Below are positions 1 through 43,064 of a stretch of DNA of 43,064 nt, in pieces; positions within the stretch are counted from its first letter, which is position 1; each line of letters starts with the position of its first letter. This DNA is from a virus: the IMG/VR virus record IMGVR_UViG_3300044627_004107, positions 1 to 43,064 of that record. One strand, given 5' to 3'. The position numbers and the translations under genes are program-made. The notes below the pieces were generated by a model, which saw only the letters and a list, made by a program, of their open reading frames with translations, did not search any database and was not told the DNA's origin.

Positions 1-66
1 GGGGTTGTCGTAGTGCCTCATGGCATACCTGATGTAGTTCTCTTCTGTTAGGCTTTCGCCTGTCAT
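1..66 (-). CDS. Partial CDS, possible gp33-like late transcription co-activator (N-terminus only)
   Basis: Only the first 22 codons lie inside the window; the gene continues past base 1. The visible peptide begins MTGESLTEENYIRYAMRHYD. This acidic-then-aromatic start resembles my recollection of the short gp33-type late-transcription co-activators of T4-like phages, which link the late sigma factor gp55 to the sliding clamp. The ATG at 66 lies 17 nt after the stop of the upstream gene, and no convincing Shine-Dalgarno sequence precedes it. The family call rests on a short fragment and is tentative. It could equally be an unrelated small protein. Confidence 0.35.
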   Translation of the reverse strand, partial: MTGESLTEENYIRYAMRHYDNP

Positions 67-82
67 GACGAAGAGGTTTGGG

Positions 83-559
83 TCAGGAGGTCGGTATGAT
101 CTGTGCCTGAACCTGTGTCATCCCGTTAGGCAACACAGCGGTCTGGACATGTAGGGCGAGTCCGTGTCCCAACTTGGGAGTGATGCCATCATCATAGGAT
201 GTCCCGTACTCGGTGCCATCCGAACCAAACACCCCACCGAAGCGGACGAGAGGGAAGGAGTGACCCTCCTCTTCCTTGAGACGCATCTCGCAGTCCTTGC
301 TCATCTCAAAGTCCAGACCGATCATCTGGAGGCGACCCTTTGCGTTCTTGAGTGCCTCCATGGGATGGATGTAAGGCTTCGCCGCCATGGCACCGAGGTA
401 GGTGTTGATGCGGGAGATCGCCGCAGGAGACAAGGAAGACAGGTTGATGTCGCCGTCAAGGGCGTTGCTGTCGCCCGCGAGGGGCTGGACACGCACACCC
501 GAGCCGATGGTCACGGTTGATTCATTCACTAGTTGTCTGAGTTCCTTGAACTTCTTCAT
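83..559 (-). CDS. Conserved T4-like phage protein with capsid-targeting-like N-terminus
   Basis: This 158-residue protein has no enzyme motif I recognise. Its N-terminus, MKKFKELRQLVNE followed by S, matches the pattern of the T4 capsid-targeting peptide that prohead protease gp21 removes after an (L/I)-x-E-type site. The middle (about residues 45-75, containing ISRINTYLGAMAAKPYIHP) looks like a helical region that I associate with T4-like marine phage virion proteins. The start at 559 has a good AAGGGA ribosome site about 5 nt upstream. It lies 14 nt after the preceding structural gene, so the two are probably co-transcribed late. Virion or internal-head location is inference. Confidence 0.6.
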   Translation of the reverse strand: MKKFKELRQLVNESTVTIGSGVRVQPLAGDSNALDGDINLSSLSPAAISRINTYLGAMAAKPYIHPMEALKNAKGRLQMIGLDFEMSKDCEMRLKEEEGHSFPLVRFGGVFGSDGTEYGTSYDDGITPKLGHGLALHVQTAVLPNGMTQVQAQIIPTS

Positions 560-573
560 GTGGTTCCCTTCGG

Positions 574-1488
574 TCAGCGGGACTTGTCGTAGTTGTAGTA
601 GGTGTAGTCATTGATTCCGAACGAAGCGAGACCACTGGTGGTCGCACCCGCCGGACGATCAAATGAAAGGGTGAAACTAGTGTAAGCGGTGACACCTGCG
701 GCACCATCGTTTACCTTTAGGTTGATCGTCTTGTTTCCGACAGCGGTCGGACCGGCGGCAACAAGAACTGCGATGTTGTCGTAGCGATACGAACTTGCCT
801 TGTCATCCGTTGATGTTGCTCCGAAAAACGCATTGAAAACTCTAGCCGGAACCTTCGTCGCATCATTAAGGTTAGTCTGTCCGGTGTGGAGCGAGAACTG
901 GCTGTAAGTTCCAGAAAGACCGATGGTAAGGTTGTTAGTAAAGTTGGCATCGTTGACGCAAACTTTAATGTAAGCAGTGACACCGGTGAGACCGCCGAGC
1001 GACGATACACCAAATTTATCAACTCCGTACTGATAACCCTGTCCTGCTGCTGGAGTGATACCAGCACCAAGGACATAGGTGAACGAGCCGTGCGAGACAC
1101 CAGCACCGGCAGGACCGCCTGCGGTGGCACTGTCGCCGCTGAACGGACAGGTGAAGTAGGGGGCGTAGTTTGGAAGGTCGCTTCCGACAGTAAGTCCTTG
1201 TCCACCGAGGGTATGGGTTAGACCTCCACTACCTCTTTCGGCAAACGACGAACTGGTAACTCCGGTGATGCTGGGGTCATTTGGAATGGCAACGAGCAAT
1301 TCTGTTAGAATCACTCCCTTGGTGACCATTGAATTCTGTGAAGTATATCCCGTTTCACCATAACCAAAGAAGGAACCCATGAGGGGCATTTCCCACCCAC
1401 GGACGGTACGGGTGCAAAGCCGCTTGGCGATCTTGTTCAACCATGTCGGCTTGGATTCTTCTCTATCGTTGTTATTCCAGAGTGCCAT
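574..1488 (-). CDS. Predicted virion structural protein
   Basis: The protein has 304 residues. The N-terminus is polar and conserved-looking (MALWNNNDREESKPTWLNKI, then a CTRTVRGWE segment). The rest is rich in Gly, Ser, Thr and Ala with many short beta-prone stretches and an aromatic C-terminus (NDYTYYNYDKSR). This composition is typical of capsid decoration, neck or fibre proteins, and the N-terminal pattern resembles structural proteins of T4-like marine phages. The start at 1488 has an AGGAGAA ribosome site, and a CTAAATA late-promoter element lies 25 nt upstream (1514-1520). No catalytic motif is seen. The exact virion position cannot be deduced. Confidence 0.65.
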   Translation of the reverse strand: MALWNNNDREESKPTWLNKIAKRLCTRTVRGWEMPLMGSFFGYGETGYTSQNSMVTKGVILTELLVAIPNDPSITGVTSSSFAERGSGGLTHTLGGQGLTVGSDLPNYAPYFTCPFSGDSATAGGPAGAGVSHGSFTYVLGAGITPAAGQGYQYGVDKFGVSSLGGLTGVTAYIKVCVNDANFTNNLTIGLSGTYSQFSLHTGQTNLNDATKVPARVFNAFFGATSTDDKASSYRYDNIAVLVAAGPTAVGNKTINLKVNDGAAGVTAYTSFTLSFDRPAGATTSGLASFGINDYTYYNYDKSR

Positions 1489-1513
1489 CGTGGGGTTCTC
1501 CTCTTGTTCTTCC

Positions 1514-1520
1514 TATTTAG
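1514..1520 (-). promoter_or_regulatory. Late promoter-like element CTAAATA
   Basis: CTAAATA on the minus strand is one base from the T4 late consensus TATAAATA. It lies 25 nt upstream of the start at 1488 and overlaps the TAA stop of the preceding gene (1517-1519). The resulting leader would contain the ribosome site. Confidence 0.6.
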
Positions 1521-1957
1521 CCGCCGATTTTCGGGGGATTCTTGCCTGTGCTGGCGATGCCTGTATTCTTGCCAAGATTTGCCTTGGAAGTAGGCTTTGC
1601 CGTCTTGCCTGCCACTGCGGCAGGAGTCTCAAGTTCATTCTTGTCGTGCGGGGGATTGGTGACCTTCTTGCCGGGAACGACAGCCGCATGGGCTTCTTCC
1701 ACATAGCGGTCAACCGCCTTCGTGAAGTCGGCGATGTCCTTGGAGTTCCCACGACAACCGCATTCCGCGACCGCCTCGTTGAACAGGGCAGTCAGGATGG
1801 TCCGACGCTCTTCCAGAAGCGGCTCCTCGGCGACCCATAGAGCCGCCTTCTTGGCGTGGTCGTTCAGGCAGGGGTCAATCGTGACATCGTTGCGATGCTC
1901 GTTCAGGAAGTTCTGGATGTCCTTGACGAACTTGTTATTGAATGGATTGTGAAACAT
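1517..1957 (-). CDS. Hypothetical protein, probable late gene
   Basis: The protein has 146 residues. The N-terminal two thirds look helical and charged (MFHNPFNNKFVKDIQNFLNE...), and the C-terminal 40 residues are a low-complexity Pro/Ala/Lys/Gly tail ending GKNPPKIGG. I chose the start at 1957 rather than an upstream one because GGAGAG lies 4 nt before this ATG and a perfect T4 late promoter TATAAATA lies 22 nt upstream. The family is not recognised. Position among structural and internal-head genes suggests a virion or morphogenesis role. Confidence 0.6.
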   Translation of the reverse strand: MFHNPFNNKFVKDIQNFLNEHRNDVTIDPCLNDHAKKAALWVAEEPLLEERRTILTALFNEAVAECGCRGNSKDIADFTKAVDRYVEEAHAAVVPGKKVTNPPHDKNELETPAAVAGKTAKPTSKANLGKNTGIASTGKNPPKIGG

Positions 1958-1979
1958 GGTCTCTCCAGTGGTTATGAGG

Positions 1980-1987
1980 TATTTATA
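1980..1987 (-). promoter_or_regulatory. T4 late promoter TATAAATA
   Basis: This is an exact match to the T4 late -10 element, TATAAATA, read on the minus strand. It is 22 nt upstream of the start codon at 1957, with a GGAGAG ribosome site in between. It is the only perfect copy seen in the window; the other late-type sites read CTAAATA. In T4 such elements are used by RNA polymerase with gp55, gp33 and gp45. Confidence 0.75.
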
Positions 1988-1995
1988 GCGGCGGG

Positions 1996-2256
1996 TCACC
2001 CGCCCTTCGCCTTCTTCCACAAATCGGCATCTGCCGTCTTTCTTGTCTTTCCCCCAACGATGAAGGAGTTCACGCGGGCGAACGCCCACGCATGGCTGCT
2101 CGCACCCGGTCGGTGTCCGCCCTTCCATGCGGCCATGCCCCTGTCATAGACTTGTTTTAGGATGCCATAGGGGATGCCACTCTCTTTGGATTTCTTGGCG
2201 AGAGCCGCGATCCTTGCCTCCGTGATGTCTTTCGTCAGGGAACTGAATCTCTTCAT
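1996..2256 (-). CDS. Small DUF5824-like protein with capsid-targeting-like N-terminus
   Basis: The protein has 86 residues. The core (KKSKESGIPYGILKQVYDRG, then AAWKGGHRPGASSHAWAFARVNSF) matches a small helical domain I know from T4-like phages as DUF5824, often a module of internal-head polyproteins: Lys-Ser-rich helix, VYxRGxAAW, GHRPG, ARVNSF. The N-terminus MKRFSSLTKDITE followed by A fits a gp21-type cleavage site. The ATG at 2256 is preceded by GGAGAA and sits 2 nt from the stop of the large polyprotein. This gene could therefore be read as a detached last module of that polyprotein. Confidence 0.6.
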   Translation of the reverse strand: MKRFSSLTKDITEARIAALAKKSKESGIPYGILKQVYDRGMAAWKGGHRPGASSHAWAFARVNSFIVGGKTRKTADADLWKKAKGG

Positions 2257-2257
2257 G

Positions 2258-5200
2258 TCATTTCTCCGGATCATGACCCCATATCTTCAGGGCCAAGGTC
2301 TTGCGGGTGGGTCTTCCCTTCTCGTCCTTGGTCGGTCCCTCGGCTCCCTTCATGCGATTGATGAAGTTCACCTGCCGTCCAGCCCACTCCCAGTCGTTAT
2401 CGGTCCACTTGGCCATGGGACGCTCCAGCATGCGGACGATGGCTCTGGCAGAGTCACGACCGCTCTTGATCTTCTTCCCGCCCGCTCCCGCCTTGCCTGC
2501 CTCCTTGCGGGACAGACCGGCTTCTTCGCCCTCCTCGGAGTCAATGAAGTCGGAGAGTTCCTTGGCGGACATGTTCACCAACTTCTCCCACTCCTTGTAG
2601 AGGGAACGCTTCTCGTCATCAATCTCGGCGGTCGCCTCTGCTTCCTTCAGACGCTCCCGCTCACCGGGCGTGTCAAACTTGTAGGTGTTGGCGATCTTGT
2701 CCGTGCCGATGAGCAGCGGTCCTCTCTTGCCCAGAGCAGTCCACTTGTGGATGGTGTTGATCTTCCGCGACTCCTCCAGCCACTCCTCGGTCGGCTCGTA
2801 GGACTCCTTGCCGTGCATCTTCCATGCCGTGGCATAGAAGACATCCTTCCACCTCTTGCCGTAGCGATCTCGGAACTGCCGCTTGATCTTCTCTTTCTTG
2901 GAGAAACGACGGGCAGGACCGGATGGCGGGCTGACCTCCAGCATGAGATACTGGAAGTCCTCGTTGATGTCGGTCGGCTTGACATCCTCCTCCACGCTCC
3001 ACTGACGCTCGTCCTTCAGCATGTCCACATACGCACGCACCAGTTCGCACGCCTCGCTCATGCCCTTCTCCTTGCATGACTCGGCATACGATACGGCGAT
3101 GGAAAGTTTCTGCTGAACCGACCGGTCGGACTCGTCTATGTTGACCAGTCGTTGGAGTGCCGCGTCATGCTCGTAGTGGCTCTTGATGGCCTTCAACTTG
3201 CCTTGTTTCTGCAACTTCGCATACAGGCTGTTGTACTTGGACGGCTTGGTCTTGATGCCCTTCTCTTTGGGGTTCACGAACTCCCATGCCTTGGGGTCGC
3301 TGTCCGGCAGTTTGGCACGGGCGGCGAGACGCTTCTTACGAAGACCCGCATCCTTGCCGGTGAGACCGGACACATATTTCTTGGGCAGTCCAGTCGCCTT
3401 GTGCTTCGGCGACTCCTTGGTCTTGCCGGTCTTGGTCTTGAACTTCTTGCCCTTGGTCACATCTGCTTCTTCAATGGACTCGCTCTTCCCCAGTTCGCCT
3501 TTCTCCTTCTCCCCATCGTCTCTCTTTATCTTGCCTCTTGCCGCGAGTCTGGCTGCGCCAGTTGAGCCGACGGTCTTCATCGCTTGGCTATAGGTGACAT
3601 TCGTGGTTCCATGCTTGCTCTTGATTTTGGCCAGCAATCCGTCTAGGTGACCCTTCATCTCTTTGCCCTTGTACTCAAGGTCCGCCTCAATCAGGGGGTC
3701 GCCTTCCAACTCATCACCCATCCCGAGAACGCTTCCCGCGGACAGCAGGGTGCTGGTGATGGTCTTCAGGATGACGCTGGGGTCAATGGAGGTATCATGA
3801 ACCATGACCTTGAGGATCAACTTGTCAAGCAGTTTCGCCAGCAACTTTCCGACCTTGCTCTGTGTCATGAACAGACCGAGCGTCAATGCGGATCCGGATG
3901 TCTTGTAGACATTCATGAGAATCTCGTTCCTGACCTTCTCTGCCTCACGCTTGAACTCCGCTTCCGACATGTCCTTTCGCTTCTTGGCGAGGGTCGCGAT
4001 CTTGGTGACCGCAAATGGGCTGATCGCCACATCCTTGAGTGCCTTGACCGCCGTCCCGATGGGCATGTCCTCGTTGAGTTCCTCTTCCTCCTCCTCGTCA
4101 CCACGCCGCTTGGCGTTGCTGTCGGGCTGAGGATAGATGGCCTCGGCGGGGTCCACGGTGAACCCCGTCTTGCTGAGGAACTGTAGACCGAGCAGAACCT
4201 TCGTGCTCATGTGGCTGCGGTCGCCGATGCTGAACTTGATGTTGGTGAACTTCTTGCCGTGGAACTCAATGTCCATCAGCACGACCATGCGGGTCTTCTC
4301 ACCGATGCCGCTCTTGACCGTGATGCGGCTGACGATCTTCTTCGTGATACGCTTGCCGTTCGGCAGCGTGAAGGACACGGTGTGGTCGCCGTTGTCCTTG
4401 ATCTTGTCGCCATGGATCATGTTGTAGCCGCTGTTGCCGGTGTCCACCTTGGCGGTGTATTCAACGCCGTCAATCTTGACCGGCTCGCGGACGGCAAGGT
4501 TGGAGAAGAGTTTCCAGTGCGCCTTGTTGAGGATGTAGTCAAGGAAGTCCTCAATCAACTCCTCGCCCTTCACATTGTCCTTGCCCTTGCCCTCGTCGTA
4601 GTAGCGGTAGTAGATGTTGCCGCTGCCGGGGCTGGCGTTCATCTCAATGATGTAAGGCTTTCCGTCGTTGATGACATGGTCAATGCCGACATAGTAGCAC
4701 TTGCTGACCCTTGCCGCCTGCTCAACCAGTTTCACTTCCTCTTCGCTCAACTGGTGCGAGCCTCCCTTGGATCCGCGTGCGATGTTCGTGCGGAAGTCCT
4801 TGGGTGCCTTGTCTCGCTTCGCACAGGCGAAGATCTTGCCGTTGAGGACGATGCTCCGGACATCGTTCTTGAAGTCGGGCAGGAACTCCTGAATGATGAC
4901 CTCAGCCCCAAACTTCCACAGGGTCTGGAGGACGGACTTCAGGCTCTCCATGCTCTCAATCTTGGACACGCCGATGCCCTCGGCACCGGTGAGAGTCTTG
5001 GCGATGACGGGGAACTTCCCGCCAATCTCCTTGACCGCTGTCTCAATGTTCGCCTCGTTCACCACGAACGCGGTGCGGGGGTGGGGCAACCCGTGCTTCT
5101 TCAGGGCGATGGCGGTCTGCAACTTGTTGGCACAGAGTTCCATGCCACCCTTCTCGTTGACCATGAACACGCCGTTGTTCTGTAGGATGTCCAGCACCGC

Positions 5201-6118
5201 CACGCCGGTCTGTGTGTTCATCACACCCCCGCGCACGATGCAGACGGTGTCGCTGGGGACAATGGTCGCGTCCTTGCCCTCGCCGTCATAGTTCTTGATG
5301 ACGATCTTCTTGGAGACCACATTGTCAATCTGGACTTGAGCCTTGCTGGTCTTGACCGCATAGAACTCAATGCCACGCTTCTTGCAGATCTTCTCCATCT
5401 TCTCCACGCTGTCGCTCAAGTCCTTCTCGGACGAGGTGAGTGCGATGATGGTGACCTTGTCGCTGTCCTTGCCGTTGGCCTCGGGGATGTATTGCTCGGA
5501 CAGACCCATACCCTTCCGGACATCCTTGTAGAGTGCCTTCTTGAGAGCCTCGTTGCCGCCGGGAACGCCCTTCTTGAACGCATTGTAGTCGCTCTCAAAC
5601 GCCGCAGCACGCATCTTGGAGGCGGACATGCCAGCCACCCCCTGTGCCTCGTCGTCGCGTGCCTCGCCCGCCACGACCACATTGAAGGTCTCAAACGAGT
5701 AGGTCCGCTGCTTGGGATCCTTCTGGGCGACCTTGCCCTTGTATCCCGCGATGCCCTTGAATTGGTCAACTCGGTCGCTGCCGCAGACCATGGTGATGTT
5801 CTTGTAGCCCTTGGCACAGAGCCACAGGACGGCATCATAGGGGTCTCTGGCTTGGTTCAGGGGGAACTTGCCCTTGGGAAAGAACTGCTTGAGGTACATC
5901 ACCTTCTGGGCGTGCGTCAGGGGGTTCTTCTTGGCATCCTGCGACTTGCTGACGAAGACATAGTGGTCCGCGTTCCTCTTGCTGGCCTCGGACATGATCT
6001 TGTCTATCAGCACGCCGTGACCGGTGGTCGGTGGGTTCAAGCGTCCGAAGGCAAAGACCACATTCTCCTTCTTGGCCTCGGAGAGCGTTTCCTGATGGCG
6101 TGCGAAACCTTCAATCAT
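2258..6118 (-). CDS. 1286-aa multidomain polyprotein: nucleotidyltransferase, ATP-grasp, retropepsin-like protease, C-terminal tail
   Basis: Modules in order. Residues 1-14, MIEGFARHQETLSE followed by A, resemble a capsid-targeting peptide. Residues 18-205 are a cytidylyltransferase/NMNAT-like nucleotidyltransferase: TTGHG at 31-35 in the HxGH position and SASKMR at 165-170 in the ISxTxxR position. Residues 222-530 are a RimK-type ATP-grasp ligase with a metal-binding EMNASPG at 492-498. Residues 546-658 resemble the RimK-associated protease fold (VDTGNSG at 558-564, VLLGLQFL at 641-648). An acidic linker follows (EEEEEELNE, 675-683), then helical and basic segments and a conserved-looking C-terminus (AKWTDNDWEW, KIWGHDPEK). 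Several possible gp21-type sites lie between modules (LNE683, IDE996, INE1053). The start overlaps the upstream stop by ATGA. The substrates are unknown. Internal-head location is inference. Confidence 0.8.
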   Translation of the reverse strand: MIEGFARHQETLSEAKKENVVFAFGRLNPPTTGHGVLIDKIMSEASKRNADHYVFVSKSQDAKKNPLTHAQKVMYLKQFFPKGKFPLNQARDPYDAVLWLCAKGYKNITMVCGSDRVDQFKGIAGYKGKVAQKDPKQRTYSFETFNVVVAGEARDDEAQGVAGMSASKMRAAAFESDYNAFKKGVPGGNEALKKALYKDVRKGMGLSEQYIPEANGKDSDKVTIIALTSSEKDLSDSVEKMEKICKKRGIEFYAVKTSKAQVQIDNVVSKKIVIKNYDGEGKDATIVPSDTVCIVRGGVMNTQTGVAVLDILQNNGVFMVNEKGGMELCANKLQTAIALKKHGLPHPRTAFVVNEANIETAVKEIGGKFPVIAKTLTGAEGIGVSKIESMESLKSVLQTLWKFGAEVIIQEFLPDFKNDVRSIVLNGKIFACAKRDKAPKDFRTNIARGSKGGSHQLSEEEVKLVEQAARVSKCYYVGIDHVINDGKPYIIEMNASPGSGNIYYRYYDEGKGKDNVKGEELIEDFLDYILNKAHWKLFSNLAVREPVKIDGVEYTAKVDTGNSGYNMIHGDKIKDNGDHTVSFTLPNGKRITKKIVSRITVKSGIGEKTRMVVLMDIEFHGKKFTNIKFSIGDRSHMSTKVLLGLQFLSKTGFTVDPAEAIYPQPDSNAKRRGDEEEEEELNEDMPIGTAVKALKDVAISPFAVTKIATLAKKRKDMSEAEFKREAEKVRNEILMNVYKTSGSALTLGLFMTQSKVGKLLAKLLDKLILKVMVHDTSIDPSVILKTITSTLLSAGSVLGMGDELEGDPLIEADLEYKGKEMKGHLDGLLAKIKSKHGTTNVTYSQAMKTVGSTGAARLAARGKIKRDDGEKEKGELGKSESIEEADVTKGKKFKTKTGKTKESPKHKATGLPKKYVSGLTGKDAGLRKKRLAARAKLPDSDPKAWEFVNPKEKGIKTKPSKYNSLYAKLQKQGKLKAIKSHYEHDAALQRLVNIDESDRSVQQKLSIAVSYAESCKEKGMSEACELVRAYVDMLKDERQWSVEEDVKPTDINEDFQYLMLEVSPPSGPARRFSKKEKIKRQFRDRYGKRWKDVFYATAWKMHGKESYEPTEEWLEESRKINTIHKWTALGKRGPLLIGTDKIANTYKFDTPGERERLKEAEATAEIDDEKRSLYKEWEKLVNMSAKELSDFIDSEEGEEAGLSRKEAGKAGAGGKKIKSGRDSARAIVRMLERPMAKWTDNDWEWAGRQVNFINRMKGAEGPTKDEKGRPTRKTLALKIWGHDPEK

Positions 6119-7320
6119 TGGTTTACCTTCCTGTTCTGGCGGCTGAAACGCAGGCGATTGACCAACTTCACGACCCTGCCGCTGCGGGAAACCACGATGC
6201 CCTCGGGGTCGGTCGGACGGATACCCTCGTCATCCACGAAGAAGTGACCGAACGCCCCGATGGCGTTGAACTTGTTCAGGAGGATCTCCTTGCAGTTCGC
6301 CAGCCGGTTGTGGAGGGTGAACATGTCCCCGAACTGGGAGGAGTAGGTCTTGACGAAGTCCAGAAGTTTCTGCTTCTGTGCCTCCCTGCTCTGCTTGCCC
6401 TTCTCGCTCTTCAGTTTCTCTATTTCCTTGTCCATGCGGGTGGTCACATAGAGGTTCAGCCCGTTGGGGGTGTAGTTCGTCATGCCCCCTCCGATGGTGG
6501 AATTGATGTAGGGCATCAGGATCTCCATCAGGTCGGCGTTCGCCTTGAGGGTCTTGAGGAACGGCAGCACCTTCTTGGACAGGGCTTCGCATTCCCCGAT
6601 CATCTTGGACAGGTTGTCGTACTCGCCCGGCTGGAGCAGGGCGGGGGTGATGTCGTAGATGTTGGGGTCGGTGAACCAGACATCGGCGGTCTTCTTCAAC
6701 TTGCTGGAGTCAAAGTTGAAGGTCTTGGCGGAGAGGCTCTCCATGCTGTTCCCACCGTACTCGGTGTGGAACGCGATGCCCAACTTGGCGTTGGCGATCC
6801 GCTGCCCCATCTCGCTCTTGGCGGGGATGGCATACATGATGGTATTGGGCTGGAAGGCGATGTGTTCCACCCCGTTCAGGGTGACCATCTTCTTGGCCCC
6901 CTCCCCGAACATGAGGTCGCCCTGTAGGACACCCTTGATGCCGATCTTGGGGAGGTGCTTGAGGCACTGGATCAACTTGTCGGCGAGGTCGGCGATGGGG
7001 ATGGCATCCTTGACCTCCTTGGGGGTGTGGTACGCCTTGACCACCTTGCTGAAGGCACTCTTGGTCGCCACGAAAAACTTCTTGTTGTCGGGATTGATGC
7101 CGCAGACCACGGCGGGCTTGCCGTCCCACTTGGTCGAGAACTTCAGTTCGGGGGACTTGCCCAACTTCAGGCTGACCGCGATGTCCTTCAGGAAGGCAAT
7201 GCTGTCCTTCAGCCCCTGCTCCCCGTAGAGCAGCATCATGTCCTCAAGGTGGTCTAGGTGCTTGTTTCGGACCACCTCTTCATTGAGGTCGGAGGCATTG
7301 TATTGGTTGAAGGATAGCAT
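6115..7320 (-). CDS. Ligase-superfamily-like nucleotidyltransferase (KxDG), DUF6267-like, with capsid-targeting-like N-terminus
   Basis: The protein has 401 residues. KWDG at 64-67 fits ligase/capping-enzyme motif I, where Lys64 would be adenylated or guanylated. GDLMFGEG near 134-141 fits motif III, and EGIVV at 373-377 with VKLV near 384-387 fit motifs IV and V. This order and spacing are those of DNA/RNA ligases and mRNA capping enzymes. I associate the whole protein with the phage family DUF6267. The N-terminus MLSFNQYNASDLNE resembles a capsid-targeting/gp21 site. The ATG at 7320 is 6 nt from a CTAAATA element. It overlaps the polyprotein start by 4 nt, so the two enzymes are co-translated. 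The nucleic-acid or protein substrate is unknown. Confidence 0.65.
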   Translation of the reverse strand: MLSFNQYNASDLNEEVVRNKHLDHLEDMMLLYGEQGLKDSIAFLKDIAVSLKLGKSPELKFSTKWDGKPAVVCGINPDNKKFFVATKSAFSKVVKAYHTPKEVKDAIPIADLADKLIQCLKHLPKIGIKGVLQGDLMFGEGAKKMVTLNGVEHIAFQPNTIMYAIPAKSEMGQRIANAKLGIAFHTEYGGNSMESLSAKTFNFDSSKLKKTADVWFTDPNIYDITPALLQPGEYDNLSKMIGECEALSKKVLPFLKTLKANADLMEILMPYINSTIGGGMTNYTPNGLNLYVTTRMDKEIEKLKSEKGKQSREAQKQKLLDFVKTYSSQFGDMFTLHNRLANCKEILLNKFNAIGAFGHFFVDDEGIRPTDPEGIVVSRSGRVVKLVNRLRFSRQNRKVNQ

Positions 7321-7326
7321 GCCTCG

Positions 7327-7333
7327 TATTTAG
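7327..7333 (-). promoter_or_regulatory. Late promoter-like CTAAATA immediately before ATG
   Basis: CTAAATA lies between the class II tRNA and the ATG at 7320. Only 6 nt (CGAGGC) separate it from the start codon. If used as a late -10 element, transcription would begin at or beside the ATG. Confidence 0.55.
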
Positions 7334-7336
7334 GAA

Positions 7337-7427
7337 TACACGCCGTGGGAATCGAACCCACCTCTCGCGGTAATCTGCCGCTAAGACCGTTTATAAGTCG
7401 GTTTGCATACCCAGATGCTAGGCGTGC
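7337..7427 (-). tRNA. Class II tRNA, anticodon by position UAU (identity uncertain)
   Basis: A cloverleaf of 91 nt can be drawn: acceptor GCACGCC/GGCGTGT, D stem GCAT/ATGC, anticodon stem ACCGA/ACGGT with an A-A closing mismatch, a long variable arm with a GCGG/CCGC stem, and T arm GTGGG-TTCGATT-CCCAC, with discriminator A and no encoded CCA. The long variable arm is typical of Leu, Ser or Tyr tRNAs. The loop CTTATAA, however, gives anticodon UAU (codon AUA) when U33 is fixed. Identity therefore remains open. It could be a diverged tRNA-Leu. Confidence 0.75.
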
Positions 7428-7434
7428 GTTTATA

Positions 7435-8343
7435 TCAGTCTGCCCGAGCAATCCACCTTTCCAGACCCCCCGAGGGTCTCCACCCGAAGTCTCTGGTTGC
7501 CTTGCTGCAATCCGCACAGGTGAAGGTGGCTTCTCCGATACGGGCGGGAAGGAACCGGAAGGTCGCCTTGGTTCCCCCGACCCGACGGGCGATTTCAAGC
7601 ACCGAGAATGTCTTTCCGGAACCGATGTTGTACCTGCTCCCCTTTATGAACCCTCGGTTTAGGTCTGACACCATCATGTTCGCCATCACGACATCCGATA
7701 CATGGATGTAGTCCCTGACCTGTGAGCCATCACCTACTACCGTCAGGGGCTGTCCCTCTGACAATTGTCTTTGGAAAACCGCCACCACCGGCGAATAGGT
7801 TCCCTTGTTGGCCTGCCCTTCCCCAAACACATTGAAGTAGCGGAGGGTAACCACTCCCATCTTCGTGAACTTCTCAAAGTGGTCGCAGAGTTGCTCGCCC
7901 ATGAGTTTCGTGGTAGCGTAGATGTTCATGCAGTTCGTGGGGGTATCCTCTGTGAACGAGAAGCCATAGTGCATTCCGCCGCTTCCATAGATAGCCGATG
8001 TTGACGAGAATACCAGTCTCTTGACACCTGCATCCGAAGCGTTCTTGAGGACATTATAGGTTCCCATGACATTGGTCCGAAATGTCCTGTCTGGGTTCTC
8101 AATCGCCCGCTGGATGCTGACCTCGGCAGCGAGGTGGAACACGACATCCACATTCTCAAAGTTTTCCCTCGTCAAATCGCAGATGTCTGACTTTATGTTG
8201 TCGGCACGATCATCCCAGCGGAAGGTTTCGTGTCCCTCGGAACTCTCGTTGTCCACACACACGACATGATTGCCCTCGTCAAGCAATTTACGAACCAGAT
8301 GCGAACCAATGAATCCTGCCCCGCCGGTAACCATACATTTCAT
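7435..8343 (-). CDS. NAD-dependent sugar epimerase/dehydratase (UDP-glucose 4-epimerase-like)
   Basis: This 302-residue extended short-chain dehydrogenase has the Rossmann motif TGGAGFIGSH near the N-terminus, DVVFHLAAE, a catalytic SST triad segment (FSSTSAIYG) and the YATTK catalytic pair, followed by RYFNVFGEG and RDYIHVSDVV. These are hallmarks of GalE/WbpP-type epimerases acting on nucleotide sugars in the cytoplasm. The start at 8343 has GAGGAGAAA upstream. The gene directly follows helicase gp41, separated only by 14 nt, so it shares its transcript. It is the gp41-distal member of the glycan set that includes the glf gene at 17470-18570. The exact sugar is not predictable. Confidence 0.85.
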   Translation of the reverse strand: MKCMVTGGAGFIGSHLVRKLLDEGNHVVCVDNESSEGHETFRWDDRADNIKSDICDLTRENFENVDVVFHLAAEVSIQRAIENPDRTFRTNVMGTYNVLKNASDAGVKRLVFSSTSAIYGSGGMHYGFSFTEDTPTNCMNIYATTKLMGEQLCDHFEKFTKMGVVTLRYFNVFGEGQANKGTYSPVVAVFQRQLSEGQPLTVVGDGSQVRDYIHVSDVVMANMMVSDLNRGFIKGSRYNIGSGKTFSVLEIARRVGGTKATFRFLPARIGEATFTCADCSKATRDFGWRPSGGLERWIARAD

Positions 8344-8357
8344 AATGATATTTCTCC

Positions 8358-9800
8358 TCAAGTCCAGTCGGTGAATTTTCGGTCGGCTTCGTGCGCCCGC
8401 GCGTGCCCGCCTGCCCGCGGGCGTGCGTACGCGCCCCTGCGTGCGGGGGGGTTATCCTCGTCCTCGTCCTCTGCCAGCGGGTTGTGTGCCGCCACTAGTT
8501 GCTGCATGTTCTCCTCCACATCAAAGAGTTTCATCTTGGACCGGTCAATGCCGATGACGAACTTGCGGTGGGTGGCCGTGTCGTTGTAGCGGTTCTTGAG
8601 TTGCTTGACCATGACCTGCCCCAACTCGTCCAGTTGCTCGGTGGCGATGATGGCGAACATGAAGTCCGCTGTGGCTGGCAGACCGAAGGACTCGGAGGTG
8701 TCGGTCAGTTCCACATCGCTGTTCCCGAAGCCGGAGCGGTTGGTCTGGGTCGCCGTGAAGATGGGGACTCCCATCTCCACCGCCATGCCTCGCAATTCCT
8801 CCGCGATCGCCTTGATGTAGGTATACGAGTTCACATTGGCTCCCGGCTTGAAACGAGACGAGGCACAGATGTTCAGGTAGTCAATGAACACGACATCGGG
8901 CTTGAAGTTCTTCTTGAGCCGCAACTCGTCCATCAGGTGACGGAAGTGGTTCACGCTGGCGGAAGCGGTCGGGTACTCCTTGATGATCAACTTGCCGGTG
9001 ATGTTCTTGGTCAACTTGGAGAGTTTCTTGCCGTAGATGTCTATGGGCAACTGCTTCAGGTCATCAAGGGTGACATCCATCAGGTTGGCATCAATGCGTT
9101 CGGCGATCCGTTCCTCCGCCATCTCGCAGGTGATGTAGAGGACATTCTTGTTCTGGGTCAGGCAGTTCGCGGCATGGTGGCACATGAACAGGGACTTGCC
9201 CACGCCCGTGCCCGCGAGGACCACATTCAGGGTCTTGTCGGGGACACCGCCGTTGGTGATCCGGTTGAAGTAGTCAAGGTCAAACGAGGTCTTCTTTTCA
9301 ATGCGGTGGTAGAACTCGTATCTCTGCTCGGCATCCTCAATGAAGTCGTGACCGATGTGCTGGTCAAAGGACACGCTGAGAGCGGAGGTGAGGATCTCGG
9401 GGATGGCGTTCTTGGACCGACCCTTCGCCCGCTTCTCGTCCAGCAACTCAATGGACTCCATCAGGGCGTTGTAGACCGCCTTGTCCTTGCAGAACTTCTC
9501 GGTCTGGTCTACGAGCCACTGCTCCTCTGGCTCCTCCTCGGGGTTCAGCCCGTCCACCAGACGCAGGCACTCGTCAAACTCCCCCTGCGACAGACCCTCC
9601 TGCTGGCTCAGGATGATGTTCAGAGCCTCGCGGGTGGGGGCGTTCGCGTACTTGACGATGAACTCTGAGATGGTCTTGAAGAGACGCTTCTCGCAGTTGT
9701 CGTGGAAATACTCGTCCTTGAGGAACGGGAGGACACGACGGGTGTAGCCTTGCCGGTGCAGCAGGCTGCGCAGGATGACGAGTTCAATCTTGTCGGTCAT
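8358..9800 (-). CDS. 41: Replicative DNA helicase, DnaB-type (T4 gp41)
   Basis: This 480-residue protein unwinds DNA 5' to 3' at the replication fork with the primase. Walker A is LAGTGVGKS, Walker B is PDVVFIDYLN, followed by the RecA-fold motif IFTATQTNRSG and a DnaB-type sensor region. Length matches T4 gp41 (about 475). I chose the ATG at 9800 because the protein aligns with gp41 from there and a TTGACT-N16-TACACT promoter lies just upstream. There is no Shine-Dalgarno; CCCCCCA precedes the ATG. The last 30 residues are a GC-rich low-complexity tail (PARRGAYARPRAGG) that looks like an inserted repeat. Confidence 0.92.
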   Translation of the reverse strand: MTDKIELVILRSLLHRQGYTRRVLPFLKDEYFHDNCEKRLFKTISEFIVKYANAPTREALNIILSQQEGLSQGEFDECLRLVDGLNPEEEPEEQWLVDQTEKFCKDKAVYNALMESIELLDEKRAKGRSKNAIPEILTSALSVSFDQHIGHDFIEDAEQRYEFYHRIEKKTSFDLDYFNRITNGGVPDKTLNVVLAGTGVGKSLFMCHHAANCLTQNKNVLYITCEMAEERIAERIDANLMDVTLDDLKQLPIDIYGKKLSKLTKNITGKLIIKEYPTASASVNHFRHLMDELRLKKNFKPDVVFIDYLNICASSRFKPGANVNSYTYIKAIAEELRGMAVEMGVPIFTATQTNRSGFGNSDVELTDTSESFGLPATADFMFAIIATEQLDELGQVMVKQLKNRYNDTATHRKFVIGIDRSKMKLFDVEENMQQLVAAHNPLAEDEDEDNPPARRGAYARPRAGGHARAHEADRKFTDWT

Positions 9801-9807
9801 TGGGGGG

Positions 9808-9835
9808 AGTGTATCACAAAATGCGGGGAAGTCAA
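9808..9835 (-). promoter_or_regulatory. Sigma70-like promoter for gp41
   Basis: TTGACT (9830-9835), a 16-nt spacer and TACACT (9808-9813) on the minus strand. The -10 element ends 7 nt before the ATG at 9800, which predicts a leaderless transcript. It lies in the only sizeable gap (75 nt) between the glycan cassette and gp41. Confidence 0.6.
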
Positions 9836-9875
9836 GGCTTTTGTATAACCAAGAAGGTCGCGATTTTCTCAACGG

Positions 9876-10952
9876 CTATTGTATGTAGGGATCAATACTG
9901 CCGTTTCTTGGTATGTTAATTGCAATACAACTAGGAAATGGATTTGTGTTTGCAAAGTCATTGACTATAATTCTCTTGGAGTGAAAACACTCCGGCACGA
10001 TGGTTTTGTATTTGATGCCTTTTGTTTTCAAGAATTTCTCCACAGAGGGTAAAGCATCGGCATCCCTTGAAGTGACAAAAATGATTTCATGACCATCGTC
10101 TGACAATTTTTTGATCACAGAAACATTCTCGTCTATTGGCTCAATCGTATTGTACCAATTTTTGGATCCATACTTGCCAGTATTCTTCAAGAGAACCCCA
10201 TCAATGTCCAGGAAGTATGTGTTTTTGAGATTGGATGCCGAAAACCAGTCCTCCTTAGTCCCCCAATCTTCATACTGTTTTGCGTCAACCGAAAGGAAAG
10301 ATCGTGATTCTCCATCAATCATGTCCGAAACAATGTGACTGAAGTATAATTCATCGGACATGAACACGGACAGTTTGTTATAGGAGCGGACAAGATCTTC
10401 CGTGTGCATCGCATACACACCGACACAAATCCGATCGGACACCACTCTTTTTTCAATAACTTCTTTTATGACTCGATTCTCGTCGTCAACTATAAACGAC
10501 TTCTGTGCCAAGTTCCTAACTGTCTGGTTTTTGACAGTAGTTCCCACGACAAATCGTTTGATGTCTTTAGGAATGTCATACGAAACAAGGCAGTCGCAAT
10601 CTTTGACCACTATCCAACCATTCAACTTGGCTGATTGTATGCAACGATATACGGTCTCTGGACTGGATGCAGTAGGTGATTGGAGAACAACTACTTTGAA
10701 CTTTGTTGAAGGAAATGCTTGTTTGAGCACTACATCCGCTTCGTGCTTATCGCAGTGTTCTTGCAAGACAACAATATACACATCAGCATAAGCGTCGGTG
10801 TCAATACCACCAACAACTTTCTCTATCATCAGGGCACCTGATGGATGTGTGAGCATCCACTTTGGTTTCATATTGGGATACCTGGAAGACTTGCCTGCGG
10901 CTGGGATAATCAGTATCGGCTTATTTTCTGTCTCACACGACTCATCATGCAT
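9876..10952 (-). CDS. Bifunctional sugar/alcohol-phosphate nucleotidyltransferase - HAD hydrolase fusion
   Basis: The protein has 358 residues. Residues about 12-230 are an NTP_transferase domain with the signature IIPAAGKSSRYPN...KPKWML and a metal site around DCDCLVSYD. Residues about 245-358 are a HAD-fold domain starting FLDIDGVLL (nucleophile near residue 249), with a later VTSRDADAL segment. Such fusions activate a phosphorylated sugar or alcohol to an NDP or CDP derivative in capsule and lipopolysaccharide pathways. The 5' end overlaps the upstream kinase by 43 nt with AAAGGAGAAAG as ribosome site, so kinase, cytidylyl- or other nucleotidyltransferase and phosphatase are coupled. AT-rich relative to phage core genes. 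Confidence 0.8.
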   Translation of the reverse strand: MHDESCETENKPILIIPAAGKSSRYPNMKPKWMLTHPSGALMIEKVVGGIDTDAYADVYIVVLQEHCDKHEADVVLKQAFPSTKFKVVVLQSPTASSPETVYRCIQSAKLNGWIVVKDCDCLVSYDIPKDIKRFVVGTTVKNQTVRNLAQKSFIVDDENRVIKEVIEKRVVSDRICVGVYAMHTEDLVRSYNKLSVFMSDELYFSHIVSDMIDGESRSFLSVDAKQYEDWGTKEDWFSASNLKNTYFLDIDGVLLKNTGKYGSKNWYNTIEPIDENVSVIKKLSDDGHEIIFVTSRDADALPSVEKFLKTKGIKYKTIVPECFHSKRIIVNDFANTNPFPSCIAINIPRNGSIDPYIQ

Positions 10953-11641
10953 AAGACTTTCTCCTTTGTGCTCGCATTTGCATATGGAATAATCCTGTGC
11001 AAATGAAGAAGCAGCATACAGTAGTGTTCTTTGGTGTCAAACATGTCGCAAACCGAAAGTAACTTTCTCTTTGGTATATGACCCTCCCCGAAAGACCAAT
11101 AGCAAAAAGAATCTTGTAGTATCTTGGCATGATCAACTATGGGGGCATCTGCGAAAGAATCTAAAAAGTCTATTAGATAAACTTCTTCGTCAGCAACTAT
11201 GATATTTTCAAAAGTCATGTCTCCGTGACAGTATCCATCTTTCACATTCCAATCACAGGACATTATGATATTTTTGTCGTGAGTGTCAATAGAAAGAGAA
11301 TCTATTTTTTCTTTAACATTTGAGGATATGTCTATTAGAGTTTTTTGCTCAAATGACATCAGTTTTTCCAAGACTTTCATACCCACTTTGATACTTTGAT
11401 TTGTGAACACTTTTGACATGCTATATCCCCTGATGTATTTCATGTCAAAGTAAAAACGACCATCTTTATTGTATCCTGAAGACATTATAGAAGGAGTTCT
11501 GATGATTGGGTGGGAAAAGTTTATTTGCTTGTTCATCTGACTGATCAAACGGTGATTGTAATCCAAAGAAGAGGATACTTTTCTTACAATCCCGTCATAA
11601 AGATAGACGAAACAGCCTGAATGTCCTATGAGTTGAATCAT
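10910..11641 (-). CDS. Aminoglycoside/choline kinase-like phosphotransferase
   Basis: The protein has 243 residues with a protein-kinase-like fold. The Brenner-type catalytic loop YCHGDMTFEN (near residue 139) and the metal-binding YLIDFLDSF (near 160) fit the APH/choline kinase family, which phosphorylate small molecules. A glycine loop is weak (GHSGCFVYLYDG). Next to the nucleotidyltransferase-HAD fusion it probably phosphorylates the small alcohol or sugar that is then nucleotide-activated, as LicA/LicC do for choline. The substrate is unknown. The region is clearly AT-rich. A 14-bp perfect palindrome overlaps the start codon and no clear Shine-Dalgarno is present. Confidence 0.7.
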   Translation of the reverse strand: MIQLIGHSGCFVYLYDGIVRKVSSSLDYNHRLISQMNKQINFSHPIIRTPSIMSSGYNKDGRFYFDMKYIRGYSMSKVFTNQSIKVGMKVLEKLMSFEQKTLIDISSNVKEKIDSLSIDTHDKNIIMSCDWNVKDGYCHGDMTFENIIVADEEVYLIDFLDSFADAPIVDHAKILQDSFCYWSFGEGHIPKRKLLSVCDMFDTKEHYCMLLLHLHRIIPYANASTKEKVLCMMSRVRQKISRY

Positions 11642-11650
11642 TTAAATGAT
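11637..11650. repeat. 14-bp perfect palindrome over a start codon
   Basis: ATCATTTAAATGAT is self-complementary and spans the ATG of the kinase gene that starts at 11641. It could act as an operator or form a hairpin in the mRNA. It may also be chance in an AT-rich stretch. Confidence 0.4.
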
Positions 11651-11686
11651 ACGATTGAATTAACTGGAAAGCAAACCACAACCTAA

Positions 11687-12328
11687 TCATAGGGTAAAAA
11701 TTCTATCTTCTATGAAGTCACGATCAAATTTTCTGCGCAATAGCACGGTATAATCAAATCGGTTGACGGGGATGTTTCTGTTGTTGTGGCGATTGAGCAA
11801 TTCGGAGTGGCAAGGAATCCCCGAAACCACATAAGAGTTTATCTTATCATACAGAGAACAATAGTTTTCCATTATGGGTTTAGACGCGAAAGCAAGCATA
11901 TCAAATAAACCTCCGCGCCAGTCACCCCTAACAGGAACATTCAACCTTGCGGGGTCAAATGTATCAATTTTCAACGGGTTGGTGTATTTGATATCATACC
12001 GAGTCTTTAGAATGACATCGTAATGGTATTTGGTCAGAAGTTGAAATGCTAACTTCACGGTCCTCCACTGAAAAAACACACCAAGACAATCGGTTTCTGG
12101 AGGCTTGTTGCTGTAGCATTCCGAGGCGATGCTGTGTTTGATTTTTGCTTTATCTTCCACAATGCAGTCAACAGGACGAAGTAGTTCTATTGCTTTTTGG
12201 GTCGCGGGTTCCTCGTAAAGATGAAGATAAACATCGCATGAGTTGTAACGAAGTATGTTGCTCTCAAGAGAGGGATAGCAGTCCTCAAATGTTCTGGTGT
12301 CTCCACCAATGATAACGGCAACTTTCAT
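11687..12328 (-). CDS. Putative glycan-biosynthesis protein (glycosyltransferase-like)
   Basis: The protein has 213 residues. It begins MKVAVIIGGDTRTFEDCYPS, then contains VYLHLYEE and DVILKTRYDIKY, a pattern seen in uncharacterised glycosyltransferase-like proteins of surface-polysaccharide loci (the KTRYDI segment may be the nucleotide-sugar/metal site). No canonical DxD motif can be assigned with certainty. The start overlaps the stop of the acetyltransferase gene upstream (ATGA). It is AT-rich like its neighbours. Role in building the same glycan is inference from context. Confidence 0.55.
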   Translation of the reverse strand: MKVAVIIGGDTRTFEDCYPSLESNILRYNSCDVYLHLYEEPATQKAIELLRPVDCIVEDKAKIKHSIASECYSNKPPETDCLGVFFQWRTVKLAFQLLTKYHYDVILKTRYDIKYTNPLKIDTFDPARLNVPVRGDWRGGLFDMLAFASKPIMENYCSLYDKINSYVVSGIPCHSELLNRHNNRNIPVNRFDYTVLLRRKFDRDFIEDRIFTL

Positions 12329-12834
12329 ATGCTTATGGTTGAGCCTTTGAATTTGTCAATCAGTTCTTGATCTTTGAAAATCCTCACCACATGAGCGGGA
12401 TTTCCAACAACCAATGTTTTTGGTGGAACCGATTTTACAACCGTGGATCCGCAGCCAACCATGGAAAATTCTCCCAGAGTCAGACCGCACAACACCGTAG
12501 AATTTGCCCCAACAGAAGAACCCCTCTTTAGAGTAGTTTCTTCTTGTGTCCATTTGCCGTGAGATCGTGGATACCTATCATTGGTAAAAACACAATGCGG
12601 ACCCAAAAAACAGTAGTCTTCAATGATCATACCAGAGTAGATGCTCACCCCATTCTGGACACGAACATTATCACCTATGACTACTCCCGGAGCGACATAG
12701 ACATTTTGCCCGAACGAACAATTTTTTCCTATCTTTGCTCCAGAGCATATGTGCGAAAAGTGCCAAACTTTGGTTCCTTCTCCGATCTCTGCTCCGTCAT
12801 CAACATAAGAGGATTCATGTACAAAGTAGTTCAC
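12325..12834 (-). CDS. Left-handed beta-helix N-acetyltransferase (WlbB/WbpD-like)
   Basis: This 169-residue protein is built from hexapeptide repeats ([LIV]-G-x4), visible in GAEIGEGTKVW, GAKIGKNCSF, GVVIGDNVRV and GSSVGANSTV. The segments KVWHFSHI and the CVFTNDRYPRS loop resemble UDP-2-acetamido-3-amino-glucuronate N-acetyltransferases (WlbB/WbpD), which acetylate an amino sugar nucleotide in O-antigen synthesis. Translation probably starts at GTG (12834) with AAAGGGA upstream. Length is close to WlbB. It supports synthesis of an aminated, acetylated sugar by this locus, although the matching aminotransferase is not in the window. Confidence 0.82.
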   Translation of the reverse strand: MNYFVHESSYVDDGAEIGEGTKVWHFSHICSGAKIGKNCSFGQNVYVAPGVVIGDNVRVQNGVSIYSGMIIEDYCFLGPHCVFTNDRYPRSHGKWTQEETTLKRGSSVGANSTVLCGLTLGEFSMVGCGSTVVKSVPPKTLVVGNPAHVVRIFKDQELIDKFKGSTISI

Positions 12835-12847
12835 AGTCTAATCCCTT

Positions 12848-13723
12848 TCAAAAAGAGTAAATGTTGGCCACATTGGGAATGGCATCGTATATCAAATTCA
12901 TATCAGGATTCGATGAGAATGGACGAACAGAATGATACTCAGTAAACCGAGATGCTCTAATTCCTGATATGATATCATTTGTGATGGGAATGGCTCCATT
13001 GAACCTATCAATTCTTCCACACGCCCAATGTTTTGCAAAAAAGTCTTTAACCAATAAAATAGGAACTGGAGATGTATTATTTTTCAGGTGTTCCTGTAAG
13101 ATGTAAGAGGAGTAAACCTCATCCATCCCCCACAATGTACCTTCAAGCCCTTTGGGGGCATCTCGTAAGACAATTTTCATCACTTCTTCGTGATTAAACA
13201 CTTTAATTAGTTCTTCTTCCCACCTATCCTGAATAGAATAGATTTGTTTGAAGAATCTGCCCAGTCCAACATGGTGAGATGAGGGAAAAGACCAAGCACC
13301 GGCATGATTGTAAGCATCAGAAAATCCAACAACATACTTTTGTCTAGCATCTATGTTGTTTATCAATTCATAGAAACGGCCACTCAGTGGAATTTGATCT
13401 ATTCCGGAAAGCATGCAGACATCATTTGGAAATAGACTTGCTCCATAAAAGAGACCCCATGTGCAAGTCCAATCCAAGTTTGGACTGAAAGCGACCCCAG
13501 CAACTCTCGGCAACAGAACAATATCCCCATGATTGGTGGATAGTCGCCCAGACTTCATCAATCCACCCAATTCTTCTTCTGTCCCAGAGAACATCAGGGT
13601 GGCTTTAGTGTCAAATTTTTCCGAATAAACCTTTGAAATGTAGTTCCAAAAACCGATGTAGTTTTCGTTGTTGTTTAGGCAGAAAATTGCTCTGTCCACA
13701 ATCCTATTTGCGAATCCAATCAC
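12848..13723 (-). CDS. Unrecognised protein of the glycan cassette
   Basis: The protein has 291 residues and no family I can name. Visible features are MLSGIDQIPLSGRFYE, a GFSDAYNHAGAWSFPSSHH stretch with several His and Trp residues, and GLEGTLWGMDEVYSS, which is like segments of proteins that read nucleotide-sugar or monosaccharide substrates. Translation starts at GTG (13723) overlapping the upstream TGA (GTGA), with AAAGGA before it. It is AT-rich and flanked by a CgeB-like glycosyltransferase and an acetyltransferase. Glycosyltransferase is a reasonable guess from context only. Confidence 0.55.
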   Translation of the reverse strand: MIGFANRIVDRAIFCLNNNENYIGFWNYISKVYSEKFDTKATLMFSGTEEELGGLMKSGRLSTNHGDIVLLPRVAGVAFSPNLDWTCTWGLFYGASLFPNDVCMLSGIDQIPLSGRFYELINNIDARQKYVVGFSDAYNHAGAWSFPSSHHVGLGRFFKQIYSIQDRWEEELIKVFNHEEVMKIVLRDAPKGLEGTLWGMDEVYSSYILQEHLKNNTSPVPILLVKDFFAKHWACGRIDRFNGAIPITNDIISGIRASRFTEYHSVRPFSSNPDMNLIYDAIPNVANIYSF

Positions 13724-14592
13724 GAAGCACCGATCCTTTCAATGCACAACAAGATTTTTTCTGCTCTCTCAGCGTATGTATGCCTCTCCAGAAACAACTG
13801 CCTACCCGCATCGCCAATTGAAGCGAACTCCGGAGATCCGATCATGTTAATTGCTTTAGTCACAACCCGAACCATGTCTCGCTCGTCCGTGTAGAAGAAG
13901 CAGTTGACCCCGTCCACGAACCCCAACTCCAAGTACTCGGGGCTGTAGTTCGTGACCAAAACCGTCCCACATGCGAGCGTCTCAAACGATCGGTAATTGA
14001 TGTCGTTAGCGATGTTCATGTTGAAGTGGATGTGGTAGGAGTTGATGGCTCGCACCATATCCTCCCCGATCACGAAGATGTCCTGCTTCAATCCAAACAC
14101 TTGAGACAGCAGATTCACCGCCTGCTTTCTCTGTGGCGTTACATGGTTGCCACAGAAGCCGATTCTGTGGGTCTTGGCTACTGTAGGCATGGGTTTAACC
14201 AGAGATGCATCGGTGCAGTTAGGCAACCAGAGATGATGCTTCTCTCTCACATACGCCTTTGTGGAATGGGCGAGGATGTCGTACTTGCCGTTTCGGAAGA
14301 TCCTCTCGTAGGGTTCCTGCCCGCGTACATGCGCGTCTATGCACCAGATCATCTTGAACGGCCTGCTCCATCTGGACATGTCGGGCAACCACTCATCTCC
14401 ATAGTTCTCAAGGTTGATGACCAAATCGTACAGGTTGAAGTCTGGAACTTCACCAAAGTTCTCATGTCCTTTGCCCCATATCACGCAGTCGTGACCCATG
14501 GCATCAAAGGATCTCTTCAGGCAACAAGATTCCCTGAAATTCCGATTGGCATCATGGCGACCTCTCTCTTGAATAATGATTATTTTGCTCAT
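13720..14592 (-). CDS. Glycosyltransferase family 1-like (CgeB / Glyco_trans_1_2)
   Basis: This 290-residue protein has a GT-B layout. The C-terminal half contains HFNMNIANDINYRSFETLACGT and LVTNYSPEYLELGF, the nucleotide-binding region typical of CgeB-like glycosyltransferases (E in SFETLACG contacts the nucleotide sugar). The N-terminal half has Rossmann-like segments (MIWCIDAHVRG, YDILAHSTKAY). The protein would act in the cytoplasm, adding a sugar to a lipid, glycan or protein acceptor. It starts at 14592 with a weak GGAAA site. Base composition is nearer to the phage average than its left-hand neighbours. Confidence 0.8.
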   Translation of the reverse strand: MSKIIIIQERGRHDANRNFRESCCLKRSFDAMGHDCVIWGKGHENFGEVPDFNLYDLVINLENYGDEWLPDMSRWSRPFKMIWCIDAHVRGQEPYERIFRNGKYDILAHSTKAYVREKHHLWLPNCTDASLVKPMPTVAKTHRIGFCGNHVTPQRKQAVNLLSQVFGLKQDIFVIGEDMVRAINSYHIHFNMNIANDINYRSFETLACGTVLVTNYSPEYLELGFVDGVNCFFYTDERDMVRVVTKAINMIGSPEFASIGDAGRQLFLERHTYAERAEKILLCIERIGAS

Positions 14593-14612
14593 TTAAAGTT
14601 TCCATCATCAAT

Positions 14613-15263
14613 TCAAGAACGAACCATGATGATGTTCTCTGCGTTGAGGATGAGAACAGAGTAACCCATCTGGACAAACTTGGTCTGGAGGAGTTGCCAC
14701 TTGCCGTCCTGCTCAATGCAAAGGATCTTGCATCCGTAGTTTCTGGGGTCAAACCAGTCTTGAAGTGCCAACTTCGCAGAGTACCCCTCAACATCAATGT
14801 TGATGAGATCAAAGGTCGGACCGAAGCGAGACATGAGTTCTTTCATGCCCACCTTCCCGACAAACACCTTTCTGGGATTGACCGAATCTCCATCCGAATT
14901 GACCTCGCTGTACCACCTCTGTACATGCCCATCAACGGATGAGGAGCAGGCACTCATCGGAGATTCGTGGAACTTCAGGATGGGAGAACCGTCCAACTCG
15001 TCCTCGGGAACCACTGCCAGATTGATCAGTTCCGCCCGTCTGGGTTCCATCTTGTAGAGATCAACCAGTTTGCAGAAGCAGTACGATGATGGCTCAACGA
15101 ATACCCCCGACCACTCAGGATACTTGACCATCAACCCTCGCACATTGCTGAATCCCTCTCCGTCGTAGGCACCGATCTCCAACAGCCTTCCAGTGGTCAG
15201 GCTTCGCTTGGAGATGTAATCAAGGATGATGTCTTGTTCGTTGTTCTGTGAGTATTTTTTCAT
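14613..15263 (-). CDS. FkbM-like methyltransferase
   Basis: The protein has 216 residues. YSQNNEQDIILDYI at the N-terminus, the SAM-binding LLEIGAYDGEGFSN near residue 30, and INIDVEGYSAKL with KILCIEQDGK downstream are characteristic of the Methyltransf_21 (FkbM) family. Such enzymes often O-methylate sugars in glycan loci. The ATG at 15263 has AAAGGA upstream. Stop and next start are separated by 20 nt. Function on the locus-specific glycan is inferred from neighbours. Confidence 0.8.
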   Translation of the reverse strand: MKKYSQNNEQDIILDYISKRSLTTGRLLEIGAYDGEGFSNVRGLMVKYPEWSGVFVEPSSYCFCKLVDLYKMEPRRAELINLAVVPEDELDGSPILKFHESPMSACSSSVDGHVQRWYSEVNSDGDSVNPRKVFVGKVGMKELMSRFGPTFDLINIDVEGYSAKLALQDWFDPRNYGCKILCIEQDGKWQLLQTKFVQMGYSVLILNAENIIMVRS

Positions 15264-15302
15264 TGCGAATCCTTTGTTTTGATTGTGGTTGCTGCCATAG
15301 AC

Positions 15303-15998
15303 TTACGATGGGTTTCGTGTATGTAGAATGTACGGATTGGGGTTTCCGAATTGAGTCATGTCTTCTAGCAGGCAAACTCCATCCCTGATGCACAACAGGC
15401 TCATGATGCTCTGATCGTGTCTGTGATCTGCGAACTCTGGGTAGTTTGGTTTGCCTTGTGTGTTAGGTAAGTCGGTTAGTATACGAGGATCGCAGCACCA
15501 ATTCAACCACCTGCGAACAAAATCAACCGAGAAAGCAGTTTTTTTGCAGAGAAATATGCTTGCCATTCTATGCCCTGAATCGGTATATTTCTGCTCATCC
15601 ATTCCCATCAAGACGAATGCATCCCTCTTGCAAAATTGCTTGTTTGTTCCACAAACGCCGAAGGTGGCAATTCCCGCTTCACCAATCAAACTTTCCGTGG
15701 ACTCTATCCATTCCCATGGGTTTCTTACGAAATGCATACCCGAATCAGTGTACATGATCCAATCCCCGTCTTCGGCACCCTCAAGCGTTTTGCTTATCAG
15801 ATAAGGTTTCCAAATCCAATATCCGGCACCTCTGGTCTGAAAAAATGTATAGGAGTTCTGCTTTATAAATGTTGGATTGATGTCCGCGTGACAATAGGGA
15901 ATGCTTTTGTCAAATCCACCCACAGAGATCGCCGACGAACAGCAGTTTTTCTGTGAGTTGAGATACCTGCCATGGGCGTAGTTGATATGAATCTTCAT
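15303..15998 (-). CDS. Glycosyltransferase-like protein (RGAGYWIWKPYLI motif)
   Basis: The protein has 231 residues. The segment TRGAGYWIWKPYLI followed by DWIMYTDSGMHF (a DSG metal-binding candidate) is a pattern I know from uncharacterised glycosyltransferases in viruses and bacteria. DHRHDQSIMSLL near the C-terminus is another conserved-looking segment. AGGAGT precedes the ATG at 15998, and the upstream gene's TAG stop is part of that ribosome site. The gene is AT-rich. Confidence 0.65.
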   Translation of the reverse strand: MKIHINYAHGRYLNSQKNCCSSAISVGGFDKSIPYCHADINPTFIKQNSYTFFQTRGAGYWIWKPYLISKTLEGAEDGDWIMYTDSGMHFVRNPWEWIESTESLIGEAGIATFGVCGTNKQFCKRDAFVLMGMDEQKYTDSGHRMASIFLCKKTAFSVDFVRRWLNWCCDPRILTDLPNTQGKPNYPEFADHRHDQSIMSLLCIRDGVCLLEDMTQFGNPNPYILHTRNPS

Positions 15999-16007
15999 TC
16001 CAAACTC

Positions 16008-16652
16008 CTAAAACTGCGGGTTGTCGTTCTCGTCATACACCTGACCCACAAAATGCTTTGGGTCTCTAGGAATAGGAAACGACTTTCGTGCAAAAAACTC
16101 GTCATGTTCAATCATGTCTCTCTGTGCAATCGGCAGAATTGAATGGGTGAGGAAATCCTGATCCAAGCCAAACAAAGAACTGCGGGTCAGTCCTTGCTTG
16201 TAATATGAATCAATCAATCCTCGCATGTTTTTGATCTTGCCACCAACAGCACCCCACATCCCACCCATGATCGGCGTTCCGTGTTGGGGGTGATCCCGCA
16301 TCATATGAAATCCCTTACCCGAGGATATCCATTCCTGAACCGCCATGGCTTCTCGCTGCCCAATTCTGGAGTCGGCATCCCTGAAGATACAACGCTCTAC
16401 TTCAGCGTCATCAATTGCATAGAATCTCCAGAACATAGACCAGTGGGATTCTTCTGATGCTTTCATCACAACTACCTTTGTGTTATCCAACAATTGGAGT
16501 GACGCGACCACCTCATCAGGGACTGTATCTCCATCGCAGTAGAATCGGCATTCCCATCCTCTATAGTAGATGCTCGCCAGTCTGGCGTTCTTGAGGGCAC
16601 CTACCGTGTACTTGGGCTTGTCGCCCCAAAGGCTGAAAGACACCACATTCAT
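16008..16652 (-). CDS. Glycosyltransferase-like protein (GT-A, DxD)
   Basis: The protein has 214 residues. It begins MNVVSFSLWGDKPKYTVGAL. FRDADSR near residue 90 is a DxD-type metal/nucleotide-sugar site, followed by MMRDHPQHGTPIMGGMWGA and LDQDFLTH, typical of small GT-A enzymes acting on capsular or O-antigen chains. I chose the ATG at 16652, which has GAGGGAGA upstream, over an in-frame TTG at 16667. It stops 10 nt before the next gene. Confidence 0.7.
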   Translation of the reverse strand: MNVVSFSLWGDKPKYTVGALKNARLASIYYRGWECRFYCDGDTVPDEVVASLQLLDNTKVVVMKASEESHWSMFWRFYAIDDAEVERCIFRDADSRIGQREAMAVQEWISSGKGFHMMRDHPQHGTPIMGGMWGAVGGKIKNMRGLIDSYYKQGLTRSSLFGLDQDFLTHSILPIAQRDMIEHDEFFARKSFPIPRDPKHFVGQVYDENDNPQF

Positions 16653-16663
16653 TCTGATCTCCC

Positions 16664-17473
16664 TCAAGGTACGGCATAATCTTTATCAAACAGGTGGAAA
16701 TTTTCTCTCGCGATGTAACTCGGTTTTCTGTAATGAAGCATTGTCAGTTCTTGGGGAGAGGCCAACTTCCAATTCATTCCTACAGACCATGTATCAGAAT
16801 CTTCTTTTGGCTGAATGGGAGAAGAGCATTCAAACTGTTTCTCTATATCCACTCCGCAGGCATGGATGTTTGGACCGTAGTAATTGATAGGAGATTGAAA
16901 CAGAATGTTTGATTTGGGATGAGAAAGATCGCAAAAGGATTTGAATGACATCCTTTCCGATTTGAATCTATTACCTGTGCTCATTGATCGGGTAGTTTGC
17001 TTCAACAACGGAATAGAATTGTTGGGATCAAATCTATCAGAATCAACTTCAAACGAACACACAGATACCATCAGGTATCCAGACAAAGATTGCATCATCT
17101 CTTCCGATAGACGATTTGATCTTCTCAATACAAACTCATCTACATCAAAAAATCCAAGAATCGTAGAAGTTCCGTAACTATCCAGAACTATTTTGTGAAT
17201 CCGTTTGAAGTTTGTTGATATTGATGATGCCAGATGAGAATTACCGGCGTACGATTGTGTATCTTTGGAGTTATGAAACTCTGTTGGTGTATACGAGGAA
17301 TCTATCACCTTGCAGTTGATGCCTTTGACTGATCGTATTTTTTCAACAGAGTCGTCGGATGAGTGATCATTGCATAGAACGAAATCCCGAATTCCTCTAT
17401 CCCGATAATACTCAAGCCATTCCACTAGTCTAGAACTTTCGTTCTTGAATTGATTTGCAAGCACTATTTTCAT
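16664..17473 (-). CDS. Family 2/92-type glycosyltransferase (Glyco_tranf_2_4-like)
   Basis: The protein has 269 residues. The N-terminus ANQFKNESSRLVEWLEYYR and FVLCNDHSSDDS match the conserved opening of the Glyco_tranf_2_4/GT92 group (N-E..R..EW..Y....G...F...D..S.D.S). GFFDVDEFVL near residue 108 is the DxD metal site, and LHYRKPSY is the usual C-terminal signature. It would transfer a sugar in the cytoplasm. The start overlaps the glf stop (ATGA), so it is translationally coupled. AT-rich compared with glf. Confidence 0.8.
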   Translation of the reverse strand: MKIVLANQFKNESSRLVEWLEYYRDRGIRDFVLCNDHSSDDSVEKIRSVKGINCKVIDSSYTPTEFHNSKDTQSYAGNSHLASSISTNFKRIHKIVLDSYGTSTILGFFDVDEFVLRRSNRLSEEMMQSLSGYLMVSVCSFEVDSDRFDPNNSIPLLKQTTRSMSTGNRFKSERMSFKSFCDLSHPKSNILFQSPINYYGPNIHACGVDIEKQFECSSPIQPKEDSDTWSVGMNWKLASPQELTMLHYRKPSYIARENFHLFDKDYAVP

Positions 17474-18570
17474 GATGAAATTCCAGATTCCTTTTCGGCT
17501 CGCACCAAAGCAGATCCAACAACTTGATGCATATCGTAGTACTTGTAATCCGCCAGCCTACCACCCATTATGTATCGCTCCGTGTCCACCATGTCGCGAT
17601 ATGAACGATAGAGATCGTTGTTTTTCTCGTCGTTCACAGGATAGAACTTCTCCCTTTCCGGTGTCCAATCCTGCGGGAACTCCTTCGTGATCACCGTGTG
17701 ATCCTGCTTGCCGAACTCAAAGTGCTTGTGTTCGCACATGCGAGTGAAGGGAACATGTTCCTCTGTATAGTTGATGACCGCATTGCCCTGAGCGTCCCCC
17801 TGCAAGAGTTGATGCTCAAACCGAAGACTTCTCCACTCCAGCCTGCCCTTCTCACATGAGAAGAACTCATCTATAGGACCGGTGTAGACGATACGCTTCG
17901 CTTTTGTATTCAGGTGATCCCTATCCTTCAGGTAGTCAACCCCTGTCTCCAAGGGAATGTCCTCCAAGAGCCTCTCAAAGATGGCGGTGTAACCCCCGAT
18001 GGGTATCCCCTGATACTTGTCGTCAAAGTAATTGTCATCGTAAGTCAACCTGATTGGCAGTCGTTTGATGATGAATGAGGGAAGATCTTTGGGATCTCGG
18101 TTCCACTGCTTTTTGGTGTAACCGTAGATGAACTTGTGGTATATCTCTTCTCCGACTTGAGAGAGCACCCATTCCTCAAGATTGGAGGGGTTCTCAATTG
18201 GGATCTTCACTTGCTCTAACTTCCGCCTCGCTTGATCGGGAGTGATTGCACCCCACAACTGATGTAGGGTGAACATGTTGATGGGAAACGAGTAGATGGA
18301 GTTGCCGTGTCTCACCTTCGGGCGGTAGACGAAGTGATTGAACCTCGTCCATCTGTTCATGTACTCCCATACACGATCGCTGCTGGTATGGAAGATATGA
18401 GGGCCATATTCATGGACATGGATTCCCTCCACATCTCTGGTGAAACAATTACCACCGACATGATTCCTCTTGTCCACGACGAGACATTTCGCTCCCTTGT
18501 CGGTCATCTGGCGAGCAAACACCGATCCAAAAAGACCCGATCCCACTATGAGATAGTCGTACATGATCAT
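17470..18570 (-). CDS. glf: UDP-galactopyranose mutase
   Basis: This 366-residue FAD enzyme converts UDP-galactopyranose to UDP-galactofuranose. The FAD-binding motif is YLIVGSGLFGSVFA at the N-terminus, followed by VDKRNHVGGNCFT, HEYGPHIFHTS and the substrate loop YGYTKKQW, all typical of Glf. YRPKVRHG and GGRLADYKYYDMHQV near the C-terminus also fit. Length matches bacterial Glf (about 370). The start overlaps the upstream stop by ATGA. Its presence shows that the glycan probably contains galactofuranose. The sugar nucleotide could come from the epimerase at 7435-8343. Confidence 0.93.
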   Translation of the reverse strand: MIMYDYLIVGSGLFGSVFARQMTDKGAKCLVVDKRNHVGGNCFTRDVEGIHVHEYGPHIFHTSSDRVWEYMNRWTRFNHFVYRPKVRHGNSIYSFPINMFTLHQLWGAITPDQARRKLEQVKIPIENPSNLEEWVLSQVGEEIYHKFIYGYTKKQWNRDPKDLPSFIIKRLPIRLTYDDNYFDDKYQGIPIGGYTAIFERLLEDIPLETGVDYLKDRDHLNTKAKRIVYTGPIDEFFSCEKGRLEWRSLRFEHQLLQGDAQGNAVINYTEEHVPFTRMCEHKHFEFGKQDHTVITKEFPQDWTPEREKFYPVNDEKNNDLYRSYRDMVDTERYIMGGRLADYKYYDMHQVVGSALVRAEKESGISS

Positions 18571-19163
18571 CTCGCAACTTGAAAGTTGTGGGTCTCCTCA
18601 AAGGTCTTCTTGCACTGGTACATGTAGATGATGCCCTCAATCCACTCCTCCCGACGCAGGAGCGGGCGCACGCCCATGGAGAACACCCGGTCCTCTCCGC
18701 TGTTGATGGACGGGAAGCCCACCTGAACCGCCAGAGACCGCCTGATGGCGTTCAGGTGATTCGGGGGTCGGTAGTAGACCTTGCCTTCGTGGTCATCAAT
18801 CCAGCGATCGTAGCGAAGCGAATGGATGAAGGGGCGGCTGTATCCGTCCGAGAAGGTGATGGAACCGGTTAGGGAGGTGCAGTCAGGGTTCTTGGTGAGA
18901 CCGTTCATCACCTTCTCAATGTAGTCCACACTGACGGCATCGTCATCATCCACGAAAGCGACATACTCTCCGCCCGACTGGGTGAGGAGCATGTTCCTCT
19001 TCTGTCCGATGGTCAACTCGCGATTGTCGGCGAGGTGCAGCACCTGAACCGTCCTCGTTCCGATCTGCCGGTCAATAGAGGCTCTCAGGGCATCAAGCGA
19101 CTGCTTGCGTTCGTGCAACGATGGAATCAATACTGACAGTTTGTGGGAGGGTTTCCAAGGCAT
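18567..19163 (-). CDS. Family 2 glycosyltransferase (GT-A)
   Basis: The protein has 198 residues. LSVLIPSLHERKQSL opens a GT2 fold, EYVAFVDDDDAVS near residue 70 carries the DxD site, and GEDRVFSM fits the later acidic catalytic segment. The first 71 nt overlap the end of the neighbouring gene in another frame. The start at 19163 is supported by GAGGAAAT and by the GT2 N-terminus beginning right there, so the overlap appears real. It ends overlapping glf. Confidence 0.8.
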   Translation of the reverse strand: MPWKPSHKLSVLIPSLHERKQSLDALRASIDRQIGTRTVQVLHLADNRELTIGQKRNMLLTQSGGEYVAFVDDDDAVSVDYIEKVMNGLTKNPDCTSLTGSITFSDGYSRPFIHSLRYDRWIDDHEGKVYYRPPNHLNAIRRSLAVQVGFPSINSGEDRVFSMGVRPLLRREEWIEGIIYMYQCKKTFEETHNFQVAR

Positions 19164-19869
19164 GGGCGATTTCCTCTGGTTTCAGGTCGTAGTTGTTGAG
19201 AGTCCGCTGGGCATAGACGGGTCCATCTTGGTTGTACATGTCCTGCGACTCGTTCCTCTTGTGCAACTCATCGTTGGTGAACTGTCCCGTCCACTGGTGC
19301 TGGATGATCACCTTGTCAATGTAGACCACCTTCCCGAGCATGCGGGCGACATTGGTGAACTCATTGTCGGGGAACACGGACTTGTATGCAGGGTGGTACA
19401 GGTAGCCGAAGCGGTTGAAGTACTTCATGCCGAGGATGGACAGGGTGATGAGTCGGTCCACTCCCGAATACCCGTCGTTGAAGTGCAGCACCCCATCGGT
19501 GTCGGGGAAGTGCTTGAACATGTAGTGCTTGATGATGTCATCGTAGCCACCCTCCACGGGGATCATGTCATCGGATGCGAGCAGGATCACATGTGGGTTG
19601 ATGGCACGCACGACATTCAGGTCGGCGTTGACCGCGGAGATCTTGCTGGTTGACTTGCCGCAGATGGGATGGATGCGACCCATGTGCTGGGCACACAGCC
19701 GGTCAAAGTAAGACCACATGTTCTGGTTGTTCATTGACCGGTCATCGTGGTCGTAGGAGATCACGAAGTGAACCTCGTTGGTCCCCGAGAGGTAGCCGAG
19801 ATACCGATCAAGGACGGACATGAACTTGTCCGGTCTGTTTCTGGTCGGGAACTTGACCACCATCTTCAT
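19093..19869 (-). CDS. Glycosyltransferase-like GT-A protein
   Basis: The protein has 258 residues. It begins VVKFPTRNRPDKF, resembling the first strand and loop of GT2 enzymes, and contains VILLASDDMIPVEGGYDD (DxD-like). FNDGYSGVDRL and IIQHQWTG follow in the second half. I chose the ATG at 19869 (GAGGAGAG upstream) rather than an upstream TTG-type start. The start overlaps the stop of the acidic protein upstream (ATGA). The 3' end overlaps the next glycosyltransferase by 71 nt. Confidence 0.7.
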   Translation of the reverse strand: MKMVVKFPTRNRPDKFMSVLDRYLGYLSGTNEVHFVISYDHDDRSMNNQNMWSYFDRLCAQHMGRIHPICGKSTSKISAVNADLNVVRAINPHVILLASDDMIPVEGGYDDIIKHYMFKHFPDTDGVLHFNDGYSGVDRLITLSILGMKYFNRFGYLYHPAYKSVFPDNEFTNVARMLGKVVYIDKVIIQHQWTGQFTNDELHKRNESQDMYNQDGPVYAQRTLNNYDLKPEEIAHALETLPQTVSIDSIVARTQAVA

Positions 19870-20411
19870 GGCTTGCTCTCCTCGTCGCCTTCCTTGTGCC
19901 ACTCGTCCACGAACTTGACGCGGTCGCTCTGTGAGTAATCCATCGCGTAGTTCTTGGCACGGGCAAATAGGTCGGGGTCAATCTGCTTGACATACTCGCT
20001 GAAGTTCATGAAGAGGTTCCAGAGGGCTTCGGCGACCTCCTCCTCGTCTTCCTTCTTGATGGCGTTGGGATCCTCGTCACCGGAGTCTCGGTCGCCGTCC
20101 TCCTCGTCCTCGTCGGGGTCGCGTGGCTCGCTGACCGTCTCCACGATGTCATCGGCGCAGTCCTGCTTGAACTCGTCCAGAGTGCAGCCGTAGACCATAC
20201 AGGGGGTTCCCTTGCCGAAGTAGGCGTTGAGGGAGTTGCTCTCAATGAACTCAACCGCCTCATCCTGATTCATCCCGTCCCGTTCCATCAGGATGTCCAT
20301 GCATGCCTGATAGTCATAGACAGCGATGGGGTACTTCTGCCCGACCTTGCGTAGCCCGCCGACAAAAGCGTCCTCAAACCCGTTCATGAGAATGGTTCCT
20401 TCTTCAGGCAT
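19866..20411 (-). CDS. Conserved hypothetical phage protein with acidic linker
   Basis: The protein has 181 residues. Residues about 20-75 (AVYDYQACMDILMERDGMNQ, then EAVEFIESNSLNAYFGKGTP) form a small helical module common in T4-like and other large phages. A strongly acidic segment (DPDEDEEDGDRDSGDED) links it to a C-terminal helical region. The start at 20411 lies inside the end of uvsX and has GAGGGGG upstream; a second ATG at 20387 is possible. No function known. It separates the recombinase gene from the glycan cassette. Confidence 0.6.
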   Translation of the reverse strand: MPEEGTILMNGFEDAFVGGLRKVGQKYPIAVYDYQACMDILMERDGMNQDEAVEFIESNSLNAYFGKGTPCMVYGCTLDEFKQDCADDIVETVSEPRDPDEDEEDGDRDSGDEDPNAIKKEDEEEVAEALWNLFMNFSEYVKQIDPDLFARAKNYAMDYSQSDRVKFVDEWHKEGDEESKP

Positions 20412-21453
20412 TGGTGTCCCCCTCTTCGGCTCCCATGATTTCCATGTTGCCCACCGAGTACTTGCTCTTGACGAACTCGCCGAACGAGGCATCGGTCAGG
20501 ATGGGCATCCAGAAGTCCTTGCTATCGGTGTCATTCATGCGGAACTTCTTGTCCTCCACCTCACCGGTCTTGGAGTCCACGCGGGAGTACCATCCGTTGG
20601 ACGGCTTCACCACATGCCCCGACTCAATCGCCATGTCAAGCAGACCGCTCCAGCGACTCAAGCCATCGTCAAACGATACCGAGATCGGAATCTTGGAACG
20701 CTCCTTCACATAGCGGGACTTCTCCACATTGATGATGAAGTTGTAACCCGTGACCTCCGTGCCGTCCTTCTCCTGCTGCCGACCGAGGATGAAGATGGTG
20801 TCGGCGGAGTAGTAGGAGCCGGTGCCGCCACCGACCACATCCTTGGCATACAACTCCATGGTCTTGTAGGTGTGGTTCACCACGACCATCGGGATGTCCT
20901 TGAGGGTCAGGTGCGGCGTGACCATGCGGAACAGCGACTTGATCTGCTTCGCACGGGTCATGTCAGCGACCGCCTTCTGGTCAAGTGCGTCCTCCACTTC
21001 CTTCTTGGAGGCGAGATTGCCGATGGAGTCAATAATGATCATGACCCGCTCGCCACGCTCAATGTCCTTCAACTGGTTCATGATGTCAAACTTGAGTTCC
21101 TCCACATCCTTGACGGGGGTATGGATGACCCGCTTCATGTCAATGCCGAAGGTCTCAAAGTAGTTGATGGGCGTGCCAAACTCCGAGTCGTAGAACAGCA
21201 TCACGGCATCCTCGTACTTGTCAAGGTACGCCTTCGCCATGAGCAGGGAGAACAGGCTCTTGAAGTGCTTGCTCGGTCCCGCCCACATGGTGATGCCGGG
21301 GACGAAGCCACCGTCAAGCCGCCCAGAGAGGGCGACATTGATGGCAGGAACCGATGTTGTGATCATGTCCTTCTTGTTGAAGAACTTGGATGAGAAGAGA
21401 ATCTCCGTGTCCTTGATGGTGGAGTTCTTCTTCAGTTTCTGGATCAGACTCAT
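20404..21453 (-). CDS. uvsX: UvsX RecA-like recombinase
   Basis: This 349-residue RecA-like ATPase performs strand exchange in recombination-dependent replication. Walker A is GPSKHFKS (T4 UvsX has the same GPSKxFKS form), Walker B is MIIIDSIGNL, and VVNHTYKTMELY and GGGTGSYYSAD correspond to the L1/L2 regions of UvsX. The C-terminus is acidic, as in RecA-family proteins. Length is near that of T4 UvsX (about 390). The ATG at 21453 has GTGAGGTTTACACC before it, a leader shared with the dUTPase gene. Confidence 0.95.
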   Translation of the reverse strand: MSLIQKLKKNSTIKDTEILFSSKFFNKKDMITTSVPAINVALSGRLDGGFVPGITMWAGPSKHFKSLFSLLMAKAYLDKYEDAVMLFYDSEFGTPINYFETFGIDMKRVIHTPVKDVEELKFDIMNQLKDIERGERVMIIIDSIGNLASKKEVEDALDQKAVADMTRAKQIKSLFRMVTPHLTLKDIPMVVVNHTYKTMELYAKDVVGGGTGSYYSADTIFILGRQQEKDGTEVTGYNFIINVEKSRYVKERSKIPISVSFDDGLSRWSGLLDMAIESGHVVKPSNGWYSRVDSKTGEVEDKKFRMNDTDSKDFWMPILTDASFGEFVKSKYSVGNMEIMGAEEGDTNA

Positions 21454-21486
21454 GGTGTAAACCTCACTGGTGTTATGTAGGTGGAC

Positions 21487-22269
21487 TCAGGGCAACGCTT
21501 CGGGCTTGTCAAACGGATCCACTCCATATTCGCAGACATCCTCAAAGGTCTGGTACTGGAAGCCGGTTGACTTGATTGTCTTTAGGATCTCGCTCAACTC
21601 CTCGCGCACCACATACAGGCGTGCGTGCGTACCCGCGTGCGCGGGCGCGTCCGCGTGCGGGCGGATGTCGTGCATGACGAGGCTGATGCCCTTCATGGCC
21701 TTGGCGGTGTCCGCAAGACCCGCAAGCACTCCCTGCAACTTGCCCCTGCGGATGCGGTGCTCGCGGGTGTCTTCCGAACCCTTGAGCCGGTCCGGCTTGA
21801 AGTACATGCGGTCGCCTTGGTAGTAGTGGCTCTCGTTGCCGGGTCGGACATAGCAGAACATGGGGCAGACCCGACGATAGAGTTCCTCGTCAAAGCGGGA
21901 GAGGGGGAAGGCGAAGTGGGTCGGCTTGAAGCCAGCCCCCGCCATGTCCTCCATCGCAGGGAGAACCTCGTCCTCAATGTAGCGGTCCACATCGTACATG
22001 CGGGCATACGACAGGGCATCGCGGTGGGTCTTGCCGTGGCATCCGATCACATGCCCGTCCGAGCGGAGGTCAGAGAGCATGTCCAAGTCCTTGTCGGTGA
22101 GCAGGTGGAACGAGTCCACATAGAACACGGCTTTGGCCTTGTGCTCCGTGAACAGGTCTCTTGCGACATGCCAGTTGGAGACCGAGTGGTCATCAAAGCA
22201 GAGGTGTACATGCGGGTACTGAACCTTCTTCTCCTCTGCGAGGAACGAGACGAACTTTTGTGCTGTCAT
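21487..22269 (-). CDS. NodB-like polysaccharide deacetylase
   Basis: The protein has 260 residues. The three NodB metal/catalytic motifs are visible: HLCFDDHS (Asp26-Asp27), H78-x3-H82 in GCHGKTH, and FAFPLSRFDE. These enzymes remove N-acetyl groups from polysaccharides. No signal peptide is seen, so it may act on cytoplasmic intermediates or be released at lysis. A GC-rich repeat-like segment (PHADAPAHAGTHA) is inserted near residue 205. It sits between uvsX and DNA polymerase, outside the main glycan cassette. A CTAAATA element lies 17 nt upstream of the ATG at 22269. Confidence 0.8.
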   Translation of the reverse strand: MTAQKFVSFLAEEKKVQYPHVHLCFDDHSVSNWHVARDLFTEHKAKAVFYVDSFHLLTDKDLDMLSDLRSDGHVIGCHGKTHRDALSYARMYDVDRYIEDEVLPAMEDMAGAGFKPTHFAFPLSRFDEELYRRVCPMFCYVRPGNESHYYQGDRMYFKPDRLKGSEDTREHRIRRGKLQGVLAGLADTAKAMKGISLVMHDIRPHADAPAHAGTHARLYVVREELSEILKTIKSTGFQYQTFEDVCEYGVDPFDKPEALP

Positions 22270-22286
22270 GGTCTTGCCTTCATGGG

Positions 22287-22293
22287 TATTTAG
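22287..22293 (-). promoter_or_regulatory. Late promoter-like CTAAATA
   Basis: CTAAATA lies at the boundary between the gp43 stop (22296) and the deacetylase start (22269). This would allow late expression of the deacetylase separately from the polymerase. Confidence 0.45.
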
Positions 22294-22295
22294 GG

Positions 22296-24833
22296 TCAGG
22301 CGAACAATCCGTCAAGGCTGCTGGTCTCCTCAACCTTCCATCCGATGGTGTCCAGAATGTTCTTGAGAGGGTCAATGAACGCCTTCTCAAACTGGGTGTC
22401 GTAGTCAATGTGCGGAAGCAAGCCGAACTCCTCCGGCAACTTGTAGGGGAAAGAGATGACCCTCTGACGGACGGGGTTCGGCTCCTTCAGGTAGACGAAC
22501 TTCACCTTCTCGCCGTCACGCACGGGCTGGAACGACTTGAGCAGGGACTTCGCCTTGATCCAATGGTTGTAGATGAGAGCACCCTTGATGGCGATGGGTG
22601 TCGCCTTCTTGTAGATGCTTGCGGAGTCATGGTACTTGTCCATGTAGGAGCAGCCACGGGGAAACGCCACGCTCTCCACGGGCAGGTGGGAGAACTCCTC
22701 GCGGAAGGTCGCCACGAAGCCACGGAGGGTCGGCTCGTCCTGCGTCATGATGATGCGAATGGCTTCCTTCAACTTCTTCCTTACGATGAGCGGGGTGGAC
22801 GATCGTGCCGTCTCAATGCCCATGATCTTCAGGTCTGGTTCCTTGACATAGACATTGTCCTCGCCGAGATGCACCGCGAGCATGTATCTCTTCTTCGCTG
22901 TCCAGATGCCCTTGGCCGAGATGCACTCCCGCTTCATGGACATCTTGTTGTCGTATGCGTTCATCCTCTCGGCGAGGTCGGCATACCACCGGTTGATTTT
23001 GGGGAGTATAACATCCGTGCAGCACTTGTCAAGGAACAGGATGGTCTCCTTGGTGGGCTTGGTTCCCAACATCTTGTCCACAAGACACCCCATCTTGAGG
23101 TAGACAGAGTCAGTGTCGGAGGCGATTACAAAATCCTCAGTGACCCCGCACACTTTACTCAGGAGAGCGTTCAATCTGTCTTCCACCCACCGGATGCTGA
23201 ACTGACCCGACACCGTGATGGCTTCCGCCATGTCAAGGTTGTAGTAGCGGCAATACTGGTTGCCCAACGCACCGAACGCGGAGTTCAGTTGGACCTTGCG
23301 GACCATCTGGAAGTTGTTGTATTTGGCAATGTCCTTCTTCGCCTGCTCCACCTGCTCAGGCGTGGCATTGGGGTTGTTCTTGAGCCAGCCCTTGACCTCA
23401 AGCATCTTCTTCTTGAACACCTTTCGCTGGTCGTACATGGTGTCCATGAGTTCGGGCAGGAAGCCGCGGATGTCCCTGCGATACATGGTGCCGTTGGCGG
23501 CGACCGACAGGTTCCGTTCCTTTGCCTTTCGCAGTTCCCCCTCAAGGGTCTCGTTCTTGCAGGAGATTAGGTCATCAACGGAGATGCCCTTGACCCTCTC
23601 CTTGACCAGCGTCTCGGGGCTGAGGTTGTACTGCATGATGAGGTGGGGGTAGAGGCTGTCAAGGTCAAACGATGCGACCCAGTCGTGGCTCCCGACCTGC
23701 GGCTCCTTTACATACGCACCCTCAAACTTGTCATCCTTGTCCGCCGACTCCTTGGGCGGGATGGTGACATGCTTGGTCCGCAGGTAGTTGTAGATGATGC
23801 TGTCCCACATGCGGACCTGCGTGAACACATCGCCGAAGTTCCCCCGTGCGGAGTAGGCCAAGCCGTGAGCCAGTTCCAGCAGCCGCAACTTGTCCTCCAA
23901 CTTGACCACCAGCAGGACATCGCGGATGTTGTACTCCACGAACCGCTGGAAGTCCTTGCGGTAGAACTCGGTGATGCTGGAGTAGTCATCATAGGACATC
24001 TTGCCCTCGCCCAGTTCCTGCGAGGCGATGAACTCCAACTTGTATGACTCTTGGTTGATGAAGGTGAACTTCTTGTATAGGTCAATGTAGTCAAGGATGG
24101 CGATGCCGTTGATGTAGTAGGCGATGCTCGCCTGTCCCAGTGAGTTGACCGCACCCTTGCGTTCGCGGACATCCTGCCATGGGGACATCCTCTGTGCCAC
24201 CTTGCGACCGAGCACACGCTCCATCCGGCGATAGAGGTACGGGACATCAAAGAACACCACATTCCATCCGGTGAGGATGTCGGGGTCCAGTTCCTCCCAC
24301 AGGTCCAAGAACGCAGAGAGCAACTTTGCCTCGTCGGTGAAGCACTCATACTTCACCTCGTCCGAATGGAACTGCCCCAACGCCAGCACATGAGTCTTGC
24401 CCTTCATGTGGACGGTGATGGCGTTGATGCGTTCCTCGGGGTCATCCATGCTCGGGAACCCGTCCTCGCTCTCGCACTCAATGTCTATGAAAGCGACACG
24501 GATGAGCGATGGGTCGTACTCCAGTTCTCCCTCGCTGCCGTAGGTCTGTGCGATGAACTGGTACTGCGGGTCAATCTGCCCGTAGATGCGGAACCCCTCC
24601 ACGCCCTTGTACTTCTCCGCGAAGAGATGGGCTTCGTAGGAGTTCTCAAAGTCCACCGGCTCAACCTTGATGCCGTCAATCGTTGTCCAGCAATCCGGCT
24701 TCGGCTTCTTCGTCGGGACATAAAGCGTCGGTCGGAAGTTCACCGATTCATGGACACGCCGTCCGCTTGCGTCGTAGCCACGATGGAGGATACGACTCCC
24801 CTTCATCGTTACATCGGTGTAGAATGGTTTCAT
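22296..24833 (-). CDS. 43: DNA polymerase, family B (T4 gp43)
   Basis: This 845-residue replicative polymerase has 3'-5' exonuclease. Exo I is FIDIE (Asp117, Glu119) and NVVFFDVPYL is exo II. Polymerase motif A is FDLDSLYPHLI near 391, motif B is the KVQLNSAFGALGN segment near 520, and motif C is SDTDSVYLK near 577. T4 gp43 is 898 residues, so this is slightly shorter but complete. The start overlaps the upstream methyltransferase stop (ATGA). Position between regA/dut and uvsX agrees with T4 order. Confidence 0.96.
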   Translation of the reverse strand: MKPFYTDVTMKGSRILHRGYDASGRRVHESVNFRPTLYVPTKKPKPDCWTTIDGIKVEPVDFENSYEAHLFAEKYKGVEGFRIYGQIDPQYQFIAQTYGSEGELEYDPSLIRVAFIDIECESEDGFPSMDDPEERINAITVHMKGKTHVLALGQFHSDEVKYECFTDEAKLLSAFLDLWEELDPDILTGWNVVFFDVPYLYRRMERVLGRKVAQRMSPWQDVRERKGAVNSLGQASIAYYINGIAILDYIDLYKKFTFINQESYKLEFIASQELGEGKMSYDDYSSITEFYRKDFQRFVEYNIRDVLLVVKLEDKLRLLELAHGLAYSARGNFGDVFTQVRMWDSIIYNYLRTKHVTIPPKESADKDDKFEGAYVKEPQVGSHDWVASFDLDSLYPHLIMQYNLSPETLVKERVKGISVDDLISCKNETLEGELRKAKERNLSVAANGTMYRRDIRGFLPELMDTMYDQRKVFKKKMLEVKGWLKNNPNATPEQVEQAKKDIAKYNNFQMVRKVQLNSAFGALGNQYCRYYNLDMAEAITVSGQFSIRWVEDRLNALLSKVCGVTEDFVIASDTDSVYLKMGCLVDKMLGTKPTKETILFLDKCCTDVILPKINRWYADLAERMNAYDNKMSMKRECISAKGIWTAKKRYMLAVHLGEDNVYVKEPDLKIMGIETARSSTPLIVRKKLKEAIRIIMTQDEPTLRGFVATFREEFSHLPVESVAFPRGCSYMDKYHDSASIYKKATPIAIKGALIYNHWIKAKSLLKSFQPVRDGEKVKFVYLKEPNPVRQRVISFPYKLPEEFGLLPHIDYDTQFEKAFIDPLKNILDTIGWKVEETSSLDGLFA

Positions 24834-25801
24834 GTGAATAGTTCGGTCAGGGTTTCCGGCACTTGCTGTCTGATGCGTTCCTCGGACAACTTGATGTATT
24901 CGGGGTTCAACTCAATCCCGATGTAGCGTCTTTGGTTCTTCAAGGCAACCACGCCTGTCGTTGCGGCTCCGTTGAAGGGGTCAAGGACAGTTCCATCTTT
25001 AGGACACCCTGCGAGGACACAGGGAACGATAAGGTCTTCGGGGAAAGTGGCGAAGTGGGCACCCTTGAACGGCTTGGTGGTCACGGTCCAGACCGAACGC
25101 TTGTTACGCTTGCCATCAGAACCCCACACCCTCTCTCCCGAGGAAAACCTGTCTCCTGTAGGATAATCTGCTTGATACTTTTCTCCATGCTTGTCCCGAA
25201 GTGCCGGTGCAGTAGTAGCCATTTCCTTGATCGCCTCATGGTCAAAGAAGTATCGTGGCGACTTGGAGAAGAGGAAGATGTATTCGTGCGCCTTGGTGCA
25301 TCGGTCGGTCACGCTCTCAGGCATCGGGTTCGGCTTGTGCCAGATGATGTCCTGACGGAGATACCAACCATCAGCCTGTAGAGCAAACGCAACCCGCCAC
25401 GGGATGCCGATGAGGTCTTTGGGCTTCAGGTCTCCGCAGTCAACATCAACCAGAGTGCCAGCGATGGCTCCCCTGTTGCTCGCCTGCTTGGACCCGTCCC
25501 CCTGCTTCACCCATGCCGTCCCGTCCGCGTTACGACCCCTGCCGCTTCCTGCGTAGGAATCGCCGAGGTTCAGCCAGAGCGTCCCATCATCACGCAGGAC
25601 GCGACGGACCTCACGGAACAACTCAACCATCTCACTTACATACCCATCGGGGGTCTCCTCAAGACCGATCTGCCCGTCAACTCCATAGTCACGCAAGCCG
25701 AAGTAGGGCGGCGAGGTGATGCAGGTGTGGACGGAGCGGTCCGGCAGGGTCTTGAGAACCTCACGGCTGTCTCCCTGTAGGATGGTGTATCGGTCATTCA
25801 T
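24830..25801 (-). CDS. DNA methyltransferase (SPPY type, beta-class order)
   Basis: This 323-residue amino-methyltransferase has the catalytic motif IV TSPPYFG at residues 29-35 and the SAM-binding motif near residue 285 (VLDPFNGAATTG), the beta-class arrangement. SPPY enzymes methylate N4-cytosine or N6-adenine. It may protect phage DNA from host restriction. The ATG at 25801 is preceded by AAGGAAG and overlaps the lysozyme-like gene stop. No restriction enzyme is adjacent, so it is likely an orphan. A second methyltransferase lies at 36021-37013. Confidence 0.9.
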   Translation of the reverse strand: MNDRYTILQGDSREVLKTLPDRSVHTCITSPPYFGLRDYGVDGQIGLEETPDGYVSEMVELFREVRRVLRDDGTLWLNLGDSYAGSGRGRNADGTAWVKQGDGSKQASNRGAIAGTLVDVDCGDLKPKDLIGIPWRVAFALQADGWYLRQDIIWHKPNPMPESVTDRCTKAHEYIFLFSKSPRYFFDHEAIKEMATTAPALRDKHGEKYQADYPTGDRFSSGERVWGSDGKRNKRSVWTVTTKPFKGAHFATFPEDLIVPCVLAGCPKDGTVLDPFNGAATTGVVALKNQRRYIGIELNPEYIKLSEERIRQQVPETLTELFT

Positions 25802-26223
25802 AGATGCTTCCTTACCTTGTTCCAGTAGGCGGTGGTCGCGTCCCACGCCTTGCTGCCCTTCCGCTTGAAGATGTTACAGCCCCCGTTGTGAAGACGGGCC
25901 ATGTCCTCCATGGTCGCACCCGCGGGCGCGTACCTGCGCATGTACGCGACCACGACCCTGCGCGCGTACGCGGGGTCAAAGCAGTCATTGTAGGTTCCGC
26001 CGAGCGTCTTGTCAAACGCGACGGCATCCTTCCAGTAGCCACGGTGGATCTGGAAGGCACCGATGGCCTTGCCCCCGTCGCCCACGGCGTTGGGGTCACC
26101 ACCGGACTCAACCATCATGATGGCATCAAGGAATCGGTCCGAAACTTTCGTATTGGACGCTGGCAGCGTGGGGGAGGTTAGAGATAGACACACCAGAACC
26201 GGAAGCAGCCGAAGCATTCTCAT
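25798..26223 (-). CDS. Lysozyme / lytic transglycosylase-like protein with signal peptide
   Basis: The protein has 141 residues. Residues 1-23 (MRMLRLLPVLVCLSL...PAS) look like a Sec signal peptide. The mature part contains MMVESGGDPNAVG with the likely catalytic Glu, AIGAFQIHRGYWKDA and ARLHNGG, as in SLT/goose-lysozyme-like folds. It would cut peptidoglycan in the periplasm, possibly acting as a signal-anchor endolysin. The start is supported by AAGGAAAG; it overlaps the upstream gene by 98 nt. A GC-rich repeat segment (residues 84-103, YARRVV...RRYAPAGA) interrupts the middle. Confidence 0.75.
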   Translation of the reverse strand: MRMLRLLPVLVCLSLTSPTLPASNTKVSDRFLDAIMMVESGGDPNAVGDGGKAIGAFQIHRGYWKDAVAFDKTLGGTYNDCFDPAYARRVVVAYMRRYAPAGATMEDMARLHNGGCNIFKRKGSKAWDATTAYWNKVRKHL

Positions 26224-26536
26224 TCTTCTTTCCTTGAAGGTAAGAGTAAAACAGCACGGAGTAGTTGATGAGGTCAAGGCAGGTGTCCTCAACGCTCTCG
26301 TCCTTGACTTGGAGCGTGCCGGACTCCACGAAGGAGGACAGGCGGGACATCTTGTCGGTCATCCGGACAAGCATCCCCGCCTCGGTCTTGCAGATGCCCA
26401 TCGCCTCGCAACGGGTGAAGTTGGCGAATGGTTCCTCGCCGCTGCGTCCGGCATAGTCGGCGTTCTTCTTCTGCATCAGGGCGAACGCCTTGGAGCAGAG
26501 GGTCTGGTGGTGCTTCAGCAGTTCTTCTCGGTTCAT
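26126..26536 (-). CDS. DUF1599/Nmad1-like nucleotide-associated protein
   Basis: The protein has 136 residues. The helical core NADYAGRSGEEPFANFTRCE, then MTDKMSRLSSF and EDTCLDLINYSVLFYSYL, matches the family PF07659 (DUF1599, nucleotide modification associated domain 1), related to MazG-like all-alpha pyrophosphohydrolases. It might act on nucleotides, and it neighbours dUTPase. The tail (about residues 105-136) is low complexity and overlaps the lysozyme signal peptide coding region. ATG at 26536 preferred; an in-frame TTG lies 6 nt upstream. Confidence 0.7.
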   Translation of the reverse strand: MNREELLKHHQTLCSKAFALMQKKNADYAGRSGEEPFANFTRCEAMGICKTEAGMLVRMTDKMSRLSSFVESGTLQVKDESVEDTCLDLINYSVLFYSYLQGKKNENASAASGSGVSISNLPHAASVQYESFGPIP

Positions 26537-26538
26537 TG

Positions 26539-27069
26539 TCAAGCCTTTCCGGTTGAGCCGAAACCACCCTTGCGGTCGCCCTTGGGCGGGATGGGGTCGG
26601 CGAGTTCCTTGAAATCACATGAGAGTCGGTGGACGATCTCTCCTTGGCAGATGCGGTCGCCATGGTTCACCCTGACATTGATCTTGCTCATGTTCATGAC
26701 CGCCACCATGAGTTGGTCGGTGTAGTCGGAGTCAATGACCCCCTCCGCGTTGGCAAGCACCAGACCGCCCTTGAGAGCCAGCCCTGACCTCGCGTGCAGG
26801 CGGACGGAGTAGCCCTCGGGGATGTCCAGAACGAGTTGGGTGGGCAGGAGAACCCTGTCGCCGGGTTGCAGGAGGATGAACGGGTCCATCTTGTCATGGA
26901 CATGGGCGAGGTACTTGGTTGGTTCTGAGTTGATCGTCCATGCGTCCACCTCCCGCTTACCGGCAGGCAGGCATACCCGCAGGTCAAAGCAGGCGGACTG
27001 GCTGGTCGCATAGACCGGCGGGAACGCCTCTGGGTGCAACTTGTGATAGCCGAGCACGATGTTCGTGTT
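26539..27069 (-). CDS. dut: dUTPase
   Basis: This 176-residue trimeric-type dUTP diphosphatase has all five motifs: SACFDLRV (I), HARSGLALKG (II), GVIDSDYTDQL (III), GDRICQGEI (IV) and GGFGSTGKA (V, phosphate-binding tail). It hydrolyses dUTP to dUMP, keeping uracil out of phage DNA and feeding dTMP synthesis. The start at 27069 has a GTGAGATTTACACC leader. A sigma70-like promoter (27101-27129) lies inside the end of regA, so it can be expressed independently of the clamp operon. Confidence 0.92.
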   Translation of the reverse strand, partial: NTNIVLGYHKLHPEAFPPVYATSQSACFDLRVCLPAGKREVDAWTINSEPTKYLAHVHDKMDPFILLQPGDRVLLPTQLVLDIPEGYSVRLHARSGLALKGGLVLANAEGVIDSDYTDQLMVAVMNMSKINVRVNHGDRICQGEIVHRLSCDFKELADPIPPKGDRKGGFGSTGKA

Positions 27070-27100
27070 CATGGTGTAAATCTCACTTGTGGAAACGGCT

Positions 27101-27129
27101 ATGGTATCAGGTTTCGTCGCTGCCGTCAA
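27101..27129 (-). promoter_or_regulatory. Sigma70-like promoter upstream of dUTPase
   Basis: TTGACG (27124-27129), a 17-nt spacer and TACCAT (27101-27106). It is partly inside the 3' end of regA. A leader of about 25 nt would contain a GTGAGAT ribosome site. Confidence 0.5.
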
Positions 27130-27532
27130 GGGGTCTCTTGCGAACTCCGATGCGGTACTTCGGAATCAGTTCCCAGTCATTCTTTTGGCTAAAGGGAAGA
27201 ATCTTGAAGTGACTTATCGGACATGCCGGTTCCTTGGTCATGGCAGGGTTGACGATCTTGACCAGCCCCCACTGCTCAAGCAGGTTGGCGATGGTGTTCC
27301 GTCGTGCCTTGTCCGACTCCGCGAAGTCGGATTCCAATCCATCCAGCATGAAGAGTTCCTTGAAGTGGACAATGTAGTACTTGCCCTTCTTGTGGAGGAT
27401 GTGGCAGGACTGGTACAACTTGCGTTCGGTCTTGGAGGAGATCCCGATGCGGGTCAGCGTCTCCTTCACCTTCAAAAAGTTGTCGGGTGAAGGTAAGGTG
27501 ACCTCCACAAGGGTGTCTACTATTTGATTCAC
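27107..27532 (-). CDS. regA: RegA translational repressor
   Basis: This 141-residue RNA-binding protein represses translation of early phage genes by binding near start codons. The segment DNFLKVKETLTRIGI...YQSCHILHKKGKYYIVHFKE is very close to T4 RegA, as is the C-terminal KYRIGVRK. It is about 20 residues longer than the T4 protein (122), mostly at the ends. Translation appears to begin at GTG (27532); a second in-frame GTG eight codons later aligns with the T4 start. It follows gp62 as in T4. Confidence 0.95.
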   Translation of the reverse strand: MNQIVDTLVEVTLPSPDNFLKVKETLTRIGISSKTERKLYQSCHILHKKGKYYIVHFKELFMLDGLESDFAESDKARRNTIANLLEQWGLVKIVNPAMTKEPACPISHFKILPFSQKNDWELIPKYRIGVRKRPLDGSDET

Positions 27533-27577
27533 GGGATACGCCTTCTACTAATGATGATTTCGCTTCACGAATCGTCA

Positions 27578-27970
27578 TTATTTAGCGTTCCTTCCACCTT
27601 TGGCGGTCCGTAGAGCCTCCACCTGCTCCTCTGTCAGGAGCCGGAGGTAGTCCTTGGCCTTCCTGCTGCTGACCTTATAGTGCTCCATGATGACCTTGAG
27701 CCGTTCCTGCTCCACCTCGTTCTTCTTGATCCACTTGTCCCACCGCTTGCGACGGCGGACGGAGTGGTAGAGGTAGTCAAACTGCATGCGGTTGTCCAGC
27801 ATGTACTGGCAGTTCATCTCGTTGGCATACAGGAGGGTGTCGGGGCTGAACGAGAGGGCACGATTGACCATGAACGGGAGGTAGTGCTTCTCCGCGTCGG
27901 GGTATGCGTCCATCGGGTTGTCGGTCTTCTCGTTGATCGCCTTGAGCAGGTCGGTCAGGGTAAGTTTCAT
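27578..27970 (-). CDS. 62: Clamp loader small subunit (T4 gp62)
   Basis: This 130-residue protein contains HYLPFMVNRALSFSPDTLLYANEMN and the basic YHSVRRRKRWDKWIKK, which match the central conserved part of T4 gp62. With gp44 it loads the sliding clamp. T4 gp62 is 187 residues, so this version is shorter. I chose the ATG at 27970, which overlaps the upstream stop (ATGA). The stop overlaps a CTAAATA element. Unlike T4, gp62 does not directly follow gp44. Confidence 0.85.
   Translation of the reverse strand: MKLTLTDLLKAINEKTDNPMDAYPDAEKHYLPFMVNRALSFSPDTLLYANEMNCQYMLDNRMQFDYLYHSVRRRKRWDKWIKKNEVEQERLKVIMEHYKVSSRKAKDYLRLLTEEQVEALRTAKGGRNAK
27579..27585 (-). promoter_or_regulatory. Late promoter-like CTAAATA at the gp62 stop
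   Basis: CTAAATA read on the minus strand overlaps the stop of gp62 and lies 46 nt before the regA GTG start. It could be a true late-type site or a chance match to AAC-GCT-AAA-TAA. Confidence 0.35.
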
Positions 27971-28698
27971 GGTATATCCAAGTCGGCGAGGGGTGTCCCG
28001 TCCTCCATGCTCACATCCACGATGAGCCGCATGGGGATGTAGATCCACTTCCTCTTCTTGATGTCATAGACGCTGTGGAGGTAGAACTGGTCGTATCCGC
28101 TTGACCCATGATAGCGGTCAATGAGGGGTGCTTCAACATACTCGGGGGTGACCACGCAGATGCGGTGGGAGATCTTGGTCTTGACCCGCTTGCCGTTGAT
28201 GTCCTCGTACTCAATGTCAAGGTGGTTGGGATAGATGTTCTTGAGCAGGGCATCAATCCACTCGGAGAGCATAATGTCGGTCATACCCGTCACTTCAAAG
28301 TAGGAGCCGAAGCCCCCGTTACCGCTGTCATCCGAATGCTTCTTGGCGACACGCATGGAGAAGTATGACTTCCTCTCATGGAGGAATGACTGGCGGGCAT
28401 GCTCGCACTCTCGTACGAACTGCTCGTACTTGTACTTTCCCTCCAGTTTCTTGTTGATCTGCGTGACCTTGTCCAGTTCGTCCTCGGTGATGAGGCTGGA
28501 TAGGAGCATGATCTTTTCAACCGGACTGGCATCCTCGGCATCCGACCCCTTGCGGATTCCGTCTAGGCTGTCCCAAAATTTGGGGTTGATTTCGGTGGTC
28601 AGTGAGGAGCGGAACTCCTTCACATAACCATCTATGTCGTACTTCTTGCCGATCTCATGGATGGCAATCGAAAGGTCTCCGAGGCTCTTCACGACCAT
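27967..28698 (-). CDS. Unrecognised protein inserted between clamp loader subunit genes
   Basis: The protein has 243 residues. It starts MVVKSLGDLSIAIHEIGKKY, has a charged helical middle (KIMLLSSLITEDELDKV, then KYKYEQFVRECEHARQS) and a beta-rich C-terminus (HRICVVTPEYVEAPLIDRY...KRKWIYIPMRLIVDV). No motif is recognised. The ATG at 28698 has GGGAGG upstream and a CTAAATA element 25 nt before it, suggesting late expression. It is translationally coupled to gp62 by an ATGA overlap. In T4, gp44 and gp62 are adjacent, so this is an insertion. Confidence 0.6.
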   Translation of the reverse strand: MVVKSLGDLSIAIHEIGKKYDIDGYVKEFRSSLTTEINPKFWDSLDGIRKGSDAEDASPVEKIMLLSSLITEDELDKVTQINKKLEGKYKYEQFVRECEHARQSFLHERKSYFSMRVAKKHSDDSGNGGFGSYFEVTGMTDIMLSEWIDALLKNIYPNHLDIEYEDINGKRVKTKISHRICVVTPEYVEAPLIDRYHGSSGYDQFYLHSVYDIKKRKWIYIPMRLIVDVSMEDGTPLADLDIP

Positions 28699-28723
28699 GG
28701 TAGCCTCCCTTCTCTTCAGGGAG

Positions 28724-28730
28724 TATTTAG
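28724..28730 (-). promoter_or_regulatory. Late promoter-like CTAAATA
   Basis: CTAAATA overlaps the TAA stop of gp44 and lies 25 nt upstream of the inserted gene's ATG at 28698, with GGGAGG in between. Confidence 0.55.
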
Positions 28731-29662
28731 GTCTTGAAGGTACACTCCGAGGCGAGAGAAATACAACAGGCGGCAAGGTTGATCTCGGGGTCGGCGGCGA
28801 ACGCAGCCCTGTGCTGATATTCAGCCAGAGTAAGGATTGCTTGAGGTATTGATGAAGGCGTGAGAGACTCAAGGAGAGCGTCGTAGATGCTGCGGAACAC
28901 ATGAGCCGTATCGCGGTCCGTGTTCTCAACCACCCACTTCCGGATGTCCGCGAAGTTCTTGGACTTGAGAGCCTTGACCAGTTGCTCCATGCCCACATCA
29001 GGGGAGACAAGGATGCCCGCGTCAATGGTTCCCGAGACGGAGTACCGCTGGACCTCGTTGAGGATGCGGCGGAAGTCGGGGAAGTGACTGACGATGAGTT
29101 GTGCGAGGACTGCTGGCTCATGGCTGATCTCCTCTGTGTTCAAGATATGGACGAGCCTCTCATGGAACTGCTTCGCCATCTTTGACTTCTCCTTGGAGGG
29201 GATCTTGAAGTCAATGGTGGTGCATCGCGAGTGAAGAGGAGCGATGATGCGATGCTTGAAGTTGCATGTGAGGATGAAGCGGCAGTTGGACGAGAACTCC
29301 TCAATGAACCCACGCAACGCGGGCTGTGTGGATAGGGGGTTCAGGTAGTCAGCCTCGTCAAGGATGACCACCTTGTGTCCACCGTTCAGGGACATGGAGG
29401 AGGCGAACTGCCGGATGCGCATGCGCAGCGTGTCAATCCCGCCGTCCTCTGATGCGTTGATGAACATCATGTCCCTGCCCAACTCCGAGCAGAGGGCGCG
29501 AGCCACGGTGGTCTTGCCGCAGCCCGCACCCCCCGTCAGGATCATGTTGGGGATGTCCCCCGACTTGACGATGTCGGTGAATGTCTCCTTCAGGTTGGTC
29601 GGAAGGATACACTCATCAATCGTCTTCGGACGATACTTCTCTACCAGAAGTGTCTCTTCCAT
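28727..29662 (-). CDS. 44: Clamp loader large subunit AAA+ ATPase (T4 gp44)
   Basis: This 311-residue AAA+ protein opens and loads the gp45 clamp. LVEKYRPKTIDECILP at the N-terminus is the RFC/gp44 signature, Walker A is TGGAGCGKTT, Walker B is VVILDEADYLNP, and the SRC box is HSRCTTIDF (arginine finger). Length matches T4 gp44 (319). Its start follows the gp45 stop by 2 nt, with AAGGA upstream. Confidence 0.95.
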   Translation of the reverse strand: MEETLLVEKYRPKTIDECILPTNLKETFTDIVKSGDIPNMILTGGAGCGKTTVARALCSELGRDMMFINASEDGGIDTLRMRIRQFASSMSLNGGHKVVILDEADYLNPLSTQPALRGFIEEFSSNCRFILTCNFKHRIIAPLHSRCTTIDFKIPSKEKSKMAKQFHERLVHILNTEEISHEPAVLAQLIVSHFPDFRRILNEVQRYSVSGTIDAGILVSPDVGMEQLVKALKSKNFADIRKWVVENTDRDTAHVFRSIYDALLESLTPSSIPQAILTLAEYQHRAAFAADPEINLAACCISLASECTFKT

Positions 29663-29664
29663 GT

Positions 29665-30363
29665 TCAGTCCTTGCTGATGGTGCTGTCGGACTCAAGGGC
29701 GATCCAGTAGGTGACGGGACCGACGAACTTCACGACCTTCTTCTCGGCGAACGACACATCGTAGTCACCGGGGAACAACTTGATGTTCTCCACCTTGAGC
29801 CAGAACCGGAACGACATGTCCGGCTGCTCCTCGTCAACGACGAGACTCCAACTGTGACCCGATGCGTTCTTCTTGTCGCACACGCGGATGCAGATGCCCT
29901 CGTCGCACGACTCAACGCAGAAGTCGGGAGCCTGTAGGACAGAAGCCGCCTTGAGGACCGACGCGATCTTGTCCTCGGTCAGGCGGAACTGGACCGCGAC
30001 CTTGGGCATGCTGATCTTCTTGTCGGGCGGGGCGGACAGGAGCGAAGGCTCGGAGAAGAAGTACTTGACCGATGCCTTGGATCCCTCCGAGCCGATGTTC
30101 ACGAACTTGCCGTTCTCGTCAAACTCAAACTCGGGGTTCTTGAAGAGGCTGATGGTGGAGAGGAACTGGGACATGTCCCAGATGCCGAACTCCGTGTCAA
30201 AGGTCTCCGCTACCGTGGCCTCCGCAAGGATGGTGGAGGACGGCGAGATGGTGCTGATGGTGTTGCCCTGCTTCACATGGAGATTGCTGTTGATCCCCGC
30301 GAAGTTCTTGAGGATGTTCAGGGTCTCCTGCGAAATCTTGATCTTGGTCGCTGTGCTGCTCAT
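29665..30363 (-). CDS. 45: Sliding clamp (T4 gp45)
   Basis: This 232-residue protein is the trimeric processivity clamp, which in T4 also activates late transcription together with gp55 and gp33. TKIKISQETLNILKNFAGIN, SQFLSTISLFKNPEFEFDE and the IWDMS segment match gp45; T4 gp45 is 228 residues. AGGAGA precedes the ATG at 30363, which overlaps the upstream stop (ATGA). It is the first gene of the 45-44-62-regA block. Confidence 0.95.
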   Translation of the reverse strand: MSSTATKIKISQETLNILKNFAGINSNLHVKQGNTISTISPSSTILAEATVAETFDTEFGIWDMSQFLSTISLFKNPEFEFDENGKFVNIGSEGSKASVKYFFSEPSLLSAPPDKKISMPKVAVQFRLTEDKIASVLKAASVLQAPDFCVESCDEGICIRVCDKKNASGHSWSLVVDEEQPDMSFRFWLKVENIKLFPGDYDVSFAEKKVVKFVGPVTYWIALESDSTISKD

Positions 30364-30656
30364 TGTGTAGTGTCTCCTGTTGGACCTTTCTGGTCACTGG
30401 TGTTCTTGTATGGCTTGAAGGGTACGAACGGCTCGTCCTCTTCTTCTGATTTGGTCTCTGGTTTCTGGATGTCAAAGGTCTTGTTCTGGTATATGGATAT
30501 CTGGTCGGACCTGTAGTGACGAACGATGCCGCCATCACACAAAGTCACACACCAGATGTCGTTCTCAAATGTCCCGCTGTCGCGGACATAGATGGCATAG
30601 CCCTCTTTGTCTCCCTCAACGATGACGGGAATCGGGTTGCGGAACTCATGAATCAT
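30360..30656 (-). CDS. Hypothetical protein, upstream partner of gp45
   Basis: The protein has 98 residues: an N-terminal beta-rich half (PIPVIVEGDKEGYAIYVRDSG) and an acidic, Lys-rich C-terminal half (KPETKSEEEDEPFVPF). No family is recognised. It begins directly below a strong hairpin at 30660-30691 and has no Shine-Dalgarno sequence, so translation initiation here is unusual. It overlaps the gp45 start (ATGA). Confidence 0.6.
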   Translation of the reverse strand: MIHEFRNPIPVIVEGDKEGYAIYVRDSGTFENDIWCVTLCDGGIVRHYRSDQISIYQNKTFDIQKPETKSEEEDEPFVPFKPYKNTSDQKGPTGDTTQ

Positions 30657-30659
30657 AAA

Positions 30660-30691
30660 CCGAGGACGAGGGGCTTTCGCCCCCCGCTCGG
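30660..30691 (-). terminator. Strong hairpin, possible terminator or attenuator before the gp45 operon
   Basis: Read on the minus strand, the sequence folds as CCGAG...GGGGC-GAAA-GCCCC...CTCGG, a two-part stem with a stable GAAA tetraloop. Only a short TTT follows, so termination may be partial. It lies between the membrane/coiled-coil gene and the 98-residue gene whose ATG is 3 nt further on. Confidence 0.55.
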
Positions 30692-30710
30692 TGGCACGGA
30701 CGGGTTGGGT

Positions 30711-31190
30711 TTACTTCTTGACCGAGCAACGCTCTTCGCAGTTACGCATGAGGTTGCCGAGGGCACGATCAATCTCATCAACGCGCATGTCAAGGTGACG
30801 CTCGGTATTTTCAAGATGACTGTCAAGACGGTCAATGCTGTCGTTGAACGAATCCTGAAGTTCGTTGACGCGATCGTTGAGATCCTGATGGAAGGTGTCC
30901 GCATTGATGCTCTGTGCCTCGCGAATCTGCGAGTGTTCTTCCTCAATCCAGTCATAGAAATCCTTCCCTGACTTGATCTTGCTGTCCAGTTCCGTCCAAA
31001 GCGAGGACACCAGCAGCAAGGCACCGACGAAGAACCACGGCACGCCTGCCGGATTGGACTCGTTCAGGTAGTAGTTCATGCCGTAGAAGGTGGTGAGCAG
31101 TCCGGTCCATCCCGTCAGTCTGCTGACGATGAACATTCCCTTGTTGACCGTGGGTCGGTTCACGAACAATGTAAACATCTTGCGACTCAT
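30711..31190 (-). CDS. Small membrane protein with coiled-coil tail
   Basis: The protein has 159 residues. Two hydrophobic segments (about 22-40, GWTGLLTTFYGMNYYL, and 48-65, VPWFFVGALLLVSSLW) are followed by a long heptad-like amphipathic helix (SINADTFHQDLNDRV to DRLDSHLENTERHL). It has its own strong sigma70-like promoter (31225-31252) and a following hairpin, so it is probably an early monocistronic unit. A host-membrane role such as exclusion of other phages is a guess. The start at 31190 has AGGAGA. Confidence 0.65.
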   Translation of the reverse strand: MSRKMFTLFVNRPTVNKGMFIVSRLTGWTGLLTTFYGMNYYLNESNPAGVPWFFVGALLLVSSLWTELDSKIKSGKDFYDWIEEEHSQIREAQSINADTFHQDLNDRVNELQDSFNDSIDRLDSHLENTERHLDMRVDEIDRALGNLMRNCEERCSVKK

Positions 31191-31224
31191 TCCGAAATCT
31201 CCTGTAAAGAGGGTTGAAGTGTGG

Positions 31225-31252
31225 GAGTATACCATCTCTCCCGTGGAAGTCA
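31225..31252 (-). promoter_or_regulatory. Strong sigma70-like promoter
   Basis: TTGACT (31247-31252), 16-nt spacer, TATACT (31225-31230). It directly follows the stop of the 31258-31668 gene and drives the membrane/coiled-coil gene at 31190 through a leader that contains AGGAGA. Confidence 0.75.
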
Positions 31253-31257
31253 AGTGG

Positions 31258-31668
31258 TCAGATGATGGTCAGGGAGCAATATGCCATGCCCCGACCGCCT
31301 TTGTAATAGCCAAAGATCAAGAGGTGCTTGCGGGAACGCTTGGTCCCGCCGGTGTATATCTTGCCGTACTTCACGATTCGCTTTCCGCTGGTCATCTTCC
31401 ATCCGCTGTTCAGGGCGAAGGACATGATGCTGCTCTTCATGCTGGTCGGGATGTTGCCCTTGAAGAAGTAGCCCTGTATGCTGCCTTCCCAGATGTTGGA
31501 CTCCTTCATCGCACCGATGAGAGTCATGAGATCGTTGAATCCCTTGTCCTTGGACTTGCCGCCCCGCCCCATCTTGGACGAGAGGATTGCCTTCACCTCG
31601 TCGCTCGGGGAGCAACCCTCGCTACGGCAGTTCTTGGTCCGTGCTGTGTTGCGTAGGGTGGATGCCAT
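31258..31668 (-). CDS. Hypothetical protein
   Basis: The protein has 136 residues and is basic, with Gly-rich segments (SKMGRGGKSKDKGF) and a helical core (DLMTLIGAMKESNIWEGSI) and beta-prone C-terminus (KHLLIFGYYKGGRGMAYCSLTII). I recognise no family. The start lies 3 nt after the preceding stop, with no strong ribosome site (CAGCAGTAACAG), so it is probably translated by coupling. The next promoter begins just after its stop. Confidence 0.5.
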   Translation of the reverse strand: MASTLRNTARTKNCRSEGCSPSDEVKAILSSKMGRGGKSKDKGFNDLMTLIGAMKESNIWEGSIQGYFFKGNIPTSMKSSIMSFALNSGWKMTSGKRIVKYGKIYTGGTKRSRKHLLIFGYYKGGRGMAYCSLTII

Positions 31669-31671
31669 CTG

Positions 31672-32280
31672 TTACTGCTGGGCGAGTCGGTCTCGCAGTT
31701 TTCGTGACATGATTTCCGTGGGCGTGAGTGGATACTCAATCGCCTCAAACTTGAAGCCTCGCGGGGCGGCTTCCTTGCCTCGCACCATCTTGGAATAGAT
31801 GCCGCTCATGGCCATGGGCTTGAACTCACCCACGGACTCTTCCTTGCCGAGACCCGGCCATGCGTCAGGCTTGGTCCCGATGAGGACCGCGTTCTTGTTC
31901 TTCGGATCTTTGAAGAGCACGCAGTCCTGTCCATACTTCTGTCCCATCTTCTTGGCGAAGCCCTTGATGGCTCCGACGGTGGCGGCTGCGTCATCGCGAC
32001 CGATGATGAGGAAGGACTCCTCTTCCACCCGTCTCTTTCCGCCCTTGCCATCGTCCTCGTCGTAGGTTCCGATCAACTTGTTGAAGCCGAAACCAGCCGC
32101 GCGGATGTCCGACTCCAGACGAGCGTTGTTGCCGCGATTAGTCTTGCGGTCCATGGGATTGCCGTCGGCATCACGCCCACGGAAAGCCGTGAGCATCGCA
32201 ACGGGGCGATTCTCAACATTCGCCTTGATCCGCTGTAGCGATGCCTCGTCAAGTTGTACTCGCTCGTATAGGTATGACAT
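31672..32280 (-). CDS. DUF3293-like hypothetical protein
   Basis: The protein has 202 residues. The pattern NNARLESDIRAAGFGFNKLIG, EESFLIIGRDD and KKYGQDCVLF-type segment (GQKYGQDCVLFKDP) resembles DUF3293-type small domains, in which a self-nonself-like N..L...R..G, E.SF and FGQ.A.L pattern is kept. Biochemical role unknown. GGGGAAG precedes the ATG at 32280. It is part of a run of small genes from 33476 to 31258. Confidence 0.5.
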   Translation of the reverse strand: MSYLYERVQLDEASLQRIKANVENRPVAMLTAFRGRDADGNPMDRKTNRGNNARLESDIRAAGFGFNKLIGTYDEDDGKGGKRRVEEESFLIIGRDDAAATVGAIKGFAKKMGQKYGQDCVLFKDPKNKNAVLIGTKPDAWPGLGKEESVGEFKPMAMSGIYSKMVRGKEAAPRGFKFEAIEYPLTPTEIMSRKLRDRLAQQ

Positions 32281-32281
32281 G

Positions 32282-32698
32282 TCACTTCCCCTGCTGCTTG
32301 GCCTTCTTTGCCTTCGTGATCTTTGCCTTGGCCTGTGCTGTGGCCATCAGGGCTTCGGCTTCAGCATAACCGATCATGTAGTACATGGTCAAGTTGCCGG
32401 TTCCGTGCTTCTTGTCGGCGAAAACATTGAGGACGCTCGCGATGCTCAAGCGATTTCCCGCAACATTCTCTCCCAAGTCCTTCAACCGCCTGCCGATGTC
32501 CTTATGCCGCATCTCATAAGGCATGGAACCCGCACCACGGAAGACCACGACGGGATTGTCGGGGTTGGAGATGTCTACATAGTTGAGGGCAATACTTCCT
32601 CCCTGCGGGGTGAGGGTAGTGGATACTCCCTCCTGCTCGCTGATCACTTCGCGAACGGATTTGACCAGAGGGTCGTTGAATGGGTCTTTGGTGTTCAT
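32282..32698 (-). CDS. Hypothetical protein, predicted leaderless late gene
   Basis: The protein has 138 residues. A helical N-terminus (DPLVKSVREVISEQEG) is followed by a beta-rich part (GGSIALNYVDISNPDNPVVV) and an Ala/Lys-rich helical tail (AKAKITKAKKAKQQGK). Family not recognised. The ATG at 32698 overlaps the upstream stop (ATGA), and CTAAATA lies only 6 nt before it, without a Shine-Dalgarno sequence. Confidence 0.5.
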   Translation of the reverse strand: MNTKDPFNDPLVKSVREVISEQEGVSTTLTPQGGSIALNYVDISNPDNPVVVFRGAGSMPYEMRHKDIGRRLKDLGENVAGNRLSIASVLNVFADKKHGTGNLTMYYMIGYAEAEALMATAQAKAKITKAKKAKQQGK

Positions 32699-33225
32699 GA
32701 AGAGTATTTAGGTTCCTCTTCCACGGGACGCTGGAACTCACTGGGAAGGTTCTCGTCAATGTCCACCGGCTCGTAGCCCATGGTCTGGGCGCAGTCGGGG
32801 CAGAGGGTCTTGTACCATCCCCTGTCATTCTTGAGGCACAGGTAGCCGATGTCCCCGCAGACCTCGCACACGGTGCCCGAAAACTCCTCGGTGAACCCAA
32901 CGAGTGCGTAGATGCGGTTCAACCTATCCTGCGGAATCGGGACATGCTGGTGGATGCGAAAGGCGAACCGGAGGACTCCGAACTTCTCCTTGGTCTTGTA
33001 GAGATGGAACAGGGGAGGGTTCTCCTCGCTCTCAACCTCGGGCCACCACTGGATGGGGATGTCCTTGAGTTCCTCCTCAATGGCCTCGGCGACACGGGCG
33101 ACTAGTCCGTCCCACCCGTACCCATGCTCCCAATCAACTCTTCTAGGGTGCTTCTTGTGCCGACCGAAGACACGGGGGCATCGGAGTTCAATCTCGTTTC
33201 GGTCCTTCTCTCGGGCACGGACCAT
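32695..33225 (-). CDS. Zinc-ribbon-containing conserved phage protein
   Basis: The protein has 176 residues. The C-terminal half contains CEVCGDIGYLCL and WYKTLCPDCA, two CxxC pairs forming a probable zinc ribbon, preceded by KEKFGVLRFAF. This layout (GW..LV..., KEKFG.LRF, C.xCG..G, GW..TLC) is familiar from uncharacterised phage proteins. It starts at 33225 (GAGG 2 nt away) inside the neighbouring gene, 124 nt before that gene ends. A frameshift fusion of the two is possible. Confidence 0.55.
   Translation of the reverse strand: MVRAREKDRNEIELRCPRVFGRHKKHPRRVDWEHGYGWDGLVARVAEAIEEELKDIPIQWWPEVESEENPPLFHLYKTKEKFGVLRFAFRIHQHVPIPQDRLNRIYALVGFTEEFSGTVCEVCGDIGYLCLKNDRGWYKTLCPDCAQTMGYEPVDIDENLPSEFQRPVEEEPKYSS
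32705..32711 (-). promoter_or_regulatory. Late promoter-like CTAAATA 6 nt before ATG
   Basis: CTAAATA lies within the last codons of the zinc-ribbon gene and 6 nt (CTCTTC) before the ATG at 32698. A late start here would give a leaderless mRNA. Confidence 0.45.
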
Positions 33226-33476
33226 GTCCTCGTAAGTTTCGCGGTAGGCTTCTCGGGGGTCTGCTCTTCGGTCTCCAGCCCCTCCTCCGGAACCCACTTC
33301 GCCGCCAGATAGTTGGTCTTGCCCTTGATCTTCTTGGAGAAGTCGTTCAGCCACTCCGCTTCCTTCTCCGCCTCCGTCCGCGTCTTGTAGGTTGCCACCG
33401 TGGCTTGCTTCACCACCAGCCAGCCCACCTGTGTCTTGCCGTCCATCACCTTGATTGCCCATTGTTTTTTCTCCAT
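33102..33476 (-). CDS. Hypothetical protein (viral small alpha/beta)
   Basis: The protein has 124 residues. It begins MEKKQWAIKVMDGKTQVGWL with a helix YKTRTEAEKEAEWLNDF, suggesting a small alpha/beta domain; the last about 45 residues are low complexity and overlap the zinc-ribbon gene in another frame. The gene follows the tRNA-Asn/Gly pair. The start has weak upstream signals. Function unknown. Confidence 0.5.
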   Translation of the reverse strand: MEKKQWAIKVMDGKTQVGWLVVKQATVATYKTRTEAEKEAEWLNDFSKKIKGKTNYLAAKWVPEEGLETEEQTPEKPTAKLTRTWSVPERRTETRLNSDAPVSSVGTRSTLEELIGSMGTGGTD

Positions 33477-33488
33477 AGTTTGTACCAA

Positions 33489-33560
33489 CCGGTCTGACAG
33501 GATTTGAACCTGTAACCACCGTCTTAACAGGACGACGCACTACCGTTGTGCTACAGACAA
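33489..33560 (-). tRNA. tRNA-Asn(GUU)
   Basis: 72 nt. The anticodon loop CTGTTAA gives GUU, stem TCGTC/GACGG; T arm ACAGG-TTCAAAT-CCTGT; D stem GCAC/GTGC; discriminator G, as expected for Asn. The acceptor helix (TTGTCTG/CAGACCG) has one T-C mismatch and a terminal wobble, so it may be slightly degraded. It immediately follows tRNA-Gly. Confidence 0.85.
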
Positions 33561-33565
33561 CCGAA

Positions 33566-33637
33566 AGCGGGCGAAGGGATTCGAACCCTCGACACCTTGC
33601 TTGGAAGGCAAGAACTCTACCGCTGAGTTACACCCGC
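33566..33637 (-). tRNA. tRNA-Gly(UCC)
   Basis: 72 nt, with a perfect-looking cloverleaf: acceptor GCGGGTG/CGCCCGC, anticodon stem TTGCC region with loop CTTCCAA giving UCC, and T arm AGGG-TTCGAAT-CCCT. No CCA encoded. It is followed 5 nt later by tRNA-Asn and driven by the promoter at 33656-33684. Confidence 0.92.
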
Positions 33638-33643
33638 ATGATT

Positions 33644-34264
33644 TTAACCAGCCCAATCATACACCTCTTCCCGTCGCTTGTCAAGGAACCCCACCCTGCC
33701 TCCCTGCTTCAGCACCCGAGCGAACACCTCGTCAAGAGGGATGGGAGCGAAGCCGGTGTGCTCCACGCAGACATTCAGGTACGACGGGTCGTTCTCCAGA
33801 CCACCGATATCGGCGACCCGTTGGATATGCTTCGCGTGCGTGTGCCCGTGGACATTACATCCGAACTTCTCCAGACATGATGCATGGATGGGCGCGTGCG
33901 AGAAGACGCACCCGTTCAGCACATGGAACGCACGGATGTCGCGGAAGTGCTTGGCGTAGTCCTTCAGGTCAAAGATGTCATGGTTCCCACGGATGAGGAT
34001 CTTGTCGCCGTTCAGCCGCGAGAGGATGTCAAGCGATCTCTTTGCGATTGCGACATCACCGAGATGGTACACCTTGTCGGTGGGCTTGACCACGGCGTTC
34101 CAGTTGGCGACCAGAGCCTCGTCATGATCCTCTATCCGGTCCCATGGACGGAGTTTCACCCCCTTGGAATTGAACTTGCAGATATTCGCATGTCCGAAGT
34201 GAGTGTCGGACACCACGAATACATCCTTGTTCGGAGGTGGCTTGGTTCCCTTGGGGGTGTTCAT
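33644..34264 (-). CDS. Calcineurin-like metallophosphoesterase
   Basis: This 206-residue phosphoesterase has all metal-binding motifs: VVSDTHFGH, VYHLGDVA, LIRGNHD, FSHAP and VHGHTH. Relatives cleave phosphodiesters or phosphomonoesters of nucleotides, cyclic nucleotides or cell-wall precursors. It starts at 34264 with a GAAAGATC leader; upstream is the structured non-coding region whose promoter (34330-34358) would place a tRNA-like hairpin in the 5' leader. Its 3' end contains the tRNA-Gly/Asn promoter. Confidence 0.85.
   Translation of the reverse strand: MNTPKGTKPPPNKDVFVVSDTHFGHANICKFNSKGVKLRPWDRIEDHDEALVANWNAVVKPTDKVYHLGDVAIAKRSLDILSRLNGDKILIRGNHDIFDLKDYAKHFRDIRAFHVLNGCVFSHAPIHASCLEKFGCNVHGHTHAKHIQRVADIGGLENDPSYLNVCVEHTGFAPIPLDEVFARVLKQGGRVGFLDKRREEVYDWAG
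33656..33684 (-). promoter_or_regulatory. Strong sigma70-like promoter for tRNA-Gly/tRNA-Asn
   Basis: TTGACA (33679-33684), 17-nt spacer, TATGAT (33656-33661). It is nested in the last codons of the metallophosphoesterase gene and ends about 18 nt before the tRNA-Gly 5' end. It shares 15 identical nt (CTTGACAAGCGACGG) with the promoter at 34330-34358. Confidence 0.75.
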
Positions 34265-34280
34265 GGCGAGATCTTTCTAA

Positions 34281-34306
34281 TGGAGTCGGGGGGAATCGAA
34301 CCCCCG
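34281..34306 (-). other. tRNA 3'-half-like element (T arm + acceptor 3' strand)
   Basis: Read on the minus strand: GGGGG-TTCGATT-CCCCC followed by CGACTCC-A, exactly the layout of a T arm, 7-nt acceptor 3' strand and discriminator. The 5' partner GGAGTCG is not found in the expected 45 nt upstream; that space holds a promoter instead. It may be a tRNA remnant or a mimic inside the leader of the downstream phosphoesterase. Confidence 0.5.
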
Positions 34307-34329
34307 TGATGTCATGTTTACTGTGGTGC

Positions 34330-34358
34330 ATTCTACGCTAATATCCGTCGCTTGTCAA
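34330..34358 (-). promoter_or_regulatory. Strong sigma70-like promoter
   Basis: TTGACA (34353-34358), 17-nt spacer, TAGAAT (34330-34335). It would transcribe the tRNA-like hairpin and the metallophosphoesterase. A perfect hairpin (34359-34388) abuts the -35 element. Confidence 0.7.
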
Positions 34359-34627
34359 GACCCGCCGCCGACGGCAACTGAGCGGGTCATGTTGGAGTCT
34401 TTGGTTCTCGGACCTTGGTGGGCGTTCCGTTCCGCAAGGTCCAATCCTCTGTTTTCTCCTTCTACCCTAGAGGAGTCAGGTAGTCGGAGGTCAGGCTGCG
34501 AGAGCGAGACGGTAGGGCTGCTTGTTGGCAGTTCTAATTTCCATGTCTTGTTGCGGGGCGAACATGGTTCCCCGTAGCGCATCACTCATCAATTCACATG
34601 CATTCGATACCTTTACGACCCCTTGGT

Positions 34628-34993
34628 TCACTTGAGACGGAGCAGGTACTTCGTCTTATTCAACGCTCCGACCATCTCATCCCGCAGGTTGAGGAGATCG
34701 GTATCCTCCGGCTTCAACATCGCCGGAACATCTTTTGCCATATACTGAATGGTCTTGTCAATGAACTCCACGCATCCGGCGTTGTCCTTGTAGTTGCCGA
34801 AAGTCAGCGAGTATTGGTTCTTGGCGGCGGGAACCCCATAGCGACCGGAGAACACCTCCACGAACTCGTCAACGAGAGGGTCAAGGTCACCGTAGAGACC
34901 TCCGAGAGCCTGATGCTCGGCGTAGGACTTCGTCTGCCAGTGGAAGATGCGAAGTTGGGCTTGGAGTGTGAGTAGCGTGGTGATCAGTGTCAT
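34628..34993 (-). CDS. DUF5856-like (Dps/ferritin-like helical) protein
   Basis: The protein has 121 residues, all helical. LQAQLRIFHWQTKSYAEHQA followed by YGDLDPLVDEFVEVFSG resembles the small ferritin-like/Dps-like phage family DUF5856 (HWQT...H...LY...D...DEF.E), though full metal sites cannot be confirmed. The ATG at 34993 has a GGAGG 5 nt upstream and is preferred to the in-frame ATG at 35011. CTAAATA lies upstream (35011-35017), suggesting late expression. Confidence 0.6.
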   Translation of the reverse strand: MTLITTLLTLQAQLRIFHWQTKSYAEHQALGGLYGDLDPLVDEFVEVFSGRYGVPAAKNQYSLTFGNYKDNAGCVEFIDKTIQYMAKDVPAMLKPEDTDLLNLRDEMVGALNKTKYLLRLK

Positions 34994-35010
34994 GTGTGCC
35001 TCCGGATTCA

Positions 35011-35017
35011 TATTTAG
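35011..35017 (-). promoter_or_regulatory. Late promoter-like CTAAATA
   Basis: CTAAATA overlaps the TAA stop of the 80-residue gene and lies 17 nt upstream of the DUF5856-like gene start, with GGAGG in the predicted leader. Confidence 0.55.
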
Positions 35018-35256
35018 CCCTTGAGGGTGAACATGCCGGACCCATTGGACCAGCCGTCGGGCATCGGCTTGCTTTCCATCTTCTTTCGGGACTCATCAAA
35101 GACCCGTGCGTTGGCATCGTTCCACCCGCGCACATACTCTTCCTTGAACATGTCCTTATCATCCGACTGCATGATCTTTCCGTCCATGCACTTGCCCTGC
35201 ATGCGGTCTCCGTATCCTAGTTCGTATGCCCGTCCGGGCGTGTAGGGGTGACTCAT
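35014..35256 (-). CDS. Small hypothetical protein
   Basis: The protein has 80 residues, hydrophilic: HPYTPGRAYELGYGDRMQGK, EEYVRGWNDAN and MPDGWSNGSGMFTLKG. The YELGYxDxxQ...F..EYxxGWNDA pattern is common in tiny phage proteins of unknown function. It starts by ATGA overlap with the 48-residue gene upstream. Confidence 0.6.
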   Translation of the reverse strand: MSHPYTPGRAYELGYGDRMQGKCMDGKIMQSDDKDMFKEEYVRGWNDANARVFDESRKKMESKPMPDGWSNGSGMFTLKG

Positions 35257-35399
35257 GGTTTACTCGCTTTCTTCTTCGTCCTGACAGGCTTCCTCTTGGG
35301 TTTCTTGTGGAAGATGGCATCGTAGTTCTTGCCATATTGCTCAAGATTGACCCGCCGGTATGTATCTCCTTTACCGGCTCCGTGTTGTCCTTCGTTCAT
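35253..35399 (-). CDS. 48-aa small basic protein
   Basis: Short ORF found by reading the minus strand. The protein begins MNEGQHGAGKGDTYRRVNLE and continues with QYGKNYDAIFHKKPKRKPVR, then a Lys-rich tail. The GKGDxYR-x-VxxxxYxxNYDAIF pattern is one I know from very small conserved phage proteins. AGGAGCAAGGA precedes the ATG and the stop overlaps the next start (ATGA), both good support. Confidence 0.65.
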   Translation of the reverse strand: MNEGQHGAGKGDTYRRVNLEQYGKNYDAIFHKKPKRKPVRTKKKASKP

Positions 35400-35415
35400 T
35401 CCTTGCTCCTCTTGG

Positions 35416-36042
35416 TTATTGGTCGCCCGCGAGAGACAGGATGTATTTGTGGTATTTGCGGACGAATATCTTGGGGTTGTTCCTGACCATCTCGGTGTTC
35501 ATGTACAAGACCTTGACGGATTCGTGATTCATCCACTGAAGGTATGAGAACTGGGCCGACCTGACATACTTCTGTTTACCCTCCTCACACTTCTTGATGA
35601 TCCGCTCCTCCAACTTTTTCTTTACCGCATCAAACGAGAACTCAATCGCGTACATGATTTGGTTCTGGTAAAACAGCGAGCAGATGACACCGAGGTTCTC
35701 AGAAGAGTCCTTCTCCAATCTCTCTCTGGTGTAGTCAGAGAAGTTTCCGCTACCGTTGATCTTATCCTGCCTCTTTTTCTTCGGGTTTTCTGTGTACAGT
35801 TTGGGCTTGACTTCCTTGTTCCTCTCGCCGTCATGGCAGTCGTATCCATGCTTGCCGGGACAAGGAGAGTATCCGCACATCCTGACCGTGATCGCCTCCC
35901 GCATCTGCGAGGAGTTGGGATCGTTCAACTGCCGGACAAGCAACCACTCCGACATCGGGTCCATCTGGACCTGCTTGCCCAGAGCATAGTCAACGCACAT
36001 TCCCATGTACCGATCGTCCATCAGTTCGTCTTGAGGTAGCAT
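35416..36042 (-). CDS. Hypothetical protein downstream of DNA methyltransferase
   Basis: The protein has 208 residues. It contains a CGYSPCPGKHGYDCHD segment (several Cys/His, possible metal site), GSGNFSDYTRERLEKD and a helical C-terminus (AVKKKLEERIIKKCEEGK). It directly follows, and overlaps by 22 nt, a DNA methyltransferase gene, so a restriction-endonuclease-like or DNA-binding partner is conceivable. I cannot identify a PD-(D/E)xK site with confidence. The ATG at 36042 has AGGA upstream; another ATG at 36021 is possible. Confidence 0.5.
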   Translation of the reverse strand: MLPQDELMDDRYMGMCVDYALGKQVQMDPMSEWLLVRQLNDPNSSQMREAITVRMCGYSPCPGKHGYDCHDGERNKEVKPKLYTENPKKKRQDKINGSGNFSDYTRERLEKDSSENLGVICSLFYQNQIMYAIEFSFDAVKKKLEERIIKKCEEGKQKYVRSAQFSYLQWMNHESVKVLYMNTEMVRNNPKIFVRKYHKYILSLAGDQ

Positions 36043-37013
36043 AGTGTCCTGTCCACCGATTTTCGGCTGTTCTTGTTGACCTGTCGCGAAGAAGACACCA
36101 CATTGTACTGGCAGCACTCGCCGTATCCGAGAGAGGCATGAATCTGGTTGATGCTGTCCCACATGTCGTGGCTCTTGACCTTGGACACATTCCAACATGA
36201 CTTGCCCCAGTTGTCAAGTCTCATCACGCAACTTTTGATGACAGGTCCGAGAAACTTGTCCACCCAGTCCGAGTACGACGAGCATCCGTGGACCGACTGT
36301 GTGGTCTCGTCGGTGTAGACCTCAAGGTTGAAGTAGGGGGGACTTGTCAGCACGGTGTCCGCCACGGGGAAGTCATGATTCCCCATGTTCAGGGCATCGT
36401 CGCAGATCAGGGTGACATGGCTTCTTATGCCGAGGAAGTCAGCCAATCGGTTCAGGTTCTCATAAGTCGTGGTGTTCGGCTCAAAGGCGATATAGTGGCA
36501 CTGGTTCGCAACGGAGCCAAGCATCCTGCCGCCCCATCCTGCACACGGGTCCAGCACCACCTTGGAACCCCTTGTCACCATCTTTGCCATCTGTGGGCGG
36601 TACATCGTGGACTTCGGCAACCCTCCACAGAAGTACACGCCCCGTCTCAACTCCGAGAGGTAGGGAGTTGAGTGGGACTTCCTGTTCCATGTCAGCACCT
36701 TCTCCATGAACTTCGGGTCCGTCCAGAGGGACGAGAAGGAGTTACCCTTGCTGTCCGAGATGTCAAAGAAGTTCGGGAAGAAGTGCTCGCACAACTTCAT
36801 CCCCACCCGATTGGTTGAGTTTATGGTGACCTGATTGGGATTCCACTGGACGAGTTTCCGCCAATCATCCAGCAGTTCGCTGTCCGAATGACTGAAGCGG
36901 TAGTCCACCTCCGACAATTCCTTCGCAAGCGACGGGAGAAGGTCCGCGAACTTTTCGTCCGCGAGACTTCGTGTGGAGCCTCGTCTGTTCAGGAAGTTTG
37001 GTAGGACCATCAT
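36021..37013 (-). CDS. DNA methyltransferase (SPPY type)
   Basis: The protein has 330 residues. The SAM-binding motif VLDPCAGWGGRMLGS is near residue 160, and the catalytic TSPPYFNLE near residue 228, in motif I-then-IV order. The long N-terminus (NRVGMKLCEHFFPNFFDI) may recognise DNA. N4-cytosine or N6-adenine is the expected target. The ATG at 37013 has AAGGTGA upstream; another ATG follows directly. It ends by overlapping the 208-residue gene. Confidence 0.85.
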   Translation of the reverse strand: MMVLPNFLNRRGSTRSLADEKFADLLPSLAKELSEVDYRFSHSDSELLDDWRKLVQWNPNQVTINSTNRVGMKLCEHFFPNFFDISDSKGNSFSSLWTDPKFMEKVLTWNRKSHSTPYLSELRRGVYFCGGLPKSTMYRPQMAKMVTRGSKVVLDPCAGWGGRMLGSVANQCHYIAFEPNTTTYENLNRLADFLGIRSHVTLICDDALNMGNHDFPVADTVLTSPPYFNLEVYTDETTQSVHGCSSYSDWVDKFLGPVIKSCVMRLDNWGKSCWNVSKVKSHDMWDSINQIHASLGYGECCQYNVVSSSRQVNKNSRKSVDRTLCYLKTN

Positions 37014-37032
37014 CAACAATCACCTTCACAAG

Positions 37033-37113
37033 TACCGTAGACAGGACTCGAACCTGCACGCCTTTCGGCAGGGGTTTTTGAGACCCCCGTGTATGCCATT
37101 CCACCACTACGGC
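37033..37113 (-). tRNA. tRNA-Leu(CAA)
   Basis: 81-nt class II tRNA. Acceptor GCCGTAG/CTACGGT, anticodon stem GGGGT/ACCCC with loop CTCAAAA giving CAA, a long variable arm (TGCCGAAAGGCG-type hairpin) and discriminator A as for Leu. No encoded CCA. Confidence 0.93.
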
Positions 37114-37114
37114 T

Positions 37115-37666
37115 TCACATGATATAACCGAGTTGCTTCAGCCTTCCGATGGTTGCCTCGGCATTCTTATGAAGGATGCCGATGCCGCCCTTGGACTTCC
37201 ACTCGCTGATGTTCTGTGACATGTCATCAATCAGGATGTTCGGGGTTCCGTCCTTCTGGACCGCGTAGTTCTGCTTCTGTGCCCGCAGGAGAATGTGCGT
37301 GCGGGTTGGCAAGGGGTTCAGGTTCTTCTTGATCCACACCATCTTGTCTTCCTTTGAAGTCGGTTGCCATGTGCTGGTGTGGGCAGAGAGGATGTGGGGT
37401 CCGAACTGGCTGATGTACTTCCAGAGACGCTTGCCATCCTTCATCCACGGCAACTTCTGGAAGAGGTTCGGATGCTCGCGGTCAAACTTGGCCTTGTTGT
37501 TCTCCAAGTACCGGTCAAAAGACTTCTCGGTGCAACGAGTCATCTTGTCCATCTTGCAGATGCCACCGATGATGTCAACCAGCACCCCATCCATGTCGCA
37601 ATAGATGATGCCCTTGGGCGGGTTGCCGTGACTTGTCTCGGTCAGGTGTTGTACAAACGATCTCAT
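37115..37666 (-). CDS. HAD-fold 5'(3')-nucleotidase-like protein with capsid-targeting-like N-terminus
   Basis: The protein has 183 residues. The HAD motif I is YCDMDGVLVD (nucleophile and acid Asp), motif II is ILSAHTS, and ILIDDMSQNISEWKSKGG is the late acidic motif, resembling NT5C-type deoxynucleotidases. The first ten residues, MRSFVQHLTE followed by T, resemble a capsid-targeting/gp21 site and share DNA-level similarity with the gene at 40411-40872. The ATG is 5 nt from CTAAATA. Packaging into the head is inferred. It overlaps no neighbour and lies between tRNA-Leu and tRNA-Glu. Confidence 0.75.
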   Translation of the reverse strand: MRSFVQHLTETSHGNPPKGIIYCDMDGVLVDIIGGICKMDKMTRCTEKSFDRYLENNKAKFDREHPNLFQKLPWMKDGKRLWKYISQFGPHILSAHTSTWQPTSKEDKMVWIKKNLNPLPTRTHILLRAQKQNYAVQKDGTPNILIDDMSQNISEWKSKGGIGILHKNAEATIGRLKQLGYIM

Positions 37667-37671
37667 GCTCT

Positions 37672-37678
37672 TATTTAG
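37672..37678 (-). promoter_or_regulatory. Late promoter-like CTAAATA 5 nt before ATG
   Basis: CTAAATA sits directly after the tRNA-Glu 3' end and 5 nt (AGAGC) from the ATG at 37666. Confidence 0.55.
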
Positions 37679-37751
37679 TGATCCCAAGGGGATTTGAACC
37701 CCTGTTGTCTCCGTGAAAGGGAGGTGTCCTAGCCTGCTAGACGATGGGACC
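37679..37751 (-). tRNA. tRNA-Glu(UUC)
   Basis: 73 nt. Acceptor GGTCCCA/TGGGATC, anticodon loop CTTTCAC giving UUC, T arm AGGGG-TTCAAAT-CCCCT. One mismatch is present at the top of the anticodon stem. It lies 4 nt after the intron-containing tRNA-Lys. Confidence 0.92.
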
Positions 37752-37755
37752 GCAA

Positions 37756-38009
37756 TGCTCTCGGTGGGACTTGAACCCACGACTTACGGATTACCTACCA
37801 CTTCGGCTTTCGCCGCCCTTTCGGTTCGTGGTCTGGACTTTGCCTTCATCCGGTCTGGATGCTCCTCGTCAAGTCTCTACACCTTCCCTTACGGGCTTGG
37901 CTCGGCGTTGCCAGCGAAGGGTTCGCCGATTTTGGGGAGATTCGCTTGCACATTCCTGTGCAAGAGTTCCATTGAAAGTCCGCTACTCTACCAACTGAGT
38001 TACAAGAGC
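37756..38009 (-). tRNA. tRNA-Lys(UUU) interrupted by a group I intron
   Basis: The two exons are 38009-37975 and 37793-37756. Joined they form a complete 73-nt tRNA: acceptor GCTCTTG/CGAGAGC, D arm ACTC/GAGT, anticodon stem GCGGA/TCCGT with loop CTTTTAA giving UUU, T arm GTGGG-TTCAAGT-CCCAC, discriminator A. Without removal of the 181-nt insertion the anticodon loop cannot form. Confidence 0.9.
37794..37974 (-). ncRNA. Group I self-splicing intron in tRNA-Lys anticodon (181 nt, no ORF)
   Basis: The 5' exon ends in U (splice-site U-G pair with the guide GGAACTC, one C-C mismatch); the intron ends in G, as required. The core is recognisable: a P2 hairpin CTTGCAC/GTGCAAG, Q-like CGCCGAGCCAAGCCC, R-like GTAGAGACTTGACGAGGAGC, a P8 hairpin CATCC/GGATG, S-like AAGGCAAAGTCC (pairing with GACTT as P7), and GAAA-capped P9 hairpins. 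It resembles the compact introns of bacterial tRNA-Leu genes. The insertion site is between anticodon bases U35 and U36. No endonuclease ORF is present. Confidence 0.88.
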
Positions 38010-38012
38010 GAA

Positions 38013-38083
38013 AGCCCCTACTCAGAATCGAACTGAGTTCTCATGATTACAAATCAAGTGTAATACCGTTATACTATAGGGGC
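38013..38083 (-). tRNA. tRNA-Thr(UGU)
   Basis: 71 nt. Acceptor GCCCCTA/TAGGGGC, anticodon loop TTTGTAA giving UGU, T arm CTCAG-TTCGATT-CTGAG, discriminator T. One mismatch in the anticodon stem. It lies 3 nt before tRNA-Lys in transcription order. Confidence 0.9.
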
Positions 38084-38085
38084 AG

Positions 38086-38158
38086 CATCCCCGGCAGGAC
38101 TCGAACCTGCGACAGGCGGTTTAGAAAACCGCTACTCTATCCACTGAGTTACGGGGAT
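38086..38158 (-). tRNA. tRNA-Arg(UCU)
   Basis: 73 nt. Acceptor ATCCCCG/CGGGGAT, anticodon stem GCGGT/ACCGC with loop TTTCTAA giving UCU (AGA codons), T arm GCAGG-TTCGAGT-CCTGC, discriminator G. First of the Arg-Thr-Lys-Glu tRNA run, 8 nt after the stop of the gene upstream. Confidence 0.93.
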
Positions 38159-38166
38159 ATGGGAGG

Positions 38167-38508
38167 TCAGTCGCCTAGCAGGTCGTTCTCGTCGTTCCGC
38201 TGGTGTTCAATGTTCCATTCCTTCACCCTGTCCACACGGAAGGCACGCCAGTCGTTCTTCTCCACATCCCAGACATACAGGACATCCGGCGAGTGGCGGG
38301 GCTTGCCCGTCTTCGTGCCCGTCAGGGACACGGACTCCTCGCGGGAGGGGAGGAACTGCTCGTCCAGCGTGCAGAGCATGGTACGCTCCGTCCCGTCCGT
38401 CTTGGTGAAGATCACCTTGCAGATGGAGCAGTGGAGAGCCTTCAGGAGGAGGTTGCGGGTGGCTTCGGTCTCGGTGATGTTGAGGTGGCTGTTGATTCCA
38501 GTGTTCAT
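38167..38508 (-). CDS. DUF2693/SH3-like small protein
   Basis: The protein has 113 residues. The beta-rich core VIFTKTDGTERTMLCTLDE and VWDVEKNDWRAFRVDRVKEW fits the SH3-fold, DUF2693-like family of small phage proteins (F.K.DG..R.M..TL, then V.D..K..WR.FR...V). ATG at 38508 is preferred because the -10 of a strong promoter sits only 7 nt upstream. It is probably co-transcribed with the tRNAs that follow. Confidence 0.65.
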   Translation of the reverse strand: MNTGINSHLNITETEATRNLLLKALHCSICKVIFTKTDGTERTMLCTLDEQFLPSREESVSLTGTKTGKPRHSPDVLYVWDVEKNDWRAFRVDRVKEWNIEHQRNDENDLLGD

Positions 38509-38515
38509 ACCGGTA

Positions 38516-38544
38516 AGCATACCACACCATCGTCCTGTTGTCAA
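38516..38544 (-). promoter_or_regulatory. Strong sigma70-like promoter (leaderless gene and tRNA cluster)
   Basis: TTGACA (38539-38544), 17-nt spacer, TATGCT (38516-38521). The -10 ends 7 nt before the ATG at 38508. The promoter overlaps the end of the gene upstream, and no other promoter is seen before the tRNAs. Confidence 0.72.
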
Positions 38545-39098
38545 AGCCCCTTGAGATAATCTTCCAGATCTTCCGGATCCGGCATGTCCTCGTCCGAAGC
38601 GGAGTTATTGGACTGCTCCTGCTTGCCTGTCCAATAGGGAGACCGCCAGAGGTGCTTCTCCGCGTCGGGGTCGTCTCCGACTCCCTGCTCTTGCTCCTCC
38701 TGCTTATCGGACTCCAACTTATCAAGCATGCCCCCGAAGATGGAGTTCAGGACTTCCTTGATGTCCTGCTCAATCTCCTCCACGGGCTTCTTTGCTGGCT
38801 TGGGCTTGGGAGCCTTTGGAGGCACGGGCATGAAACCGGTGGCATAGGCCGTCAGTTCCTCCTTGCTCGGCGGAGGACCGCCACGGGTGCTTAGGACGAG
38901 GGTCTCAATGTCCTTGCGGACGCGGGAGAGTTCCTTGGTCGCGAGTTCTCGGACCGCCTCGCTCTCCAGACCCTTCTCAATGTTCTCCAAGTCCATGGCC
39001 ACCATGACCATGTAGTCCATCAACTGCTGGATCCGCCTCACAAGGTGGATGTTGTGGATCATGAACGAGCGGTTGAGTTGGGATCCGTGGTTACGCAT
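38541..39098 (-). CDS. Hypothetical helical and acidic protein
   Basis: The protein has 185 residues. The N-terminal half is helical (IHLVRRIQQLMDYMVMVAMD, RELATKELSRVRKDIE), followed by a Pro/Lys-rich linker (PPKAPKPKPAKKPVEE) and an acidic C-terminus (DEDMPDPEDLEDYLKGL). No family recognised. The ATG at 39098 is 6 nt below a sigma70-like -10 element, with no Shine-Dalgarno, so a leaderless early mRNA is predicted. Confidence 0.6.
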   Translation of the reverse strand: MRNHGSQLNRSFMIHNIHLVRRIQQLMDYMVMVAMDLENIEKGLESEAVRELATKELSRVRKDIETLVLSTRGGPPPSKEELTAYATGFMPVPPKAPKPKPAKKPVEEIEQDIKEVLNSIFGGMLDKLESDKQEEQEQGVGDDPDAEKHLWRSPYWTGKQEQSNNSASDEDMPDPEDLEDYLKGL

Positions 39099-39104
39099 TG
39101 CGAC

Positions 39105-39132
39105 ATCATACCATGGTGGCAGAGTAAGTCAA
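39105..39132 (-). promoter_or_regulatory. Sigma70-like promoter, leaderless gene
   Basis: TTGACT (39127-39132), 16-nt spacer, TATGAT (39105-39110). The -10 is 6 nt from the ATG at 39098. It follows the end of the kinase-like gene by 4 nt. Confidence 0.7.
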
Positions 39133-39135
39133 GTG

Positions 39136-40206
39136 TTATAGTCCACGATAACCCAAGTTTCTGGCTACCTTGGGATCAATGCCCTTTGGCGATCTGGCTA
39201 GTGCCATAACCGCTTGCTTTTCTTTTCTCTTCACGAACTTGCTCGCCCCCTCCGGATCATTCTCAAAGTCAAGTTTGGGCGGGGGTGCCAATTTGCCAAT
39301 GTAGTTCTGTACGGCTGCAAGACCATTGCGACTCATCTGTGGCGAACCCGCGTTCTTGATGCGGAAGTAGTTGATCTTCGCGAACACGGGAACCTTGAGG
39401 TCTCTGTCAAGGGTATGGACCTTGCCATACTTATCCTCAATTTCCGATCCCTTGGTATAAGTGATGCTGCCACCCTTGGAGCCACCGATGATGACTACCA
39501 CATCTCCGTTGATGCCCATCTTGCCGTAGTTCTTAAACACCACCTCTTGCATGGTCTTGGCTGCACCTGCATGTGACTGGAGAACGATGTGGGAGTTCAC
39601 CACACGATCGCGGCTGAGATTCTGCTGCATCGCGATCTTGTAGTCGGTGAGGATCCAGACGATGTGAATGTCATCTCTTTTATATCCGGCGTTCTTGAGT
39701 TGGGTGAGGATCCCCTCCTCGCTCGCGTCACCAAACAGCGTCTCGGGATCTTTCATGGTCACATCAAACATGACATTCGGCATTTGCATGGCACCACCCT
39801 TTCCTGCGAACAGGTAGGTGATCTTCTTCTGCATGAGATTCATGCCCTTGACGAGCATGTGGAGCGTGGATGTGTCCTTTGGATTCTTCAGGTCAAGATC
39901 GGAGATATCCTTGAGGACTTGACCGAGACGCTCGCTCCCGACTTGCGTCTTCTTGTCACGCACCTTGAGCAGGAGATCCTTGAAGTCATCGGGATTGATG
40001 ACCTTGTACAACTCTCCCTGAAGCAGATGGGTTACAGCGAAGCCCTTGCCCGAACCGGCACCACCAGCGAGGATGACTGCCTGTCCATACTTCTTTCCCT
40101 TGCCGAGCACGACAAGTGCCTCGTTCAGTAGGGTGGACATCTCCTCGTTCAGCGTGTCCTCATGAGCCTTGCGACCCTCGTCTCTTATGGTGTCAAATCC
40201 CTTCAT
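39136..40206 (-). CDS. P-loop kinase (zeta-toxin/polynucleotide kinase-like) with capsid-targeting-like N-terminus
   Basis: The protein has 356 residues. Walker A is GGAGSGKG at 48-55, followed by VINPDDFKDLL and NVMFDVTMKDPETL and IHIVWILTDYK, as in zeta-toxin/T4 polynucleotide kinase-type P-loop kinases. LNE cleavage-like sites are at residues 19-21 and 27-29 after an opening MKGFDTIRDE. A CTAAATA element lies 19 nt upstream, and AGGAGA precedes the ATG. Its substrate (nucleotide, nucleic acid or cell-wall precursor) is unknown. Internal-head packaging is inference. Confidence 0.65.
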   Translation of the reverse strand: MKGFDTIRDEGRKAHEDTLNEEMSTLLNEALVVLGKGKKYGQAVILAGGAGSGKGFAVTHLLQGELYKVINPDDFKDLLLKVRDKKTQVGSERLGQVLKDISDLDLKNPKDTSTLHMLVKGMNLMQKKITYLFAGKGGAMQMPNVMFDVTMKDPETLFGDASEEGILTQLKNAGYKRDDIHIVWILTDYKIAMQQNLSRDRVVNSHIVLQSHAGAAKTMQEVVFKNYGKMGINGDVVVIIGGSKGGSITYTKGSEIEDKYGKVHTLDRDLKVPVFAKINYFRIKNAGSPQMSRNGLAAVQNYIGKLAPPPKLDFENDPEGASKFVKRKEKQAVMALARSPKGIDPKVARNLGYRGL

Positions 40207-40225
40207 GGCTTCTCCTGTATTGAAC

Positions 40226-40232
40226 TATTTAG
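40226..40232 (-). promoter_or_regulatory. Late promoter-like CTAAATA
   Basis: CTAAATA overlaps the TAA stop of the 61-residue gene and lies 19 nt before the ATG at 40206, with AGGAGA in the leader. Confidence 0.55.
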
Positions 40233-40414
40233 ACCCTCGTCATGATTCCAATCTTGCCGACCGAGTGCGGGGCAGGCATGGTGTTATTGGGCAGGGCACG
40301 GGTCTTGGTCTTGGCCTTCCGCTTTCTCATGTTGTGGGTCTGGACGATGAACTCACCCATGCCCTTGCGGAACTCCCACCAGTCCTTCCCTCGGTTCATG
40401 ATGTCCTCTTTCAT
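40229..40414 (-). CDS. Small basic hypothetical protein (61 aa)
   Basis: The protein has 61 residues: RGKDWWEFRKGMGEFIVQTH then a basic Lys/Arg-rich stretch (MRKRKAKTKTRALP). The first ATG overlaps the upstream stop (ATGA); a second ATG at 40399 has AGAGG 6 nt upstream and may be the true start. No family recognised. Confidence 0.55.
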   Translation of the reverse strand: MKEDIMNRGKDWWEFRKGMGEFIVQTHNMRKRKAKTKTRALPNNTMPAPHSVGKIGIMTRV

Positions 40415-40872
40415 ACGGGCAACTTGGGGTCGGGGGACTTGAAGTCCGGCTTCTTCATCGCGGTGACCATGACGAGGCTCATGGCACGGACGCGGTCATC
40501 CCACTTCAGGACGAACGGCATGTTGAGGGTCTTGCTCACATCGTGGATGATGGCCTTCCAGTCGGTGTCGTGGTTGCGGATCTTCGCTGCATACTTGGTG
40601 TAGGTCTTCCGGAAGGCATCCTGCAACTCGGGGAGGGAGATCGTGCCGCCGTAGCCACGGGAGCCGTTGATGCGTTCATGGAAGTGACGGGTGAATGCGA
40701 TGTCCAGTCCCGCCTGCTTGAACATCGCGTCAAGAACGCTCTCCAGCCGCTTGAGATCGTTCCATGCGATGGGTGTCCCCGCGGGCGCGTACACGCCCCC
40801 GAGCGGGCGCACGCCCGTGCCCGTGCGCGTGGTGACGATGGCCTCGTTCATGTGTTGCTTGAATGTTCTCAT
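40411..40872 (-). CDS. Conserved phage protein with capsid-targeting-like N-terminus
   Basis: The protein has 153 residues. The opening MRTFKQHMNE followed by A is a near-ideal capsid-targeting/gp21-type peptide. The body (FTRHFHERINGSRGYGGTIS, HDTDWKAIIHDVSKTLNMP, VLKWDDRVRAMSLVMVTAMK) has conserved-looking His and Trp residues; I recall it from T4-like marine phages but know no function. A GC-rich repeat-like insert (GVRPLGGVYAPAGT) lies at residues 20-33. The start overlaps the upstream stop (ATGA). Confidence 0.65.
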   Translation of the reverse strand: MRTFKQHMNEAIVTTRTGTGVRPLGGVYAPAGTPIAWNDLKRLESVLDAMFKQAGLDIAFTRHFHERINGSRGYGGTISLPELQDAFRKTYTKYAAKIRNHDTDWKAIIHDVSKTLNMPFVLKWDDRVRAMSLVMVTAMKKPDFKSPDPKLPV

Positions 40873-41144
40873 CGCTTCCTTGACTGCCACTTGGGCGTGA
40901 GGGGTATGCTATTGTCCATAACGGCGTTCGGGGAATTTGCGGATGCCGCCTTGAGCCACCGGAGAAGGTGTGTCCTGCGAGTGGTCGCGTTCTCGGCATT
41001 GGTGACTTCCCATGGCTTCATCTTGCTATGCTTTTCCCAATGTTCAATGTCAAAGTTGCCGGACACCACATCCACCGCAAAGTCCTTGCCGTAGGACAGC
41101 ATGTTGGTATCCATCTCAAACAAGAATTGCCGGAACGATCTCAT
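40869..41144 (-). CDS. Small protein with capsid-targeting-like N-terminus
   Basis: The protein has 91 residues. MRSFRQFLFE followed by M is a capsid-targeting-like start. The rest (IEHWEKHSKMKPWEVTNAEN, HLLRWLKAASANSP) is unrecognised. The ATG at 41144 is 5 nt from CTAAATA with only CGGAC between, predicting a leaderless late mRNA. It is coupled to the next gene by ATGA. Confidence 0.6.
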   Translation of the reverse strand: MRSFRQFLFEMDTNMLSYGKDFAVDVVSGNFDIEHWEKHSKMKPWEVTNAENATTRRTHLLRWLKAASANSPNAVMDNSIPLTPKWQSRKR

Positions 41145-41149
41145 GTCCG

Positions 41150-41156
41150 TATTTAG
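41150..41156 (-). promoter_or_regulatory. Late promoter-like CTAAATA 5 nt before ATG
   Basis: CTAAATA lies just downstream of the terminator at 41161-41192 and 5 nt from the ATG at 41144. A terminator followed by a new promoter fits a transcription-unit boundary. Confidence 0.6.
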
Positions 41157-41160
41157 GGCA

Positions 41161-41192
41161 AAAAAGAAGGGAGAGCCGATAAGGCTCTCCCC
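41161..41192 (-). terminator. Rho-independent terminator
   Basis: GGGAGAGCC-TTATC-GGCTCTCCC (minus strand; stem 41170-41192) followed by TTCTTTTTT. It ends the outer-membrane protein/51-residue membrane protein unit. Confidence 0.92.
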
Positions 41193-41228
41193 TCCATATA
41201 CCGCTCTTCGGTTATTAGTTATTGGTTA

Positions 41229-41384
41229 TCAGAGCGGAAGTGCGGCAAAAGCCGAGGTCAGGGCACTCCAGAGAACCTTCGCACCAGCGAGGGCAAACGG
41301 GAGGACGGCGAGGAAGACCACGACATGGACGGGGTTCTTCCAGCAGAACGAGTGACCAGAAACGGGGCAGTTATTGTTCTTCAT
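41229..41384 (-). CDS. 51-aa membrane protein
   Basis: Short ORF read from the minus strand. It begins MKNNNCPVSGHSFCWKNPVH and continues VVVFLAVLPFALAGAKVLW, then SALTSAFAALPL. The N-terminal part is polar with two Cys and one Trp; the middle (residues 21-39) is one transmembrane segment. AAAGG lies 10 nt upstream of the ATG. It follows the beta-barrel gene by 35 nt and precedes a strong terminator, so the two form one unit. Confidence 0.65.
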   Translation of the reverse strand: MKNNNCPVSGHSFCWKNPVHVVVFLAVLPFALAGAKVLWSALTSAFAALPL

Positions 41385-41419
41385 TGTAGTAGTACCTTTC
41401 TAGGTTTGGGGTTGTGAAA

Positions 41420-42181
41420 TCAGAACTCAATGCCAATCCCAGCCGTAACGACATAATCATTCTCATCGCCATTCACGCTCTGGGAAATCGGAAGAAGAAC
41501 ACCGGCATTGAAGTTGATGTTCTTCGTGACATGCCACTTGGCCGAAGGACCAAGGAGCAACTGATACTCGCTGCTGTCAACATAGTACTGCTGAACGAAG
41601 TCAGCGGCAACAGCGAGTTCCTTCGTGAACCACCAAGAGAGGTTGCTCCCGAAGTTGAGGATGTCCGAGTCGGTGAAGTTACCGAGCAGCGGAACGAAAG
41701 CATCCGTGCCAACGAACTTGTAGTCCACGCTCTGCGAGAAAGCAAGCGAGTCGGCGACATCGGCTGAGAACTCCGCACCAAAGAACGGGTTCACATTGTT
41801 GGATGAGAACACGGTTTCGGTGGGAATGTCTACGCCACCGTGGACATCAAGCGACCAGTTCTTGAACACGCCGAGCAGCGTGCTGCCGGACATCGCGTCC
41901 GCGTTGGCCGAGAGCGTCACATCGCCGATATTGGTGTTGCTTCCCTGATTGTAGACGGGAACCATCACGCTGACGGTGAACGCATCTGAGAGATCTAGCG
42001 ACAGGCTAGTATCAAATGCAGCGAGACCTTCGGTGCTTCCATCAAAGCCGTAGTAACCGAAGTCTTCGCTTAGGGTCAACTTGAAATCGTTGACCGGAGC
42101 CGGGGCAGGAGTTCCCTGTGCAAGAGCGGACGATGCCACTGCTGCCGAAAGGAACGCTGCCGTGCTTGTGAGTCTGATCAT
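41420..42181 (-). CDS. Predicted outer-membrane beta-barrel protein with signal peptide
   Basis: The protein has 253 residues. Residues 1-21 form a signal peptide (MIRLTSTAAFLSAAVASSALA). The rest is alternating polar/hydrophobic beta-strands with aromatic girdles (DFGYYGFDGS, TVSVMVPVYNQ, NPFFGAEFSADV, NFGSNLSWWFTKEL) and a C-terminal strand ending in Phe (VTAGIGIEF), the classic BAM signal. AGGAGG precedes the ATG at 42181. It has a strong sigma70-like promoter and a downstream terminator. A phage-encoded outer-membrane protein could alter receptors, block superinfection or change permeability. These roles are inference. Confidence 0.8.
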   Translation of the reverse strand: MIRLTSTAAFLSAAVASSALAQGTPAPAPVNDFKLTLSEDFGYYGFDGSTEGLAAFDTSLSLDLSDAFTVSVMVPVYNQGSNTNIGDVTLSANADAMSGSTLLGVFKNWSLDVHGGVDIPTETVFSSNNVNPFFGAEFSADVADSLAFSQSVDYKFVGTDAFVPLLGNFTDSDILNFGSNLSWWFTKELAVAADFVQQYYVDSSEYQLLLGPSAKWHVTKNINFNAGVLLPISQSVNGDENDYVVTAGIGIEF

Positions 42182-42232
42182 GTAAACCTCCTGTGTTGGA
42201 TGTTGCTTCCCGACTCTAGGGAAGTGGAGGTA

Positions 42233-42261
42233 TGTATACCCGATGGCCGGGGGGCGGTCAA
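42233..42261 (-). promoter_or_regulatory. Strong sigma70-like promoter for the outer-membrane protein
   Basis: TTGACC (42256-42261), 17-nt spacer, TATACA (42233-42238). The predicted leader (about 45 nt) contains AGGAGG before the ATG at 42181. Confidence 0.75.
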
Positions 42262-42301
42262 GCGAAATTCGCGAAGCCGAATAGATTATCTATGAATCGG
42301 C
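42262..42301. repeat. Two inverted repeats upstream of the outer-membrane protein promoter
   Basis: GCGAAATTCGC (42262-42272) touches the -35 element; GCCGAATAGATTATCTATGAATCGGC cannot be shown in full but its arms GCCGA and TCGGC (42276-42301) enclose ATAGAT/ATCTAT. They could be operator sites or, in the opposite orientation, part of a terminator followed by TTTTT. Confidence 0.5.
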
Positions 42302-42326
42302 GTTTTTCGGTGTAGAAACAGCGTTT

Positions 42327-42545
42327 TTATCGCGAATTCTTCCGTCGCTCAATCGCCTTCAGGAGTGCCCCGAGGGAGTACAGGAACGAGATGACCCACA
42401 CCGAGGTGTACTCGCTCACGCCCGCGAGTCCGTGTGCCACCCAGAACCACAACAGAGGGAAGAGGGATGCAAAGCCCGCACCTGCGAGGAGGATGAGGAC
42501 GGTCAGGGCTGCGTAGCCGAAGTTGGTCAGGCGGTCGTTTTTCAT
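42327..42545 (-). CDS. Small two-transmembrane protein
   Basis: The protein has 72 residues with two hydrophobic segments (YAALTVLILLAGAGFASLF and EYTSVWVISFLYSLGALL) and a basic tail (KAIERRKNSR). The size and topology resemble small holins or inner-membrane accessory proteins, but no lysis gene is adjacent, so the call stays open. A TAGAAT -10 candidate is 7 nt upstream of the ATG at 42545, so the mRNA may be leaderless. A terminator for the previous gene is directly upstream. Confidence 0.55.
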   Translation of the reverse strand: MKNDRLTNFGYAALTVLILLAGAGFASLFPLLWFWVAHGLAGVSEYTSVWVISFLYSLGALLKAIERRKNSR

Positions 42546-42552
42546 ATTGTCC

Positions 42553-42581
42553 ATTCTACCAAAGAACAACCCCCTCCGCAA
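42553..42581 (-). promoter_or_regulatory. Weak sigma70-like promoter overlapping a terminator
   Basis: TTGCGG (42576-42581), 17-nt spacer, TAGAAT (42553-42558). The -35 falls in the loop and arm of the terminator hairpin, so use of one may affect the other. Confidence 0.4.
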
Positions 42582-42591
42582 GAGGGGGTTG
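42561..42591 (-). terminator. Rho-independent terminator
   Basis: CAACCCCCTC-TTGCG-GAGGGGGTTG (stem 42567-42591), a 10-bp perfect stem, followed on the minus strand by TTCTTT. It ends the transcript of the gene at 42613-43062. Confidence 0.85.
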
Positions 42592-42612
42592 TGTCCTATA
42601 ACCATGCTTGGG

Positions 42613-43062
42613 TCAGCGAGCCTTGCCGAGCATGCGAAGCACCGCGAAGGCACCGTCGCCACTCTTGTTCAGGACCGCCCGTCCCGCCTTGATGCACTCC
42701 TGCCCACCGATGCCCACTCCAGCCGTGGAGCAGCCCCACTCGTTCGTGCGGCTCTTGAACGGCACCATCTTGCGGATCTTGTCGCAGTCCGAGTACGCCT
42801 TGAAGAAGGCATCTGCGTCACCCTTGGGGAACTCTTTGACGCAAGTGATGACGGTCTTATTCGCACTCACTGTCACCCCAAGTTCCTTTGCCTTTGCCAT
42901 GATTTCCTTCGCCTTACGCATGGCATCATCGGGTGTCATGGCTTCGGAGACGCTCTGTGTGTCTTCCTCGGCCTCCTCGTTCAGCCCGAGGCTCACGCGG
43001 GCGAGACGGACGAGTTCCGACATCTTGACGCTGCCGTTACTATCAGAGTATATCTTCCACAT
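42613..43062 (-). CDS. Hypothetical protein at the window edge (start uncertain)
   Basis: At least 149 residues. The C-terminal part (TVITCVKEFPKGDADAFFKA, YSDCDKIRKMVPFKSRTNEW, GCSTAGVGIGGQECIKAG) has several Cys and looks like a small folded domain; the N-terminus contains an acidic stretch (GLNEEAEEDTQSVSEAMTP). The first ATG in the window is at 43062, two bases from the edge. The true start could lie outside the window or at the internal ATG at 43023 (MSELVRLARVS). No family recognised. Confidence 0.5.
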   Translation of the reverse strand: MWKIYSDSNGSVKMSELVRLARVSLGLNEEAEEDTQSVSEAMTPDDAMRKAKEIMAKAKELGVTVSANKTVITCVKEFPKGDADAFFKAYSDCDKIRKMVPFKSRTNEWGCSTAGVGIGGQECIKAGRAVLNKSGDGAFAVLRMLGKAR

Positions 43063-43064
43063 TA

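Follow-up and report, generated by a model that had tools for sequence, protein, structure and literature searches.

Outer-membrane proteins made by phages are scattered and mostly unexplained. In T4-like marine phages, the outer-membrane amyloid-secretion pore CsgG is encoded beside thyX and tmRNA, and a function in lysis timing has been proposed (PMC9004378). On the bacterial side, COG4313 channels have a conserved cluster in loops L2-L4, described as a putative lateral exit (PMC4493636), and the β5-β6 loop has a PTG motif at its base in both the COG4313 channel Pput2725 and FapF, the secretion channel for functional amyloid in Pseudomonas (PMC5557850).

The window analyzed here is the whole 43,064-nt stretch of the IMG/VR record IMGVR_UViG_3300044627_004107. 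Its DNA polymerase is ~50% identical to enzymes of T4-like cyanophages, and a related 168-kb contig carries gp23 together with the locus studied here, in line with the T4-like phage of the original prediction. Judged from sequence comparison and structure modeling, this locus is very probably a bicistronic unit of a channel-type barrel, homologous to COG4313/Phenol_MetA_deg/FapF, and a ~50-aa membrane protein that represents a new family. The pair has no counterpart among described phage systems and is carried by many uncultured T4-like phages. As with CsgG/CsgF of pelagimyophages and the methylophage Melnitz, the barrel would be an outer-membrane pore of secretion type in aquatic T4-like phages; CsgG, however, is an unrelated protein that forms an oligomeric pore, whereas the phage barrel is a single chain of 12 strands with a different small partner.

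Barrel fold and bacterial relatives

The barrel ORF (42181-41420, minus strand) starts with ATG, is preceded by the Shine-Dalgarno sequence AGGAGG (42187-42192, minus strand) and encodes 253 aa. The product carries a Sec signal peptide (residues ~1-22, MIRLTSTAAFLSAAVASSALA, with the cleavage site after SALA and before Q) and has Phe as its C-terminal residue; neither this protein nor its small partner contains a lipobox. An AlphaFold2 model with 14 relatives shows 12 strands at high confidence (pLDDT 87.5, pTM 0.77), which bears out the outer-membrane barrel with signal peptide and terminal Phe proposed earlier. An alignment of 3 sequences gave a pLDDT of only 30. Residues 1-29 are modeled with low confidence (pLDDT <50), and in this part no N-terminal lumen plug like that of COG4313 and FapF was recognized.

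Among solved structures, the best match to the barrel is FapF (VIA-align Z 23.3, 2.2 Å over 203 residues). The COG4313 channel Pput2725 (4RL8) aligns with Z 22.4 and 2.0 Å over 207 residues, followed by KdgM (Z 20.1) and autotransporter barrels (Z 19.1 or less). A library of viral structures returned a fold match, i.e., other phages have other barrels, with no good alignment to this one (TM 0.5 or less by query).

Bacterial relatives were also found at the profile level. A phage barrel profile matched proteins of Myxococcota (2e-9 for one genome), and two of the four examined are members of Pfam PF13557, with 43 and 41 bits at a cut-off of 22. Comparison of the phage barrels with this Myxococcota set by hhalign gave a probability of 97.7 and an E-value of 1.5e-12 over 232 columns. 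On this profile evidence, the phage barrel is homologous to the COG4313/Phenol_MetA_deg superfamily. The PF13557 gathering cut-off itself was not reached: the window barrel gave no match, and the best member of the barrel family had an E-value of 0.0029, so that despite the superfamily homology we do not file the barrel as a plain PF13557 member. Searches of Pfam, PHROGs, NCBIfam and PDB sequences yielded no reliable match for the barrel or the small protein; hits to a Fab light chain, NAGidase and mutacin were judged to be due to chance.

The phage barrel and the COG4313/PF13557 channels thus share a 12-stranded barrel, a full-length profile match, the conserved L2-L4 cluster and a Pro-Thr/Val-Gly motif at the β5-β6 loop. 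In contrast to these channels, the phage barrel is shorter (~230 aa in its mature form versus 270-320 aa), scores below the Pfam threshold, has no recognizable plug, is phage-borne and comes with a small membrane-protein partner. In FapF, the closest structure, the base of this loop has the PTG motif; FapF also has a coiled-coil domain, for which the short Pro/Ala-rich N-terminus of the phage barrel leaves no space, and is encoded in the fap operon rather than in a two-gene cassette. Within the phage family, P120 at the base of the β5-β6 loop is invariant (29/29 barrels), and 19 of the 29 have PTG or PVG there, with PTE in the window. Conservation among the loops is highest in L3 and L4, whose information content equals or exceeds that of the strands, followed by L2. 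Divergence was too great for a pattern scan of the deep barrel alignment. Three Gln residues (Q150, Q197 and Q234; barrel at 41420-42181) are nearly invariant; from the strand alternation, their side chains would face the lipid or a neighboring subunit and possibly mark an oligomer interface.

A conserved two-gene cassette

The gene behind the barrel gene, separated from it by 35 nt (41229-41384, minus strand), encodes the single-pass membrane protein of 51 residues noted earlier. It has the family motif C-P-x(n)-FCW[KR]NP-x-H and a hydrophobic segment at residues 21-39. Barrel searches among viral contigs had returned one allele with 89% identity, one relative with 69% in another gene context and one with 41%; as the latter also has an adjacent small protein, the small protein was chosen as search probe, which retrieved first 15 and then 43 viral contigs. 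The resulting family consists of proteins of ~50 aa with one hydrophobic segment, in which Cys6, F13-C14-W15, A26 and P29 are invariant and K16, N17 and P18 nearly so. Most members are more positively charged on the N side of this segment, from which an N-in orientation is inferred.

A barrel-profile search of the loci found the barrel gene directly upstream of the small gene in 37 of 42 testable contigs (L055 was left out, as this contig ends at the small gene). Five contigs have the small protein and no barrel at the locus (L032, L033, L038, L039 and L047), and whole-record searches of two barrel-less contigs (146 and 150 kb) found no barrel elsewhere. Conversely, L002 has a barrel gene with no adjacent small gene and a degenerate relative of the small protein 13 kb away. 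The two proteins are therefore not strictly obligate partners. In total, the barrel is represented by 33 distinct ORFs and the small protein by 36; neither gene was matched in PHROGs or in 50,697 cultured-phage records.

With dN/dS values of 0.05-0.25, both genes show purifying selection, which together with the conservation of the small-protein family argues that the 51-aa ORF is not a chance frame. No cellular relative of the small protein was found in genome contigs or in 398 sampled Pseudomonadota genomes, and by sequence it represents a new family. Five matches in genome contigs were rejected, having only FCWxNP[IV]H in common in unrelated frames, and two marginal matches in the Pseudomonadota genomes were not accepted as relatives. 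In comparison with the close relative L001, a block covering the cassette and the gene that follows it (40865-42310) is ~88% identical within flanks of 99-100%, indicating an exchanged segment; the window has others as well. A segment of ~1.5 kb (36965-35464) present in the window is missing from L001, i.e., an insertion or deletion between close relatives.

Promoter region, leader and terminator

Downstream of the small gene lies an intrinsic terminator (41165-41195, minus strand) of 13 pairs followed by the T run TTTTTGCCC. A terminator no more than 90 nt past the small gene is present in 29/29 distinct loci; random positions of these contigs had one in about 1.1% of cases, and no shuffled sequence reached the same score. 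The terminator of the window is strong, as proposed. In the 25 barrel-bearing loci of this test, the two genes are 15-47 nt apart. Upstream, a 5′-UTR hairpin overlooked in the original prediction (CTTCCCTAGAGTCGGGAAG, 42224-42206, minus strand) begins just past the −10 box, and most loci have an equivalent at the 5′ end of the leader. Taken together, the pairing of the genes, the terminators, the hairpins and the low dN/dS identify a conserved bicistronic cassette, in agreement with the separate transcription unit suggested from the window alone.

The promoter is less clear-cut. The proposed TTGACC-N17-TATACA is present, with the −35-like TTGACC at 42256-42261 (minus strand), 17 nt from the −10 at 42238-42233, and matches 9/12 consensus positions. 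The −10 lacks the usual final T, the −35 is missing in many relatives, and a consensus promoter scan did not call this promoter. A −35 of this quality is rare in shuffled upstream DNA (p about 0.01), and a significant −35 was found in some loci only, the window among them. Overlapping the window promoter is TATACATA (42231-42238, minus strand), which matches the T4 late box at 7/8 positions. Relatives without a −35 have the boxes CTAGATA, CATAAGTA, TATAGATA or TATAAATA, and in T4-like contigs bearing the cassette, TATAAATA or CTAAATA precedes structural genes. The cassette boxes TATACATA, TATAAGTA, TATAGATA, CTAGATA and TATAAATA hence resemble the late promoters of structural genes in the same phages. 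With this resemblance and the many relatives lacking a −35, the early expression originally proposed is not supported as it stands. The upstream inverted repeat is real, as an imperfect palindrome (CCGAATAGATTATCTATGAATCGG, 42277-42300) whose core ATAGATTATCTAT is kept in L001; it is a possible operator, and could also have arisen by chance.

Possible roles in the infected cell

We consider it an even call that barrel and small partner alter the envelope permeability of the infected cell. During infection, the barrel would pass through Sec, be inserted by BAM and form a gated channel, a function to which we give slightly less than even weight. A common fold alone does not show transport. The small protein would be an inner-membrane component whose Cys/Trp motif faces the cytoplasm and which regulates the barrel or couples to it, so that the two together would change the traffic across the envelope. 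Transport would most likely be inward, with small or amphipathic molecules taken up as has been suggested for COG4313; export comes second. We rank uptake or permeability first because the barrel descends from a family of transport channels and because it is the patch related to transport that is conserved, ahead of superinfection exclusion and of a lysis-timing pore.

Exclusion of superinfecting phages, part of the original prediction together with receptor masking, could operate in two layers, with the barrel masking, jamming or replacing a receptor and the small protein blocking DNA entry at the inner membrane, where the T4 exclusion protein Imm acts. The small protein resembles Imm and T5 Llp in being a small envelope protein made by a phage; no sequence relation to either was found for the cassette proteins, and Llp is a lipoprotein, unlike the cassette proteins. 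Llp, which jams FhuA, is nevertheless a precedent for exclusion (PMC9586334). The occurrence of the small protein without the barrel, the exchange of the cassette as a block between close relatives and the σ70-like −35 in the window are all consistent with exclusion. However, this −35 is not conserved, the homologues of the barrel are transport channels, and the barrel is under strong purifying selection and shows the same conservation in its long outer loops, L3 and L4, as in the strands, unlike a variable surface mask. We regard exclusion as possible, though unlikely.

Even less probable is a late envelope pore that times or completes lysis, as proposed for phage CsgGF. The gene neighborhood offers a parallel to the CsgG setting: thyX, the neighbor of csgGF in Melnitz, directly precedes the cassette in two loci (L012 and L017), and a tmRNA gene is found close to the cassette in the window as well as in L001, L004 and G005. 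Some of the boxes also look like late promoters. On the other hand, the promoter class is ambiguous between σ70-like and late, no endolysin or spanin was recognized beside the cassette, and the small protein is little more than one hydrophobic segment. That the cassette is a captured host gene of no use to the phage, as the homology of the barrel to bacterial channels might suggest, is highly improbable, given that both genes evolve under strong purifying selection and that the cassette layout is conserved while the barrels share only 22-40% identity.

Returning to altered permeability, aquatic T4-like phages may have independently recruited unrelated secretion-type pores for a dedicated envelope route, an idea we consider rather unlikely. 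If it is true, CsgGF of pelagimyophages and the FapF/COG4313-type channel with its microprotein would represent an undescribed step of the lytic cycle. Both genes are strongly conserved and occur together in 37 viral contigs, the barrel has a solved structural relative, and the microprotein serves as a search probe. With such a defined two-gene unit, the reason why T4-like phages place a channel in the outer membrane of their host becomes testable.

Several features of the neighborhood were noted in addition. Just upstream of the cassette, a 72-aa protein that probably has two membrane segments (42327-42545, minus strand) is retained in L001. On its other side, a 356-aa P-loop protein (39136-40206, minus strand), identical in L001, is at the threshold of the Pfam family Zeta_toxin and belongs to PHROG 5268 (unknown function). 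A scan of neighboring genes for T4 internal-protein targeting sequences was dropped, as only two ORFs of the window had the pattern. Two loci of unrelated context have a gene for an Hsp20 small heat-shock protein close to the barrel (L002, 9675-10076; L019, 3422-3910). The tmRNA of the window (34281-34622, minus strand) has the tag ANKQPYRLALAA and lies among tRNA genes; the tags in L001, L004 and G005 differ. The tRNA genes for Thr, Arg, Asn and Gly form clusters downstream of the cassette at 38013-38158 and 33489-33637, and further tRNAs in the window include Leu, Glu and, at 7337-7427, a tRNA-Ile call of 91 nt. Judged by eye only, a long run of genes at 8358-20492 (minus strand) looks like sugar/glycan and glycosyltransferase genes, among them a UDP-galactopyranose mutase-like gene (17470-18570) and an acetyltransferase-like gene (12325-12834), and is adjoined by a gene that resembles an NAD-epimerase (7435-8361).
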